A stretch of DNA of 64,000 nt from contig NZ_JAMFMB010000025.1 in assembly GCF_023502395.1 (NCBI RefSeq), positions 1-64,000 of the forward strand. The letters are read 5' to 3'. The notes below the pieces were generated by a model. The model made no database searches. It had not been told where the DNA came from and saw only the letters and a program-made list of their open reading frames with translations. The stretch is from Ruegeria spongiae (GTDB lineage Bacteria > Pseudomonadota > Alphaproteobacteria > Rhodobacterales > Rhodobacteraceae). Positions 1 to 64,000 of this stretch are shown here, piece by piece (positions within the stretch are counted from its first letter, which is position 1; every line of letters begins with the position of its first letter). The translations under genes and the position numbers were made by a program.

Positions 1-32
1 ATAAGGCAAATACGGGCCTGCGCATTTTTTTC

Positions 33-57
33 GTGAGCGGTTTTCTGCTGCGCTCAC
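33..57. other. Inverted repeat in the leader of the dehydratase gene
   Basis: A perfect 7-bp inverted repeat (GTGAGCG / CGCTCAC, arms 33-39 and 51-57) lies in the roughly 215-base leader of the first gene. The T run at 25-31 precedes rather than follows the stem on the plus strand, so it is not a normal intrinsic terminator for plus-strand transcription. It could be an operator or a chance hairpin. The rest of 1-215 shows no coding gene. A TTAA-N6-TTAA sequence at 61-74 resembles a CtrA half-site pair but has one base too few between the halves. Confidence 0.3.
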
Positions 58-215
58 GGCTTAACAGAAATTAATTTGGGGGCTGGCGGTCCTTGCGATA
101 TTGTGCGAAGGCTGGCGAGTAGAAATCAAAAGATTAACAGCAACCATGCGTTGTAGACCACACCAACAACCGATAGCATTTTCATGGGGCCCGGAGCGGT
201 CTCGGGAAGGCTGAA

Positions 216-2090
216 GTGCTGGATTTCGTCAATTCCCTGACCCGCAAGCAGAAAGCCAGGATTTTCCTGACCATTGATCTGCTGCTGATCCCGGTCGCAC
301 TGCTGCTGACTTTCGCCGTACAGCCTTTGCCGGGCACACCGCTCGAAACGCTGGTCCGGTTCCTGCCCATCCTGCCCTATATGATCGCGGGCGCAGCATT
401 GCTGTCGCTCGGGCTGGGGCTGCCCAACATCAAGCTCAAAGCCTATGAGCAGAACGCCGTTGGGCTGACTGCGCTGCATGCGGTGGCGATGGTTGGCCTC
501 AGCGCCCTGCTGACCCGGGTGGTGGCGGTGCATGTACCGATGGGCACCCATGTCATTTTCGGCCTGATCTATTTCCTGATCATGATGGCGACCCGTGCCA
601 TCCTGTTTCAGGTGGTCAGCGCGATCTACCGCCATGGCGAACACAGCTGCCGGGTGCTGATCTATGGTGCCGGCACCACCGGAACCCAGCTGGTGCAGGC
701 CCTGCGCGCCCATGAAAGCATCACTCCGGTCGCCTTCATCGACGACAAGGCCTCGCTGCAGGGCGTGTTATTGGCGGGGCTGCCGGTGTTTTCCCCGGCC
801 CGGATCGGTGAGCTTGTGGAGCGGCGCAACATTCACCGCGTGCTGCTGGCGATGCCGTCGCTGAGCCAGCCGAAACAGGCCCAGATCGCCCGGCAACTGC
901 AGAAAATGGGGCTTGAGGTGCAGGCCCTGCCCTCTTTCGCGCAGCTGATCGGTGAAGAGGAACTGGTCGACAAGCTGACCCCGATCGCCCCGCAGGCCTT
1001 TCTGGGGCGCGAGGCCCGGGACATGACGCTGGCCGAAGCCTGCAACAGCTATGCCGGACGGTCGGTGCTGGTGTCGGGGGCCGGTGGTTCGATCGGCTCG
1101 GAACTGTGCCGCCAGCTGCTGTCCTGCCGCCCGACGCGGCTGGTGCTCTATGAGCTGAGCGAACTGGCGCTTTACAATGTACATCAGGAACTGACCCAGC
1201 TCTGCGAGGATGGCGAGGTCGAGATCGTGCCGGTTCTGGGCTCGGTGACCGACCCGCGCCAGGTCAGCCGGGTGCTGGACGACCACGGGGTGCAGGTGGT
1301 GCTGCATGCAGCGGCCTATAAACACGTGCCGCTGGTCGAGGCCAACCCGCTGCCGGGGCTGGCCAACAACGTGCTGGGCACCCAGACCCTGGCGCGGGCG
1401 GCGGCGGATGCGGGGATCGAACGCTTCATCCTGATCTCGTCCGACAAGGCGGTGCGCCCGACCAATGTGATGGGGGCCTCGAAACGGCTGGCCGAACTGG
1501 TGGTACAGGATCTGGCCACACGGCACGGGCAGACCGTCTTTACCATGGTGCGGTTCGGCAATGTGCTGGGCTCCAGCGGCTCGGTCGTGCCGCTGTTTCA
1601 GGAACAGGTCAGCCGCGGCGGGCCGGTCACCGTGACCGACCGCAACGTGAAGCGCTATTTCATGACCATCGCCGAGGCGGTGCAACTGGTGCTGCAGGCC
1701 GGGGCCGATGCCCAGGGCGGCGAAGTCTTCGTGCTCGACATGGGCAAGCCGGTGCCGATCATGCAACTGGCCCGGCAGGTGATCGAAAGCGCCGGATACA
1801 CGGTGCGCGACACCACGACCCCCGATGGCGATATCGAGATCGAGGTGATCGGATTGCGCCCGGGCGAAAAGATCGAAGAAGAGCTGACCCTGTCGGGCGA
1901 CCTGACCGGAACCCGGAACCCCAAGATTTTCTGCGCCCGCGAAAAAACCCTGTCGGAAATCGAGATCGCCAGCGTGCTGCACGGGCTGCGTGAGGCCCTG
2001 GCCAGCGGCGACGAGATCGGGGCGCGCGCCCTGATCCGGCACTGGGTCGAGGGCTACCAGGCCCCCGAACCCGCAGCGAAAACCTCCTGA
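216..2090 (+). CDS. Membrane-bound nucleotide-sugar 4,6-dehydratase (FlaA1/PglF/WbpM/CapD type)
   Basis: Predicted to dehydrate a UDP-HexNAc to its 4-keto-6-deoxy form, the first step to a diamino- or deoxyamino-sugar for surface glycans. The first ~130 residues hold four hydrophobic segments. A first Rossmann domain follows (GAGTTG near residue 151) and then the catalytic SDR domain (GAGGSIGSEL near 287). The catalytic region reads SSDKAVRPTN and MGASKR near residues 407-422. Methionine in place of the usual SDR tyrosine is the hallmark of this long dehydratase family. At 624 residues it is full length. The start is GTG at 216, with GGAAGG ending 5 bases upstream. No aminotransferase or acetyltransferase partner is nearby, so the final sugar cannot be named. 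Family assignment is secure; substrate is inferred. Confidence 0.93.
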   Translation: MLDFVNSLTRKQKARIFLTIDLLLIPVALLLTFAVQPLPGTPLETLVRFLPILPYMIAGAALLSLGLGLPNIKLKAYEQNAVGLTALHAVAMVGLSALLTRVVAVHVPMGTHVIFGLIYFLIMMATRAILFQVVSAIYRHGEHSCRVLIYGAGTTGTQLVQALRAHESITPVAFIDDKASLQGVLLAGLPVFSPARIGELVERRNIHRVLLAMPSLSQPKQAQIARQLQKMGLEVQALPSFAQLIGEEELVDKLTPIAPQAFLGREARDMTLAEACNSYAGRSVLVSGAGGSIGSELCRQLLSCRPTRLVLYELSELALYNVHQELTQLCEDGEVEIVPVLGSVTDPRQVSRVLDDHGVQVVLHAAAYKHVPLVEANPLPGLANNVLGTQTLARAAADAGIERFILISSDKAVRPTNVMGASKRLAELVVQDLATRHGQTVFTMVRFGNVLGSSGSVVPLFQEQVSRGGPVTVTDRNVKRYFMTIAEAVQLVLQAGADAQGGEVFVLDMGKPVPIMQLARQVIESAGYTVRDTTTPDGDIEIEVIGLRPGEKIEEELTLSGDLTGTRNPKIFCAREKTLSEIEIASVLHGLREALASGDEIGARALIRHWVEGYQAPEPAAKTS

Positions 2091-2398
2091 TCCGCCACGA
2101 CCCGTGCCACAATGGCGCGCTTATGCGCCAATTGTGCGAAAAACCGCAACAATGGCTGTACAGGGGCAAATCTCCGCCCGAAATACGCCGCCATATGAAG
2201 TGGCCTTGCGCCTGCGCGCCCTCTATATACTGATCCCGCCGACGCAACCGTCCGGCACGACTCAATCTGATGGTGACGACAAGGGCTCTGATCGCTACCA
2301 TTCTGAGACGATTCACAAAGTTTATTTGTCATAACGAAACATGATATTTTTGGCTGGGCGGTCGGTGCGCCGACGGCATTGGGGAATGGAGAAAACGG
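2091..2398. promoter_or_regulatory. Intergenic region with clustered inverted repeats
   Basis: No gene is credible in this 308-base gap. Just past the dehydratase stop, 2108-2136 forms an imperfect hairpin (CACAATGGCGC against GCGCCAATTGTG, one base bulged). The word ACAATGGC recurs at 2149-2156, and ATTGTGCGAA at 2131-2140 also occurs at 100-109 upstream of the previous gene. No U tract follows the hairpin, so an operator or attenuator is as likely as a terminator. The type I secretion operon promoter should lie in the second half of the gap, but I could not place -35/-10 boxes with confidence. Confidence 0.4.
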
Positions 2399-4138
2399 AT
2401 GCGGAATTCTGATCGCGCGGCAGGGCAGGCCGAACTGCGTGATGTGCGGCGCGAAAATCGCGGATTGCTCTGGACCGCCGGGATCTTCAGCATCTTCGTG
2501 AACCTGCTGATGCTGACCGGCCCGCTGTTCATGCTGCAGATCTATGACCGGGTGCTGGGCAGCCGATCCGAAGAAACATTGGTGGCGCTCTTTTCGTTGA
2601 TGGCCTTCCTGTTCCTCGCGATGGGGCTGCTGGACTGGTCGCGCGGACGGCTGCTGGCGCGGATGGGCGCGCGGTTCCAGGCCGGGCTCGACCGGCGGGT
2701 GTTCAGCGCCATGCTGATGAAAGCATCGCTGCACCGGGATGAAAAGAAATCCGAGAACCAGCTCAAGGATCTCGAGTCGGTGCAGCGTTTCTATGCCTCG
2801 CCGACCTTTGCCGCCCTCTTTGACATTCCCTGGACGCCGATCTTTCTGCTTGGGATCACGCTGTTCCACCCGCTGCTGGGCACGCTTGCCATCGGTGGCG
2901 GCACGCTGCTGATCCTGATCACGGTGCTGAACCAGCTGACCACCAAGGGCGCGGTGCTGCAATCGACCGCAGCCAGCTACACCTCGGACCGGATGGCCGA
3001 GCACCTGCATGGCGAGGCCGAGCATATCCGCAGTCTGGGCATGCAGCGCAGCGCCTTCGAGCGCTGGCACAAGGCCCGCGGCAGGGCGCTGGAACAGGGG
3101 CTGCATGCCAGCGATATGGGCGGCACCTTTTCGGTGACCACCAAGACCTTCCGGCTGTTTCTGCAATCGGCGATGCTGGCGCTTGGCGCTTATCTGGTCC
3201 TGCAAGGAGAGATGACCCCGGGCGCGATGATCGCCGGGTCGATTCTGCTGGGTCGCGCGCTGGCCCCGGTCGATCTGGTGGTGGGTCAGTGGACCATGGT
3301 GCAGCGCGCCAAGCGCGGCTGGGAGAACCTGACCGAACTGCTGTCGGATATTCCGCCCGAGATCGCCCGCGTCGAACTGCCCAAACCCAAGGCCAAGCTT
3401 TCGGTGCAGCAATTGACCGTGGTGCCGCCAAATGCCCGGCAGGCCTCGCTGCGATTGGTGAATTTCGACGTCGCCCCGGGCCAGGCCGTTGGCGTGATCG
3501 GGCCCAGCGGCTCGGGCAAATCGACACTGGCACGCGCGCTGACCGGGGTCTGGGCCCCGGCGGGTGGCAAGATCCGCCTCGATGGCGCCTCGCTGGAGCA
3601 ATACGATCCCGAAAGACTGGCACAGTATATCGGCTACCTGCCGCAGCGCGTGCAGCTGTTCGACGGTTCAATTGCCGAAAACATCGCCCGGCTGAGCACC
3701 AACCCGGACGACGCCAAGATCGTGGCCGCAGCCAAGAAGGCCGCCGCCCATGAGATGATCCTGAAACTGCCTGACGGTTATGACACCCAGGTCAGCACCA
3801 CCGGCGGCCAGCTGAGCGGCGGCCAGATCCAGCGCATCGGTCTGGCACGCGCCATGTATGGCGACCCGGCGATCCTGGTGCTGGACGAGCCCAACTCCAA
3901 TCTCGACAATGAAGGCTCCAATGCGCTCAACACCGCGATCCGGCAGATGAAAGAGGCCGGCCACGCGGTGCTGATCATGGCCCACCGCCCCGCCGCCATT
4001 CAGGAATGCGACATGCTGCTGATGCTGGAGGACGGCGTGCGCAAGGCCTGGGGCCCGCGCGAGCGTGTTCTGGCCGAGGTGGTCAAGAACCACGCCCAGA
4101 TCCAGCAGGCCGCCAACAAACCGACCGGTGTGACATGA
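2399..4138 (+). CDS. prtD: Type I secretion system permease/ATPase (PrtD family)
   Basis: Inner-membrane ABC exporter that powers one-step secretion of RTX-type proteins through an HlyD adaptor and TolC. The N-terminal half is a transmembrane domain (hydrophobic stretches near residues 25-45, 60-80, 130-165 and 245-280). The C-terminal half is a nucleotide-binding domain with Walker A GPSGSGKST (~residue 367), signature LSGGQ (~471) and Walker B ILVLDEPNSNLD (~493). At 579 residues it matches PrtD/AprD and lacks the N-terminal C39-like domain of HlyB. Its stop overlaps the next start as ATGA (4135-4138), so the two are probably translationally coupled. Likely cargoes are the RTX proteins at 5829, 20595 and 26979-29717 in this window (inference from context). 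Confidence 0.95.
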   Translation: MRNSDRAAGQAELRDVRRENRGLLWTAGIFSIFVNLLMLTGPLFMLQIYDRVLGSRSEETLVALFSLMAFLFLAMGLLDWSRGRLLARMGARFQAGLDRRVFSAMLMKASLHRDEKKSENQLKDLESVQRFYASPTFAALFDIPWTPIFLLGITLFHPLLGTLAIGGGTLLILITVLNQLTTKGAVLQSTAASYTSDRMAEHLHGEAEHIRSLGMQRSAFERWHKARGRALEQGLHASDMGGTFSVTTKTFRLFLQSAMLALGAYLVLQGEMTPGAMIAGSILLGRALAPVDLVVGQWTMVQRAKRGWENLTELLSDIPPEIARVELPKPKAKLSVQQLTVVPPNARQASLRLVNFDVAPGQAVGVIGPSGSGKSTLARALTGVWAPAGGKIRLDGASLEQYDPERLAQYIGYLPQRVQLFDGSIAENIARLSTNPDDAKIVAAAKKAAAHEMILKLPDGYDTQVSTTGGQLSGGQIQRIGLARAMYGDPAILVLDEPNSNLDNEGSNALNTAIRQMKEAGHAVLIMAHRPAAIQECDMLLMLEDGVRKAWGPRERVLAEVVKNHAQIQQAANKPTGVT

Positions 4139-5445
4139 TTAACAAGAAACCCAAGCTTTTTCCCTCGACCGGCCCTCTGATGGTGGGCGTGCTGACTCTG
4201 GTCATCCTGATCGGTGGCTTCGGCGCCTGGGGGGTGCTGGCCAATATCTCGGGCGCGGTGGTGGCCTCGGGCCGGGTTGTCGTCGACAAGAACCGGCAGG
4301 TCGTCCAGCATCCCGATGGCGGCGTGGTCGAAGCGGTGCTGGTCGAAGAGGGCGATTTGGTCGCCGAGGATGACATTCTGGTCAAACTCGACCCGACGCT
4401 GCTGCAATCGGAACTGACCATCGTCGAAGGCCAGCTGTTCGAATTGATGGCGCGGCGCGGGCGGCTCGAAGCCGAGCGCGATATCACCGATGAGGTCCGG
4501 TTCGACCGGATGCTGCTGGAAAATGTCGAGCGCCGCCCCGAGATCGCGGCAGTGGCCGCCGGGCAGGTGCGCCTGTTCGAAGCCCGCCGCGAGGCCCAGG
4601 CCAAGGAAATCGAACAGCTGCGCGCCCAACGGACACAGCTGAACAACCAGATCGAGGGCGTCGATGCCCAGATGGACGCGCTCAAGCGCCAGCAGGAGCT
4701 GATCGAAAGCGAATTGGGCAGCCAGCAGACGCTGCTGGACAAGGGGCTGGCGCAGGCCTCGCGGGTTCTGGCCCTGCAGCGCGAAGAGGCGCAGCTGGCC
4801 GGTACGGTGGGCAATCTGGTGGCGCAGCGGGCCCAGACCCTGGAACGTATCTCGGAGCTGGAGATCGAAGAGCTGCAGCTTTATTCCGCCCGCCGCGAGC
4901 AAGCCATCACCCGCCTGCGCGACCTGCAGTTCAACGAGCTGGAACTGGCAGAGCAGCGCCGCTCGCTCATCGAGCGTCTCAGCCGTCTGGACATACGGGC
5001 GCCGATCTCGGGCGTGGTCTATGATCTGCAGGTCTTCGGCCGCAGATCGGTGATCCGGCCCGCCGATCCGACGCTGTTCCTGGTCTCGCAGGACCGGCCG
5101 CTGATCATCGAGGCACGGATCGATCCGATCCATGTGGATCAGGTCTATCCGGGACAGGAAGTGGTGATGCGCGTGGCCGCCTTCGACCAGCGCAACTCGC
5201 CGGATCTGTTCGGATCGGTGACCCTGGTCTCGCCCGACTCCTTTGTCGACGAACAGACCGGGGCCTCCTGGTATCGTGTCGAACTGGAACTGCCCGAAGA
5301 GGAGTTGAGCAAGCTGGGCGAGGATCAGATCCTGATCCCCGGCATGCCCGTCGACGCCTTCATCCGGACCCAGGATCGCTCGCCGCTGGCTTATCTGGCA
5401 AACCCGTTGACAAGCTATTTCAGCAAAGCCTTCCGGGACGGGTAA
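4135..5445 (+). CDS. prtE: HlyD-family periplasmic adaptor of type I secretion
   Basis: Membrane fusion protein that joins the PrtD ATPase to the outer-membrane channel. The chosen ATG at 4135 overlaps the upstream stop by ATGA and gives 436 residues, the usual PrtE/HlyD length. Upstream in-frame starts would lie within prtD. One transmembrane helix sits at about residues 15-37. A split biotinyl-lipoyl half (GRVVVDKNRQVVQHPDGG) follows. Long heptad-rich segments run over residues ~100-300, and the C-terminal beta-barrel part contains SGVVYDLQVF and PGMPVDAFI. No TolC-like gene is in the window, so the chromosome must supply it. Confidence 0.95.
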   Translation: MINKKPKLFPSTGPLMVGVLTLVILIGGFGAWGVLANISGAVVASGRVVVDKNRQVVQHPDGGVVEAVLVEEGDLVAEDDILVKLDPTLLQSELTIVEGQLFELMARRGRLEAERDITDEVRFDRMLLENVERRPEIAAVAAGQVRLFEARREAQAKEIEQLRAQRTQLNNQIEGVDAQMDALKRQQELIESELGSQQTLLDKGLAQASRVLALQREEAQLAGTVGNLVAQRAQTLERISELEIEELQLYSARREQAITRLRDLQFNELELAEQRRSLIERLSRLDIRAPISGVVYDLQVFGRRSVIRPADPTLFLVSQDRPLIIEARIDPIHVDQVYPGQEVVMRVAAFDQRNSPDLFGSVTLVSPDSFVDEQTGASWYRVELELPEEELSKLGEDQILIPGMPVDAFIRTQDRSPLAYLANPLTSYFSKAFRDG

Positions 5446-5828
5446 CCCCTGCCCCGGAAATTGCGCCCGAAAAGCCCCGCAGCGGTCTTTGCTGCGGTCC
5501 GCCGGCACGGCACGCCCGGAATTTGCCTTATTTCTCCCCTAGAATCCGCATGATCGATATACATGTTCATGATGTCGGGCGGCTCTGACCCGGGCCGCGC
5601 CACCACGTGATGCGCAAGGGCAACAGTTCTTGCGACAAAGACAATTTGCCCCCGTTGTTTCCAGATTGAGATCTCCGATTGCCCCCAAATGGGGGTAGCG
5701 GCAATTCCCCCATCAATGGCTCAGTGGGATGGTGTTCGGCGAAATTATGCCGACGCTTGTTTTGCATTCGGGCCGATAAGCCCGGCCTGTTCATTGCAAT
5801 AGTGTTCATTTTTTACCGGGGGTAAAAC
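5446..5828. promoter_or_regulatory. Leader of the RTX gene, rich in inverted repeats
   Basis: A 383-base gap with no credible gene. It holds several possible hairpins: CCGCAGC/GCTGCGG at 5477-5497, CCCCCA/TGGGGG at 5682-5695 with a further CCCCCA arm at 5707-5712, CGGGC/GCCCG at 5769-5784, and TTTTACC/GGTAAAA at 5811-5827. The first could end prtDE transcription, though it has no U tract. The three C/G arms could form alternative pairings. The last abuts the start codon and places the GGGGG ribosome-binding site partly in its loop. Confidence 0.4.
5811..5827 (+). promoter_or_regulatory. Hairpin covering the ribosome-binding site of the RTX gene
   Basis: TTTTACC-GGG-GGTAAAA is a perfect 7-bp inverted repeat ending one base before the ATG at 5829. 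Its G run (5818-5822) is the only Shine-Dalgarno candidate, so folding would partly hide the ribosome-binding site. The palindrome is seen directly; translational control is inference. Confidence 0.4.
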
Positions 5829-8009
5829 ATGTCTGAGAAACTAACCAAAGCATGGAATTCGATTGCTGGCGCCGCCCTTATTGGCACGCCCCAATCGGAC
5901 AATCTTAATCTGAAGAATCCTGACAATGCCGGCCTCAACAAGGCCAAAGGTCTGGCTGACAACGACTATATTCTGGGCAACAGCAACGACAACGCACTGC
6001 TGGGTAACAAAGGCGACGACTATATCCGTGGCGAGCTTGGCGACGATGCCATCGGCGGCGGCCGGGGCAATGACGTGATGCTGGGCGACGGCGCGGTATC
6101 TGACGCCATTGCCGGTGATGACTGCCTGATCGGCGCTGCCGGCAATGACGTAGGAGCCGGCAACGGCGGCAACGACACGCTCAATGGCGGAAGTGGCGAC
6201 GACCTGCTGATGGGCAATGCTGGCAGAGACAAAATCGTTGGCGCTACTGGCGATGACTGCCTGATAGGTGGTGACGACAAAGACAAGATGTTCGGCGGAT
6301 CAGGCAATGACCTGATGTTCGGTCAGGGCGACGACGACACCATGTTCGGCGGCGTGGGCGATGACACCATGTCTGGCGGCGAAGGCCATGACGTCATGTA
6401 TGGTGAGGATGGCAACGACAAGATGGCCGGCAATGCTGGCATGGACGCCCTGAACGGCGGAGCTGGCAAAGACACGATGTGGGGTGGCTCCGGCCATGAC
6501 GCGCTTCGTGGCGGTGACGGTGACGACTGGATGTCCGGTGGTGAGGATGACGATTTCCTGGCCGGTCAGCGCGGTCATGACGAAATCCATGGCGATAGCG
6601 GTGATGATGCTCTCCGCGGCAATAGTGGTGACGACACTCTGCTCGGTGGCAGTGGCAACGACAACATCCAGGGTAACGATAACCAGGATTGCATCGACGG
6701 CGGCGCCGGCAATGACAAGATCTGGGGCGACAATGCCAATGGCAAAGGTGCGGTCAGCCTGGCCTCCGACCAGATTCTCGGCGGCAGCGGCAACGACTCG
6801 ATCTGGGCTGGCAATGACAACGACCACGTCGATGGCGGGACCGGTGATGACGACATCTATGGCCAGAACGGCAATGACCGGCTGCGCGGCAATGACGGCG
6901 ATGACAAGATCAACGGCGGCAATGGCAACGACCAGATTCAAGGCGATGCTGGCGACGACAACATCGATGGCGGCAACGGCAGAGACATAGCCGATGGCGG
7001 CGCCGGGGATGACCATCTCCGCGGTGGCGGCGACAACGACACGCTATGCGGCGGCGAAGACGAAGATCTGGTTGCCGGTCAAATGGGCGATGACGTCCTG
7101 TTCGGTGATGATGACAACGTCTTCTTCTCGGTCGGACAGCAGGTCGGCTCTACCGATGAACTGCGCGGTGGTCTCGGCAACGATATCCTGTTCGGTGGCG
7201 GCGGCGACGATGCGGCCACAACCGCAGGCGCAGCAGGCTATCGTCAGGGCGACGACGGCTATCGCGGCACCGAAGTACCGGCAAACGCCCCGTTCGGCGG
7301 CCTCTATGGCGGTCTGGGCAACGACACCCTGCTGGGCGGTGATGGGAACGACGCACTCTTCGGTGAAAAGGGCGACGACTGCCTGATCGCTGACCAGGGC
7401 GCCGATACCCTGACCGGTGGTGATGACGGCGACGACTTCGTCTTCGGCTATCAGGTCTGCGACGGTCCCGAAGTCCTTGCAGCCTATGCAAGCTTCGGCC
7501 AGGACAACGTGGTAACGGACTTCAGCTATATCAACAATGACCGCCTGGTGTTCCACAAAGCGCATGAAGGCGAGCTGGAAGCCCGGGTTGTCAACGGCGA
7601 CGACATCGAGATCCGGTCGGACCTGACCGGCGATACGGTTGTGGTCGAGGATCTGTGGTCCGAGCTGGGTCTGAATCTGCTGCCACCGGAAGATGTGCCT
7701 GGCAATGAGGCCGATTACAATGCGGCACTTCTGGAGTATCTCGAGAAGACCGACTTCGGCGAAGGCAAAGGTGTCATCTACTTTGAAAACAAGTGCGTCG
7801 ACATCGAAAAATGCGATCCAAGAGATCCGATCATTGATTGGGAATTCACCCGGCAAAGAGATCCGCGCGGTGAGAAACCTCTGGACGGCTTCGCTGGCGA
7901 CACCCTGCCGAACACCACCGTTCCGGACTTTGTCGACCGCTATCTCGATGACGACCAGAATGTTTGGTATGCGGACAATTCGCTGAATTGGGACCTGTTG
8001 GCCGAATAA
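5829..8009 (+). CDS. Secreted RTX calcium-binding repeat protein
   Basis: Acidic 726-residue protein made largely of GGxGxDxxx nonapeptide repeats over residues ~40-560. These form calcium-bound parallel beta-rolls after export. No N-terminal signal peptide is visible, as expected for type I cargo, and it directly follows prtDE. The C-terminal ~170 residues are repeat-free and acidic (DLWSELGLNLLPPEDVPG and onward). They do not end in the DFIF-type tail seen in the other RTX proteins here, so the export signal may be atypical. No catalytic domain was recognised. A structural matrix or adhesion role is likely. A strong terminator follows at 8079-8106. Confidence 0.88.
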   Translation: MSEKLTKAWNSIAGAALIGTPQSDNLNLKNPDNAGLNKAKGLADNDYILGNSNDNALLGNKGDDYIRGELGDDAIGGGRGNDVMLGDGAVSDAIAGDDCLIGAAGNDVGAGNGGNDTLNGGSGDDLLMGNAGRDKIVGATGDDCLIGGDDKDKMFGGSGNDLMFGQGDDDTMFGGVGDDTMSGGEGHDVMYGEDGNDKMAGNAGMDALNGGAGKDTMWGGSGHDALRGGDGDDWMSGGEDDDFLAGQRGHDEIHGDSGDDALRGNSGDDTLLGGSGNDNIQGNDNQDCIDGGAGNDKIWGDNANGKGAVSLASDQILGGSGNDSIWAGNDNDHVDGGTGDDDIYGQNGNDRLRGNDGDDKINGGNGNDQIQGDAGDDNIDGGNGRDIADGGAGDDHLRGGGDNDTLCGGEDEDLVAGQMGDDVLFGDDDNVFFSVGQQVGSTDELRGGLGNDILFGGGGDDAATTAGAAGYRQGDDGYRGTEVPANAPFGGLYGGLGNDTLLGGDGNDALFGEKGDDCLIADQGADTLTGGDDGDDFVFGYQVCDGPEVLAAYASFGQDNVVTDFSYINNDRLVFHKAHEGELEARVVNGDDIEIRSDLTGDTVVVEDLWSELGLNLLPPEDVPGNEADYNAALLEYLEKTDFGEGKGVIYFENKCVDIEKCDPRDPIIDWEFTRQRDPRGEKPLDGFAGDTLPNTTVPDFVDRYLDDDQNVWYADNSLNWDLLAE

Positions 8010-8078
8010 TTATTCGGCTTGCGAGAAAGGACCGAGTACCCGGTCCGTTTTCGAACAGACCTGGAACTCGTCCCCCGG

Positions 8079-8106
8079 CACCGCCCCTGATTTTTCAGGG
8101 GCGGTG
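8079..8106 (+). terminator. Rho-independent terminator after the RTX gene
   Basis: A perfect 12-bp stem (CACCGCCCCTGA / TCAGGGGCGGTG) with a TTTT loop is followed by the T-rich TTCTCTTTC. A smaller hairpin, GGACCG/CGGTCC followed by GTTTT, lies just upstream at about 8029-8048. Together they close the prtDE-RTX unit. Confidence 0.85.
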
Positions 8107-8436
8107 TTCTCTTTCAGGTGATGCATTTGCGCCGATGTGGTGATGATGCTGTGGCCACCCTGAGTTCAGCCGGGGCCTCAGGGCGCGATTGCTGGCACCG
8201 AAAATCTCTGGCGGCCCTTCCCGCATTGCAAGGGCGTCTGGCGGTGCCTCAACCGCCGATCAATTCAACAGACACCGCGCCCAGGAGAAATTGTTTACGA
8301 ATCCGGAAGAGTTGGGTTCCTGCTACAAACATAGGTTATGTTTTTGGTGTTTACCGAGCTGATTCATTTATACTCTTGGAGAGCATGCATGCTTTTTTGT
8401 AGTCAGTGAACATCAGTTGGATATCGAGTAACCAAA
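8107..8436. other. Intergenic region before exosortase E
   Basis: About 330 bases without a convincing gene. A 94-codon open frame at 8118-8402 has no recognisable motif, no good ribosome-binding site and poor composition, so I do not call it. The last ~130 bases are clearly AT-richer and probably hold the promoter of the exosortase gene, but no boxes could be fixed. Confidence 0.4.
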
Positions 8437-10071
8437 TTGTCGCTTGCAGTCCTATGGCAATCTAGCCACCGCCGCATTTTTACTTTTGGACTATTCACAG
8501 CCCTGGCTTTGGCCGTGTTGACCATGACGTTCCAGCATTTCCACCTGGACAATTGCGCCACGGTCGCGTCCTGGAAGTTCTGCAAATTCTCGAGCCACTT
8601 CGGAGAACGCGTGCTGGCTGTGCTTGTCCTGTCAACGATCTACGCCGTCGCGCGCCGCAACCACCTGACCGAGTTATTTCATGCCATTCAGGCACCCGGA
8701 CCGCTGGGCGCTCCGATGATCGCTGCCGCGGGCGGGTTGTTGCTGGCCGTCATCCCTGCTGTAGTCGTTGGTCCCGATGCGGAAGGGTCAGCCTTGCTGG
8801 CCGCACTTGTTGCCTGGGCCAGCGGCGTTGTCCTGGCATCCGGCGCGGCACTGCGACTGTTGGCCCCTTGGCCCGTCTGGCTCCGAACGTTTCAGTCGGG
8901 CCGGTTACTCTTGCCGATCCTTGTCATCGTTGCATTGGCGTTGCCTGAACTGGGCGATCTTCTGTTTCCCCTTTGGCACCTCGACATCATCCGGGATTTT
9001 ACTTTCTCGGCGGTCGTCTGGATGTCCGGGCAGATGGGCCTGCAACTGGTCCATGAGGCCGGATATGTCCTGCGGGATGGTAGCTTTGCTGTCGAAGTCG
9101 GTCAAAGCTGCTCGGGCGTAGAAGGCTTCGTGCTGACTTCGGTGTTCCTGGGTGGTTACGCTACGCTTTTCTGGCGCCAACTGTCGCTTTGGCGGGTGCT
9201 TTCCATTCTGCCCCTTGCGCTTGCGCTGTCGTGGCTCTTGAACGTCTTTCGGATCTCGTTGCTGATTTGGATTGGTGTCAATGTATCGCCAACGCTTGCC
9301 GTGGAAGGTTTCCACTCTCATGCTGGCTGGCTCTTGTTTTCAGGCCTGGCCCTTTTGATGATTGGAGTGGTTCATACGATCCCCTGGTTTCGCTCCGAAC
9401 GCATCAAAACGTCTTCGCATATGGATCGCGCATCAGCGGACGCGCCATTACCGCCACTTGTTCAGGATTGGAACGTTGCGCGTATTCTTCCCTTCGCCGT
9501 TTTCATGTTTTCCGCATTGGTGGCATCGACTTTCTTTCAGCATCCGGTACTGGCCTACCCTATCCGTCTCCTGTTGATGTTGGCGATCTTGTGGGTCTTT
9601 CGCACGCATTTGCTCGCCTTGCCCTGGCGGCTGGATTTCCAGGCCATGGCAATGGGAGCCGGAATTGGTGCCATCTGGCTGGTGACAGCCCCGTCGGATG
9701 CCGGGGCTGACCTCGCTCCGGCTCTGACTGGTCTCGGTAGCGGCGTCTTCATTCTCTGGATCATTGCCCGATCAATCGGTACATCTCTGGCGGTTCCGGT
9801 GATCGAGGAACTTTTCTTCCGATCCTATCTGCTGGATTTGCTCGGGGCCCAGCAATCCATCGGCCGAACCATACTGGCCGTGGCAATCAGCACGGCGGCC
9901 TTTGCAGTCTTGCATGATCGCTGGCTTGCTGCGGCTCTGGCGGGTTTGGTATTCGCCTGGCTGGCCCTGCGCAGGGACGGGCGGCTCACGGACGCAATTC
10001 TGTGCCATATGGTGGCAAACGCCCTGATTGCCGCCGCAGCGATCATTGAAGGAAATTGGGGGCTGCTTTAA
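8437..10071 (+). CDS. xrtE: Exosortase E fused to a CPBP intramembrane protease (VPEID-CTERM system)
   Basis: Polytopic membrane protein of 544 residues. The N-terminal ~320 residues are exosortase-like, with the expected catalytic set in order: Cys in GQSCSGVEGF (~224), Arg in NVFRISLLIW (~270) and His in EGFHSHAGW (~293). The C-terminal ~190 residues carry the CPBP/Abi metalloprotease motif EELFFRSYLLDLL (~457) and a later LHDRWLAA motif. This fusion defines exosortase E/protease of the VPEID-CTERM system. It should cleave and anchor or transfer proteins bearing that C-terminal signal. The matching substrate gene lies convergently at 10129-10323. The start is TTG at 8437: the frame is closed by TGA at 8407 and there is no ATG before residue ~30. 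The ribosome-binding site is weak. Confidence 0.92.
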   Translation: MSLAVLWQSSHRRIFTFGLFTALALAVLTMTFQHFHLDNCATVASWKFCKFSSHFGERVLAVLVLSTIYAVARRNHLTELFHAIQAPGPLGAPMIAAAGGLLLAVIPAVVVGPDAEGSALLAALVAWASGVVLASGAALRLLAPWPVWLRTFQSGRLLLPILVIVALALPELGDLLFPLWHLDIIRDFTFSAVVWMSGQMGLQLVHEAGYVLRDGSFAVEVGQSCSGVEGFVLTSVFLGGYATLFWRQLSLWRVLSILPLALALSWLLNVFRISLLIWIGVNVSPTLAVEGFHSHAGWLLFSGLALLMIGVVHTIPWFRSERIKTSSHMDRASADAPLPPLVQDWNVARILPFAVFMFSALVASTFFQHPVLAYPIRLLLMLAILWVFRTHLLALPWRLDFQAMAMGAGIGAIWLVTAPSDAGADLAPALTGLGSGVFILWIIARSIGTSLAVPVIEELFFRSYLLDLLGAQQSIGRTILAVAISTAAFAVLHDRWLAAALAGLVFAWLALRRDGRLTDAILCHMVANALIAAAAIIEGNWGLL

Positions 10072-10076
10072 AAAAG

Positions 10077-10104
10077 AAACGGCCCCGTCTGAGCAGGGCC
10101 GTTT
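10077..10104. terminator. Terminator between convergent xrtE and the VPEID-CTERM gene
   Basis: AAACGGCCC pairs with GGGCCGTTT (arms 10077-10085 and 10096-10104). Read on the minus strand the stem is followed by CTTTTTT, a good U tract for the VPEID-CTERM gene. On the plus strand it gives GTTTGAACGATTTT, a weaker tail. It probably works in both directions. Confidence 0.75.
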
Positions 10105-10128
10105 GAACGATTTTGATCTTGGGTAGAC

Positions 10129-10323
10129 TTAAGCCGCGCGACGGCGACGTTCCCAGGCAATCAGAACGACCGCAGCAAGAGCTGCGATGGCTGCCCCGCC
10201 TTCCAATGCGCTGATTTCCGGCACCTGACGCGGCGGCGGACAACCCAGACCGGTACAAGCGTATGCGGGCAGCGCCGCAAGTGTCGCCATCGTGGCTGAT
10301 GCACCAATAAGAATTTTCTTCAT
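10129..10323 (-). CDS. Small VPEID-CTERM sorting protein (exosortase E substrate)
   Basis: A 64-residue protein that is almost entirely targeting signals. Residues 1-22 are a signal peptide (MKKILIG... ending AYA) and residues 23-33 a short Cys- and Pro-rich mature part (CTGLGCPPPRQ). Then come VPEISALEGG, a hydrophobic helix, and a basic tail (WERRRRAA). The motif-helix-basic-tail order is the exosortase sorting signature, and VPEIS is a one-residue variant of VPEID. Adjacency to xrtE supports the pairing strongly. After processing only about a dozen residues would remain, so it may be a carrier or a site of modification. An AGGAGG ribosome-binding site lies upstream of the ATG. Confidence 0.9.
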   Translation of the reverse strand: MKKILIGASATMATLAALPAYACTGLGCPPPRQVPEISALEGGAAIAALAAVVLIAWERRRRAA

Positions 10324-10423
10324 TTTGACTTTGGCCTCCTATGTGGTCCTCTAAAAAGCCAAACAATCAGAATACCAAACGGATCGTTTGACCGGTTCAT
10401 TGCGGGATCCTCCGCAATTTCTG

Positions 10424-10450
10424 ACCCGCCCGGTCAGAGAACGGGCGGGT
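10424..10450 (-). terminator. GC-rich hairpin downstream of the SdrD-like gene
   Basis: ACCCGCCCG pairs perfectly with CGGGCGGGT (arms 10424-10432 and 10442-10450), 15 bases past the stop of the SdrD-like gene on the minus strand. There is no U tract after the stem, so termination is plausible but not certain. It could also reduce read-through into the VPEID-CTERM gene. Confidence 0.45.
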
Positions 10451-10464
10451 AGCGATCACGTCTC

Positions 10465-13059
10465 TCAGCAGATGCAGTCATAATCTTCGAACGGAACCGC
10501 CGCGATAAACGGCTGAGAGTTTTCGACTGTTGTCGGATTGGGATCGACGATAAAGCTGACCAGATCACCAGTGCCGGCCACGAAGCCCTCGCCATTGTTC
10601 AGCGCCAGGTCGACCAGATAATCCACGTCCAGATCATTGCCGAAGCCCGGGTCGATGTCGGACTGATAATCGGTATCAAGCTCGTCGGTCAGTTCCCAGA
10701 TCGCGCGCTGCACTTCCCAGCCGCTGAACGCGCCGTCCACGGCGTTGGCATTTGCTCCCTCAAGGTCCTGATTGATCAGCCAATTGATCAGGTCCAGATT
10801 GTCGCCTGCGGATTGCCCATTGGCGAAACTGATCTGATCTGCATTGAAAACCGACACATCGGTCCCCGCGAGAATATTGGCAGTATGAACCGGTGCATCG
10901 GCAAAGTCCTCGGCACCCTCTGCGGGATCAAACAGGCTGAGGCAGTAGGCTTTCTCGAACACAACCCCGTCGAACCGCGCATCGCCGGTATCGTCGAGTT
11001 TGATGGCGAAGGCTGTGCCCTCCACGGGCAGTTCGATCCCATCCGTGATGAGTTGATAGCTGCCCGAGGTCGGGAAACTGGCCAGCAGAGAGTCGACGGA
11101 ATTCGCATCACCGCAATAGGTCACGTCCACATTGGCCGACGCACTGCCGCCATTGCCGTCCGACACGGTGTAGGACACGGTGTCGCTCGCTTCCTCGCCG
11201 ATATCCAGGAATTCGAACGCATCTTCGCCGTCAAAGACCAGATTCCCGCCGGAAAGCGTGACGTTGACACCAGAGCCCGTCGTGATGGTTTCGCCCTCGG
11301 CAATCGCCTGACCGTCAACCTCGGTGATCGTCAGAATATCGCCATTGGGGTCCGCATCATTGGCCAGAACATCGACCGTCACCGTTTCGTCAGCGCAGGT
11401 TTTGGCCTGATCATCGTTCGGCGTCGGATCGTCATTGGCCTTTTCGACACCCGCATCATTGTCCGGCGTATTCTGGCCAGCCTCGACGGGGATATTCATG
11501 ATCGTCGACATCGTCGCATCGCCGATCGCATCGCTGTCCGAGGCATCATCCCCGACATTGGCATCGATCAGGGTCTTGCCGTCCAGGACGCCATCGGGAT
11601 CGGTGAATTTGACCCCGTAGGTCCCCGGCTCAAGATCCGTGAAGGAGTAATACCCGTCTGGACCCGTCACCGTGGTCGCACCGGTTGGAACACCATTGGC
11701 ACCCAGCAGCATGACGACGACGCCGGCAATGCCCGGTTCGGCACCGTTGTTGTTGTCCTGATTGTCATCATCGGTGTCGCAGAAATAGCGACCCGACAGC
11801 GACCCCGGTTCGGGCTTTTCGCAGACGCCCAGATCGACATCATTTTCGCTGTCGCCAGTCACGGTGATGACACCCGACATGCCGTTCTCATCGACATCGG
11901 AATCGATCGTGTCATCCGAACCCGCGTCCTGAATGGTGAATTCGGTGCCATCCGGCGCCACACCCATGATCTTGTAATCACCGGCAACAACGTCATCGAA
12001 CCGGTAATTGCCGTCCGCATCGGTTTCGGTCGTGGCAACGACATTGCCGTCCAGATCGACCAGCTTGATGGTGACACCGGCCTTGGTCGGCTCCGACACC
12101 ACTTCCTGCGTGTCCTGGCCTTCGAGGGTGATCTTGTCGATGCGGACATACTCACCGCCATCGCCGCGCACCTTGAGCGTCACATCATCGCCGGGCTCGA
12201 TCGCGACATCCTTGATGACATAGGTCGAGAAGCCGCCATCATTGGACCCGGCCCCATCGCTATCAGCATTCAGGCGCACCGCCTCGACGAACTGCCCGCC
12301 GACCTTCAGCTTGATGATGCTCTGCCCGTCATTTTCATCCTGCACACGGATTTTGACGTCATAGACACCGGATTTGCCATCAAATGTGGTGCAGAGCGCC
12401 GCGTAGTCACCGGGGCAGTAAAGCTTCACGAGCTCGCCGCCCGAGGCCTGCGCACCGGAGACCACCTTGAACCCGCTGCTATACATATCCTCGGCTTCGA
12501 TCGTATAGTCGCAGCCCGGGATCACGGTCACTTCACCATTGATGCCGTCGCAATCCTGATCGCAAAACACAGTGCCCGAGATCGAGCCGGTTTCGATCTT
12601 GTCCCCGGCGCCGAGGCATTTGTAGTCGACCCAGTTGCCTCTGACATTGCAGGTGTTGATCACGGTCAGTTCGGTTCCCGCCGGAGGCACCTTGCCGTAA
12701 AACGAAAAATAATCATCGCCCGCGCCCGGGGCATCATGGCCTTCGATCTCGATCTCGATCATGTAATAGATCTGACCATCCGAACCTTGCAGAACATGGT
12801 AGCTTTCGGCGTACATCTGGCCGCCGACGGCTTCGCCATCGACATAGGCCTGCTGTCCGCTCCAATCATTGGCATTTTCGTTCTGGCAAGTGTCGCCCGA
12901 CAGAAAATAGTCGTTGTCCGTGGTGGAAAGGCAGACGCTGGCGCTTCCGGGCATGGTGAATGTATCGCCGCATCCAATGCTCGAACCATTGCCGCCCTGA
13001 TCCAGAAGATCGGCCTCAGTGATAGCGGTCCACTCGTATTCCTGATAATAGTACGTCAC
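10465..13059 (-). CDS. Large SdrD-B/cadherin-like surface protein with an inserted carbohydrate-binding-like module
   Basis: Acidic 864-residue extracellular-type protein. Residues 1-150 are an unrecognised Cys-containing N-terminal domain. An SdrD-type B repeat opens near 158 (GSISGTVFCDQDCDG). It is interrupted by a CBM6/CBM35-like beta-sandwich at ~184-314 (TIEAEDM... RIDKITLEG) and resumes at ~324-412. A second SdrD B repeat spans ~419-535 (GSLSGRYFCDTDDD), followed by a cadherin/VCBS-like domain at ~545-650 (NDADPNGDILTITEVDG, SYTVSDGNGGSA). The C-terminal ~200 residues match nothing I recognise and end in DYDCIC. No signal peptide is seen, so export is probably type I. The start is GTG at 13059, six bases after AGGGGGAAG. 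Likely an adhesin or matrix protein (inference). Confidence 0.82.
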   Translation of the reverse strand: MTYYYQEYEWTAITEADLLDQGGNGSSIGCGDTFTMPGSASVCLSTTDNDYFLSGDTCQNENANDWSGQQAYVDGEAVGGQMYAESYHVLQGSDGQIYYMIEIEIEGHDAPGAGDDYFSFYGKVPPAGTELTVINTCNVRGNWVDYKCLGAGDKIETGSISGTVFCDQDCDGINGEVTVIPGCDYTIEAEDMYSSGFKVVSGAQASGGELVKLYCPGDYAALCTTFDGKSGVYDVKIRVQDENDGQSIIKLKVGGQFVEAVRLNADSDGAGSNDGGFSTYVIKDVAIEPGDDVTLKVRGDGGEYVRIDKITLEGQDTQEVVSEPTKAGVTIKLVDLDGNVVATTETDADGNYRFDDVVAGDYKIMGVAPDGTEFTIQDAGSDDTIDSDVDENGMSGVITVTGDSENDVDLGVCEKPEPGSLSGRYFCDTDDDNQDNNNGAEPGIAGVVVMLLGANGVPTGATTVTGPDGYYSFTDLEPGTYGVKFTDPDGVLDGKTLIDANVGDDASDSDAIGDATMSTIMNIPVEAGQNTPDNDAGVEKANDDPTPNDDQAKTCADETVTVDVLANDADPNGDILTITEVDGQAIAEGETITTGSGVNVTLSGGNLVFDGEDAFEFLDIGEEASDTVSYTVSDGNGGSASANVDVTYCGDANSVDSLLASFPTSGSYQLITDGIELPVEGTAFAIKLDDTGDARFDGVVFEKAYCLSLFDPAEGAEDFADAPVHTANILAGTDVSVFNADQISFANGQSAGDNLDLINWLINQDLEGANANAVDGAFSGWEVQRAIWELTDELDTDYQSDIDPGFGNDLDVDYLVDLALNNGEGFVAGTGDLVSFIVDPNPTTVENSQPFIAAVPFEDYDCIC

Positions 13060-13677
13060 TGTTGCTTCCCCCTAGGTGTGCACCATCAATTACAAACGCG
13101 ACCCGCGCATTGCGGGTTCGGCATCGGGGGCCAAAAGACAATCCTGGATAAGACTGCATGAGCAAAAATATAGGCAGTCGAAAGTTCTCAAATTTTTCAA
13201 CCCACACACTCAACACTCTTAATGACAGGCAAAATTCACCCGTCACTCACAGATAACTACTGGTCCCCCAATCGCTCTGCCCGATTCAAAACCCCTTCGT
13301 CAGGCATCGCAGCCATTTAGGAGTAGAGTGGCACTGCTCGTCAACATTCTTGCCAAAATTTTGCCAAAATTTAGTGCACCTTGATCGCAATTCGGTCAAA
13401 TTCCCTCGCTGTTGGAAACAATAAGCGTGAACTTTAAATACCGTTTCCGGTTGAATCCGGCAGCTCTTCTATTGTGAGAACCGTTGGCGGGTCTCATGTC
13501 TTGAAGTCAGCTTGATAACCGAGATGACCTTGCCCCACTGAACCTGTGCGGATGTGGGGCATCACGGCACTTTAAAACAGGTGCCTTTCGAACCGCGTAA
13601 CAGCTTCGACATTGATGCCGCGCATCCTGGGAAATAACCTGAGCATACTTCTTACCCCTGTAACGGAAAGCAGACAC
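13060..13677. promoter_or_regulatory. Divergent promoter region between the SdrD-like gene and the cyanophycin-synthetase-like gene
   Basis: A 618-base gap, locally AT-rich. It contains a perfect tandem repeat of TTGCCAAAATT (13350-13360 and 13361-13371) and an 8-bp inverted repeat TGCCCCAC/GTGGGGCA (13531-13538 and 13554-13561). Either could bind a regulator of one or both genes. No further open frame is convincing. Confidence 0.4.
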
Positions 13678-16323
13678 ATGCAGGCATGTCTTCAGGTCCG
13701 GTCACTGCAGTTCTTCCACGGCTGCAAACATGACATCGCGGGCAGGACCGCCCTGCTCGACCTGGAGGTCACCGCTCCGGTTTCCGAACCGGTGCTGGCG
13801 CGCCTGTCGCAACCCGACGGGCTGCCCGGCCTGGCCCCCGCCGAAGAGATGCCCGATATCGCGGGGCGCGACTGGGTGGCGCCGCTGCTGGTCGGTGGGC
13901 GCGGGCGCGCGGCGCTGGCCGATCTGTCGGCGGCCCTGGTCGTGCTGCTGCAGCTCCGGGCGCGGGTGCCGGTCCACAAGGGCCAGGTGCTGGAAGCAAG
14001 CCCCGCCCGGATCCGCCTCGCCCTGCCCTGGCAGCGCCAGCAGCTTTTTCGCAACGCCACCGATCTGATGATCGCATTGCTGACACCGGACACAGCCGAG
14101 GCAGAGATTTCGCAACACCTGACCCGATTCCTTGAACAGGAACGGCGCGGCGGGCTGGCCCCCAATTCGATGCGGTTCGCACGCGCCGCCATGGACCGGG
14201 ACATGCCGGTGACGGTGCTGAACCAGCAGACGCTGCAGATCGGCTGGGGTGCGCGGGCGCGGCGCCTGCGCAGCAGCTTCACCGACCGGACCGGATCGCT
14301 GGCCGAAAAGCTGGCCCGCGACAAGTATTTCAGCCTCCAGCGCCTGAAACAGGCCGCCCTGCCGGTGCCCGAGCAACGTTTTGTGCGTACGCCGGAACAG
14401 GCCCGCGAGGCCGCCGCCGCCCTTGGCTGGCCGGTGGTGCTGAAACCGGTGGCGCTGGATCAGGGGCGCGGCGTGCATGTGGGTCTCACCTCGGATGAGG
14501 TGCTTATCCGGGCCTTTCACGCAGCCAGCGATCTGCAGGATCAGGGCGTTCTGGTCGAGGCCTTCGTGCCCGGTGACGATCACCGGCTGCTGGTGGTCAA
14601 CGGGCGGATGATGATGGCCGCCCGGCGCATCCCCGGCGGGGTCACCGGGGACGGGAAGCAAACCGTAGATGCGCTGCTCGACCAGGTCAATGCCGACCCG
14701 CGCCGCAGCAGCGCGCCGCGCAGCCTGCTGATCGAGATCCGCCGCGATGACGAGGCGCTGTCCTGTCTGCAAGAGGCCGGGCTGACGCCGGACAGCGTCC
14801 CCGAGGCGGGCCGTTTCGTACCGCTGCGCCGCACCGCCAATGTCAGCACCGGCGGCACTGCCGTGGATGTGACGGACCTTGTGCATCCCGATAACCGGGT
14901 GGCGGCGATCCGCGCGGTGCGGCTGGTGGGGCTGGATGTTGCCGGGGTGGATTTCCTCTGCCCCGATATCTCGGTCAGCTACCGCACGGGCGGCGGCGCG
15001 ATCTGCGAGGTGAACGGGCAGCCCGGGTTCCGCCCGCACTGGCTGAGCGCGCCGGACCGCGACATCAATGGCGAGGTGCTGGACGCGCTCTTTGCCGGCC
15101 AGCCCGCCCGCATTCCGACCGCCGCCATCACCGGCACCAATGGCAAGAGCACCACCGCCATGATGCTGCACCATATCTGGCAGGGCACCGGCAAGACCGC
15201 CGGGGTCTGCACCACGGTGGGCACCTGGATCGGTAAGGACAAGGTAGACAGCCAGAACCTCAGCGGGTTACCGGGGGCGGAGCTGCTGCTGGGTGATCCG
15301 GCGGTCGAGGCGGCAGTGCTGGAAATGCCACGGCTGGGGCTGATCCGCTTTGGCCAGGCCTGCGACCGCTATGATGTGGCGGCATTGCTGAATGTGCAGA
15401 ACGATCATCTGGGCCAGAACGGGATCGAGACGCTGGAAGAGATGGCGCGGCTGAAATCCGGCGTGATCCGGCACGCAAGCACGGCGGTGGTGGTCAATGC
15501 CGAGGACCCGCTCTGCCTGCAGGCGGTTGAAACCACCACCGCGCCGCGCCGCATCCTGGTGGCGATGGACGTCGCAACCCCGGCGCTGGCCGCCCATCTG
15601 GAGGGTGGTGGCGATGGTGTTTTCGTGGCCACACGGGACGGTGCCGACTGGATCGTGATGGCACGCGGGAGGCATCATGTCCCGGTGATGAAAGTGGCAG
15701 ACATTCCGGCCACGATGGGCGGGTTGCTGCGGTTCAACGTGATGAACGCCATGTTCGCCATTGCGCTGGCCGATGCCCAGAGCCTGCCCGGCGACGCTAT
15801 CCGAACGGCGCTGGCAGGTTTTGCCAACACGCGCGAGAAAAGCCCCGGTCGCTACAACATGCTCGACGGTTTCGCCTGCCCGATGCTGATCGACTATGCC
15901 CATAACGACACCGCCGTCGCCGAGCTGTGCCGGGTGGTCCGGGCCTTGCCGGTAACGGGTCGGCGCCTGCTGGCGCTGCAGATCCTGGGCAATAGCGGCC
16001 CGCACAAGCTCGAAAGCAGCGCCGCGCATCTGCTGGAGAGTTTTGACCGGATCGCGGTGCTGCCCGATCTCAGGGTGATCCGGAAATACGGTTATTTCAC
16101 CGGCGACGACCCGGAAGAAGAGATGCGGCAGCTGTCACGAGCCACGCTGATCGCGCGGGGCGCGTCAGATGGCCAGATCCTGACCGGGCCGGACAGCGAC
16201 GCGCTGGTCGACCAAATGATGCACGCGGTCCGGCCCGACGATCTGGTGGTGCTGATGATGGCGCCGCAGGCCGCCTTTGGCCATGTGGACCGGCTGCGGA
16301 TACGGGACGGCGCCAGGGGGTGA
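13678..16323 (+). CDS. cphA: Cyanophycin-synthetase-like ligase (ATP-grasp plus Mur ligase)
   Basis: Two ATP-dependent ligase domains in the CphA order. A short N-terminal domain begins MQACLQVRSLQFFHG, an ATP-grasp domain covers ~200-480 (VVLKPVALDQGRGVHV, VEAFVPGDDHRLLVVNG, VTGDGKQT), and a Mur-ligase domain starts at the P-loop TGTNGKST (~484) and continues with NVQNDHLGQNG and LIDYAHN. CphA enzymes build a poly-aspartate backbone with arginine side chains. From ATG 13678 (GGAAAG 7 bases upstream) the length is 881 residues, the family norm, and the N-terminus aligns with CphA starts; in-frame TTG 13612 and ATG 13615 would add about 22 residues. The usual glycine-rich ARGGI segment of the Mur domain reads EMPRLGLIRFG, and no cyanophycinase gene is nearby. 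Product chemistry is therefore open. Confidence 0.85.
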   Translation: MQACLQVRSLQFFHGCKHDIAGRTALLDLEVTAPVSEPVLARLSQPDGLPGLAPAEEMPDIAGRDWVAPLLVGGRGRAALADLSAALVVLLQLRARVPVHKGQVLEASPARIRLALPWQRQQLFRNATDLMIALLTPDTAEAEISQHLTRFLEQERRGGLAPNSMRFARAAMDRDMPVTVLNQQTLQIGWGARARRLRSSFTDRTGSLAEKLARDKYFSLQRLKQAALPVPEQRFVRTPEQAREAAAALGWPVVLKPVALDQGRGVHVGLTSDEVLIRAFHAASDLQDQGVLVEAFVPGDDHRLLVVNGRMMMAARRIPGGVTGDGKQTVDALLDQVNADPRRSSAPRSLLIEIRRDDEALSCLQEAGLTPDSVPEAGRFVPLRRTANVSTGGTAVDVTDLVHPDNRVAAIRAVRLVGLDVAGVDFLCPDISVSYRTGGGAICEVNGQPGFRPHWLSAPDRDINGEVLDALFAGQPARIPTAAITGTNGKSTTAMMLHHIWQGTGKTAGVCTTVGTWIGKDKVDSQNLSGLPGAELLLGDPAVEAAVLEMPRLGLIRFGQACDRYDVAALLNVQNDHLGQNGIETLEEMARLKSGVIRHASTAVVVNAEDPLCLQAVETTTAPRRILVAMDVATPALAAHLEGGGDGVFVATRDGADWIVMARGRHHVPVMKVADIPATMGGLLRFNVMNAMFAIALADAQSLPGDAIRTALAGFANTREKSPGRYNMLDGFACPMLIDYAHNDTAVAELCRVVRALPVTGRRLLALQILGNSGPHKLESSAAHLLESFDRIAVLPDLRVIRKYGYFTGDDPEEEMRQLSRATLIARGASDGQILTGPDSDALVDQMMHAVRPDDLVVLMMAPQAAFGHVDRLRIRDGARG

Positions 16324-16334
16324 CCCCGGCAGGG

Positions 16335-17408
16335 TCACTGCTGTCGCTCGGGACCGGGCTGGGGATGCGCCGCAACCCGCAGCGGCGGCATAAGCTGGTG
16401 ATAGAGCGTGATGAACTGGCTCTGCCGATGGCTTCCGGTCTTGGCGAAGATCCGTTTCAAATAGCTGCGCGCGGTAGAGATCGTGAGGTTGTTTTCCTCG
16501 GCCGCCGCCGCCAGGGATTTGCCCGCCAGAAGCTGTTTGGCCAATTGCCGCTCGGCCACGGTCAGTCCCAGCGTCTCAAGCATCAGATCGCGCAGCGCCC
16601 GGTCCCCCTGGGCATGGCCGAACACGATCATCGCCAGGCCGGGCGACTGGCTGACCGGCATTACGATAACCGTCTTGGGCAGGTTTTCCGTACCGCCAAG
16701 CTGCACCACCGAGACCTGTCCCGGTGTCACGGTTGCCGCGCTCAAAGCAGCCTGCAGCGCCTTCTGGTTCTGCGGCAATCCGGCGGCCAGCCGGTCATGT
16801 GCCACATGCAACTCGTCATTCTCGACCAGCCATGTCTCGGCCAGGCTGGTCATGTAGCGCAGATCGCCCGCTGCATCCGACACGGCAACACCAAAGGACA
16901 GGCTGCGCAGGATGATATCGGGGATCTGGGCTTGCAGGCCGTTCAGACCCTCTGCCGGGTCAGCCTCGGCCCGCTCGTTGCGCAATTGCTCGGCAAAGGT
17001 CAGCCCGATCCGCGCCAGAGATTGCAGTTCGGGCCGGCTCGCTGATCCGACCGCACCGTTCACGAAGGCGGCCATCGGCGCAAAATTTCCCACCTGCGCG
17101 CCAATGCCGATCAGATAGCGGTGCGAGCGCAGCCAGGTTTCGCTTTCGCCCTTTGCGGCCCGGCGCACGGGGCGATCCTGTCTTTGGGACAGGAATGTCT
17201 TCACCTTACTGGAAACCAGATCCGCCGTGTCACTGAGGGGCAGAGCCGAACCGGTCTTTCCCTGCCCGACCCAGACATCGACCAGACGTCGACTGGACAA
17301 ATCCACTATCCCCAGACACGCCGCACTGACATTGGCGGTGCAGGCCAGCCGCTCCGCCATTTTTACACGACAGTCATATAGCTCCACATCGGTATGAACC
17401 GCACACAT
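16335..17408 (-). CDS. LuxR-type helix-turn-helix transcriptional regulator
   Basis: A 357-residue protein with a C-terminal LuxR/FixJ-like DNA-binding domain at ~285-345 (GLTVAERQLAKQLLAGKS, then TISTARSYLKRIFAKTG). The N-terminal ~270 residues have no receiver Asp motif or recognisable autoinducer-binding signature. They may be a degenerate PAS/GAF-like sensor. The gene ends 11 bases from the convergent cphA-like gene and is divergent from the wzi-like gene, so it may control surface genes here (inference). The ATG at 17408 follows CGGGGGAC, a good ribosome-binding site. Confidence 0.8.
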   Translation of the reverse strand: MCAVHTDVELYDCRVKMAERLACTANVSAACLGIVDLSSRRLVDVWVGQGKTGSALPLSDTADLVSSKVKTFLSQRQDRPVRRAAKGESETWLRSHRYLIGIGAQVGNFAPMAAFVNGAVGSASRPELQSLARIGLTFAEQLRNERAEADPAEGLNGLQAQIPDIILRSLSFGVAVSDAAGDLRYMTSLAETWLVENDELHVAHDRLAAGLPQNQKALQAALSAATVTPGQVSVVQLGGTENLPKTVIVMPVSQSPGLAMIVFGHAQGDRALRDLMLETLGLTVAERQLAKQLLAGKSLAAAAEENNLTISTARSYLKRIFAKTGSHRQSQFITLYHQLMPPLRVAAHPQPGPERQQ

Positions 17409-17740
17409 GTCCCCCGAGCACCCCTAAACCAATCACACTACAAAAAACTTGTCTTAAAAACGTCCCATGAGCCTAACAAGGCGTCGGGAACCGAACAAGC
17501 AAGCGGTTCCCTTTCAAAGTGGAACTTTTGCCATAATTTCCAATACGTGGATAATGGGCAGAAAACACCCATGACTGTTTTGATTTGCAGGTTGTACTTT
17601 CGAACCCCGGACCACTTTAGCGATTGTTCGCCTTTTACCGCCCTGAACCGACCCCACTCTCGCGCTGAATTGATTCTCCGTGATGGCTATGATCTAACGT
17701 TTCCATAACCCCAGGCAGCAACCTAAACAGGCCATATTCC
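17409..17740. other. Divergent intergenic region, regulator / wzi
   Basis: 332 AT-richer bases between divergently transcribed genes, so promoters for both should be here. I see no clear operator, hairpin or small gene; the 104-codon open frame at 17394-17708 has no motif and poor composition. Confidence 0.35.
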
Positions 17741-19069
17741 ATGATGACGCCGTGCGTGTTGAGCACCCGGTCGCGCCGCGAAAGCGCCACCGCACCGTCC
17801 CTTTTGCAAACCGAACTGGCCCGCCGCTGGCTGGCGGGGGTCGCCGCGGCGCTGGCGGTTCTGGGGGCTGCGGCAGACCCGGCGCGGGCACAGCAGGAAA
17901 TGGGGCCAGAGGGGCCCGGGCTCAGCTTTTATGGCGGCGCCATCACCGATCCCTTCCTCGGGCTGAGCGAGCGTTATGGCGATCTGGCGTTCAATTCCGC
18001 TGCGATCCGCTATCAGCGCGATTTCGGGCAACTCCATTTCGACATCACCGCCGCCCATCTGCAGCATGGCCGCGACAGCACCATCCCGCGCTATGAGCTG
18101 GCCTACAGCTTTGCCGGGGACACCGCCGAAATCAGTGTCGCCAAGAAACTGCGCAACTGGGGGCCGTCACGCTACAGTTCGCTGTTTCTGTCGCGCAATG
18201 CCCCGGCGATGCATGCGGTCTCTATCGCCAAGACCAAACCCACCGCGCTGGACGTGCCGGTGCTGAAATGGCTGGGGCCCTGGGATGGCGAGTTCCTGAT
18301 CGGCACCACCGATGATTCCGGGCAGCCCGATGATGCGCTGTTCATGGGAATGCGCCTGGCCATCCGCCCCGTGAAAGGGCTGGAGATCGAGTTCATCCGC
18401 ACCGCGCAATGGGGCGGCGAGGGGAATTCGCAAAGTCTGGGCACCTTCTGGGACGTGCTGCGCGGTGAAACCAATTCGGGCTCCTCGGCAGAAGCCAACC
18501 AGCTGGCCGGGCTGGGCCTGTCCTACGGGTTCGATATCCAGGACAGCAATCTGCGCTTTTATGGCCAGATCGCTGGCGAGGACGAGGCCGGGGGCCTGCC
18601 CTCCTGCACCTTCTACATGGCCGGTGCCGAGTTGAACACGCGCCTGTTCGGCGTACCCACCACCGCCACGCTGGAAACCGTGGACACCCGCACCGACACC
18701 TCCAGCTCGGGGTTCTGCGGGCCGAACTCGGCCTATAACAACAATACCTATTCCTACGCCAACAAGGGCGTGGTGCTGGGCGCCGCTGTCGATACCGAAG
18801 GGCAATCCACCAATCTGTATGTCAGCCACGACTTTGCTGATTTCGACCTCAACTGGAGCGTCGGGCATTACCTGGTCAACGCGGACTCGGCCCCTGATCA
18901 CCGACTCAGCACCGACCGCCAGAGCGGTACGCTGGCCACGATCGGGGTCGGCAAGCAATTCGACCGGCTGCGGGTGGACGGGATCGTCGCCTATCAGGGT
19001 TTCGACCTGGACACGGCCGACATGAAAGAAGGGCTGCGCGCCGGACTCGGGCTTTCAGTCGCTTTCTGA
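17741..19069 (+). CDS. wzi: Wzi-like outer-membrane capsule assembly protein
   Basis: A 442-residue beta-barrel-type protein. The signal peptide spans ~residues 28-50 (WLAGVAAALAVLG, cleaved after ARA). Amphipathic strands with alternating hydrophobic residues follow, and it ends in LSVAF with a terminal Phe typical of outer-membrane barrels. The segment LRNWGPSRYSSLFLSRNAPAM resembles the conserved motif of the capsule-assembly Wzi family. Wzi proteins help attach capsule to the outer surface, which fits the exporter at 37646-40561. Two adjacent ATGs (17741, 17744) are possible starts. Confidence 0.78.
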   Translation: MMTPCVLSTRSRRESATAPSLLQTELARRWLAGVAAALAVLGAAADPARAQQEMGPEGPGLSFYGGAITDPFLGLSERYGDLAFNSAAIRYQRDFGQLHFDITAAHLQHGRDSTIPRYELAYSFAGDTAEISVAKKLRNWGPSRYSSLFLSRNAPAMHAVSIAKTKPTALDVPVLKWLGPWDGEFLIGTTDDSGQPDDALFMGMRLAIRPVKGLEIEFIRTAQWGGEGNSQSLGTFWDVLRGETNSGSSAEANQLAGLGLSYGFDIQDSNLRFYGQIAGEDEAGGLPSCTFYMAGAELNTRLFGVPTTATLETVDTRTDTSSSGFCGPNSAYNNNTYSYANKGVVLGAAVDTEGQSTNLYVSHDFADFDLNWSVGHYLVNADSAPDHRLSTDRQSGTLATIGVGKQFDRLRVDGIVAYQGFDLDTADMKEGLRAGLGLSVAF

Positions 19070-19207
19070 GATAGAGGTCCCGCCTCTGCCCTATCGTGGA
19101 ACAGACCGCAACAGTGCCCACCCGTTGGGGCAATGGTTCTTGTTGACAGGCCCGGTCTGTGCTTTGACTCGCCGCGAGTGGCTGCCGAAAGGGTGTGAGG
19201 GGTAGAT

Positions 19208-20383
19208 ATGGGTAAGTTGAAGATTGCCGTTGTCGGGATCGGTTATGTAGGGCTGTCGAACGCGGTTTTGCTGTCGCGCAAACATTCTGTCACGGCGCTG
19301 GATGTCAGCACCGAGCGGGTGGCGATGCTCAATGCCCGCCAGAATCCGATCATCGACCCGGAACTGGAACAGTACCTGGCCGAGGAAGAGCTGGACCTGC
19401 GCGCCACCACCGATCCGGCCAAAGCCTTTGACGGGGCCGATTACATCATCGTGGCCACCCCCACCAATTATGACCCGGAAACCAATTTCTTCGACACCTC
19501 CACGGTCGAGACGGTGATCGAACAGGCGCTGAAGCTGAACGCGGATGCAGTGATCGTGATCAAATCGACCATCCCGGTGGGCTTCACCCGCGATCTGTGC
19601 GAACGGCTGGGCACCGACCGGATCCTGTTCAGCCCCGAGTTCCTGCGCGAGGGCCGCGCGCTTTACGACAACCTGCACCCGTCGCGCATCGTGGTGGGCG
19701 AGCCCTCGGCGCGGGGTCAGTGTTTTGCCGATCTGCTGGCCGATTGCGCGCTGGACGAGAACGTGCCAATCCTGCTCACCGGGCCGTCCGAGGCCGAGGC
19801 GGTCAAGCTTTTCGCCAATACCTATCTCGCCATGCGGGTGGCCTATTTCAACGAGCTCGACAGCTACGCGCTGGCCCATGACCTGGACCCGCGCCAGATC
19901 ATCGAGGGGGTCGGGTTGGATCCGCGCATCGGCACCCATTACAACAACCCCTCCTTCGGCTATGGCGGCTATTGCCTGCCCAAGGACAGCAAGCAGCTGT
20001 TGGCCAATTACGCCAACGTGCCGCAGAACCTGATGCAGGCCATCGTCGCCGCCAACCGCACCCGCAAGGATTTCATCGCCGACCGGATCATCGCCCGCGC
20101 GCCGCGCACGGTCGGCATCTACCGGCTGGTGATGAAAACCGGCTCGGACAATTTCCGGCAAAGCTCGGTGCAGGGGATCATGAAACGGATCAAGGCCAAG
20201 GGGATCGAGGTGATCGTCTATGAGCCGGCGCTGAAAGAGCGCGACTTCTTCGGCTCGACCGTCATCCGCGATCTGAATCACTTCAAGGCCGAGGCCGATC
20301 TGATCATCGCCAACCGCCACGCCCCGGAATTGACCAATGTGGTGCAGAAGGTCTTTACCCGCGACCTGTTCAGCGCGGACTGA
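19208..20383 (+). CDS. ugd: UDP-glucose 6-dehydrogenase
   Basis: Oxidises UDP-glucose to UDP-glucuronate with NAD+. The N-terminal Rossmann motif is [16 protein letters not shown] (residues ~7-22). [12 protein letters not shown] and FSPEFLREG are conserved family motifs. [19 protein letters not shown] is the central helix region. The catalytic Cys lies in [14 protein letters not shown] near residue 256. Length 391 is typical of the single-domain bacterial enzymes. With the epimerase at 54378-55391 it could also provide UDP-galacturonate. It is a stand-alone gene with its own ribosome-binding region (GTGAGGGG before ATG 19208). Confidence 0.96.
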
Positions 20384-20594
20384 CCCATTCGGGCGGCGCG
20401 CGCGCCCCATCCCTCTGAAATGACTTTCTTTCTGCTCTGAACGGCCCGGATTTCGGACCGCCCCAGGCCGTATTTGCGGCAAATTCCCGCCAAGTCCGCG
20501 CCTGATATGAGCGGGATATTTCCCGTAAATTCCGGCCCGATTGCGCCGACCGTCTCCCCCATGCCATCCCCGCGGCAGGCAGAGGAGCATTGAA

Positions 20595-21782
20595 ATGTCA
20601 CAGGCAGACTCATTCGAACGGTTGATGCTGGACCTGATCAATCAGGAACGCGCAAAAGCGGGTGTGGACCCGCTGAAACTGGAACTGCGTCTCAACGATT
20701 CTGCGGAAGATTACAGCGAGGACATGCTGGAGCAGGATTTCTTTTCGCATACCGGGCAGGACGGGTCCGATCCCGGCGACCGGATGCGCGAGGCTGGGTT
20801 TCAGTTTTCCGGCAGCTGGACCTGGGGCGAAAACATCGCCTGGCAGAGCGAGCGCGGCGCCACCGGCATCGCAGATGACGTCGCCAACCTGCATCAGGGG
20901 CTGATGAACAGTCCGGGCCATCGCGCCAATATCCTGAACCCGAATTTCGAAGTGATCGGCATCGGCATCGAGCGCGGCAATTACAATGGCTGGGACGCGG
21001 TGATGGTGACCCAGAACTTCGCCCGCACCGGCGCACCGCTGCAGCTCGACAACGGCAATGGTGGTGGCGGCGGTGACCCGACCCCCCTACCCCCGCAGGA
21101 TCTGGTGCTCTATGGGAATGGCGGCGCGAACACCCTCACTGGCAGAACCGGCGACGACCGGCTGTTCGGCCAGGGCGGCAACGATACGCTGACCGGCAAC
21201 GAAGGCGCAGACACGCTGAAGGCGGGCAGCGGCAGCGATCAGCTTCGCGGCGGCAGCGGAAACGACGAAGCCGATGGCGGCACGGGCAATGACAAACTCT
21301 GGGGAGGAAACGGCAGCGACAATCTCCTGGGTCGCAGCGGTAACGACAAGTTCTGGGGCGGAAACGGCAGTGATAGGCTCTGGGGCGGCAATGGCAACGA
21401 CACGATCCATGGCGGAAACGGCAATGACACAATCTATGCTGGTAATGACAATGACAGCATAGGAGGAGGCGCTGACAATGACGACCTGGGCGGCGGAAAC
21501 GGCAATGACACACTCAACGGCGGCACCGGCGATGACAAGCTGCGCGGCGGCGCGGGTGCCGACAGGCTGATATTCTCGACTGGCGATGACCGAGCATTCG
21601 GGTTCGGCGGCGCTGACGTGGTCGATCTGAGTAATGTGGCTACAATCAAAAACTTTGCCGACCTGCAGGCCAACCACCTATCGGGCGGGGCAAATGCGGT
21701 GATCAATGATGGCTTGGGCAATACTCTGACACTGGTCAGCGTGAATGTAGCCACGTTGGACGCGGGCGATTTCATCTTCTGA
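20595..21782 (+). CDS. CAP/SCP-domain protein with RTX repeats
   Basis: Residues ~5-140 are a bacterial CAP (SCP-like) domain: LINQERAKAGVDPLKL, FFSHTGQDGSDPGDRM, WGENIAW, LMNSPGHRANILNPNFE and VTQNFA. The acidic/His pair common to CAP proteins is present, but its biochemical role is unsettled. A Gly/Pro linker at ~155-165 leads to RTX nonapeptides (~170-335) and a C-terminal segment ending in LDAGDFIF, the usual tail of type I-secreted RTX proteins. The start is ATG 20595, just after AGAGGAG; an earlier in-frame start at 20541 lacks a ribosome-binding site. No signal peptide is seen, so PrtDE is the probable exporter. Confidence 0.92.
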   Translation: MSQADSFERLMLDLINQERAKAGVDPLKLELRLNDSAEDYSEDMLEQDFFSHTGQDGSDPGDRMREAGFQFSGSWTWGENIAWQSERGATGIADDVANLHQGLMNSPGHRANILNPNFEVIGIGIERGNYNGWDAVMVTQNFARTGAPLQLDNGNGGGGGDPTPLPPQDLVLYGNGGANTLTGRTGDDRLFGQGGNDTLTGNEGADTLKAGSGSDQLRGGSGNDEADGGTGNDKLWGGNGSDNLLGRSGNDKFWGGNGSDRLWGGNGNDTIHGGNGNDTIYAGNDNDSIGGGADNDDLGGGNGNDTLNGGTGDDKLRGGAGADRLIFSTGDDRAFGFGGADVVDLSNVATIKNFADLQANHLSGGANAVINDGLGNTLTLVSVNVATLDAGDFIF

Positions 21783-21809
21783 GCCCCGCTGGCATATCTC
21801 TGTCAGAGC

Positions 21810-21839
21810 GCCGTTCGGAATTTCCGAAATTCGAACGGC
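21810..21839 (+). terminator. Inverted repeat after the CAP-RTX gene
   Basis: GCCGTTCG (21810-21817) pairs with CGAACGGC (21832-21839), and the inner bases GAATTTC/GAAATT can extend the stem with a bulge. It sits 27 bases past the stop codon. No U tract follows, so it may be a weak terminator or an mRNA-stabilising hairpin. Confidence 0.45.
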
Positions 21840-22022
21840 GGCTCCAGGCAATCGAACAGCCGTCACACCCCGTCCGGTGGTCCTTCGGAACCTCTCACGT
21901 GGTCATGTTCCGAGGCATTTGATGACGGATAATCGCTATCACGGATAGTGACATCACACGAAACTACCATATTGAAATCCCGCAGCGCGTCTGCAAGAAC
22001 TCGGGTATCTCCCCTTTCTTAG

Positions 22023-23186
<1,164 letters not shown>

Positions 23187-23302
23187 GTCGCAACCACCGC
23201 CTTCCGGGCAGGCCCGTTGCAAGACCAGACCCGACAGGGTAGATCCTGCTCAAGCGGGCAGCCCCCTGCCCCACGGTCTGGCCGTAGCAAAGGACGATTT
23301 GA

Positions 23303-24424
23303 ATGACCAAAAAGGCACTGATTACCGGCGTCACCGGGCAGGACGGGTCTTATCTGGCGGAATTCCTGTTGGACAAGGGTTATGAGGTACATGGCATCAA
23401 GCGCCGGGCCTCGCTGTTCAACACCCAGCGGGTCGATCACATCTATGAGGACCCACAGACCGATCACGCCCGCTTCCGGCTGCATTACGGCGATCTGAGC
23501 GACAGTTCCAACCTGACCCGCATCATGCGCGAGGTGGAACCCGACGAGGTCTATAACCTGGGCGCGCAATCCCATGTGGCGGTCAGTTTCGAGGCCCCCG
23601 AATACACCGCCGATGTCGACGCAATGGGCACGTTGCGCCTGCTGGAAGCGATCCGCTTTCTGGGGCTGGAACAGAAGAGCCGCTTCTATCAGGCCTCGAC
23701 ATCGGAACTGTATGGTCTGGTGCAGGAAACCCCCCAGCGCGAGACCACACCGTTCCACCCGCGTTCCCCTTACGCGGTGGCCAAGCTTTACAGCTACTGG
23801 ATCGCGGTCAATTACCGCGAGGCCTATGGCATGTATGCCTGCAACGGGATCCTGTTCAACCACGAGAGCCCGCGCCGCGGCGAGACCTTCGTGACCCGCA
23901 AGATCACCCGCGGGCTGGCCAATATCGCGCAGGGGCTCGAAGAGTGTCTCTATATGGGCAATATCGACAGTTTGCGCGACTGGGGCCATGCCAAGGATTA
24001 TGTGCGCATGCAGTGGATGATGCTGCAGCAGGACACGCCCGAGGATTTCGTCATCGCCACCGGCAAGCAATATTCGGTGCGCCAGTTCATCGCTTGGTCG
24101 GCGGCGGAACTGGGGGTCACGCTGGCGTTCTCCGGTGACGGTCTTGACGAGGTCGCCACCGTCACCGCGATCGAGGGCGACGAGGCCCCGGCGCTCAATG
24201 TGGGCGACGTGATCATGCGCATCGATCCGCGCTATTTCCGCCCGGCGGAGGTGGAAACGCTGCTGGGCGACCCGTCGAAAGCCAAACAGAAGCTGGGCTG
24301 GGAGCCCGAGATCACCGTGCAGGAAATGTGCGCCGAGATGGTGCGCGAGGACCTCAAGACCGCCCGCCGCCACGCGCTGCTGAAGGAACACGGGATGGAT
24401 GTTCCGGTCTCGGTCGAGGGGTAG
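23303..24424 (+). CDS. gmd: GDP-mannose 4,6-dehydratase
   Basis: Converts GDP-D-mannose to GDP-4-keto-6-deoxymannose. It is an extended SDR with [15 protein letters not shown] at residues ~7-21, the Gmd hallmark GIKRRAS, and the catalytic Tyr-Lys in [12 protein letters not shown]. Length 373 is typical. The next gene starts 4 bases after its stop, so gmd and fcl are almost certainly co-transcribed and form the GDP-L-fucose pathway with manC. Confidence 0.97.
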
Positions 24425-24428
24425 CGCC

Positions 24429-25397
24429 ATGAAGATCTATGTGGCCGGTCATCGCGGCATGGTGGGCGGTGCCATCCTGCGCCGGTTGCAGGCGCGCCGC
24501 GAGGCGGGCGAAGCGCTGGAGCTGATCACCCGCAGCCACGCGGAACTGGACCTGACCGATCAGGCACAGGTGCGCGACTTCTTTCAGGCTGAGCGCCCCG
24601 ACCGGGTCATTCTGGCCGCTGCCAAGGTGGGTGGGATCGTCGCCAACAACAGCTACCCGGCGGAATTCATCCACGACAATCTGATGATCCAGTGCAACGT
24701 GATCCACGCCGCCCATGAGGCCGGGGTGCAGCACCTGCTGCAACTGGGATCAAGCTGCATCTATCCCCGGCTGGCGCCGCAGCCGATGGGTGAGGACGCG
24801 CTGCTGACCGGCACGCTGGAGCCCACCAACGAGCCCTATGCCATCGCCAAGATCGCCGGGATCAAGCTGTGCGAAAGCTACAACCGGCAATATGGCCGCG
24901 ATTACCGTTCGGTCATGCCCACCAATCTTTACGGGCCGGGCGACAATTTCCACCCCGAGAACTCCCATGTGCTGCCCGCCTTGATCCGCCGTTTCCATGA
25001 GGCGCGAGAGAGCGGCACGCGGGAGGTGCAGATCTGGGGCAGCGGCACGCCGCGCCGCGAGTTTCTGCATGTGGATGACATGGCCGAGGCCTCGCTGTTT
25101 GTGCTCGACCTGCCGAAAGCGGCCTATGACGCCAATACAGAGCCTATGTTGAGCCATATCAACGTGGGCACCGGCAGCGACATCAGCATTCTGGAACTGG
25201 CGCAGATGGTGGCCCAGGTGACCGGGTTTCAGGGGCGGATCACCACTGACCCCTCCAAACCTGACGGCACCCCGCGCAAGTTGATGGATGTCTCGCGGCT
25301 GGGTGCGATGGGTTGGCGCGCGCAGATGCCGCTGGAGCAGGGGATCACCGAAACCTATCGCTGGTTCCTTGCAAATCAGGACGTATTCCGGCGGTAA
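24429..25397 (+). CDS. fcl: GDP-L-fucose synthase
   Basis: NADPH-dependent epimerase/reductase that turns the Gmd product into GDP-L-fucose. Motifs are [11 protein letters not shown] near the N-terminus, LGSSCIYP, and catalytic Tyr/Lys in [16 protein letters not shown]. The ATG at 24429, 4 bases after gmd, gives the standard 322 residues; an upstream in-frame start at 24399 lies inside gmd. It is followed 31 bases later by manC in the same direction. Confidence 0.97.
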
Positions 25398-25428
25398 TGC
25401 CCGCAGGACGTATTTGGGAATTGAGCCT

Positions 25429-26889
25429 ATGACCGACGATCTGACCCCGGAGATTCATCCCTTGCTACTGTGCGGCGGGTCGGGCACCCGGCTCTGGCCG
25501 CTCTCGCGCAAGAGCTATCCCAAGCAATTTGCCCGCCTCACCGGCGAGGAAAGCCTGTTCCAGGCGTCGGCGCGCAGGCTTTCAGGGCCGGGTTTCGCCG
25601 CGCCGATGGCAATCACCGGGTCCGATTTCCGCTTCATCGTCACCGAACAACTGGCGGCGGTGGAAATCGCCCCGGCCGCCATTCTGATCGAGCCCGAGGG
25701 ACGCAACACCGCCCCCGCGATCCTGGCCGCGGCCCTGGCGCTTGAGGCGCGTGCGCCCGGCGCGCTGATGCTGGTGGCCCCCGCCGATCACGTCATCCCA
25801 GACGCCGCCCGGTTCCGCGATGTGGTGCAGGCGGCAGCCCCTGCCGCGCACGCCGGTCGCATCGTCACCTTCGGCATCCGCCCCGACCGGGCCGAAACCG
25901 GTTACGGCTGGCTGGAACTGACTGACGCGCCGGATGCCGACTTCTCTCCGGTCCCGCAGGACCTCAAGGGTTTTGTCGAAAAACCCGATGACGCGACCGC
26001 CCGCGCCATGCTGGAGGGCGGGCAGCATCTGTGGAATGCGGGCATCTTCCTGATGTCCTCCGCCACGCTGATTGCCGCGTTTGAAACCCACGCGCCCGAA
26101 ATGCTGGCAGGCACACGCGCCGCCGTTGACGGGGCCGAGCGCGATCTGGGCTTCACCCGGCTGGCACCCGATCCCTGGGCGGCGCTGGACGATATCTCGA
26201 TCGATTATGCGGTGATGGAGAAATCCGACAATCTGACCGTGGTGCCTTATGGCGGGGCCTGGTCCGATCTGGGCGGCTGGGATGCAGTCTGGCGCGACAG
26301 CGGGCCGGATACGGCCGGGGTGGTGACCGCCGGGCCGTCCACGGCGCTGGATTGCGAAAACACCCTGCTTAGAGCCGAATCCGAGGCGCAGGAACTGGTC
26401 GGGATCGGGCTGAGCGATGTGATCGCCGTGGCCATGCCCGATGCGGTGCTGGTCGCCCATAAGGATCGCGCGCAAGATGTCAAACAGGCGGTCGCAGCCC
26501 TCAAGGCCAAAGGCGTGCCCCAGGCCGAGACCCTGCCGCGCGATTACCGCCCCTGGGGCTGGTATGAAAGCCTGGTGGTGGGCGAGCGGTTCCAGGTCAA
26601 ACGCATCCATGTGACCCCCGGCGCGGCGCTGAGCCTGCAAAGCCACCATCACCGCTCCGAACACTGGATCGTGGTCGAGGGCACCGCAAAGGTCACCGTG
26701 GATGAGACTGTGCAACTGGTGACCGAGAACCAATCGGTCTATATCCCGCTGGGCGCGGTGCACCGGATGGAAAACCCCGGCAAGGTGCCGATGGTACTGA
26801 TCGAGGTGCAGACCGGCGCCTATCTCGGCGAGGATGACATCATCCGCTACGAAGACGTCTATGCACGCGGTCAAGGCGCAAAAGGGTAA
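25429..26889 (+). CDS. manC: Mannose-1-phosphate guanylyltransferase / mannose-6-phosphate isomerase
   Basis: Bifunctional enzyme that makes GDP-mannose. The N-terminal nucleotidyltransferase carries LCGGSGTRLWPLSRKSYPKQF, the substrate-binding GFVEKP and NAGIFL. The C-terminal cupin (~residues 360-480) is the isomerase, with RPWGWYESL and the metal-binding SHHHRSEHW. The ATG at 25429 gives 486 residues, matching the AlgA/ManC family; longer frames upstream run into fcl. No phosphomannomutase (ManB) is in the window, so mannose-1-phosphate must come from elsewhere. Confidence 0.97.
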   Translation: MTDDLTPEIHPLLLCGGSGTRLWPLSRKSYPKQFARLTGEESLFQASARRLSGPGFAAPMAITGSDFRFIVTEQLAAVEIAPAAILIEPEGRNTAPAILAAALALEARAPGALMLVAPADHVIPDAARFRDVVQAAAPAAHAGRIVTFGIRPDRAETGYGWLELTDAPDADFSPVPQDLKGFVEKPDDATARAMLEGGQHLWNAGIFLMSSATLIAAFETHAPEMLAGTRAAVDGAERDLGFTRLAPDPWAALDDISIDYAVMEKSDNLTVVPYGGAWSDLGGWDAVWRDSGPDTAGVVTAGPSTALDCENTLLRAESEAQELVGIGLSDVIAVAMPDAVLVAHKDRAQDVKQAVAALKAKGVPQAETLPRDYRPWGWYESLVVGERFQVKRIHVTPGAALSLQSHHHRSEHWIVVEGTAKVTVDETVQLVTENQSVYIPLGAVHRMENPGKVPMVLIEVQTGAYLGEDDIIRYEDVYARGQGAKG

Positions 26890-27257
26890 CCCTGACAGCC
26901 AAACCACCATCCCACCTGCAAATCGGCCGGAGGTCAGCGGCCATCCATCCCAGGTTCCTGCGTCACAGTGCAGCTGCTTCAGAAAATGAATATATCTGCC
27001 GTCAGATCCATCGACGGCAGGCCGCTGAGAAGCAGCGTATTGCCTGCGTCATCGGTAATCAGCACACCGTCACCAACATCTTGCAGATGATTGTCCCGCA
27101 AATCCGCGAAATTCGCGATTCCGGCAGCGCCGATAAGGTCCAGCCTGTCCTCGGCGACGGCAAATGACATCACCGTATCCTGCCCGGACGAAAAGACCAG
27201 CACATCTGCTCCGGGTCCAGGATAAAGCAGATCGTTGTCCGTACCCCCATTCAATGT

Positions 27258-27375
27258 ATCCTGGCCGTCCCCTCCAAACAGCTGGTCCAGCCCCCCGTTG
27301 CCCTCCAGCATATCGTCGCCGATGCCGCCAAAAACCGTATCATTGTCAGCCCCACCACGAATGAGGTCATGCCCC
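27258..27375. repeat. 118-bp direct repeat, copy A
   Basis: Differs from 27610-27727 at two of 118 positions by my manual alignment. It encodes the same RTX block (NDTVFGGIGDDMLEGNGG and neighbours) twice, 352 bases apart. Such high nucleotide identity points to a recent internal duplication or gene conversion. Confidence 0.9.
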
Positions 27376-27486
27376 CCATCTCCGACAAGCCTGTCATGCC
27401 CCTCTGAACCGCGCAGCGTATCTTTGCCCGGGCCGCCATGTGCCACGTCATTGCCCTCTCCCGCCAAGATCATGTCATCGCCCCTG

Positions 27487-27494
27487 CCCCCCCC
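27487..27494 (-). repeat. G8 homopolymer causing a frame break
   Basis: Eight C on the plus strand (eight G in the coding strand) mark the exact point where the central and C-terminal RTX frames part. Seven would restore the frame. Confidence 0.75.
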
Positions 27495-27609
27495 AGAGCT
27501 CGTCCGCGCCCGCACCACCAGAAAGGCTGTCTGCATGGTCTTCGCCCTTCAAGGTATCGCGACCACCCCCTCCTATAAGCGTGTCCCGGCTCGAACCTCC
27601 CGAAATCCA

Positions 27610-27727
27610 ATCCTGGCCGTCCCCTCCAAACAGCTGGTCCAGCCCCCCGTTGCCCTCCAGCATATCGTCGCCGATGCCGCCAAAAACCGTATCATTGTCA
27701 ACCCCACCACGAATGATGTCATGCCCC
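27610..27727. repeat. 118-bp direct repeat, copy B
   Basis: Partner of 27258-27375, same orientation. Recombination between the copies would delete 352 bp, which is not a multiple of three. It would therefore also shift the frame, and depending on which frame is active could bypass the G8 break between the copies. Confidence 0.9.
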
Positions 27728-29207
27728 AATCCCCCCAAAAGACTGTCGGCATGGGCACCGCCCCATAGCGTATCGTTCCCCGAAAAACCCGCCACTGTGT
27801 CCCGGCCATCCCCTGAGATGATGAAGTCGCGTCCGGCGCTGCCGGAAATGTTTTCACCGGTTTGGTTTGTAATGCGTGGTTTGACAACAGGGCCGGTCGA
27901 CGCGCTTCTCACCGTCTCATAGGTGCCAAGCCGGTCCAGATAGGAGACCAGTACCGTGATGCCATGCCCGACATCCGCGTAAATCAGCTTGTAAGCATTT
28001 CCCGTCGCCCCGGGGATTTTTTGCCCGTCGCGGTACCATTGATACGTGACACTGGTTACCCCGTCCGCATCATGAAGCGTGCTGATGTCAGCTCTCAGAA
28101 TCTTCCCTTGGCCGACCCAGCCGTGCCATGACACATCACCGGTCGGGGCAGCATTCACGCCAACACCCTGAAGCGTCAGAAGCGACGCGTCCGGCATGCG
28201 CAGAATCCGATCCGCTCCGGACTGGGATGACAGGATCACGGCCCGTTCTGCGGCTGTGAAGACCGAAAAATCCAGGAGGTCCTCAGACGGGTCAAAATCG
28301 GTGACTGTGTCGGCCCCCATATTCCACGTCAATGCGAAGACATCCGCACCTGCGCCAAGCGTCACCTCTTCGTTGTCAGCGGTGCTCTTGATCCGGTCTG
28401 CGCCGGCACTGCCGGTCTTGACTTTGGTTCTGCCAGGGGTCTGTTCCCCCACAGGATAGTGATCGACATGGGCAAATATCCTACCCGGCCACAATTCAGA
28501 AAGGGCGAGCGACCTGCCGCTTGCCGAGGTCACCCGAATGTCGGTATCGGCGTATTGCAACAGCGCCCCGTCGGCCAGCCGTTGGTAGTCGAGTTGCATG
28601 GAACTGCGCAGAAAGGGCAGGCTTCCGAGGTCGAGCCGGTCCCTGCCCGGTTCGAAGTCGCGGATATGATGCCCGCTTTCGCCAACGCCGATCACAAAGA
28701 CATCCCGCCCTGCCCCACCGGTCAGATCACTGCCGCCGGACCCGGCGACCAGGGTATCGTCGCCCCCTGCGCCCCTGATCCAGTCGCGCAGCCCGCCGGG
28801 GGAGGCAAGGATCACGTCGTCGCCAGCAGTGCCCGCAAGGATCTGTCCGGCGGGATCGGTATCTCTGATCACCTGCCCCAACGTGTCGAGCGGTACGGTG
28901 AATTGTGACAGACCGTCTGCCCCCTCGCTGGCGGCGAAAATCTGCAGCTCGTCACCCACCCGCACAATTTCAAGCGCGGTCACATCTTCGAGCCCCAGCC
29001 CAATGCAATGAACCAGGGTCGCGGCGTGGACAAGCCGGCCATTGGGCAGAAGCGAAAACAGGCTGAACCCGTCATCACTCCCGCCGGCAACCACAAAGAC
29101 ATGCCCTCCGGTCTCCAGCATGGCCACCGCCTGAACGCCACCGAAGCGGCTGTGCAGCGTGTCGATCACGTAATCGGTCGCGACCAGTTCGCCGTCCGAA
29201 CCCAATT

Positions 29208-29717
29208 TCATGACACTGAGCGAATTGGCAGCCGCATCGCCCACCACCACCCAGCCCCCCCCCCGCTGACCGAGATGGCCGCCATCTCGGTGGGGGTGTT
29301 GAGCCCCAGGCCGTCCTGTGCGCCGAGGGTATTGCATACCACCAGCGCTCCGGTGACCGGATCGACGCTGTAGCTGGCCACCTGTCCCGGTGCAGTCCCG
29401 CTACCGCCCGCCAGAATGACGAAACTGGTCCCATCCACTGTCACCTGCTGAAGGCTGCTCCCGCCTTTCGTTTCGAACTGGGTGGGGGACGAAATCCGTG
29501 AAATCCCATTCCCGTTCTCGACAAAGGCCCCGAGCCGACCCTTTTCGGCATCAAGAACATAATAGGCCAACCTGTCGTCGCTCAGCCGTGCCATGGCCAG
29601 CCCGTCCACCGCCCCCGAACCGACCGGCAGGACATGTTGAATACGCCCTGAGTGCAGCCCCCAGTGCTGCCTGGGCCGGGCAAGCAGGTAAGGTTGCGGC
29701 CTGGCTGGACGGCGCAT
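29208..29717 (-). pseudogene. N-terminal fragment of the RTX beta-propeller protein
   Basis: From ATG 29717 (GAGGAA six bases upstream) 169 codons are open. About residues 28-155 are propeller-like (YYVLDAEKGRLGAFVENG, VTVDGTSFVILAGGSG, VASYSVDPVTGALVV). The frame fails just past the run of ten G at 29255-29264; eight or eleven G would join it to the central fragment. The first ~26 residues are simply the antisense of the neighbouring prophage tail gene, so the native 5' end of the RTX gene appears to be missing. Confidence 0.75.
29255..29264 (-). repeat. G10 homopolymer causing a frame break
   Basis: Ten consecutive C on the plus strand (ten G in the coding strand), the longest mononucleotide run I noticed in the window. 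It sits inside the propeller-coding part. Protein similarity on both sides shows the frame would be continuous at eight or eleven G. Confidence 0.9.
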
Positions 29718-30853
29718 GGCATTTCCTCGATCCACGTCCGGGCTGGCGGGTCTGGGATCAGGGTTCGAACCGATTGCGCATATGGAACGGCAGTGGCTGG
29801 ATCGAGCCCCCTGCAGGGACCCAGAATCTGGATGGGGTCGGAATTGGCGCAGTATCAGACAGCACCAACCGGCTATCACTGCGAAGCCCCGCCAGCCTGT
29901 TCAGCCATGACGGCGCCGGACATCAGCTCAAGGTGAACAAGGCGGGTATGTCCGAGACGGCCTCCGTTCTGTTCCAGTCCGACTGGACCGGCCATGCCGA
30001 GATGGGACTGGCAGGGGATAGCGCGTTTTCGATCAAGGTCTCGGATGATGGTGCGACATGGAGGACGGCCCTGCGCTTCGATCCCGCCACCGGCCTGCCC
30101 CAGGGTACGGCGGTTCAGTCCGGGGCGACGGACGGCACGGGCGGGCGGCTGATGACCACCGGTGCCTTCGGGTTGGGCGGAACTGCCATTCCCCTGACCG
30201 CTGCCGACGATCTGAACGCATTGGAGGCAACCGGATTCTACTACAACCCCGCATCCGGCAACGTGACCGGAAACAACTATCCCATCACGTCTGCCGGCGC
30301 GCTCCTCAATCTTCGACGATCCGCTACGAACCGGGTGCAGATGTTCACCTCTCATGCCGGGACATCCGGAGCAGAGGGACTGCGCAGCTTCACCCGCAGT
30401 TTCGGGACAAATGGCTGGTCCCCCTGGGTCGAAACATTCCATCAGGGCACATTGCTCGGCCCGGTCTCACAGTCCGGCGGCCTTCCAACGGGCCGGGTCA
30501 TCGAGCGCGGTGGCAACGCCAACGGAGACTATGTACGCTTCGCGGACGGAACGCAGATCTGCACCAACACGATCACTGTCGGATCGATCATCGCAAATGG
30601 CGCGGGCACCCATACAGCACCCTATTTCAGCGACCTCAAGAACTGGATCTACCCTGCCTCGTTTGCAGCTGCTCCAGCCTATTCCGTTGCACCGTTTATC
30701 AGCGGAACTCTGTTGACCGACCGCATCTTGATCGCGACGGCGGGCAACAACACCACCACTCGACTGCACGGTATCCGCTGCATCCGTGTTGGCGGGTCGG
30801 CAAATGATATCAGCCCGAATGTCGTCATGACGGCGATCGGGCGCTGGTTCTGA
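29640..30853 (+). pseudogene. 5'-truncated DUF2793 prophage tail protein with pyocin-knob-like C-terminus
   Basis: The recognisable part starts at YALSAAPSAAWAGQAGKVA and proceeds through PRPGWRVWDQGSNRLRIWNG, DGAGHQLKVNKAG and LFQSDWTGHAEMGLAGD, all typical of DUF2793 phage tail proteins. The second half (NALEATGFYYNPASG, SFGTNGWSPWVETFHQG) resembles a receptor-binding pyocin-knob segment, then a C-terminal tip domain (RFADGTQICTNTITVG). The usual ~50-60-residue N-terminus is absent. The open frame extends upstream to 29498, but those codons are antisense RTX sequence. Two small genes follow directly, as in prophage tail clusters. Confidence 0.8.
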
Positions 30854-30865
30854 AGGAGGTCTCCC

Positions 30866-31195
30866 ATGTACATCACATTTACCCCGGTTCGCCGACACGA
30901 CAGGCTTACCATTGAAAAATCCGGCGATGTCCTGACCATCAATGGCGAGGATTTCGATTTCTCTCCAATCCCCGAGGGCGCGACCTTGCCCCGCACTGCC
31001 GTCACCTGCGACTGGCTGGCCTCGGATGTGGAACGACACGACGGCCATATTCATCTGACGCTCTGTTTGCCGCATGGGCCGTCTGCTCCGAGCGAAACCC
31101 TGTTTCCCGTACCGGTCCGCATGACGGGAGACGGGCAGGTACCCCTGCCCCCTCACGGCACAACCTCACCTGAAATAGAGGAGGAAAGTGCATGA
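30866..31195 (+). CDS. Small prophage-associated hypothetical protein
   Basis: A 109-residue protein 12 bases after the tail gene. AAGGAGG precedes the ATG. No named domain was recognised. Its position between a DUF2793 tail gene and another small gene, with a coupled ATGA overlap at its end (31192-31195), marks it as part of the tail module remnant. Confidence 0.7.
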   Translation: MYITFTPVRRHDRLTIEKSGDVLTINGEDFDFSPIPEGATLPRTAVTCDWLASDVERHDGHIHLTLCLPHGPSAPSETLFPVPVRMTGDGQVPLPPHGTTSPEIEEESA

Positions 31196-31632
31196 ATATC
31201 GACCTGAGCCGGATGCGCGGCCCTGAAGATAAAGCCCGGCTTGCGCTGGACGCCGCCCGCACCACAGCCCATGATCGCCTGCACGCGATCTTGACTGGCT
31301 TCACCGACGACCTGACCGGCGCCGTTCCCCTGGCCGAACAACTGTCTTGGAGCCTGAAGGAAAGCGCCGCGCAGGCCGTTCTAGACGACGCCGCCCGCCC
31401 GGATCAACTGCAGATGCTGGCGCTGGAAGCGGAGCAGACCGGAGAAGCGGTCGAGGAGCTCTCGGCGCGCATTCTCGGCAACGCCCGGCGCTACCACATG
31501 GCGGCCTCGTTCATCGCGGGATTGCGGAGCAAATACAGGGCCGTAATCAACAAGGCTGACACCTGTCCCGAAATCGCTGCGGCGCTGCGGGCATTGCAAA
31601 CGGATATCGCAGGGTATTGTGCGGAACCGTAG
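31192..31632 (+). CDS. Small helical prophage-associated hypothetical protein
   Basis: A 146-residue, largely helical, Ala- and Leu-rich protein of unknown function. The ATG overlaps the preceding stop (ATGA), and GAGGAGG lies just upstream. It is the last gene of the phage-derived block. No integrase, att site or structural genes accompany it, so the element is not functional as a prophage. Confidence 0.7.
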   Translation: MNIDLSRMRGPEDKARLALDAARTTAHDRLHAILTGFTDDLTGAVPLAEQLSWSLKESAAQAVLDDAARPDQLQMLALEAEQTGEAVEELSARILGNARRYHMAASFIAGLRSKYRAVINKADTCPEIAAALRALQTDIAGYCAEP

Positions 31633-31813
31633 GGAGCAAAACCACTGCGATGCGGCTTTTCTGATCCGCATCGCAGACACTCAACCCTCGGCTGGAAAAG
31701 CCCCTTGGCCTTCGAAACTCAAGCTGCGTAAACGAGAACTTGGAACGGCATCAGAATGTGACAGGTCCAGATATCCTTTTTTAACAGCATGTTCTGTGTG
31801 CTGGGTTTGGGAG

Positions 31814-32683
31814 CTACGCCGAGTGCCCCACTGGACGTACCGCATCTGTTGATATTGCTGCCGCCAAGTCTTCGTCATGGAGTTGCGTTATCTCAGCCGG
31901 AAGCTCCATCGCTGGCTTGAATTTCCCGAACTCTGAAACGGGGAAGTTGTGCAAGATCGCATTGTTCACGCGCTCGGCTTTGTCCTGTCTCTGAATTTCT
32001 TTGTTCATGATTCTCGCAAGTTGAATGGCACGACCGGACAGAGAGGGGTTTTGTACGTCGGTATCAATAGACAGTTTCAATTTCCGGGGAGTAAGCGTGC
32101 TGAGAACAGTATTCAGGTAGTCACCCCTCATGGGAACAACTTCGACCTCATTAAAGCGGTCACGGAAAGACTTGACCACTGGGCTCCAAAGCACCCGCGG
32201 CAAATCAACTTCGGCCTCAAGCCAGTCCTGGTACGTTCTGAATTCTTTCTGCCTGTGAACGAAGTGCGTATATGTGGAGATGAGAAAGTCACGCTGAGGG
32301 CGGACAGTCAGAATTATCTTTGTGGAAGCAGCCCCCGTATAAGTGAGTACTTCCGCCGAAATTTCGCTCCGGTCAATGCCGCCAAAACCATATTTTCTTG
32401 ACGGCATAAAATCGTGACAAAATGTTTCAGAACTGCAGACAACCGTCTTGTATTTTTTGAAGTACGGCCCGAAGAAGTCAGCCGTTGCCTGCTCAAACCC
32501 GGATACGCTACCGGCACGGTACATTTTCATGTACTCACCAAAGTACTGACTCCCGCGAAAATCCTGAGGAAGGATAAGGCCGATCCCGGCCCGACTAAGT
32601 GCCTCGCGGTTCGATGAAAGAATATGCTGAATGGTCGATGTCGCCGTTTTTGGTGACCCTGGATGGATAATCAGTCTGGTCAT
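31814..32683 (-). CDS. Sulfotransferase-like protein (first of two)
   Basis: The N-terminus MTRLIIHPGSPKTATSTIQ carries a PAPS-binding P-loop of the sulfotransferase superfamily, and ILTVRPQRDFLISTYTHFV resembles the 3'-phosphate-binding motif. Length is 289 residues from ATG 32683, preceded by GAGG; the longer frame from 32734 overlaps the next gene and lacks support. With the neighbouring sulfotransferase it suggests a sulfated glycan. The DNA is visibly AT-richer than the rest of the window; for example 32401-32460 has 22 G+C of 60. That suggests separate acquisition. Confidence 0.8.
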   Translation of the reverse strand: MTRLIIHPGSPKTATSTIQHILSSNREALSRAGIGLILPQDFRGSQYFGEYMKMYRAGSVSGFEQATADFFGPYFKKYKTVVCSSETFCHDFMPSRKYGFGGIDRSEISAEVLTYTGAASTKIILTVRPQRDFLISTYTHFVHRQKEFRTYQDWLEAEVDLPRVLWSPVVKSFRDRFNEVEVVPMRGDYLNTVLSTLTPRKLKLSIDTDVQNPSLSGRAIQLARIMNKEIQRQDKAERVNNAILHNFPVSEFGKFKPAMELPAEITQLHDEDLAAAISTDAVRPVGHSA

Positions 32684-32715
32684 AGGTGCCTCAATTTGGT
32701 GAAAGTGTAATATTG

Positions 32716-33594
32716 TCAGCAGATAGTGTTCCACTTTGAAGCAAACGGGTATCCGAGATCCTCGAGTATCCCGATCTGCTCGATCATTTCAGGTTTGAAC
32801 TCGTCCAGAAGCCCGTCGGGCATCTCCATCTTCGCACTGACATTTACCGGGTTCGCTGCCGTCGGCTGAAGCTCGATACTGTCGATACCAAGAAAACCGC
32901 TTACCCGCTCCATGAAGACCACCGGGTTGGATTTGAGCTCTCCGAAGTCCAGAACAAGCACATCCTCGCGGTCAAATACCTCCAGGAACCGCGTCAGGTA
33001 TGTGCCGTAACACCCATCCTCATTCAACCTGTCAGCCCGGGCAAATTGGACCAGTTGTTCAGGAGAATAATTTTTCACCTCATCAAAGCAACCAATGTAT
33101 TCCGCGTGATACTTGATATGAGACCAGAGGCGCTCCACCGGGTCGCGCAAAATATAGATGATCTTCACATTCTCGGAGAGTTCGCGAATGGCATGCACCC
33201 CTTCAACGCTGATTTTGCTCGTTGACGGGCTGAAGTCGCAGGCTAATTGTTTCTTGCCCGCCTCCAGAAACAACCTACGGTACCAGGATTGGGTGACAGG
33301 GCCTTGCGCAAACATCTGGTACCAATCCAGCTTCTTTTGGAAGCGCCCGAACTCTCGGGAAAATACCGGTTCCGGCAACGGTTTTTCGAAATTTGCGCTG
33401 TCTCTTTCGACAAACTCTCTCAGCAGCTTGTACCGCGCAGACGTCCGAAGTCGGTTGAAGTCTCCGAAGCGCGAGAAAAAATAATGCAGCTCCTTTTCAG
33501 GCGCCATATAAATCTCCGGCGCCTGCAGCAGTTGTTCATACAGCCAAGTGGTGCCGGATTTGGCCGCCCCGATACACAAACAATATCCACGCAT
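32716..33594 (-). CDS. Sulfotransferase domain protein (second of two)
   Basis: Transfers sulfate from PAPS to a carbohydrate or similar acceptor. The 5'-phosphosulfate loop is GAAKSGTTWLYEQLL (residues ~9-23), and the 3'-phosphate motif is YILRDPVERLWSHIKYH (~150-166), both canonical. Length 292 is typical. GGGGAGG precedes the ATG. It is upstream of, and probably co-transcribed with, the other sulfotransferase, and downstream of the GT4 gene on the same strand. Local composition is AT-rich as in its partner. Confidence 0.9.
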   Translation of the reverse strand: MRGYCLCIGAAKSGTTWLYEQLLQAPEIYMAPEKELHYFFSRFGDFNRLRTSARYKLLREFVERDSANFEKPLPEPVFSREFGRFQKKLDWYQMFAQGPVTQSWYRRLFLEAGKKQLACDFSPSTSKISVEGVHAIRELSENVKIIYILRDPVERLWSHIKYHAEYIGCFDEVKNYSPEQLVQFARADRLNEDGCYGTYLTRFLEVFDREDVLVLDFGELKSNPVVFMERVSGFLGIDSIELQPTAANPVNVSAKMEMPDGLLDEFKPEMIEQIGILEDLGYPFASKWNTIC

Positions 33595-33653
33595 TTTTTA
33601 TTCCTCCCCACGCAGCAGGCAAACAAAACGCGAAATCATCCGGTCATTGGCCT

Positions 33654-35234
33654 TCATGATTTCGTCTCCTCGCCTGCATAGTGCTCTATCAGTAGATTGA
33701 CGTGATCGCGCATGGTCGGGATCTGCAGCGGCTTGTCGAAGAAACGCGCCCGCAACCCGGGATTCTTAACCAGCGGTGTTAGCTTGGACATGAAGTCTGC
33801 GATATTTTCGGCCTCAAACACAAAATGCTCCGGTGTGCTAATCGTCTGCTTGGCGCCCACCCTGTCGGACACCAGCGACGGCACGCCGAGCAGCCCCATC
33901 TCCACCGTGACCTGATTGAAGGTCTCCCACCAGATCGAAGGCACGATGTTCAGGTCCACCTTCTGCGACAGCGCACTGAGTTGGTTGCGCGCATATCCGG
34001 GCAGGATTTGAACCGATCGGAATTTGGTGCGCAACTGCTGCAACTGGCGGTTGAGACGCGGGTCGATGCGGGCAACGACCAGCAAATCGACATTCTCTTT
34101 GTAGAATGGATCGTCAATCTGCATCAGCGCGTCGATCAGGAACGGCAGCCCCTTTGAGGGGATGGCATATCCGATAAAGGACAGCGTGATCCCATCGCTT
34201 TCAGGCCGTTTGGCGCGCAGGGTGTTACGCTCTTGTGGCGAAACCTCGATATCCATCGGCAGCGGCAAGGTCTCAATGCGGGTCTGTGCAGGCAAAAACC
34301 GCAGGGCAGTCTCCCGGCAGAGATCCGATACCGCGAATATCCCGTCCGCATGCCGGTGCAGAGCTTCGCCATTGGCCTCGCGCCATTGGCGATAGGCATC
34401 GCCCGAAACGGCTGGGGGCGACAAGGGCATGACATGAAGCGGCGGCGTTTCTGCATCGGGCCGCCAGCTTTGGCGGTGCCCCGGTTCATGCCGGGGCCGC
34501 AAATGCCAGTAGCGGAACCTGGTCCGAAGCCCGTGAGCCAAATCGCGCGCCATGTTCCGAGCCGCTCGAATATAGGACCGGGTTCCCGAAAAAACATCGA
34601 ACAGGAGGCCCCCCACGGGATGGCCAGCCAGACCACGCCCCTTGATGAAACCGCCGATCCGTTCCATCGCGATCAGGTCATGCATGTTGTTTTGATGGCC
34701 CAGGCACCCTACGCAGCGCGTGCCGTCATGATAATCGGTGCACAGGCTTTTTTCGTTGTAGAGCAGCTCAATCTGCGGGCAGACCGGCATGTAGTTGTGA
34801 AACGTATAGAACAACCGCTTCAGGTTCGGCCCCTTTTCCAGGGACAGGACATTGGCGCTGACGCCCTCCAGGTTATGAATATGGAATGCGTCGAACGGGC
34901 CATTCTGATTGATGAAATCCCTGATCAGGTCCGACGTTGTCGTGTCCCGCAGCCATGTCGAAATGGAATAAAATGAGTCATGAGCAGGTGCTTTTATGGG
35001 CGAGTTGACCAGGGTGAAGGTCTTGAGGCGTGGATGCTTGTAGGCACTGGCTGTTTGATGGATAGCCGGCCGACGCCGAAACAGGCCGTAGCGCGCGCCA
35101 GACGAGAGAAAATACACCTCGACATCGTCACGCTTCAAAAGCTCTTCGATCACGTTGCGCAGATACAATGTCACGCCGCCGCCAGCCATGACCGCGCTAT
35201 CGAATTGCGCCCAGTTATAAAGGAGAATTTTCAT
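33654..35234 (-). CDS. Glycosyltransferase family 4-like protein
   Basis: A 526-residue GT-B enzyme. The N-terminal acceptor half opens MKILLYNWAQFDSAVMAGGG with the Gly-rich loop. The donor half shows SFIGYAIPSKGLPFLIDAL and PSIWWETFNQVTVEMGLLGVPSLVS, the usual E-x7-E region. A long insertion of ~120 residues (near 185-300), with Cys pairs in CTDYHDGTRCVGCLG just before it, makes it larger than most family members. Its start overlaps the HAD gene stop by one base (TGATG), indicating translational coupling. The substrate is unknown. Confidence 0.85.
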   Translation of the reverse strand: MKILLYNWAQFDSAVMAGGGVTLYLRNVIEELLKRDDVEVYFLSSGARYGLFRRRPAIHQTASAYKHPRLKTFTLVNSPIKAPAHDSFYSISTWLRDTTTSDLIRDFINQNGPFDAFHIHNLEGVSANVLSLEKGPNLKRLFYTFHNYMPVCPQIELLYNEKSLCTDYHDGTRCVGCLGHQNNMHDLIAMERIGGFIKGRGLAGHPVGGLLFDVFSGTRSYIRAARNMARDLAHGLRTRFRYWHLRPRHEPGHRQSWRPDAETPPLHVMPLSPPAVSGDAYRQWREANGEALHRHADGIFAVSDLCRETALRFLPAQTRIETLPLPMDIEVSPQERNTLRAKRPESDGITLSFIGYAIPSKGLPFLIDALMQIDDPFYKENVDLLVVARIDPRLNRQLQQLRTKFRSVQILPGYARNQLSALSQKVDLNIVPSIWWETFNQVTVEMGLLGVPSLVSDRVGAKQTISTPEHFVFEAENIADFMSKLTPLVKNPGLRARFFDKPLQIPTMRDHVNLLIEHYAGEETKS

Positions 35235-37408
35235 CAGGTTATACGAGCAATATATTTGTTGAAGAAAGGAACAAGCCAGCCAAAACCGCTGGCCTTGAGA
35301 CTGCCTTGCACCCAGTGATCCTCACTCACGCATGTCCGGATGTCGCAGCGCAGATGCAGTGGCCTGATCGGCAGGATCACGGAATTCTCGCGAACCTCGG
35401 TGGCACCGGCGTGGTGCGTTACGCTCTGCATGGAGCGGATCGTGCTACGCCGAGGGCGTGCAAAGCGCGCCGTGAACATCTGAATGATGGACTGATCGAT
35501 GCAACCGGCGGGCAAAGGAGAACATCGCAACATGCGCTCGAACTCCCCTGCGGCAGCCAAAAGAGTAGTCCGGTCCACGCCGCCATCGCCAGTTGGCGTC
35601 GGCAAAGCAAAATACGGGATCAATTCCCCATAGGGTCCCGGAATGAAATCCCGCAGGCTGCCCCGGGTCCGGTCGACCGTAAAAGGCTCTAACCAGGCGA
35701 AACTGATGGCCACAGCCCGCTGCAGCTCGTCTTTGCGGCCTATGATCGCCGGTTCGATAATGTTGATACGGGGGTGCAGACGGCTCAGATTGCCCGGCAG
35801 GAACCGGTTGGCCGCCAACATCATCAGCGACAGGCGCGATCGCACGGTCTGACCGCTGCGTTCCTGCAGGTTGATATATTCCGACAAAGACTTTACCGCG
35901 GTTCCCGAGTAGCCGATATCGACAAGCAATATCTTCTCTTCCCGGTTCAAAAGCCCCATTTCATCGACATAGCATCGAATGCGATCGCGGCGGGCAATCA
36001 GGGCCGCATGCAAAGGCTTCATGATGTCAGGGCGCGTTTTCCTGAGAATGTCAAAACCGATATCGGTTTCAGGGTCGTCGCTGGCAAGGCAGTCCTCGAC
36101 TTCGGCCCGAAGGGCATCCGGCACCCTCAGGTCCTTCACCCCGAGACCGAAGCTTTTCATGATCCCCCGCAACGAGGCCGGATGGCGGGACAGGAATTGC
36201 GCATTGTCGCGCAAATAGTTCGCCCAATGCGGCTGATCGATTTCCGGATAGTTCAGAAGCAGACCGACCCGTCGGCTGAAGGCAAGCTCCGCCATCTTGG
36301 GAAGGGGCAGTTTGCCACCCGCCCCGCAACCGGCCAGGAACTGTCTGGCAAGCTCGTGAAACAGGGTTCCGTCGCGGGTCAAAAAGAAAACCCGGTCGTA
36401 GCCCCCGGCCACCGCCGTCTCCAGGACTTGCCGGGAGAACAGGGAAAAGGTTGCCGCCACCAGCCGGAGCATCCCGTGCCGCGCGCTGTCGATCTTCATC
36501 TGGCCAAGCAGCTCGCGTGCCGCACGGGCCTGCAGGTGCGCCCCGAACTGCTCTGATTTCTCGAGCTCCAGCTTGCGGCGTTCGTTTTCGGGGTTGAAGT
36601 AATGCAGGGCGTCCCAGCCAAAGGCCCGGGGGCGCTCGACGTCGTTGGTCCAGTTGTCGCCCAGATGGAAACGGCGCTTGTCGCTGAGCCCAAGAGTTTC
36701 ATCCATATGGGCAAACAACAGGCCGCTGTGTTTCGTGACGCCGACACTGGCGGACACGAAGACATGGTCGAAAAGATCCCAAAGGCCGAGATCGATCAGA
36801 AGCCGGCGCAACAGATCTTCGGACAGGTACATGTCCGACGCCAGGATCAGCGTCTTGCCCTGGTTCCGCAGCATCACCAGAAAATCGCGCATCTCCGGGT
36901 CGACCACAAGTACCTGGCGCTCGGTTTCAATCTCGTAATCCAGCAGAGCCTGCACCGCGCGTGCACGCCGATCCGGGCGACGGATGTAGGGCGCAAGCGC
37001 CCCGTCAAAGACATCTCGCAGGTCGACCTCGTTGCGCGGCGTCGGGGCCTGCGCCATGCCGCGCTGCTTGACCATCTGCTGAAAACGGCCGCGCGCATGC
37101 AGCAGCAGCTCGCGCGGAAGCGGGCCATCATCCCCACTGAGAAAGCGATCGGCGAATTCAGACGTTTTACGGTGGACATCGGCAAGCGCAACGGTCCGCC
37201 ACACCAGAGTGTCGAACAGATCGAAACTGACGACCTCATACGACATCAGAAGCGTATTCAGTTCACGCGGCGCCGAAAAATTGTTGTCATCGGACTGGAT
37301 CAGGGCTGTCTGGCGACGGGCGACGGTTCGCGCAGCACGTTCCGGTGCCACAATGCTTGCCCATCGCTGTAGGTGTCTCGCGGGCAAAGTGATCCCAAGC
37401 TCCTGCAA
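35234..37408 (-). CDS. Large HAD-hydrolase-domain protein of a polysaccharide cluster
   Basis: A 724-residue protein. Residues ~55-280 form a HAD domain with motif I SFDLFDTLVWR, motif II ASDMYLSEDLL and motif III GDNWTNDVERP. The C-terminal ~430 residues, including FFLTRDGTLFHELARQFL, are unrecognised but resemble regions found in similar large HAD proteins near glycosyltransferases. A phosphatase or sugar-phosphate role is likely but unproven. The frame opens just upstream and offers TTG 37408 (AGGA just upstream) as start. The first ATG near the HAD motif is at 37246, so the true start is uncertain. Confidence 0.75.
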   Translation of the reverse strand: MQELGITLPARHLQRWASIVAPERAARTVARRQTALIQSDDNNFSAPRELNTLLMSYEVVSFDLFDTLVWRTVALADVHRKTSEFADRFLSGDDGPLPRELLLHARGRFQQMVKQRGMAQAPTPRNEVDLRDVFDGALAPYIRRPDRRARAVQALLDYEIETERQVLVVDPEMRDFLVMLRNQGKTLILASDMYLSEDLLRRLLIDLGLWDLFDHVFVSASVGVTKHSGLLFAHMDETLGLSDKRRFHLGDNWTNDVERPRAFGWDALHYFNPENERRKLELEKSEQFGAHLQARAARELLGQMKIDSARHGMLRLVAATFSLFSRQVLETAVAGGYDRVFFLTRDGTLFHELARQFLAGCGAGGKLPLPKMAELAFSRRVGLLLNYPEIDQPHWANYLRDNAQFLSRHPASLRGIMKSFGLGVKDLRVPDALRAEVEDCLASDDPETDIGFDILRKTRPDIMKPLHAALIARRDRIRCYVDEMGLLNREEKILLVDIGYSGTAVKSLSEYINLQERSGQTVRSRLSLMMLAANRFLPGNLSRLHPRINIIEPAIIGRKDELQRAVAISFAWLEPFTVDRTRGSLRDFIPGPYGELIPYFALPTPTGDGGVDRTTLLAAAGEFERMLRCSPLPAGCIDQSIIQMFTARFARPRRSTIRSMQSVTHHAGATEVRENSVILPIRPLHLRCDIRTCVSEDHWVQGSLKASGFGWLVPFFNKYIARIT

Positions 37409-37645
37409 AATTCCTGTCAGGCTGAATCTCGACGACTACAGCTTCACCACAGGTTTCATAGATTTATCGGAAACGGTGTTCAAGACCTCATGATAGACCC
37501 TTTCGCCAGCATTCCGTCCAGATACAGGCAATGGTCGGGCAGGAGACCAGCGGGTGGCGAAATTCTGCGCAGCTCGCCCTCACCGCAGCTGTCCCTGATC
37601 GCCCAGCCCGGCGCAGCGGACGGACATTGCGGCCACTATTTCCTC

Positions 37646-38299
37646 CTATTGCATCAGCCAGAGATGGCGGTCGATCGCCTCTTCCAGATCATCGAAATAG
37701 GTCAGGTGACCATCCGCAAGAACGATCCCGGCATCGCAGAAGGCGCGCAGCTCGCCCATCGAATGGCTGACCATGATTGCCCCCGAATTCTGCATCCGTT
37801 CGGCGAACACCGCCCGGCTCTTGCGCTTGAAGGCGGCGTCTCCCACGGCTGTCACCTCGTCCACCAGATAGGTGTCGAACGGAATCCCCATGGACGCCCC
37901 GAAGGTCAGCCGCGAGCGCATGCCCTGCGAATAGCTGCGCACCGGCATGTGAAAATGCTTGCCCAGTTCGGAAAAATCCTGAACGAAAGCAAGAAGTTCA
38001 TGGGTATCAACCCCGTAAATCCGGGCCAGAAAGCGCACGTTTTGCGCCCCGGTCATTTCACCATGGAACGACCCGCCGAAGCCCACGGGCCATGACAGCG
38101 TACCGGTACTGATCACCTGACCGCTGTCGGGGCGCATGTTGCCCGCCACAATCTGCAGCAACGTGCTTTTGCCCGCGCCGTTGCGCCCCAGAAGCGCCAG
38201 CGACTTGCCTGCGGGCAAGGTCAGCGTCAGATCGTCGATGACGATCCGGCGTTCGTTCTGAACCCAGAACCCCTTGGTCAAATGCTCAAAACGGATCAT
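37646..38299 (-). CDS. kpsT: Capsule polysaccharide ABC transporter ATP-binding protein
   Basis: ATPase of the KpsMT/CtrCD-type exporter that moves finished capsule chains across the inner membrane. Walker A is LLGRNGAGKSTLL (~residue 35), the signature-like segment SYSQGMRSRLTFG (~125), and Walker B with DEVTAVGD (~147). Length 217 is typical of KpsT. It lies 23 bases after kpsE on the same strand, and kpsM is divergent from kpsE. Confidence 0.95.
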   Translation of the reverse strand: MIRFEHLTKGFWVQNERRIVIDDLTLTLPAGKSLALLGRNGAGKSTLLQIVAGNMRPDSGQVISTGTLSWPVGFGGSFHGEMTGAQNVRFLARIYGVDTHELLAFVQDFSELGKHFHMPVRSYSQGMRSRLTFGASMGIPFDTYLVDEVTAVGDAAFKRKSRAVFAERMQNSGAIMVSHSMGELRAFCDAGIVLADGHLTYFDDLEEAIDRHLWLMQ

Positions 38300-38322
38300 C
38301 GTCTGGTGCTCACATTCCGGGG

Positions 38323-39648
38323 CTAGCCACGATCACGGATGCTGTAATAGATCAGGGCCAGGATCGACCAGAACAAAAGCAGCAGCAGCGCGGCCAGGCC
38401 AGTCAGGACGAAGCGTTGCGGAAATTCGGAATCCTCGGCCAGGGTCGGCCGGATATAGGTGGCCAGATACCGGCTTTTTCGCGCCGCGTTGTCACGGGCC
38501 AGATCCAGTGCCGCCAGCGCAACGCGATAGGTTTCCTCGGCAAATTCCCGGTCCACGCTGAGGCTTTCATATTCCGCGATCAGCGAGGGATAGTCCTCGC
38601 CCACCGCACCGGTTTCGGTACTGTCCGAGGCAAAGGTCTGCCGTTCGATGGCGATACGCTCGCGGATCACCGCGATCCGCCGTTCGGCGGTGGTGACACG
38701 TGGATCGCTGGAGCTGACCGTTTCGCGCAACAGATCATATTCGATCAGGGATTCGGCCAATTGCTGCTGCAGGTTCGCCATCACGCCCAGCCGACTTTGG
38801 ATATCGGCAGCGGGATCGACGATCTGCGTGCGGGTGCGGAACTGGGTCAGCGCCTCACGCGCCGATTTCAGGCGCTCCTCCGCCTCGGCCACATCTTCCA
38901 TGGCATAACCCATCGCATCCGCGCGCGCCTGGGTGCTGAGATCGTTGACCAGAGACTGACTGAGATCGACGATTTCCTGGGCAATCCGCTGTGCCGTTTC
39001 CCGGTCAAAGGCCAGAACCCGCACCTCGACAAGCCCGCTGGACTGATCGTAGGAGATCCGCACCATCCGCTGCCAGTACCGGATCAGATCCTCAAGCGAG
39101 GCATCCGGCCGGATCGAGAACAGGAAGTCCTGCGGCCAGTATTGTCCGTAATGCGCCCGCAGATCGACGCGGCGGTCGATTTCGCGCACCAGATCCTGAC
39201 TCTGGATGTATTCATAAAGGATGTCGCCATCCGAGGCGACGCTGCCGCCGGTCAGTTGCACCAACCCGCCCAGCATATCCGTTGCCGGGCTCGCCTCTTC
39301 CGAACGGACGGTAAACCCGGCGGTAGAGCTGTATTGATCCTCGGCCACATTCCAGAGATAGAAGATCAGCACCGCAAGGGGCACCAACACCATCAGCACG
39401 AAACTAAGAATCACCCCGCGATGCCGGGAGCGCATCTGGGCCGGGGCGGCCACAGGGTGCATCACGGCGGGGCCTGCACCGGGTCGTGGGTCTTTTTTCG
39501 GCCCGCCCGATCCGGGCTTGGGGCCACCACGTCCCCCCTGCCCTGCGCCTTTTTCCGCGCGCGCGCCGACATCAGGTTTACCCTGTTTTCCGGCTGCTCC
39601 GGATGGCTGCGCGCCACCTTCCGGAAAGGGTTTGATCCTGTCCGTCAT
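38323..39648 (-). CDS. kpsE: Capsule export inner-membrane/periplasmic protein (KpsE/CtrB, PCP-3)
   Basis: Polysaccharide co-polymerase-type protein linking the ABC exporter to the outer membrane. A Gly/Pro/Lys-rich cytoplasmic N-terminus of ~75 residues is unusually long. TM1 follows (~82-102), then a large periplasmic domain with coiled-coil segments (~205-330) and a second TM near the C-terminus (FVLTGLAALLLLLFWSIL). The start at 39648 (MTDRIKPF) has AGGCAGG upstream; an in-frame ATG at 39666 would add six residues and lacks a ribosome-binding site. It is divergent from kpsM with a 91-base spacer. Confidence 0.9.
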   Translation of the reverse strand: MTDRIKPFPEGGAQPSGAAGKQGKPDVGARAEKGAGQGGRGGPKPGSGGPKKDPRPGAGPAVMHPVAAPAQMRSRHRGVILSFVLMVLVPLAVLIFYLWNVAEDQYSSTAGFTVRSEEASPATDMLGGLVQLTGGSVASDGDILYEYIQSQDLVREIDRRVDLRAHYGQYWPQDFLFSIRPDASLEDLIRYWQRMVRISYDQSSGLVEVRVLAFDRETAQRIAQEIVDLSQSLVNDLSTQARADAMGYAMEDVAEAEERLKSAREALTQFRTRTQIVDPAADIQSRLGVMANLQQQLAESLIEYDLLRETVSSSDPRVTTAERRIAVIRERIAIERQTFASDSTETGAVGEDYPSLIAEYESLSVDREFAEETYRVALAALDLARDNAARKSRYLATYIRPTLAEDSEFPQRFVLTGLAALLLLLFWSILALIYYSIRDRG

Positions 39649-39739
39649 AAATGCCTGCCTCGGCATGAAGCCGTTTGTATTCCGTGTTGCGTTTTTGCAT
39701 ATTCACCCGACCTTTACCAGCACAAGGCACCCCTCTTCG

Positions 39740-40561
39740 ATGTCCGCAGCCCCGAACCTTCCGTCGTCGAATCCCAGGGCCAACGGGCGCAGAACCCGCC
39801 GGTTCGCGGCCGGGCGCACAGTTCTGGCGCTGATGCTGCGCGAGATGTCGACCCGCTACGGACGCTCGCCGGGCGGCTATGTCTGGGCGGTTCTTGAACC
39901 GCTGGGTGCCATCATCCTTCTGGGGTTCGGCTTTTCGCTGTTGTTGCGCAACCCATCTCTGGGCAACAGCTTTATTCTGTTCTACGCAACCGGTTTTCTG
40001 CCGTTTTCCCTGTATCAGAACTTGTCCACCACGGTTGCCCGGTCGATCAATTTCTCCAAACCTCTGCTGCGCTACCCGGCGGTGACCTGGGCCGACGCGA
40101 TCCTCGCCCGGCTGCTGCTGAACAGCCTGACCGGCATCTTGGTCACCTATATCGTGCTGACCGGCATCCTGTTTCTGAACGACACCCGAACCGTGGTCGA
40201 ATACGGGCCATTGATTGAAACCCTGTTCCTGACCATTCTTTTGGGTTTTGGGATTGGGGTCCTGAACTGCGCCCTGTTTGGACTGATCACGATCTGGGAT
40301 ACAGTTTGGTCGATCATCACCCGGCCATTGTTTCTGGCCTCGGGCATTTTCTTCACCTATGAGGACATGCCGCCTACGGTGCAGGATATCCTCTGGTACA
40401 ATCCGCTTTTGCACCTCACCGGGCTTATGCGCGAAGGATTTTATCCGATGTACGCCCCGCAATATATCAGCGTGACCTACGTGACGATTTTCAGTCTTGT
40501 TTCACTGTTTTTCGGGCTTCTGCTGCTGCACCGCTTTCACCGGGATATTCTGAATCGCTGA
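39740..40561 (+). CDS. kpsM: Capsule polysaccharide ABC transporter permease
   Basis: ABC-2-type permease of 273 residues with six hydrophobic segments (AVLEPLGAIILLGFGFSLLL first, VTIFSLVSLFFGLLLLHRF last). The N-terminal MLREMSTRYGRSPGGYVW is a typical KpsM/CtrC amphipathic entry. I chose ATG 39740 because longer in-frame starts overlap kpsE antisense and give no conserved sequence. Its 3' end overlaps the convergent GT2 gene by 71 bases (40491-40561). Confidence 0.93.
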   Translation: MSAAPNLPSSNPRANGRRTRRFAAGRTVLALMLREMSTRYGRSPGGYVWAVLEPLGAIILLGFGFSLLLRNPSLGNSFILFYATGFLPFSLYQNLSTTVARSINFSKPLLRYPAVTWADAILARLLLNSLTGILVTYIVLTGILFLNDTRTVVEYGPLIETLFLTILLGFGIGVLNCALFGLITIWDTVWSIITRPLFLASGIFFTYEDMPPTVQDILWYNPLLHLTGLMREGFYPMYAPQYISVTYVTIFSLVSLFFGLLLLHRFHRDILNR

Positions 40562-41561
40562 AAGAGGGCGTTTCGGCCCAGGCCAGCACCTGCGCATGGG
40601 AGACATCCACACGCCCTCGCAACCCATCCAGGATCGCCCGTCCCATCAGACGCAGAAAAGCGCGGCGCTGGCCGCCATGGTAACGGGCCTTGAGCAGCCA
40701 TTTGGGCAGGATCGCCAGGCAGGCCGGAGCAAACAGCCACCCCGCAGCCAGTCGGTACAGCAACAACAGGTTGCGGTGGTGGTAATAAACCTTCCAGAGC
40801 GGGTTGAACCGCTGACCCTTGGCCAGCCCACTGCCTGCGAACGTGGTAAAATCATGCTCGAACCGGATCTGCGGCGCAAAGGCTATACGCCCTCCCGCCT
40901 TGCTTAACCCCAGCGTATAGATCCCGTCATCGCCATAGATGAACAGGCGCCCATCGGGATAGCCGACCCGGGCAATGGCCGCGCGCGAGACGAAGAACCC
41001 CACAAAAGAGGTCACGTCGATCGGGCGCAGGTCGCCCTCATAGGCGGAATGCGGGATATGAAACCCGTTGCGGCCGCGCCGGGCAGCACCGAGAAACTCA
41101 CGCCAGTGCCAGAACGGATTGCGCGAAGGGCGGTTCATCTCGCAGATTTCACCACTGGGAAAATAGACCGCCGCAGCCAGAGCATCCCATCTACTCAGGT
41201 CCAGCCTGTGAAACGTGGTCAATGCATCGGGTTCGGGGCGTCCATCATCATCCGTGATCATCAGCCAGTCGGGATCATAACGTTCCATCGCATGGCGCAT
41301 GCCCCACTCGAACCCTCCGGCGCCGCCTCGGTTGATCTGGCTGCGCAACACGTCAAGCCGCGGATCGGTCTGCCCGTCCAACCATGCCATGGTGCCATCA
41401 GTTGAGGCATTGTCGACCACCACCAGCGCGCTCAACGCATCCACGTCGGAGGCAAGCAGGCGGGCAAGAGTGACTTTCAGCTTGTCCAGCCGATTATAGG
41501 TCACCACCAACGCCACTAGCTGGCGTGGGGCGCCTTGCATTTGAACAGCTTCAGTGGTCAC
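40491..41561 (-). CDS. Family 2 glycosyltransferase (rhamnosyl-/galactofuranosyl-transferase-like)
   Basis: GT-A enzyme of 356 residues: VALVVTYNRLDKL, VVVDNASTDGT, the metal-binding ITDDDGRPEPDAL, and the acceptor-side FIYGDDGIYTLGLSKAGG. The overall pattern resembles GT2 enzymes that transfer rhamnose or galactofuranose; Glf in this window makes the latter plausible (inference). GTG 41561 or ATG 41540 could start it. The C-terminus overlaps kpsM on the opposite strand. Confidence 0.87.
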   Translation of the reverse strand: MTTEAVQMQGAPRQLVALVVTYNRLDKLKVTLARLLASDVDALSALVVVDNASTDGTMAWLDGQTDPRLDVLRSQINRGGAGGFEWGMRHAMERYDPDWLMITDDDGRPEPDALTTFHRLDLSRWDALAAAVYFPSGEICEMNRPSRNPFWHWREFLGAARRGRNGFHIPHSAYEGDLRPIDVTSFVGFFVSRAAIARVGYPDGRLFIYGDDGIYTLGLSKAGGRIAFAPQIRFEHDFTTFAGSGLAKGQRFNPLWKVYYHHRNLLLLYRLAAGWLFAPACLAILPKWLLKARYHGGQRRAFLRLMGRAILDGLRGRVDVSHAQVLAWAETPSFSDSEYPGESGAAAEARKTVKQD

Positions 41562-41710
41562 GAAGTGGAAAACCCTTTATTGCTTTTGCCTCTGAACTCA
41601 CAAAGCCGTCAAGATGTCAAACGCTTCCCGCCATCTGGCGGACGCCTGGCCAAGAAAGGTGGATTCATCTCCGGCAACACGATGGGGCAGGGGCTTGATC
41701 AACCGTCAAT

Positions 41711-41726
41711 GTTTCGCACGCGAAAC
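41711..41726. promoter_or_regulatory. Candidate centromere (parS) palindrome
   Basis: GTTTCGCACGCGAAAC is a perfect 16-bp palindrome-type repeat (GTTTCGC-AC-GCGAAAC), 14 bases past the parB stop. Its architecture is like parS sites bound by ParB (GTTnnC... ends and GC-rich core), though the exact bases differ from the RepABC and chromosomal consensus. Location next to parB is the main support. Confidence 0.55.
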
Positions 41727-41739
41727 GTTTTGGCAACCA

Positions 41740-42798
41740 TCAGCGGGATTGCAGCCAGCCTTGCAACGCATCCGCAAGCGCCTCTGAAACGTCGTCACCC
41801 ACTAACTCTATGCGACTCTGATTCGGGGAAAATCGCATCTCCAACCCTTCCGACACCTGCGTCACGATGTGTTCTCCTCCAGCGATGCGCACGCGCGGGC
41901 GAGTGGGCGGGGTCGAAGGCTCCGGCGCTGCCTGAGGGGCAGGGGAGGGCTGCCGCTCGGCCACCGCATCCGCCAATATCCGCATCTCGGCACCGGCGCT
42001 GTCGCGCGGAGTGTTGCGCAACTGTTCCTTCAGCACGTCCCCAAAGCCGGGATCGCGCACCAGTTCCCGCGCCAGGGCCAGCCCCAGCTTCTCGCTAATC
42101 GCCGAAGGGAAATAGAGGCTGTCGTCAAAGGCATCAACCAGCGTGATGAACGTCCCGATCTTCGACCGCTTCGACCGTGCCGCATTGGCGTAAAGCCCCT
42201 GCAGAGCCAAGCGCTGGTTGGGATAGACCCCCTCTTTCATGGCGCGCACCGCGATGCGGGCGCGTTCGTAATGGCTGAGGTTCACCCGGATCTCGTTTTC
42301 CTCGACCATCGCCACATAGGAGGCCTGCGCGCTCTCAGGCCGGATCACCATCGCCCGCACGGTGGCAAATTTCGGATCGGATGTTTCGCGATAGAGCCTG
42401 CGCAGTGCCGTCAGACGGCGCCAACCCGAGATCAGACCATGGGTGCGCCCGCCAAGGGGTTCAGGCAGCAACACCACCTCGATGGGCATCTGTTGACCGC
42501 GCGCGCGCAGGCTGTCGGTCAGCGCTTTCATCTCCTCCTCGTCCTGCACCAGACGGTCGCGCACCAGGTGACGCTCATCTATCACCTCAAGCGGCAACAG
42601 CTCGATCATCCGCCCCTCGGAGCGGGCCTCCTGCAGAACCTGGGTCACCTCTTCCAGCGCTGCCGTGGCCGAGGCCTCGCCCGCCACCTGCGCAATCGGG
42701 GCCGTCGACACCGCGGGCATCATCTTGGTCTCGGGCGCTGCCATGGGCGTGCCCAGATAGCCGGGTTGTGCCGGGGTCAGCCGCTTGCGTTTTGCCAT
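41740..42798 (-). CDS. parB: Plasmid partition protein ParB
   Basis: DNA-binding partition protein of 352 residues. The ParB/Srx N-terminal domain is at ~60-165 (IELLPLEVIDERHLVRDR, GLISGWRRLTALRRLY, VEENEIRVNLSHYERARIA). A helix-turn-helix region follows (ANAARSKRSKIGTFITLVDAF), and a C-terminal domain is separated by a Pro-rich linker (~285-300). The gene follows parA by 25 bases in the same operon. It should bind the candidate parS at 41711-41726. Confidence 0.92.
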   Translation of the reverse strand: MAKRKRLTPAQPGYLGTPMAAPETKMMPAVSTAPIAQVAGEASATAALEEVTQVLQEARSEGRMIELLPLEVIDERHLVRDRLVQDEEEMKALTDSLRARGQQMPIEVVLLPEPLGGRTHGLISGWRRLTALRRLYRETSDPKFATVRAMVIRPESAQASYVAMVEENEIRVNLSHYERARIAVRAMKEGVYPNQRLALQGLYANAARSKRSKIGTFITLVDAFDDSLYFPSAISEKLGLALARELVRDPGFGDVLKEQLRNTPRDSAGAEMRILADAVAERQPSPAPQAAPEPSTPPTRPRVRIAGGEHIVTQVSEGLEMRFSPNQSRIELVGDDVSEALADALQGWLQSR

Positions 42799-42823
42799 TA
42801 TGAAATCCCCTTGTTAGAGCCTG

Positions 42824-44212
42824 TTATTCTGCCGCCTGCTGCGCATCCAACTCACCGCGCCGCCACACGCCCAGCAACAGCCGTTTGAAGGCGGCATAGG
42901 TGGCATCAAAAGTCTCGCGCCCGCGCGCGTAAGTCTCGCGGTTGAAATCGCGGTAATCGGCCTCATAGATGCCGTTCACCTGTTCACCCGCCTGACCGAT
43001 CAGCGCGGTGAAATCCTGTTTGTGCGGGCTCATGACCTTGCCCAGATAGGCCTGCATCAAGCCCGACAGCTCGCCCTGCTGGGCGCCGTCATAGCGGGTG
43101 ATCACAGCCCGCACCGCATCCCATTCAAAGCCGATCTCGGGACGGCCCAGGGCGCGGGCGGCAACATTTTCGCCCTCTTCGATGCTGGCAAAAGTGGAAT
43201 GCAGCATGTCAAAGAACCGACCCGTAGAATCGAACTCCAAGAAAGACGCCCCCAAGGGCACCAGCAGGATATCCGCCGCCGCCAGCCCGTTGATGGTCAG
43301 ATAGCCGAGGGCAGGGGGGGTATCGATGAACACCAGATCATAATCGTTCAGCACCCCATCCGCCTCAAGCCGGTCGGTGAGCGCATCCCACAGCTTCCAG
43401 CCGCGCGCCTGCATGCGCCAGACGGGCACCTGAAACTCGGCCCAATAGAGGTTCAGTTGCGCGCCGATGAGATCAATGTTGGGCCAGTGGGTGCTCTGGA
43501 TCAGATCCTGCGCGGTGACATCCATCGCCGCCGTCAAAGCCTCGTCCAGCGGCTGGGGCGGGTCGCCCCGGTCAAGGCGGCGCTGGTTCTCGGTGCGCAG
43601 ATATTCTCCGTAATGGCGCGCCAGAAGCGGGAAGGCGGTCTGCCATTCATCCTCGACCACACCACCAAAGATCGAAGTCATTGATCCCTGGCTGTCCAGA
43701 TCGATCACCAGCACCCGGTAGCCGTCCAGCGCCGCTGACATGGCCAGATGCGCCGCGGTGGAGGTCTTGCCCACGCCGCCCTTGAAATTGGCCACGGCCA
43801 CCATCTTGGCGGGCTGACCGGCGGGACGGTAGGGCAGGTAGTTCTTGGCTTTTGAACCTTGCGCCCCAAAGAAGGCCCGCAGCCGCAGAACCTCGTCGAG
43901 GGTGAACCATTTGGCGCCGCCCTCGGTCTCGCTCCGGCCTTGCGGCAGATCGGGGTTCTGTTTCAGCACGCGGCGGAAATGGGCCTGGGCGACCGGGATC
44001 AGATAGCGGGTGATTTCCCATGTCGAAAACAAACGCAGGTCCTTGCGCCCGGCCTCGTTGAGGCCCCGGCTGGCCAGATCGGCGCGACCCTGGGCACAGG
44101 CGCGGGCGATCTCGGCAAAGCCGCCTGTCTCTGTGGGTAAGTCCAGTTCGGCCAGCGCGGCGTCGGGGTCGATGTTGAAATAGGGGGGAAGGAACGTGTT
44201 GTCCTTGGCCAT
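42824..44212 (-). CDS. parA: Plasmid partition ATPase ParA
   Basis: Partition ATPase of 462 residues from ATG 44212 (MAKDNTFLPP), 18 codons into a longer frame whose start has no support. The N-terminal ~130 residues include a MerR/HTH-like segment (WFTLDEVLRLRAFFGAQ). The deviant Walker A KGGVGKTSTAAH is at ~146, with VIDLDSQGSM shortly after and a Walker B-like LVFIDTPPALGYL. ParA usually represses its own promoter, which must lie in the 44213-44460 gap shared with the replication origin. Confidence 0.93.
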   Translation of the reverse strand: MAKDNTFLPPYFNIDPDAALAELDLPTETGGFAEIARACAQGRADLASRGLNEAGRKDLRLFSTWEITRYLIPVAQAHFRRVLKQNPDLPQGRSETEGGAKWFTLDEVLRLRAFFGAQGSKAKNYLPYRPAGQPAKMVAVANFKGGVGKTSTAAHLAMSAALDGYRVLVIDLDSQGSMTSIFGGVVEDEWQTAFPLLARHYGEYLRTENQRRLDRGDPPQPLDEALTAAMDVTAQDLIQSTHWPNIDLIGAQLNLYWAEFQVPVWRMQARGWKLWDALTDRLEADGVLNDYDLVFIDTPPALGYLTINGLAAADILLVPLGASFLEFDSTGRFFDMLHSTFASIEEGENVAARALGRPEIGFEWDAVRAVITRYDGAQQGELSGLMQAYLGKVMSPHKQDFTALIGQAGEQVNGIYEADYRDFNRETYARGRETFDATYAAFKRLLLGVWRRGELDAQQAAE

Positions 44213-44461
44213 GGGTTTTCTGCTCGATGTGTTGTGTTTTCTGCATGATACCGAAAAAGGCGGCACATGGAAGGAAAACCATCACAAGCGGCGATTTTTC
44301 TCAGGAAAAGAAGGGGATGCTGATGCGTTTATAGCGCAGATTCCAAAGGGTTTTGTTTTTTTTAGAGTGTTAGATTCGTGTTATTTAATGTTACGCGCTC
44401 AGACTCACATGTATTTTCTCTTTTAATTCAGATAGGTAAGCATCGTTTCGAGAGGCTATCC
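44213..44461. promoter_or_regulatory. AT-rich origin/promoter region between parA and the iterons
   Basis: About 250 bases, strongly AT-rich at 44330-44440 (including a run of eight T after GTTTTG). It contrasts with the GC-rich surroundings and abuts the iterons, as expected for a DNA-unwinding element. It also must contain the parA promoter. No small gene was found. Confidence 0.6.
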
Positions 44462-44521
44462 GACTCTGAAACCCCGATAAAGTGACTCCGAACCCCCGAG
44501 CAGGCGATTCCGAACCCCCGT
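44462..44521. repeat. oriV: Origin iterons, three copies at 22-bp spacing
   Basis: GACTCTGAAACCCCGA (44462), GACTCCGAACCCCCGA (44484) and GATTCCGAACCCCCGT (44506) are direct repeats whose starts are exactly 22 bp apart, about two helical turns. They lie between the AT-rich block and repA. Such phased iterons are the binding sites of plasmid Rep proteins. Confidence 0.85.
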
Positions 44522-44531
44522 TGCGAGGTCC

Positions 44532-44540
44532 TGTGGATAA
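44532..44540 (-). promoter_or_regulatory. DnaA box
   Basis: TGTGGATAA is the exact reverse complement of the consensus DnaA box TTATCCACA. It lies 11 bases after the last iteron, completing a standard iteron-plus-DnaA origin. Confidence 0.8.
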
Positions 44541-44637
44541 CTCTAGGCTCGGTGTCACTAAAACCACGAAAGATTCCCGGACCGGAAAACCGGCTGGAGA
44601 CAGGCCCCGACAAGAGGGCCGCGATATTGAGGCGACG

Positions 44638-45666
44638 ATGAGCAGGTCAGCAACAGGCGGGGCAGGGGGGTTACTCCCTGACCGGACACGGCAGGGCGAT
44701 TTCTTTCTCTGCGACATTTTCGATGCGATCCCCAAGGACGATATCGCCAGCATGGAACATCCGCTGTTCTCGCTGGCGACACGGCCCGACCGGCGGATCC
44801 TGAACTATGCCCATAACGGGACCGAGATCACAGTGACCCCCTCCGTCAAGGGGCTGGCCACGATCCATGACAAGGACATCCTGATCTTCTGCATCAGCCA
44901 GCTGATGGGGGCGCTCAACGCGGGCCGCGCGGTCAGCCGGACGGTGCATCTGAAGGCGCATGATCTGCTGATGGCGACCAATCGCGAAACCTCCGGCGAT
45001 GCCTACCGGCGGCTGCGCGAGGCCTTCGAGCGGCTGGCCGGTACCCGCATCACCACCAATATCGTCACCGGCGAGCAGGAGGTCACCACCGGCTTCGGCC
45101 TGATCGAGCGCTGGGAGATCGTGCGAAAGACACGCGGCGGGCGGATGGTCAGCGTGGCGGTGACACTCAGTGACTGGCTCTACCGTGCGGTGCTCAGCAA
45201 ATCGGTGCTGACGCTCAGCCGCGATTACTTCCGCCTGCGCAAACCGCTGGAGCGGCGAATCTATGAGCTGGCGCGCAAACATTGCGGACGCCAACCGGCC
45301 TGGACCGTCTCGGTGGACACGCTGCTGAAGAAATCCGGCTCCGCCTCGCCGCGCCGGGTCTTCCGCAAGATGCTGCGCGACATGATCGAAGCCGACCACC
45401 TGCCCGATTACGAGATCCGCGAAGAGCCGGGCGACCTGATGCGCTTTGCCCCGCGCGGCGGGCTGATCGAGCCGCAAGCCCGCCCGCCGGTTCTGTCCGA
45501 GGACACCTATGCCCAGGCGCGCGCGCTGATGCCGGGGGCGGATGTCTACGCGCTTGAGGCGGACTGGCGCGGCGTCTGGGTGCGCTCGGGCGCGCCGCGG
45601 CTGCGCAAACCGGACGCAGCCTTTCTGGGCTGGGTGAAGAAGCGGGCAGGGGGTGCGCGCAGTTGA
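44638..45666 (+). CDS. repA: Replication initiator protein A (RepA-type plasmid)
   Basis: Plasmid replication initiator of the RPA family. Recognisable stretches are GDFFLCDIFDAIPKDDIASMEHPLF, NGTEITVTPSVKGLATIHDKD and LSRDYFRLRKPLERRIYELARKHCG, with the winged-helix region ending in DTLLKKSGSASPRRVFRKML. I chose ATG 44638 (TGAGG five bases upstream, 342 residues) over 44482, which would start inside the iterons. The arrangement repA divergent from parA-parB is characteristic of RepA-type replicons of Rhodobacterales. This gene fixes the window as plasmid or chromid DNA. Confidence 0.94.
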   Translation: MSRSATGGAGGLLPDRTRQGDFFLCDIFDAIPKDDIASMEHPLFSLATRPDRRILNYAHNGTEITVTPSVKGLATIHDKDILIFCISQLMGALNAGRAVSRTVHLKAHDLLMATNRETSGDAYRRLREAFERLAGTRITTNIVTGEQEVTTGFGLIERWEIVRKTRGGRMVSVAVTLSDWLYRAVLSKSVLTLSRDYFRLRKPLERRIYELARKHCGRQPAWTVSVDTLLKKSGSASPRRVFRKMLRDMIEADHLPDYEIREEPGDLMRFAPRGGLIEPQARPPVLSEDTYAQARALMPGADVYALEADWRGVWVRSGAPRLRKPDAAFLGWVKKRAGGARS

Positions 45667-45790
45667 AACCGCCCGGGCCTGCGGCTAGGCTTCGCGGCAA
45701 CCCGAAGCGGTGTGCGGCGACCCGGTTGCGATCGGACGCGGCGGCCAGAAACAGCGTCAGGCAAGACGCGCAGGAAGGGAAGGGCAGGCA

Positions 45791-46960
45791 ATGAGCACGC
45801 GCAGGGCATCCGCTCTCAAGTTTCAGGTGACCACCAAGGATTCTGCGGAATTCCGCACCTGGTTCCGCGGCGAATACACCAATGGCAACCCGCATCTGGC
45901 GCATCTTCTGAGCGAGGATGCGATGGATAAATACGTGCTGCATGGCTGGACCCCCGAGGCCCCCATCATCACGCCCGACACCCAGATCACCGCCTTCGGC
46001 AGTTGCTTTGCCGCCAATATCTCGAACTATCTTTCGCAGCGGAATTACAATGTCCTCAACAAGGACAAGAACGCCAAGCGCGCTTATGTGGTGGGCTGCG
46101 GCGAGGGGATGGTCAATTCCTTCGTGATCCGCCAGCAGTTTGAATGGGCCTGGGAGGGCAAGGTCTTCGACCAGCCGCTCTGGCATGGCTACAAGGCCGA
46201 GGAATACGGCTATGACGACGAGGTGCAGGCCACCACCAAAGAGATCTTCGACAACACCGATGTCTTCATCCTGACCTTCGGCCTCTCCGAGATCTGGTAT
46301 GACGAGCCCACCGGCAACGTGTTCTGGCGCACCATCCCCAAGGAAAGCTATGACCCCGAGCGCCACAAGTTCCGCGTCAGCACCGTCGAAGAGAACAAGG
46401 ACAATCTGCGCGCCATCTACGATCTGATCCGCAAGCACCGCCCGGATGCCAGGATCATCTACACGCTGTCGCCGATCCCGCTGCTGGCCACCTTCCGCAA
46501 CAATTCCTGCATCACCTCGAATTCCGTCTCCAAAAGCGTGCTTCGGGTGGCCATCGACGAGGTGATCCGCGAAAAGCAGGACGAGGGCGTGCTGCATTAC
46601 TGGCCCTCCTACGAGATCATCACCGATGTGTTCCGCCAGCCCTACAAGCCCGACCGTCGCCACCCTTACGAAGAGGTGCTGGATTACATCATGATGCTGT
46701 TCGAGAAGACGTGGTGCATCCCCCATGACAACGACGCGGCGGACCGTCCCGATATCAAGGTGGGCTTTGCCAGGGCGCTGGTGGCGTCGCGGCTGGTGCC
46801 CGGCGTGATCACCCGGGTCATCGCCAAGGACAACGACTACGCCATCAACCGGCTGCTGGCGCGCGATCAGATCATGGACGAGCCTAAATCGGAACGGTCG
46901 ATACGGCGGTTCCTGAAGAGTTTCCTGAAAGATGCAGAGGCCGGGTCGCCAGAAAAGTAG
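45791..46960 (+). CDS. GSCFA-domain protein
   Basis: A 389-residue protein with the family-naming motif FGSCFAANIS near residue 70, followed by ILTFGLSEIWYDEPTGNVFW and HYWPSYEIITD. GSCFA proteins belong with SGNH-type hydrolases and occur in polysaccharide loci. The Ser of GSCFA is the expected nucleophile, but the substrate is unknown. An O-acyl esterase role is one possibility (inference). Start ATG 45791 follows a purine-rich GGAAGGGAAGGGCAGG. It begins 124 bases after repA on the same strand. Confidence 0.88.
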   Translation: MSTRRASALKFQVTTKDSAEFRTWFRGEYTNGNPHLAHLLSEDAMDKYVLHGWTPEAPIITPDTQITAFGSCFAANISNYLSQRNYNVLNKDKNAKRAYVVGCGEGMVNSFVIRQQFEWAWEGKVFDQPLWHGYKAEEYGYDDEVQATTKEIFDNTDVFILTFGLSEIWYDEPTGNVFWRTIPKESYDPERHKFRVSTVEENKDNLRAIYDLIRKHRPDARIIYTLSPIPLLATFRNNSCITSNSVSKSVLRVAIDEVIREKQDEGVLHYWPSYEIITDVFRQPYKPDRRHPYEEVLDYIMMLFEKTWCIPHDNDAADRPDIKVGFARALVASRLVPGVITRVIAKDNDYAINRLLARDQIMDEPKSERSIRRFLKSFLKDAEAGSPEK

Positions 46961-47080
46961 GTCAAATTGCGGCGCAAATGTCGTATGGCCCGAACAGGAT
47001 AATGTTCACAAATCCACCCCGCCACCCGCACTGCTTACATTCGGGACCGGGTGAGCGAGCAAATAAACAGGCAGGTTTCA

Positions 47081-47980
47081 ATGCGGATAGCAATTTTGAC
47101 TGGAGGCCCCTCCTCTGAACGCGAGATGTCTTTCGCGACAGGGCGCGAGGTTGCCTGGGCGATGGAACAACTTGGCTACGGGTTTGTCGAGCTCGATATC
47201 GCGCAGCCTTTCTACAACGACCTGCTGGAATTTGCGCCGGACGTCGCCTTTATGGGCCTGCTTGGTGGCACCGGTGAGAACGGCTCGATTCAGGGCATGA
47301 TGGAAGTCATGCAGATCCCGTACACCCATTCCGGCGTTGCCGCGTCAGCGACCGCCATGAACAAGGAAATGAGCAAGGCGATCTTTCGCGATGCGGGCTT
47401 GCCGGTCCCCAAGGGCGGGTTGATGCAGAAAGACGAGATTCAGAAAAGCCACGCCATGGACGCGCCTTATATCGTCAAACCCAACGATGACGGGTCCAGC
47501 CTTGGCGGCTTGTTCATGGTCGATGACCTGACGGGGCCGACCCCGGATCTGAGCGGGACATCGCGCGATGTGTGGCTGGTCGAAGAATATATTCCCGGAC
47601 GCGAACTGACCGTTGGCGTGATGGGCGACAAGGCGCTTGCGGTCCATCAATTCGATATCGACGGATTGTATGACTATGACCAGAAGTACCATCACCTGGA
47701 CAGCAATCACATTCTGCCAGCCCCGGTTCCGCCTGAGATCGAGCACCGCCTGCTTGATCTGGCCGAACAGGCGCACCGGGTTTTGGGGTGCCGCGGGTTG
47801 AGCCGGACGGATTTTCGCTGGGACGAGAGCAAGGGCGTAGACGGTGTCTGCATCCTCGAACTCAATACCTTGCCTGGTTTGCGGCGAAATTCGAATGCCG
47901 GAGAACAGGCCGCCTATAGGGGCTACAGCTTTCCGCAGCTATGCGACTGGCTCATTCAGGATGCGTCACTGAACCGCTGA
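47081..47980 (+). CDS. D-alanine-D-alanine ligase-like ATP-grasp enzyme
   Basis: A 300-residue ATP-grasp protein from ATG 47081 (MRIAILTGGPSSEREMS, aligning with Ddl N-termini); GTG 47051 would add ten residues. Ddl features present are GSSLGG, the omega loop YDQKYHHLDSNHILPAP, RTDFRWDE and ELNTLPGL with the metal-binding Glu/Asn. The normally conserved Met-Thr...His-Ser-Leu-x-Pro segment after PG reads LRRNSNAGEQ. That suggests a different second substrate. The gene sits 28 bases before a PP-loop synthetase gene, so a specialised amide or peptide ligation is more likely than a housekeeping role (inference). Confidence 0.82.
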   Translation: MRIAILTGGPSSEREMSFATGREVAWAMEQLGYGFVELDIAQPFYNDLLEFAPDVAFMGLLGGTGENGSIQGMMEVMQIPYTHSGVAASATAMNKEMSKAIFRDAGLPVPKGGLMQKDEIQKSHAMDAPYIVKPNDDGSSLGGLFMVDDLTGPTPDLSGTSRDVWLVEEYIPGRELTVGVMGDKALAVHQFDIDGLYDYDQKYHHLDSNHILPAPVPPEIEHRLLDLAEQAHRVLGCRGLSRTDFRWDESKGVDGVCILELNTLPGLRRNSNAGEQAAYRGYSFPQLCDWLIQDASLNR

Positions 47981-48008
47981 CCTCGGCAGAGAGAAGGAAA
48001 TTATTCTG

Positions 48009-49667
48009 ATGGCAACCGAAGCTGTCCGTCTGTGCACGACGCATGACCTGCCGTTCAATCGGCTGTTTCGCTATCAATACGTCCTCGCCAGAACCGACCT
48101 GGCCCTGCCGGGGTTCTCAGCGGTTCAAATGGGTGGGTTTGTTCTGCAGACCGGGCAGGATCTGCCCTGTCACACGCTGGTGGACATGCAGGGACGGAGC
48201 ATCGGCTATGTCTTCGGACAGGCCGTCACCCATGCCGGGGTTCCCTTTGCGCAGGCTGTGGCGCAGCTCATAGATGCGCAGGCCGAAGATGCGCGGGACC
48301 GGTTCGAGGACCTGATCGTCCATACGGTCGGCCGGTTTGGCATTCTCGCGGATCTCGGCGGTGGCCCCGGCCTCTATCAGGATGCCAGCGGTGTCATCGG
48401 GGCGGTGGAGAACGCGGACCTTGGGCGGATCGCGTCGTCTTTGAACCTGTGTCTGGATCGTCCGGTCGAAAAATCACCGCTGTTCGTCGATGCCGACACC
48501 GATACCCGCCATTGTGTCTGCGGGTTGTCTTTCACCGAAGATGCCGCGGTTGCCCGCATCAACCCCTCCTACCGGTTCGACCTGACCGCGTGGCAGGGGG
48601 ACCGGTTCTGGCCCCGCGAGGGTGATCTGTTTGAACATCCCGCCGAAAATTATGCGCAAGCGCTCGATGAGATCATCGACTCTGTGCGTGCCGTCACCAG
48701 ACGCATGACCATGGACCATCCCGTGGTCCTGAGCCTGAGCGGAGGGTATGACAGCCGGGCCATCTATGCGATCTCGGATCTGGAGACCCGCGGAAGGTTC
48801 GCGCAGATATTCGCGGCCGTTCACAACAGGATTGGGTGGTATGATGCGATGGTCGCATCCTCCGTATGCGGTCTGGATGGGTTGGGTCTGGAAATACATC
48901 AGACCGCGCGCCCCAGACGGTTCTCAACCGCCGAACAACTGGACAAGGACACCATTTCCTTTTCGGTTGCCAGCGGCAAAACCGGTATCCCCCCCATTGA
49001 AACGCAACTGGGGAGCTGGGCCAAGATTCGCGACAACGGGATCGTCATGCGGGGCCAGCAGATCCCGATCCTCAAGGCGCTCTTTGTCCGGGAGCGCGAC
49101 CCGAAAGCCTGGACGCCGGAGTTTCTGGTCGGCCGGGTCGCGACCTTGCTCAGATGTGGCGCCGCGCCGGAGGACACCAGGCAGGCGGTCGCCCGCGCCA
49201 CCCTGGATCTGCAGGCGGGTTTTCCGACCGCCGCGCGCGCCAGAATTGTCGACCTGCTGCTGATGGAGGCCATCAACGGGCCGGAACTGACCGAGATGTT
49301 CACCGGGTTTTCGCATGCCTTTTATACCTCGCCGTTCAACAGCCGTCGTCTGATTCAATTATTTGCCGGGTTCGACACGTCTCATCGCGCCAACCTGTCC
49401 ACCTTTCACCATCTTCTGATGCGGGCCGACGCACGCACCTGCGGGATCGCGACCGCAGGGCAGGTCAAGCAGGTCAAGGGATGGGAAGAGGACGGCGGGA
49501 TTGTCCACAGGTACAACCTGATAAACCAGTATTCCGAGTCCTATGCCGAACGTGTCGGAGAACCGGCACCCCCGGTTCAGCTCCGCCGCTTCAGCACTTT
49601 CGGGGCGGTTGGTGTGGAACGGCCCAGGAATATACTCAGGCTTGCGATGGCCGCTCGCCGCGCCTGA
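48009..49667 (+). CDS. Asparagine-synthetase-like PP-loop ligase
   Basis: A 552-residue protein of the AsnB/beta-lactam-synthetase class. The ATP-pyrophosphatase motif is LSLSGGYDSRAIY (~residue 241), and the C-terminal part has YTSPFNSRRLIQLFAGF and KQVKGWEEDGG, usual for this fold. The second residue is Ala (MATEAV), so the catalytic Cys of the glutaminase domain is absent. The N-terminal ~200 residues are a degenerate version of that domain. It should adenylate a carboxylate and use an amine other than glutamine-derived ammonia. Tight linkage to the Ddl-like gene suggests sequential steps in one small pathway. Confidence 0.82.
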   Translation: MATEAVRLCTTHDLPFNRLFRYQYVLARTDLALPGFSAVQMGGFVLQTGQDLPCHTLVDMQGRSIGYVFGQAVTHAGVPFAQAVAQLIDAQAEDARDRFEDLIVHTVGRFGILADLGGGPGLYQDASGVIGAVENADLGRIASSLNLCLDRPVEKSPLFVDADTDTRHCVCGLSFTEDAAVARINPSYRFDLTAWQGDRFWPREGDLFEHPAENYAQALDEIIDSVRAVTRRMTMDHPVVLSLSGGYDSRAIYAISDLETRGRFAQIFAAVHNRIGWYDAMVASSVCGLDGLGLEIHQTARPRRFSTAEQLDKDTISFSVASGKTGIPPIETQLGSWAKIRDNGIVMRGQQIPILKALFVRERDPKAWTPEFLVGRVATLLRCGAAPEDTRQAVARATLDLQAGFPTAARARIVDLLLMEAINGPELTEMFTGFSHAFYTSPFNSRRLIQLFAGFDTSHRANLSTFHHLLMRADARTCGIATAGQVKQVKGWEEDGGIVHRYNLINQYSESYAERVGEPAPPVQLRRFSTFGAVGVERPRNILRLAMAARRA

Positions 49668-49719
49668 TCTGATAACACCACTGCGGCAGCCTGTGCCGTT
49701 AAAGCCTGCGTTCCGGGCG

Positions 49720-50757
49720 TCAGCCCCCTTCACGGGCCTCGGGCCAGGCCTCTGCCGGGGGGTGGTGACGCTTGCGCAGCGCGAACAAAACCCCACCGGC
49801 GGCGGCCTGCAGCAGCACCATCGACAGCGCGATCCAGGCCAGCGAAATGGCCTCGGCGGCGCCAACCCCAAAGGCACCGAACAGATAGACGAAGATCTGC
49901 TCGCGGATGCCGATGCCGTTCACCGAAGCCGGGATCATCATCACAAAAAGCGAGACCGGGATGATCCCGAAATAGATGATGATCGGCAGCTCGATCCCCA
50001 GCGACAGACCGATCAGGTAGTAGTGCAGCACCACATTGGCCTGGAACACGATCGAGATGGCCATGCAGCGATAGACCGCATCCATGCGGGTGCCGAAGAC
50101 CCGCGCGGTTTCCGAGATATTGGCGGCGATTGCGCGCAGCTTGGAAAAGCCGGGCAGGCGCCAGATCCGGGCTTCGCTGCTCTGACGTCGCATCAGCATC
50201 AGCGCCAGCCCGGCCAGCACCAGCAGCGCCGCAACCGCCGCCAGAATCCAGTGGATGCCGGTTTTGCCGACGATTTCTCTACCCACAAGGGGCAGCGCCA
50301 GACCGGCCAGCACCAGCAGGCCGAACATGCCCGTCAGCCGCTCAACGAAGAGGATCAGGAAGGAGCGTGTATACGATCTGACCCGGTCGGAAATGTCATA
50401 GGCGCGCATGAAATCGCCGCTCATCAGACCGGGCAGGAAGGCGTTGAAGAACACCCCGATCGAATAGGCGCGCAGCAGCTCGATCAGCGGCACGGCAAAG
50501 CCCTGCGCGGCCAGCAGGATCTGCCAACGCCAGGAACACAGCAGGTAGCCCGCCACGTTGAGCGAGAAGGACAGGATCAGCAGCCAGGGATCGGCGCGCC
50601 CGATCGCGCTCCAGATCTCGTCCATATTGTCGATCTGGGTATAAAGCAGCCAACCCAGCAGCCCGGCGCTGATCATCGCCTTGATGGCCAGTGAAATCAC
50701 CGCACGTCTGCGGCTCTTGGCAGGTTTGGCCACCTCTGGGGGGGGCGTGTCACTCAT
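49720..50757 (-). CDS. YbhN/LPG-synthase-TM-like integral membrane protein
   Basis: A 345-residue polytopic protein of the UPF0104 family (membrane part of lysylphosphatidylglycerol synthase), with about eight hydrophobic segments. The conserved family stretches are SWRWQILLAAQG, FFNAFLPGLMSGDFMRAY and IPASVNGIGIREQIFVYLFG. Roles in lipid or lipid-linked sugar translocation have been proposed for relatives. Its start overlaps the acyltransferase stop by eight bases. A run of eight C (50738-50745) lies within codons 4-7, an unusual spot prone to slippage. Confidence 0.88.
   Translation of the reverse strand: MSDTPPPEVAKPAKSRRRAVISLAIKAMISAGLLGWLLYTQIDNMDEIWSAIGRADPWLLILSFSLNVAGYLLCSWRWQILLAAQGFAVPLIELLRAYSIGVFFNAFLPGLMSGDFMRAYDISDRVRSYTRSFLILFVERLTGMFGLLVLAGLALPLVGREIVGKTGIHWILAAVAALLVLAGLALMLMRRQSSEARIWRLPGFSKLRAIAANISETARVFGTRMDAVYRCMAISIVFQANVVLHYYLIGLSLGIELPIIIYFGIIPVSLFVMMIPASVNGIGIREQIFVYLFGAFGVGAAEAISLAWIALSMVLLQAAAGGVLFALRKRHHPPAEAWPEAREGG
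50738..50745 (-). repeat. C8 homopolymer at the start of the YbhN-like gene
   Basis: Eight G on the plus strand (eight C in the coding strand) encode the prolines of TPPPEV right after the start codon. A one-base change would stop synthesis of almost the whole protein. It also lies in the eight-base overlap zone with the previous gene. Confidence 0.6.
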
Positions 50758-51490
50758 CTTCTTGCACCCGTTTGCGGAACAGCTTGGCGGGCACCCCGCC
50801 CATGATGCTCAGGGGGGCCACGTCTCGGGTCACCACGGCGCCTGCCGAGATAATGCTGCCACGCCCGATCCGTACCCCGTCCAGAACCGTCACGCCACCG
50901 CCCAGCCAGACGTCATCCTCGATCACGATGCCCTGGCTCTCGAAACCCTGGGCATTCATCGGTCGCGTGAGGTCGCCGAATTTGTGGTTGCCCGCCACGA
51001 TATGGCAATGCCCGCCGATCAGGGCATTGTCGCCGATCGTCAGCCCGCCCTGACCGTTCAGGATGGTATAGGCGCCCACGAAGCAATTGTCGCCCAGCGT
51101 GACATGCCCGTCATAGCCGGTTTCGAACCGCGCGCCTTGGATGATCTGGTTGTGCGCGCCCAGTGTGACCGTGGCATCCACGCTTTTGATATCGAAAGAC
51201 ACGGCTTCGTCGATCAACGTGCCTGCCCCGATCGACAGGCGTCGCGGGCAGCGCAGAGTGACACCGCGCGAGATCGCCGCGCCCTTGCCGTATTGCCCCA
51301 GCAGGGCGGGGTAGATCTTCTGCCGTAGCAGCAATCCGGCGGCACCGGGGAAATTGCTCAGCAACATGGTGATCAACTCGTATTTTACCAGATCCCGCAG
51401 GCGCGCGCCGCCAACGATCCGGGCCATGTAGCTTTTCAAGGCGCCGTCCCGGGATTGGGTCAGATGCTGTCCGTCGATATGCCGGCCCAT
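50750..51490 (-). CDS. Hexapeptide-repeat acyltransferase (LbH, WbbJ/maltose-acetyltransferase-like)
   Basis: A 246-residue protein with left-handed beta-helix hexapeptides over ~80-230 (ISIGAGTLID-type repeats, LGDNCFVGAYTILNG, IGDNALIGGHCHIVAGNH). It ends in the standard IMGGVPAKLFRKR. It likely O- or N-acetylates a sugar of the glycan. AGGAA precedes ATG 51490. It is upstream of, and overlaps, the YbhN-like gene. Confidence 0.9.
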   Translation of the reverse strand: MGRHIDGQHLTQSRDGALKSYMARIVGGARLRDLVKYELITMLLSNFPGAAGLLLRQKIYPALLGQYGKGAAISRGVTLRCPRRLSIGAGTLIDEAVSFDIKSVDATVTLGAHNQIIQGARFETGYDGHVTLGDNCFVGAYTILNGQGGLTIGDNALIGGHCHIVAGNHKFGDLTRPMNAQGFESQGIVIEDDVWLGGGVTVLDGVRIGRGSIISAGAVVTRDVAPLSIMGGVPAKLFRKRVQEDE

Positions 51491-51757
51491 GAAAATTCCT
51501 GTTGTCGAATACCTGCCGCGCGCAGCGGCTCGCCCTGTCTAGCACAGCCATCGGGAAATGATATCGCCGTTGCGCACCGTTGGGCGGCGGGGCAGGGGGG
51601 AGAGTGGCGCGAAACCCCCGCGCGGATCGCTGGACAGCGCAGATGCCGCGACCCTATAGTCGGCCTCGACCCGGCGCTTCCGGGCGGGCACCAAAGGGAG
51701 GTGCCTTTTTAGTCATTGTTTAGGTATTTCGGACAATCAGGTCCGGGGGGAAAGAGT

Positions 51758-52606
51758 ATGGACAAATTAAAGGGTGGCGGGTTTCAGAAGATACTCTCGA
51801 TCGTAGGCCGTCTGATTCCCGGCCTGCGGCTGAAGACCACCATTTATCTCAAGCTGATCTATGGCCCGCGGAAGTTCTTCCGCACCTACACGTCGGGTTT
51901 TTACCGGATCGATCACATCTATGACGTGATGAAAGAATTCTCGAACCAGTTCGAGGGCAAGTTCTCGGTCATCGAGTTCGGCGTCGCCGATGGCTATGCC
52001 TTCACCAAGAAGCTGTATGCCGCTGAATATCTGGGCGTGTCCGACCGGTTCCGGTTCCACGGCTTCGACACGTTCGAAGGCCTGCCCGAGATCGATGACG
52101 ATGTCGACAGCAGCCTGGTGGCGGGCGACAGCTGGGAAGAGGGGACATACAAGGGCCGCCAGGAAGAACTGCAGGCCCATTGCGCCGAAAGATACGACAA
52201 TTTCGAACTGCACAAGGGGCTGTTCGAGGACACGCTGACGCAGGAGTTTCTGGACACGCTGGAAGAATACAAACCGGCGTTGATCTGGATCGATTGCGAT
52301 CTCTATTCCAGCACCAAATCGATTTTCGAGCGGCTGCTGCCCTATATCCCCACCGGCTGCGTGATCTATTTCGACGACATCTACTACAATTACAGTTCGC
52401 GCTTCACCGGCGAGATGCGCGCCGTGCACGAGATCAACAGCGGCAAGTTCGGTGAGAATGTGGAACTGGTGCCCGATACGGCGCTGTCGTGGGATTCCAA
52501 CCGGCTCTATCGCATGATCAACATGGACGCCAAGACCAAGCATGTGCTCAGGAAGACCCGGACCGACGGCATCCGGTTCCGTGCCGACGATTCACCTTTT
52601 CCCTGA
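51758..52606 (+). CDS. TylF/MycF-type O-methyltransferase
   Basis: SAM-dependent class I methyltransferase of 282 residues. Motifs are VIEFGVADGYAFTKKL (SAM site), HGFDTFEGLPE, and the metal-binding IDCDLYSSTKSIFERLLPY with IYFDDIYYN. TylF-family enzymes methylate sugar hydroxyls in a Mg-dependent way, so it may methylate a glycan residue. The start is ATG 51758 after GGGGGGAAAG; the frame from 51716 adds 14 poorly supported residues. It stands alone, divergent from the acyltransferase. Confidence 0.87.
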   Translation: MDKLKGGGFQKILSIVGRLIPGLRLKTTIYLKLIYGPRKFFRTYTSGFYRIDHIYDVMKEFSNQFEGKFSVIEFGVADGYAFTKKLYAAEYLGVSDRFRFHGFDTFEGLPEIDDDVDSSLVAGDSWEEGTYKGRQEELQAHCAERYDNFELHKGLFEDTLTQEFLDTLEEYKPALIWIDCDLYSSTKSIFERLLPYIPTGCVIYFDDIYYNYSSRFTGEMRAVHEINSGKFGENVELVPDTALSWDSNRLYRMINMDAKTKHVLRKTRTDGIRFRADDSPFP

Positions 52607-52692
52607 TCTCCGGCCAGATCGGTCGGCGCCGTGCATGGACCCTGCCGCCCGGGTGGAGCACACCGAAACGTTTCGGGAAATGGGGTCCGCCT

Positions 52693-54159
52693 TTATCCGG
52701 GTTTGCGACCGGTCGCGCCGGTGCGAAAAACCAGCAATGTCGCAAGCAATGGCAACAGCCATATGATCCGGGCCTGATACCGGTGATGCGGATCGGACAG
52801 CACACCGGTGACGAGCGCGTTGCCCACCATGGTCACGAGCACCAGAACGACGAGAATGCGCAGCGACCGGTCTGTGTCTGCGCGTGATACCAGATACAGG
52901 ACCATCGCCAATCCGGCCAAGGCGGAGAGATACACGACAATCGAAAGCGCCTCGAACGGGTAGCGCCCGCTCACGGCCCGGGAGTCGCCATAAGCCGCGA
53001 GTTCGCTTTGCGTCATGAACGATGGTGCGGCTTCCCGGAACACCCGTTTGGCCGTCTTGAATTCGAACAGGCCGAACTTGCGGATCTGGGTCAGAAAATT
53101 TCTGGCGGAGGCGGTGAACTGAAGGCCGGGCCATTTTCCGGCGGCGGTCAGGAAGACGGCGGCGTCTTCCCGGGCGAGCCGGGTTTTCATCTCTGGGTCT
53201 GCTTGCTGGTAAAAACTGTCTCCCTGCCAGAGAAACAGCGTTGAATCGGTATTGGGGAGCGGCCGCGCGGCGCAGATCGCAAATTCGTCCGGATCGCACC
53301 CCTGCTCGATCATCCGCGCCACGGGCCCATCCTCGATCCCGCGCGCCGTCAGGAACGGAGGGTTGACCGGCCAGCTTCCGAAAACGGTATAGGCGACGAA
53401 GGCGAACAGAAAGACCCCAAGAATTCCGGTTGCGAAGGCAGATGTAACGCCGATCCATCCGGAAATGCGAGGCCGGTATTTGCGCGAAACCGCCAACAGG
53501 GTAACGAATAGGATCAAGCCAAGAGAGACCAGAATATGACTGCTGTGGAACAGTATGACGGCCACAAGAAGGCCCCACAGGAAAACAAACGCGCTTCGTG
53601 ACAGTGTGCCAGTGCGGTAGCAAAGCAAAAATATGATGAGAGGGATCAGGCCTGAAAACACATCGGGCATGCTGTAGCTTGTGAAGTAAGGCAGCGGAGT
53701 AAGTGCGGCACACACAACTCCTGCTGCCAGAAAGGCTGAAACAGGTCGTTTCGGACAGACCTCGCGACACACCAGCCAGACCACCAGGGCTATGATGAGG
53801 GATTGGAATAAAACGATCAGAAACGGGCTGACTTGCCAGAGATTGAACAAGATCACCCCGTAATAGGGTGAACGGGACATCTGGATTAACTTCTTGCCCC
53901 CGTCGTTGCCGGCATTTTCGTCGGGTGGGTCGCCGGCCTCGGTCGTGGTGACCGAAATGTTGCTCGGAGCGTCGTTGCTCAAAGGGTCGGCGCGTTCGGA
54001 TTTCACCACCACGCCGGTAACCGCTTCTCCCGCATCGTAGTAGCCGTGGGTGTCGAAAAAGACGAAGGGAAATCCGTTCAGCGCCGCTGGTATACATTGT
54101 AGCAGGGCAAAAAACACAATCGCGGCGAGAGGTGCAAAGTTACGAAATCGGCCTGACAC
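52693..54159 (-). CDS. Polytopic membrane protein of unknown function (GT-C-like topology)
   Basis: A 488-residue protein with about ten hydrophobic segments and two soluble loops (~55-95 and ~265-390). The early FDTHGYYDAG carries an acidic residue after TM1, as in many GT-C glycosyltransferases, but no family could be named. The start is GTG 54159. It is convergent with the TylF-type gene and downstream of the epimerase gene on the same strand. A lipid-linked sugar glycosyltransferase is a guess from topology and context only. A long overlapping open frame at 52592-54097 in another phase is a composition artefact. Confidence 0.7.
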   Translation of the reverse strand: MSGRFRNFAPLAAIVFFALLQCIPAALNGFPFVFFDTHGYYDAGEAVTGVVVKSERADPLSNDAPSNISVTTTEAGDPPDENAGNDGGKKLIQMSRSPYYGVILFNLWQVSPFLIVLFQSLIIALVVWLVCREVCPKRPVSAFLAAGVVCAALTPLPYFTSYSMPDVFSGLIPLIIFLLCYRTGTLSRSAFVFLWGLLVAVILFHSSHILVSLGLILFVTLLAVSRKYRPRISGWIGVTSAFATGILGVFLFAFVAYTVFGSWPVNPPFLTARGIEDGPVARMIEQGCDPDEFAICAARPLPNTDSTLFLWQGDSFYQQADPEMKTRLAREDAAVFLTAAGKWPGLQFTASARNFLTQIRKFGLFEFKTAKRVFREAAPSFMTQSELAAYGDSRAVSGRYPFEALSIVVYLSALAGLAMVLYLVSRADTDRSLRILVVLVLVTMVGNALVTGVLSDPHHRYQARIIWLLPLLATLLVFRTGATGRKPG

Positions 54160-54377
54160 TAGAAACTCGCGGCAAAGACAAAAAAAGCTTGATACATTAA
54201 TGGCATATTTGCAGCCAGATGCGAGATGTTTCTCGCGGATATCCCTCTATCTTCGCATAGATGTACCTAACTTTGCGCCGATGACCGGGCGTTTCCCGCC
54301 GGGTGCGATCACCAGCGGCAAGCTGACACATTCCGGTCCGCTGCCCATAATCGGTTGGGTGTTGCCCGACATTGGGC

Positions 54378-55391
54378 TTACTTTCTGTAATACTCTCTGA
54401 ACCAGGCAACGAACAGGTCGATGCCGTCGCGAATGTCGGTCTGCGGTTGATAGCCGGTCAGCGTCTGCAGCAGCGACGCATCGGCCCAGGTCGCCGGGAC
54501 ATCGCCCATCTGCATCGGCATGTAGTTGCGGATCGCCTTCTTCGACAGGCTCTCTTCGATGGCCTCGACGAAATCCAGCAGCCGCACCTTGGTCGAGTTT
54601 CCGATATTGACGACCCGGAACGGGGCCACCGGCGACAGGCTGTCGCCGGGAGGGATGTCTTCGGCTGTCTGCGGCCGCTCGGGAACCGCATCCACCAGCA
54701 GGCGGATGGCGCGCACGAGATCGGTCACATAGGTGAAGTCGCGATACATGTCGCCGTGGTTGTAAATATCGATCGGGCGGTCATCGAGGATGGCATCGAC
54801 AAATTTGAACAGCGCAAGGTCGGGCCTTCCCCACGGGCCATAGACCGTGAAAAACCGGAACATCGTCGTCGGAAGGTCCCACAGATGCGCATAGGAATGC
54901 GCCATCGCCTCGTTGGCCTTCTTGGTGGCGGCATAGATGGTCAGCTGGGTGTCGGCCTTTTCGGTCTCGCTGAAGGGCATGTCCTCGTTGGCGCCATAGA
55001 CCGACGAGGTCGAGGCCATCAACAGATGCTGCACGCCCAGCCGGCGGGCGGCCTCCATCACATTGAACGTGCCGATCACGTTCGAGTCGATATAGGAGCG
55101 CGGATTTTCCAGGCTGTAGCGCACCCCGGCCTGCGCTGCGAGGTGAACCACGATCTCGGGCTGGAACGCGTCGGCGACCCGGTCTAGCAGTTCCTGGTCT
55201 TCCAGCATGCCCTCGGTTGCCGCGAAATTCGGTTTCTGCAACAGCATGGCATGGCGGCGGCGTTTCAAAGCGACATCGTAATAGTCCGTCATGCCGTCAT
55301 AGCCGTGGACAACAAACCCCTCGGACAGAAGCAATTCGGCAAGGTAATAACCGATGAACCCGGCGCTGCCGGTGATCAGGACACGTTTCAT
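54378..55391 (-). CDS. NAD-dependent epimerase, UDP-glucuronate 4-epimerase-like
   Basis: Extended SDR of 337 residues: ITGSAGFIGYYLAELLL at the N-terminus, HLAAQAGVRYSLENP (typical of UDP-glucuronate 4-epimerases), STSSVYGAN, catalytic YAATKKANE, and FFTVYGPWGRPDLA. It probably converts the Ugd product UDP-glucuronate to UDP-galacturonate. GGAG lies upstream of ATG 55391. Confidence 0.92.
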   Translation of the reverse strand: MKRVLITGSAGFIGYYLAELLLSEGFVVHGYDGMTDYYDVALKRRRHAMLLQKPNFAATEGMLEDQELLDRVADAFQPEIVVHLAAQAGVRYSLENPRSYIDSNVIGTFNVMEAARRLGVQHLLMASTSSVYGANEDMPFSETEKADTQLTIYAATKKANEAMAHSYAHLWDLPTTMFRFFTVYGPWGRPDLALFKFVDAILDDRPIDIYNHGDMYRDFTYVTDLVRAIRLLVDAVPERPQTAEDIPPGDSLSPVAPFRVVNIGNSTKVRLLDFVEAIEESLSKKAIRNYMPMQMGDVPATWADASLLQTLTGYQPQTDIRDGIDLFVAWFREYYRK

Positions 55392-55633
55392 CTGGGTTTG
55401 CTCTCCTGGTACCCTCAGGTATGGTCCGTTTTCTACTAGCCATGTTCTGCGGTTTGAACCACCCCCGGGTTTTCCGGAGCGTTATCGGTCCAATAGGTAG
55501 GCTGCTTTCCGGTCGGCATTCAAGTTCACATGGAAAGCCGTTTTTGCTTCTCGCGGCGTGATACATCTGACAAGCTTTGGCAAACTTGGGCTGCGATATC
55601 AGCCCGCATGCGGAGGAGAGCCGGGCTCTTGCC

Positions 55634-56026
55634 TCAATCTGCCCGTCTGAAGACGATCCGCCTGCTCAGGATGTAATTCACCAGCAGTGACACCGCCGCG
55701 CCGACGGCCAGCGCGTGCAACTCCGATGACAGAAACAGGCTTGCCACTCCGACGAGCACAAGCCGTACGGCCAGGGCAAATCCCGTCGACAGCAGATACA
55801 TTCCGAGGCGTCGCAACGACAGTCTGGAGGTCTTGCTATGGAAGGACCACAACTCGTGCAGCACGTAGTTGAAGCAGGCCGCCGTGAGAAATCCAACTGC
55901 TGCGGCCAGCACCAGAGGCAGGTCAAACCCCACCGCCAGCCACAGCGACACGCCGATATCCACCGCAAAGCCAAGACAAACCACCGTAGCGAACCTGGCG
56001 AGTTCTCCCCAACTCCTGTCGCTCAT
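55634..56026 (-). CDS. GtrA-family membrane protein
   Basis: A four-helix GtrA-like protein of 130 residues (ELARFATVVCLGFAVDIGVS, LAAAVGFLTAACFNYVLHELW, ending ALAVGAAVSLLVNYILSRRIVF). GtrA-type proteins are linked to flipping polyprenyl-linked sugars. ATG 56026 begins one base after the upstream FAD-protein stop (TGACATG). A longer start at 56056 is possible but overlaps that gene by 29 bases. It is the last gene of a three-gene operon with a glycosyltransferase. Confidence 0.88.
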   Translation of the reverse strand: MSDRSWGELARFATVVCLGFAVDIGVSLWLAVGFDLPLVLAAAVGFLTAACFNYVLHELWSFHSKTSRLSLRRLGMYLLSTGFALAVRLVLVGVASLFLSSELHALAVGAAVSLLVNYILSRRIVFRRAD

Positions 56027-56027
56027 G

Positions 56028-57182
56028 TCAGGCTGCCTTCCAGACGTATCTGTCATGGGCGTTGCGCCAGATGCCGCCCATGCGCTTCAGGCAATCATAG
56101 AGATCGTAGATGTTGTCGAGCTTGCCACCGAGCACTGAAATCACCCGGGAGTCGGGGTGTGAGCGGTGGAACAGGATCGGGCGGCCATCGTCGTGCTCGT
56201 TCTTGATGAGTACCGATTTCACGTCGAAAATCGAACGCTGCCACTGTGCCTCGGCTATGCTGGGCATGTAACGGGCAGCATCGAGAACCATGTGAAGGTA
56301 CCGGCTGTCCTGCGGCAGGCGCGCGCCCACCTGATAGGCGCTTTCCTCGGTGGTCTCGTCGGTCCAGCTCGTATGCGGCGTATACCGCACATGGGTCAGC
56401 GAATAGAGATTCTCCGCCGGATAGGGCATCAGCGAAAAGAACGGCCCGTCCATGACCGTCACAGCGAGCCCGTCAAAGGCTTCGGGTGGTTTGACCAGGG
56501 CGATCTCGGCAAATTCGTGCTTTAGCGGCGCCAGGGGCAGGCCGCTTTGCTTCAGGAGCCCATTGATCTGGGCATAGGTTATATTGAAAACCCACTTTGC
56601 CCGTATCGTGGAACCGTCCGAAAGCTGCGCTTCGGCAACATCGCGCGCTGGATCCTGCCGGATTTCCGTCACCGTCTGCCCAAGCCGGACATCCACATTG
56701 AATTGCCGCAGTCGGCTGGACAGCAGGTCGCGCAGCTGCCGGTAATCGAAGGCAAATTCGCGGCATTCGAACACGGCCTCGACCATGTCGGGCTCAAACA
56801 GCGCGGCCCGCTCGCGGCGCGCCTCGCGGATTGGCGCGCCCATGTCCTGAAACATCCGTAGAAAGCGCTGCCCCGACACCTTCGATCTTCGGCGGGAGAC
56901 GGCATAGAGCATGTCGAAATCGTCGATGATCGCATTGGGAAAATCGGTCACGAAGCGGCGCTGCAGGAATGCCGATTTCGCTGCCGTCACGAAGCTTCTG
57001 GGATAGTGATATCCCGAATGAACCCTGGCCTGATTGACCCGGGACGAGCGCGTAAGAAGTTCGGTTTCGCTTTCGATCAAAACGACATCTTCGCTGATCG
57101 AGCGCAAAAACAGAGCAAGGCAGCACCCATAGAAACCGCCCCCGATCACGACGAAACTGGCGTCGATGTCACGCGCTACCAC
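56028..57182 (-). CDS. FAD-dependent oxidoreductase (DAO type)
   Basis: A 384-residue flavoprotein: VVIGGGFYGCCLALFLRS dinucleotide-binding motif at ~11-28, LIESETELLTRSSRVNQARVHSGYHYPRS as the second FAD contact, and a C-terminal VLGGKLDNIYDLYD closing the cofactor site. Which substrate it oxidises is unknown. Its place between GT2 and GtrA genes, with 7-base and 1-base junctions, suggests a sugar- or lipid-linked sugar substrate (inference). The start is GTG 57182. Confidence 0.85.
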   Translation of the reverse strand: MVARDIDASFVVIGGGFYGCCLALFLRSISEDVVLIESETELLTRSSRVNQARVHSGYHYPRSFVTAAKSAFLQRRFVTDFPNAIIDDFDMLYAVSRRRSKVSGQRFLRMFQDMGAPIREARRERAALFEPDMVEAVFECREFAFDYRQLRDLLSSRLRQFNVDVRLGQTVTEIRQDPARDVAEAQLSDGSTIRAKWVFNITYAQINGLLKQSGLPLAPLKHEFAEIALVKPPEAFDGLAVTVMDGPFFSLMPYPAENLYSLTHVRYTPHTSWTDETTEESAYQVGARLPQDSRYLHMVLDAARYMPSIAEAQWQRSIFDVKSVLIKNEHDDGRPILFHRSHPDSRVISVLGGKLDNIYDLYDCLKRMGGIWRNAHDRYVWKAA

Positions 57183-58255
57183 CGTGCGGCCCCTTTCGCT
57201 TTGCGGTGGGTTTCGAGTTCCGGTTGCTCCGGCAGACTGTCGTAATCATCAGCGTCCTCCGCCAGCGGCGCGTCGATTGGCGTCGCCGCATCGTGCTCGA
57301 TCTCGACATTCAGATCGTGCAGGACCTGGTCGAAGAGATCGACATTATTGATCTCTTCGACCACGGTTGTGTCGATGTCGGGTTCCAGCAGGTCGAGAAG
57401 CTTTTGCAATGCCATGACAATGCCGAGCAGCACAACACCGAGGAAGAAGGCAATGATACTTTGTGCGACCGCAGTCGAGAACCAGCCTGCGGCGATGTTC
57501 TCGAGCGTCAGCAGGATGAAAACGGCATAGATGAGATAGGTTAACCCGAACAGGGCGACGATGAGCGAAATTGCCGCGATCACCGGCAACAGCTTGGGGG
57601 CAATATTGACCAGAAGCCGGTAGATCAGGCCGGCCCGCCGCCCCATCTGCCGAACATCACGCTGCTGAGCGTTTGCAATCGGAATCTGGCGGTAGGGAAA
57701 GCTGGCATTGCGCGGGGGAAACCGCATCGCGAGATCGCGTTCGGGATGATTTTGCACCCGATTGATCCATGCGCGCGGATAGCTCACCGTCAGCGTGTAG
57801 CGCGGGGACACCGAAAATCCGGACATTGCGCCAAGTGTTTTGTAGACCCAGCCACCGCTCGTGCCCTTGCCCGTCGAGCAGGACACTGCCGCCCCGGTTT
57901 CCTGCGCGAGTTCCACGAGTTGCGGTATGTTCACCGCCTCAAGTTCGTCGGGCGCGCTCAGGACCGCTACGTCTCCGATGGATTCACTCGCCGCGATCAC
58001 CCGCTGGCGATAGAAAGAGGTTCCCGAAGCCACTTTGATGACGCGGATGTTCGGCGCCGCCGCGATCACCGCGCCGACGAATTCCTCTGTCGCCACATCG
58101 GCGTCGGTCACGAACACGATTTCCCAGAACCGGTAGTTTTGGCCGAGTTTCTGCGCGGCACTCTGGACCGAGGCAACCGCCTTGGACTGATCGTCAAGGC
58201 CGGCAAAACACAACGATACCAGTATGTCTTCGCGTCGGCGCGGAATGGGACGCAT
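57176..58255 (-). CDS. Family 2 glycosyltransferase-like protein with C-terminal membrane helices
   Basis: A 359-residue protein. The N-terminal ~200 residues resemble a GT-A fold (ILVSLCFAGLDDQSKAV, EIVFVTDADVATEEFV), although the usual DDGSxD is replaced by TDADVA. Two membrane segments (~222-245 and ~262-290) and an acidic soluble tail (~300-359) follow, a topology like dolichyl-phosphate sugar synthases. It leads an operon with the FAD oxidoreductase and GtrA genes. GGGAG lies upstream of ATG 58255. Confidence 0.78.
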   Translation of the reverse strand: MRPIPRRREDILVSLCFAGLDDQSKAVASVQSAAQKLGQNYRFWEIVFVTDADVATEEFVGAVIAAAPNIRVIKVASGTSFYRQRVIAASESIGDVAVLSAPDELEAVNIPQLVELAQETGAAVSCSTGKGTSGGWVYKTLGAMSGFSVSPRYTLTVSYPRAWINRVQNHPERDLAMRFPPRNASFPYRQIPIANAQQRDVRQMGRRAGLIYRLLVNIAPKLLPVIAAISLIVALFGLTYLIYAVFILLTLENIAAGWFSTAVAQSIIAFFLGVVLLGIVMALQKLLDLLEPDIDTTVVEEINNVDLFDQVLHDLNVEIEHDAATPIDAPLAEDADDYDSLPEQPELETHRKAKGAARW

Positions 58256-58544
58256 CGGTCACTCCCTAGACAGGTATATTCCACCGGACAGATAGCGTGC
58301 TCGGAACTCGTACCTGTTATGAAAATCCCTGCCGGGCGACAAGCAATCAATCACTAACGAACCTGCGATACCACGTACCAACTCTACACAAACTTAAACT
58401 CAAAGCGGCGTTACGATCCAAGCCAACTCAGCCTGCTTGCCTGCCTAAAGTATCCGTGCTACCTGAGATTAGTCAACAAAATGCGCGTGATCGGGGGCGG
58501 ATTGGTTATGTTGATGGAACAATATTCTTGATGCGGGCGTTTCT
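58256..58544. promoter_or_regulatory. Divergent promoter region between two sugar cassettes
   Basis: 289 AT-richer bases separate the minus-strand GT2-FAD-GtrA operon from the plus-strand SDR-isomerase-GT2 operon, so both promoters should be here. I see no convincing operator or small gene. Confidence 0.4.
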
Positions 58545-59501
58545 TTGCGTGGATTGATCGGCTACACGGGCTTCGTTGGCCAGAACGTGCTGCGGCATCA
58601 GACTTTTGATGCCTGTTATAACTCCTCCAACATAGATCAGATCGCGGGCCGCCCTTTCGATCTGCTTGTCTGTTCAGCCGCGCCGGCGACAATGTGGCTG
58701 GCCAACCAGGACCCCGACGCGGACCGGGCCAATCTGGAAGCCCTGCTCGACAGGGTGCGGTCGGCCCGGGTCGACAGGCTGGTACTGATCTCGACGATCG
58801 CGGTCTTTCAGGACGCATCTCAGCCCCTAACGGAGACAACCGAAGCCTTCGAGACTGATCTCGCATATGGCAGCAACCGGCGTGCCCTCGAGGTCGAGGC
58901 GATGCGCACGTTCGACGATGTGACTGTGCTGCGGTTGCCAGCCTTGTTCGGTGAGGGCCTGAAGAAGAACTTCATCTTCGATATTCTCAATCCGGTCCCG
59001 TCATTTCTGAAACCGGACGTGTTCGAGGCCGCAATGGCGGCAATGGACGCGCCTGCGGTGGCGCTCCTGGAGCGGGCCTTTGCGCTTGATGATGACATTG
59101 GTATGTGGCGCTTCGATCGCAGCCAATACGGCCGGGGGCGCGACGGCGCGCTGCTTCGGGAAGCCTTCGAGGCCTTCGGAACCACTGCCCTGGCCTTTAC
59201 CAACCCGGCGAGCCGCTTCCAGTTTTACGATCTTGCCAATCTCTGGGCAGATATCGAGCGTGCGCTGCAGGCGGGCATCGACGTCCTGAATGTGGCGACG
59301 CCGCCGATCGCCGCGCGGGAGATTTACCAGACCCTGGCCGGCGAGGACCTGCCGGACAATGCTGCCCCGGTTGTCCTGCAGGACATCCGCAGCAGGCATT
59401 GCGCGGCCTGGGACCGCGACGATGGATACCTCTATGCACGGGACGACATTCTGGGCGCGCTCCGGAGCTTCTGTGTGCGCCAGCGGGCGGGCGCGGCATG
59501 A
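58545..59501 (+). CDS. NAD(P)-dependent SDR/epimerase-like protein
   Basis: A 318-residue extended-SDR-like protein. The Rossmann motif GYTGFVGQNVL starts at residue 6, LVLISTIAVFQD is the usual strand before the catalytic Ser/Thr, and the catalytic Tyr region reads AYGSNRRALE. The Lys of YxxxK is thus Arg, which may mean altered catalysis. The frame is closed by TGA at 58512, so TTG 58545 (or TTG 58554) must start it, without a clear ribosome-binding site. The stop is 13 bases before the next gene. Confidence 0.8.
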   Translation: MRGLIGYTGFVGQNVLRHQTFDACYNSSNIDQIAGRPFDLLVCSAAPATMWLANQDPDADRANLEALLDRVRSARVDRLVLISTIAVFQDASQPLTETTEAFETDLAYGSNRRALEVEAMRTFDDVTVLRLPALFGEGLKKNFIFDILNPVPSFLKPDVFEAAMAAMDAPAVALLERAFALDDDIGMWRFDRSQYGRGRDGALLREAFEAFGTTALAFTNPASRFQFYDLANLWADIERALQAGIDVLNVATPPIAAREIYQTLAGEDLPDNAAPVVLQDIRSRHCAAWDRDDGYLYARDDILGALRSFCVRQRAGAA

Positions 59502-59514
59502 GGATCCTGGGCCG

Positions 59515-60354
59515 ATGATGCGGCTCGGCGTATCGAACCTCGCGTGGACGCCGGAACAGGCGGGCGATGCCTATGCCCTGCTGCAGCGCTTGGGCGTCCG
59601 TGGGCTCGAGATCGCGCCGAGCCTTCTGTTTGCCGATCTTGAAACGCCACTCCACGCGGATGCGGGCCACTGCCAAGCCGCACGCGACGAGGCCGGAACC
59701 CATGGGCTGCAACTCTGCTCGATGCAATCCGCCCTCTTCGGGCTGAGCGATGCCCGGTTGTTCGAAAGCCCCGGGGAACGGGCCAACTTCGTGCGGGGCA
59801 TGGAAGAGGCGATCGGGCTGGCCGGGCGGCTTGGCATCCCGACCGTCGTGCTGGGGTCCCCCAAGAACCGGATCATGCCCGGGACCATGTCCCCCGAAGA
59901 GGCTGAGCAGATCTGGCGCGAGGCATTCACGTGCCTGGCCGCAGCCGCTGAGACGGCCGGAACACGCATCGCGCTCGAGCCCAATCCCGATGCCTATGGC
60001 ACGAATTTCTGCACCAGGCTGGATGAGACGCTGTCAGTTGCCGAGCGGGTCGGGCATCCGGCCTTCGGCGTCAATCTTGATCTTGGCGCGCTGCTTCTGA
60101 ATGACGAGCTGTCGGGCCTCCGCGGTGTCCTGGACGGTCGTATCACGCGGGTGTTTCATGCCCATGTAAGCACCCCCTATCTGAAACCGGTCTCGCCGGA
60201 GGCCGAAAGCATCGGCAGCTTCGTCGAAACGCTTTCAATGCTCGGTTACGAGGGATGGCTCTCGATCGAGATGGTGAATGTATTTTCCGACGTCGCCGCC
60301 GCCATCGCTGAATGCCAGAACGCGCTCGCGCGGTCGGAGGCCGGGGCGGGATGA
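59515..60354 (+). CDS. Sugar phosphate isomerase/epimerase-like TIM-barrel protein
   Basis: A xylose-isomerase-like TIM barrel of 279 residues (MRLGVSNLAWTPEQAG start, IPTVVLGSPKNRI, RIALEPNPDAYGTNF, FGVNLDLGALLLND, WLSIEMVNVF). The ALEPNP Glu and the later Asp, His and Glu match the metal-ligand pattern of the AP-endonuclease-2/IolE-like family. The reaction is unknown. The ATG pair at 59515/59518 fits the family N-terminus. Its stop overlaps the next start as ATGA (60351-60354). Confidence 0.85.
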   Translation: MMRLGVSNLAWTPEQAGDAYALLQRLGVRGLEIAPSLLFADLETPLHADAGHCQAARDEAGTHGLQLCSMQSALFGLSDARLFESPGERANFVRGMEEAIGLAGRLGIPTVVLGSPKNRIMPGTMSPEEAEQIWREAFTCLAAAAETAGTRIALEPNPDAYGTNFCTRLDETLSVAERVGHPAFGVNLDLGALLLNDELSGLRGVLDGRITRVFHAHVSTPYLKPVSPEAESIGSFVETLSMLGYEGWLSIEMVNVFSDVAAAIAECQNALARSEAGAG

Positions 60355-62216
60355 CGGCGATGCAGGGAGATGCTCAGAAGCAGTCAGGGGCGCGTTCGCG
60401 ATCCGTGCCGGACTTCAAAGCCGATGTCCTGTCGGCGAAACAGTCGAAATACTGCGTCGTCGTGCCTGTCATCAATGAAGGCACCCGCATTCAAAAGCAG
60501 CTCGAACGCATGCAGGAAGCGGTCCGCGACGTCGATGTGATCGTGGCCGATGGCGGTTCGGTGGACGGCTCACTCGAGCGCGACTTTTTGCGGCATGCCG
60601 GCGTGCGCGCCAAGCTGACCAAGCTCGGCCCGGGCCGGTTGGGCGCCCAGTTGCGCATGGCGTATAGCTGGGCGCTCGACGAGGGCTACGAGGGCATCAT
60701 CACGATCGATGGCAACGGCAAAGACGGGGTTGGTGCGATCAACGGCTTCCGCGATACGCTCGCCGATGGCGCGGATTTCATCCAGGGATCGCGGTATGCG
60801 AAGGGCGGAGAGGCCGTAAACACGCCGATGGTTCGCTGGTTTGCCGGGCGCTTCCTCTTTGCGCCGGTCCTGTCGGCTGGTGGCGGTCACTGGTATACGG
60901 AGATCACCAACGGTTTCCGGGGATATTCGCGGCGACTTCTGCTCGATGAACGCGTGTCGCCGTTTCGCGACACATTCATGTCCTACAACCTTCTGTTCTA
61001 TCTCTCGGTCCGGGCTCCGCAGTTGGGGTACCGGGTCATGGAGTATCCGGTTCGCCGCGCCTATCCGGACAGCGGCAAGGTTCCGACCAAGATCACCGGC
61101 CGAGGCGCGAAGGTCGCAATCATGGGCGAGCTGGTCCGCTCTGCGCTCGGTGCGTTCCACCCCGCTCCGGTCGGTATTCTTGGCGACCGGTATACGCCGG
61201 TTGCGCCAGCGGTCGCCTGGGGCATGAGCCTGTTGGTGATGGCGGTTTACACCATGCTCGCGCTCGTCGCGATCCTCCATCACGGTGCCCCCTTCGCGGG
61301 CGAGGCGACGCTTGCCAAGATCACGCCCCCGCAGCTTCCGGGTCTGGGGGCGGGGCTTTGCTCGGCAGGGCTCATCGCCCTGAGTCTCGAGCGGTTGCGA
61401 AGCCTTTCCATCGCCCCTGTGGTGCTGGCGCTGATCTTCCTGTCACCACATGTAATCCAGCATTCGATCAGCGTCGAACACGGCGTCTTCGGGATTTTGG
61501 CAATGGCGATAGCGCTTTATGCAGCCTCGGTCGCGATTACCGGCGGGGACCGCACCGGTTTCATCTGGCTTGGCGCCCTCCTCGTGGCGGTGGCCGCCTG
61601 CACGGTCCCGGGCGCCATGATTGCCCTGGCGGTGGGACCGGCTGTCCTGTTCTGGGTGCTGTCCCGGGATCAGGAGCGGCGTGCCGCGCTCTTGCGGCCG
61701 TGTCTTGTATCCGTCGTCGTCGCGATCCTCTTCGCGTTTTTGTGGTATGTTCTGGTGGTCGGGCCGATCCTTGAACAACAGATCGCCGCTTATCCGGATG
61801 CCTATGGCAATCCCGTGCTTTCCAGCATGTGGCCATTCTGGAAACAGCCTGGAAACGGTGTGCTTGGCCTGACGGCCCTTGTCCTGCTGGCCGGCATGTT
61901 TGCCGCACTGCGCTATCAGCCGTTGATTGCCTTTATTCTGCTGCTGCAGGCGGGCCTCTTCGCATTCGATGTGGCCGGTGCATTGCCCGGGCTGATCCCG
62001 GGGCAATTGATCTTTCTCACCCCGATCTCTGCGATACTCTTGGTCGTCGGGGCAGTCTCGCTCACCCGCCTTGCCGCTGCGGGTGCTGCACGGCTTGGGA
62101 TGCCTGTGCCGGAGTTTCGTTTCGGCCCCGTCGGATATGTGGCTTTGGCAAGTATCACGCTGTTGGTGATGGCCATCGTTGCGTATGGCGCCGCGCTGGG
62201 TGTTGAACACCCATAG
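60351..62216 (+). CDS. Family 2 glycosyltransferase with large membrane domain
   Basis: A 621-residue protein. Residues ~30-250 are a GT2 domain (CVVVPVINEGTRIQKQLE, VIVADGGSVDGS, IITIDGNGKDGVGA, FIQGSRYAKGG, EITNGFRGYSRRLL) of the dolichol-phosphate sugar synthase kind. About ten membrane segments follow (~285-620). ATG 60351 overlaps the isomerase stop (ATGA). The in-frame start at 60312 lies inside the isomerase. It probably charges a polyprenyl-phosphate with a sugar and may carry its own membrane-embedded transfer or flipping domain (inference). Confidence 0.87.
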   Translation: MTAMQGDAQKQSGARSRSVPDFKADVLSAKQSKYCVVVPVINEGTRIQKQLERMQEAVRDVDVIVADGGSVDGSLERDFLRHAGVRAKLTKLGPGRLGAQLRMAYSWALDEGYEGIITIDGNGKDGVGAINGFRDTLADGADFIQGSRYAKGGEAVNTPMVRWFAGRFLFAPVLSAGGGHWYTEITNGFRGYSRRLLLDERVSPFRDTFMSYNLLFYLSVRAPQLGYRVMEYPVRRAYPDSGKVPTKITGRGAKVAIMGELVRSALGAFHPAPVGILGDRYTPVAPAVAWGMSLLVMAVYTMLALVAILHHGAPFAGEATLAKITPPQLPGLGAGLCSAGLIALSLERLRSLSIAPVVLALIFLSPHVIQHSISVEHGVFGILAMAIALYAASVAITGGDRTGFIWLGALLVAVAACTVPGAMIALAVGPAVLFWVLSRDQERRAALLRPCLVSVVVAILFAFLWYVLVVGPILEQQIAAYPDAYGNPVLSSMWPFWKQPGNGVLGLTALVLLAGMFAALRYQPLIAFILLLQAGLFAFDVAGALPGLIPGQLIFLTPISAILLVVGAVSLTRLAAAGAARLGMPVPEFRFGPVGYVALASITLLVMAIVAYGAALGVEHP

Positions 62217-62477
62217 CTCAGCCCGTTCATCGCTTATATGCCAATACCGAACCCAGCTTGGGATCAGATGGCCTGCCGGTAAACTGTGCCGGAGCCGATA
62301 GACGAACGCCTTTCTCGGAGCGCTGGCAAACAAGACCGGCCGCAACGATGCCCGGGGCTTCGATGAAGGAGGTCTTTGCACTTGCAGTCTTTTTGGCGAG
62401 TGCAATTTGCAAAACCCACCCAAATCTGTAACAATTTTATGAATGTTTTGTGTCAGTTTATTCATGAGGTGACGTCA

Positions 62478-63713
62478 ATGGTGCCATTCGAGTTGCCGTC
62501 ATCGCGATTTGCCATGGGCAGACTTTCGGTCGAATTTTATTTCATAGCGTCAGGGTGCGCGGTTCTCGTTCTGATGGCCTACCTGCTTGAATACCAGGCA
62601 GTTTCCAATGGATTTCATTCGGTCCCGAAGATTCTCCAGGAATTCAATCTTGGGCAAGAGAACAATCTGGCGGCGTGGTTCTCGGGTGCGCTCCTTGCGG
62701 TCATCGCGCTTCACGCGATGGACGGTCACACCCTGTTCCGGTCGGTTGCACCACGCGTCGCCCGGGCGTGGGTCCTGATCGCGAGCGTGCTGCTCTTTCT
62801 GAGCGCAGATGAGATCGGTTCACTGCACGAGAGGCTCTCAGGCATCGGCAGGTCGATGGGAGTCGGGTCCTGGGGCCTTCTGCTCCCGCTTGGCGCGGTT
62901 CTCGCCATTGTGCTGCTTTGGGCCATGGCGACGCTCTGGCGGGCAGGCGGTGCGCAGCGCAAGCAGGCGCTGATCCTGATGGCGGGTTTCGCGCTGCTGG
63001 GCTCGGTCGCCGTACAGGAATTCCTTGAACACGCGTTGACCTGGGATAGCGCCCATGCAAGCGCCGCGCGGATTGCAATCGAGGAGGGCAGCGAACTGCT
63101 TGGCATGCTTATACTTTTGGGTGTCGCCATCAGTAACTCGGCCGGGCTTTTCGCCGATCGATACGGCCACCACGGTACGCTTTTCGAGGTGCTTGTGGAG
63201 CGCCGTCGCGGTTTGCTGATCACATTGATCGTAGCGGCGCCGGCAATATCTTACTTGACTGCCGGTCTTCAGGACCCGGGGCGCGGGCGGCCTGCGGATT
63301 GGCTGGCCTCAATGGCGTTTCTTTCAGCAGCAGCGGTCGCCGCGGGTCCTTGGCTGCAGGACCGGAACGGCAATGCAGCCCTCGTGACAGTCAGTCTGCT
63401 GCTTGCGCTCTCTTGTGCCTGCATCGCCATATCTCCCGACGGGATCATCGAAACCGCGATCATGACTACAACCCGCAGAGCGGTGCTTCTTGTCGTGCTG
63501 ATTGTGATACTTTTGGCAGCCAGTTACTGGTCGGGACATTGGAAAATATCACCTGTGAGGCTGATAATTCTTGCCGGGGTGTGCGGTGCTCTGCTGGCGC
63601 TGTCGGAAAGCCGTGTCATCGCGTTCCTTCTGACCATTGCGCTTGGCGCGGTGATCTACCTTGAAATGTCGCTGGCACAGGAAACGGAACCGCGCCTCGA
63701 CAGGGAAGTGTGA
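62478..63713 (+). CDS. Polytopic membrane protein of unknown function
   Basis: A 411-residue protein from ATG 62478, with GAGGT at 62465-62469 upstream; the longer frame from 62376 is not supported. It has about ten hydrophobic segments and His/Glu-rich positions within helices (SADEIGSLHERL, VQEFLEHALTW, IEEGSELLGML), which could bind a metal. I cannot assign a family. It follows the GT2 gene by 261 bases on the same strand and may belong to the same surface-glycan function. Confidence 0.7.
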   Translation: MVPFELPSSRFAMGRLSVEFYFIASGCAVLVLMAYLLEYQAVSNGFHSVPKILQEFNLGQENNLAAWFSGALLAVIALHAMDGHTLFRSVAPRVARAWVLIASVLLFLSADEIGSLHERLSGIGRSMGVGSWGLLLPLGAVLAIVLLWAMATLWRAGGAQRKQALILMAGFALLGSVAVQEFLEHALTWDSAHASAARIAIEEGSELLGMLILLGVAISNSAGLFADRYGHHGTLFEVLVERRRGLLITLIVAAPAISYLTAGLQDPGRGRPADWLASMAFLSAAAVAAGPWLQDRNGNAALVTVSLLLALSCACIAISPDGIIETAIMTTTRRAVLLVVLIVILLAASYWSGHWKISPVRLIILAGVCGALLALSESRVIAFLLTIALGAVIYLEMSLAQETEPRLDREV

Positions 63714-63956
63714 CACTTCTGCTTTGCTAATATGAGACATTCTAACTTTGCGAGCGATCATTTTGTAATAGAGTTTATGTTAAAATATCGACGCCGCAAT
63801 CAGGCCAACGCTTTTGTCCGAATGTCACATTGCTGCGGATGGTCCTGGCGCTCTTGGTGTATTTCGGATCGCCTCGACAGGACCGGGTGCAAATCAGCGG
63901 GGTCTAGCTTCGGAACATTCGCCCGCCCCCGGCATTTCGGTCGGCGGAGTTTCCCA

Positions 63957-64000
63957 ATGGAAAAGATAGATCTGGCCGGTATGTTCGATCCGGAATGTGA
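63957..64000 (+). CDS. Start of a gene cut by the window edge
   Basis: ATG 63957 opens a frame reading MEKIDLAGMFDPEC up to the last base, with GGAG at 63945-63948 upstream. Too short to identify. The preceding 243 bases (63714-63956) hold no other gene and include an AT-rich stretch at ~63740-63790 that could carry its promoter. Confidence 0.5.
   Translation, partial: MEKIDLAGMFDPEC

Follow-up and report, generated by a model that had tools for sequence, protein, structure and literature searches.

The window, the whole stretch of 64,000 nucleotides analysed here, belongs to a contig of 73,775 bases from Ruegeria spongiae that carries ParA, ParB and a replication initiator. The plasmid backbone includes genes encoding a ParB-like protein (41740-42798, minus strand), a ParA-like protein (42824-44266, minus strand) and a replication initiator A (44482-45666, plus strand) that is 75% identical to the initiators of Phaeobacter inhibens plasmids of about 70 kb. 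GDP-fucose, Wzi and KpsE/KpsM-like genes are found on this contig, the Wzi and KpsE/KpsM-like genes within the window; this agrees with the capsule setting named in the original prediction, which was made from the sequence alone. According to its replication type and gene content, the contig resembles the polysaccharide and biofilm plasmids of roseobacters.

Three adjacent genes are considered below. The first, xrtE (8437-10071, plus strand), encodes a 544-amino-acid exosortase E fused to a CPBP (Rce1-like) glutamic intramembrane protease; its exact start is uncertain because the start codon is TTG. The second (10129-10323, minus strand) encodes a VPEI-CTERM protein of 64 amino acids, termed here the micro-substrate. 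The third (10465-13059, minus strand) is located directly upstream of the micro-substrate gene on the same strand and encodes an adhesin of 864 amino acids, an SdrD-B-repeat protein (SdrD_B, 1.6e-33; Big_9, 1e-12) with a C-terminal thioester domain (TED). The best reading is that this xrtE/micro-substrate/adhesin cassette sits on a RepA-I-type polysaccharide plasmid. A perfect 9-bp inverted repeat (10077-10085/10096-10104), read from the sequence, lies between the convergent xrtE and micro-substrate genes; the segment 10077-10104 could be their shared terminator. Genes encoding a PrtD-type type I secretion ABC transporter (2399-4138, plus strand; TIGR01842, 653 bits) and a HlyD-family type I secretion adaptor (4093-5445, plus strand; TIGR01843, 328 bits), both over cut-off, are also found in the window.

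The exosortase and its micro-substrate

The XrtE of the window matches TIGR04162 (404 bits, E 1e-120; cut-off 150), and its two domains, PF02517 (CAAX-protease Rce1-like) and PF09721 (exosortase), both score over the gathering threshold. Residues C225, R272 and H293 of the exosortase and E457, E458, H493, H524 and N528 of the CPBP protease are invariant in the 46 aligned xrtE sequences (46/46), and both active sites of the window enzyme are intact. The micro-substrate reads MKKILIGASATMATLAALPAYA, CTGLGCPPPRQ, VPEIS, ALEGGAAIAALAAVVLIAWE, RRRRAA. The mature stretch CTGLGCPPPRQ (11 residues; about 10225-10257, minus strand) is followed by the VPEIS motif (10210-10224, minus strand), a hydrophobic helix and an RRRR tail. 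The signal peptide, the VPEI motif, the hydrophobic helix, the basic tail and the adjacency to xrtE are all present, as read from the sequence and by comparison with relatives. Both open reading frames of the enzyme-substrate pair at 8437-10323, the minimal mature region of the small protein and its VPEIS in place of VPEID were thus found as originally described, and the identity of XrtE and its substrate is practically certain. The small protein had also been expected to score against TIGR04161, a failure to do so being named as refutation: this is indeed its best model (28.6 bits, E 1.1e-6), with a score below the curated 33-bit cut-off, so that the prediction is not refuted outright. It is the single TIGR04161 match of the genome. 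The other VPEIS proteins of Rhodobacteraceae are also under this cut-off, except those of genomes G189 and G072.

The distribution of these genes was determined in a sample of 395 Rhodobacteraceae genomes (nearly one per genus). An XrtE over cut-off is encoded by 41 of the 395 and, outside the family, by one genome of a class-wide sample. The micro-substrate is not a chance open reading frame since a TIGR04161-like match is found in 40/41 xrtE genomes of the family, less than 1 kb from xrtE in 37 of them (our count); G018, the xrtE genome devoid of a VPEI-CTERM match, has an adjoining APEIN open reading frame of the same build. The signal is VPEIS in 10/41 xrtE genomes; it therefore defines a subtype rather than an oddity of the window, and the proposal that it is peculiar to this locus finds no support.

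In a maximum-likelihood tree of 46 XrtEs, 25 rows form a classic clade (support 99/98). Their signals are mostly VPEIDAST-like, their mature stretches are often Gly/Trp/Ser-rich and the substrate gene is usually convergent with xrtE. The remaining 21 rows contain all 17 adhesin-linked XrtEs, and the closest relatives of the window enzyme are those of G126 and G079 (100/100). Residue 295 (9319-9321), beside the catalytic His-Ser, is His in nearly all adhesin-linked XrtEs and mostly Tyr or Phe in classic ones; it is a possible marker of specificity or subtype. Two variations in substrate content were observed. Genome G142, with an XrtE that does not belong to the classic clade, encodes two larger VPEV-CTERM proteins of 187 and 483 amino acids (L070, 9338-11824), so full-size XrtE substrates are possible. 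Genome G028 (L083/L105) encodes four VPEI-CTERM micro-proteins, three of them in a row after xrtE.

The pair shares with the exosortase E/VPEID-CTERM system (TIGR04162/TIGR04161) the fusion enzyme and a small Sec-exported substrate, made of a VPEI motif, a helix and a basic tail, encoded beside xrtE. It differs by the VPEIS signal, a substrate under 33 bits and a fixed thioester-adhesin partner; in addition, adhesin-linked mature regions are 6-18 residues long and devoid of the Gly/Trp/Ser-rich stretch that is frequent in the classic clade. In MYXO-CTERM/myxosortase MrtX and MrtJ/JDVT-CTERM, a CPBP protease likewise handles a C-terminal tripartite signal, and MrtJ also belongs to a two-gene pair with a single target (PMC11980579). 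However, the CPBP protease of the window forms a single protein with an exosortase, and no invariant Cys is found in the signal of the substrate.

The mature stretches of the 19 adhesin-linked peptides have no common sequence. Exactly two Cys are found in 11/19, none in 8/19 and one in 0/19, these counts resting on mature regions read by eye for G036, G068, G135 and Limimaricola. The spacing of the Cys in two-Cys peptides is 4-9 residues, for which a disulfide loop would be a simple reading. The two Cys had been taken as a sign that the peptide plausibly carries an attached lipid, glycan or protein; given the Cys-less peptides, a Cys-borne lipid or glycan carrier is not general among adhesin-linked peptides.

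The adhesin and its predicted thioester domain

The last approximately 215 residues of the adhesin are strongly conserved: they contain an AYC-hydrophobic motif, a [VI]QxAIWxLtD motif and, late in the domain, a QPFI whose Gln is invariant, and they finish in DC[L/I]C. They correspond to the TED (10468-11115, minus strand), identified from alignments, PF08341, AlphaFold2, Foldseek and VIA. Its key codons, all on the minus strand, are those of Cys58 (10942-10944, in AYCLS), Gln136 (10708-10710, in VQRAIW), Gln201 (10513-10515, in SQPFI) and Cys214 (10474-10476, in the DYDCIC end). Cys58 is found in nearly all aligned rows, and Gln136 and Gln201 in 19/19; Cys58 would form the thioester bond with one of the Gln. 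In G064, the thioester Cys is replaced by Gly, a natural loss. The conserved elements of the TED fit the motifs published for thioester domains, namely [YFL]C-hydrophobic-hydrophilic, a helix with TQxA(I/V)W and, apart from it, a Gln located in a strand (PMC4450167, PMC8092201).

PF08341 matches 14 of the 17 members of the adhesin family (best E 4e-7). For the TED of the window, the match is weak (12.4 bits, E 0.22; gathering score 22); the full-length member L068 reaches 25.6 bits, over the gathering score. The AlphaFold2 model of the TED, predicted from an alignment that excluded rows from plasmid records, has a pLDDT of 91.4 and a pTM of 0.90. All its Foldseek matches with E < 0.01 are thioester domains (4c0z, 3e-5). 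VIA retrieved ten thioester-domain entries at Z 8.9-12.2, the next, unrelated entry being at Z 3.3. A sequence-profile search of solved structures did not retrieve any thioester domain, and only fold comparison gave a match. The model and the fold matches thus provide good support for a thioester fold, which is very probable for the C-terminal domain; the bond itself is predicted.

The predicted fold and the three motifs are those of Gram-positive thioester domains (PF08341: Cpa, SfbI, BaTIE). In contrast to the latter, which are located near the N-terminus, the TED of the window is C-terminal and its sequence scores below the Pfam gathering threshold; the adhesin is alphaproteobacterial, lacks a Sec signal and LPXTG, and has the conserved DC[L/I]C end. 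In the literature searched, thioester adhesins are so far Gram-positive and none is described in the Gram-negative group of the window.

The N-terminal domain of the adhesin (12595-13059, minus strand; MTYYY..YEWTAITEADLL..) was delimited by alignment and is also found in homologues (L146, L148) whose C-termini consist of RTX repeats or resemble type I tails. Its model has a pLDDT of 83.6; no PDB match, and hence no known fold, was found for it. The N-terminal 490 residues of an RTX/type I adhesin of Leisingera NJS204 are 74% identical to those of the window adhesin, and the N-terminal 414 residues of an adhesin of the same kind from Phaeobacter inhibens S4Sm are homologous to them. However, in these two proteins RTX or type-I-like ends take the place of the thioester domain, and the annotation shows no VPEI peptide next to them. 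Inspection by eye did not reveal a Sec signal in the adhesins (window and homologues), and several of them finish in short hydrophobic tails (GMIFL, NMFI, DMIL). PrtD/HlyD type I secretion genes are located near the adhesin gene in the window and in Rhodobacter sp. CZR27, and directly after it in G389, where no exosortase was found; they are adjacent in only a minority of adhesin loci. Export by a type I system is the likely route we infer for the adhesin.

Linkage of xrtE, micro-substrate and adhesin genes

Wherever an xrtE locus contains a homologue of the adhesin gene, this homologue lies directly upstream of the micro-substrate gene (13/41 genomes, window included). The same order is observed on four plasmids, those of Rhodobacter sp. 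CZR27, Alloyangia pacifica, Rhodobacteraceae SC52 and Limimaricola variabilis. The distance from the adhesin stop codon to the VPEI codons is 190-265 nt, on the same strand, in 12/12 genomes outside the window, and 241 nt in the window. In the latter, xrtE is inverted relative to the adhesin and micro-substrate genes, which keep the usual order. All VPEIS xrtE genomes (10/10) are adhesin-linked.

The adhesin family is found in 19/395 genomes, i.e. 13/41 xrtE genomes vs 6/354 others (Fisher p 4e-10, OR 27, an association inflated by shared descent), and in none outside Rhodobacteraceae in the class-wide sample. The XrtE of the window is 34-54% identical to those of other adhesin loci; the constant gene order across such diverged XrtEs is better evidence of linkage than the Fisher test. 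Outside the cassette, no window gene shows such conservation in the other xrtE loci compared. The original prediction had proposed that the SdrD-like neighbour and the capsule genes indicate what the peptide may anchor: the adhesin gene is strongly linked genetically, whereas the capsule genes lie outside the conserved unit. The inclusion of the latter in the unit was rejected, since Wzi and KpsE/M-like genes were not found in other xrtE stretches. That the SdrD-like neighbour is a thioester adhesin belonging to the unit had not been recognised.

Other loci show variations of this arrangement. Genome G135 keeps the adhesin and a VPEIS peptide without adjacent xrtE, and no exosortase was found anywhere in this genome; a plasmid of Paracoccus fistulariae also carries the adhesin and a VPEIS peptide without xrtE beside them. 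In G002 and G319, both of which have another exosortase, a VPLPA-CTERM-type protein (26.7 bits, over cut-off, and 22.4 bits, under cut-off, respectively) is encoded directly after the thioester adhesin; a second sorting system thus accompanies this adhesin. These four cases indicate that the adhesin repeatedly has a sortable protein as its neighbour, irrespective of the exosortase involved. In G389, G064 and G295, the adhesin is present and no sortable partner was seen beside it. Overall, a functional linkage of the xrtE, micro-substrate and adhesin genes is probable. Both the enzyme family and the thioester fold were already known; their constant pairing was not found described.

Proposed mechanism and alternative explanations

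This locus bears on two questions, what exosortase substrates are attached to and why some of them consist of little more than a sorting signal. It provides a concrete candidate partner for the micro-substrate, this partner being an adhesin with a predicted thioester from a Gram-negative group. Because the cassette is small and its genes can be deleted singly, both questions become accessible to experiment. The literature supports a role of exosortases in processing and in anchoring to the surface or to polysaccharide, the transfer of the substrate and its acceptor being unproven (PMC12188702, PMC11980579).

That the three genes travel together suggests a way of fixing an adhesin to the Gram-negative cell surface. 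The components, their active sites, the conserved linkage, the thioester fold and residues and the subtype phylogeny have their basis in sequence and computation; from these we infer an export route, a cut and transfer, a docking role of the peptide and its anchoring or capture of the adhesin, as follows. The SdrD-B-stalked adhesin, with its C-terminal thioester domain, would leave the cell without a Sec signal, most likely via the neighbouring type I system. The micro-protein would be Sec-exported and its VPEI[S/D]-helix-basic tail would hold the mature peptide in the inner membrane. XrtE would cut at VPEI[S/D] and hand the peptide to an acceptor in the envelope or polysaccharide, the fused CPBP protease assisting it or clearing the tail. 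The displayed peptide would be the docking or anchoring partner of the adhesin at the cell surface, and the thioester of the adhesin would form a covalent bond with a nucleophile such as an amine. This three-gene surface-display cassette, in which the adhesin docks via the XrtE-sorted peptide, is proposed tentatively, its chances being slightly less than even.

Alternatively, an ordinary XrtE/VPEID-CTERM pair could lie beside an unrelated adhesin: the peptide would be sorted to the surface polysaccharide to serve a purpose of its own, and the adhesin would be a passenger, given that plasmids of this kind gather surface and polysaccharide genes. XrtE does not need a thioester adhesin, because the classic clade works without one; exosortases usually accompany polysaccharide genes (PMC12188702, PMC1569441); and co-inheritance of an operon alone might produce the linkage between peptide and adhesin, so that the Fisher test is not independent evidence. 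However, the capsule and transferase genes of the window are not widely recurrent in other adhesin loci while the adhesin recurs at the same position, and the adhesin-peptide pair persists without adjacent xrtE and also with the substrate of another exosortase. This explanation is considered rather unlikely.

A two-part covalent display of the adhesin on the Gram-negative cell was also considered, with anchor and adhesin encoded by separate genes: the envelope would receive a minimal peptide from XrtE, and the adhesin, exported by the type I route, would be joined to this peptide, perhaps through a reaction of the adhesin thioester with the free N-terminus of the peptide (or with the N-terminal Cys where present). 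Such a covalent version of the cassette is unlikely. A pairing of the DC[L/I]C end of the adhesin with the Cys of the peptide was dropped, as the CxC end persists in adhesins whose peptide is Cys-less.

It is quite improbable that the micro-protein, rather than being cargo, is a minimal substrate acting as a helper or decoy of XrtE, its cleaved helix or peptide reporting on or regulating the assembly of the surface, or that it is a small signal peptide closed by a disulfide loop. The short mature peptides without conserved sequence and their content of zero or two Cys, never one, as for a disulfide loop, would fit; yet no recurring receptor gene was seen in the loci (only window genes being compared), and conservation of the sorting signal but not of the peptide is expected if sorting is the point. 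The reading of the original prediction, in which the two Cys let the peptide carry an attached lipid, glycan or protein and thereby anchor the capsule, draws on the N-terminal Cys that the window, G081 and Alloyangia have after the signal peptide and on the capsule genes of the window, but is highly improbable given the eight Cys-less relatives, an AYA-C that is not a standard lipobox and the restriction of the capsule genes to the window among the xrtE stretches compared.

Outside the cassette, several other genes of the window were observed. Between the adhesin and capsule genes, a gene (13612-16323, plus strand) absent from other xrtE loci encodes a cyanophycin-synthetase-like ATP-grasp/Mur-ligase protein of 903 amino acids (619 bits, below the cut-offs of 877 and 850). 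The product of another (20541-21782, plus strand) combines an N-terminal-side CAP (SCP-like) domain with RTX repeats behind it and closes with DFIF, a typical type I end. Two neighbouring sulfotransferase-like genes, judged by eye, are found in the polysaccharide region (31814-33594, minus strand). The segment 56028-62216 encodes an FAD oxidoreductase, a TIM-barrel protein, an NAD epimerase and glycosyltransferases; the same set adjoins xrtE on the plasmid of Rhodobacter sp. CZR27 (L108), so that the two plasmids have more than the cassette in common.
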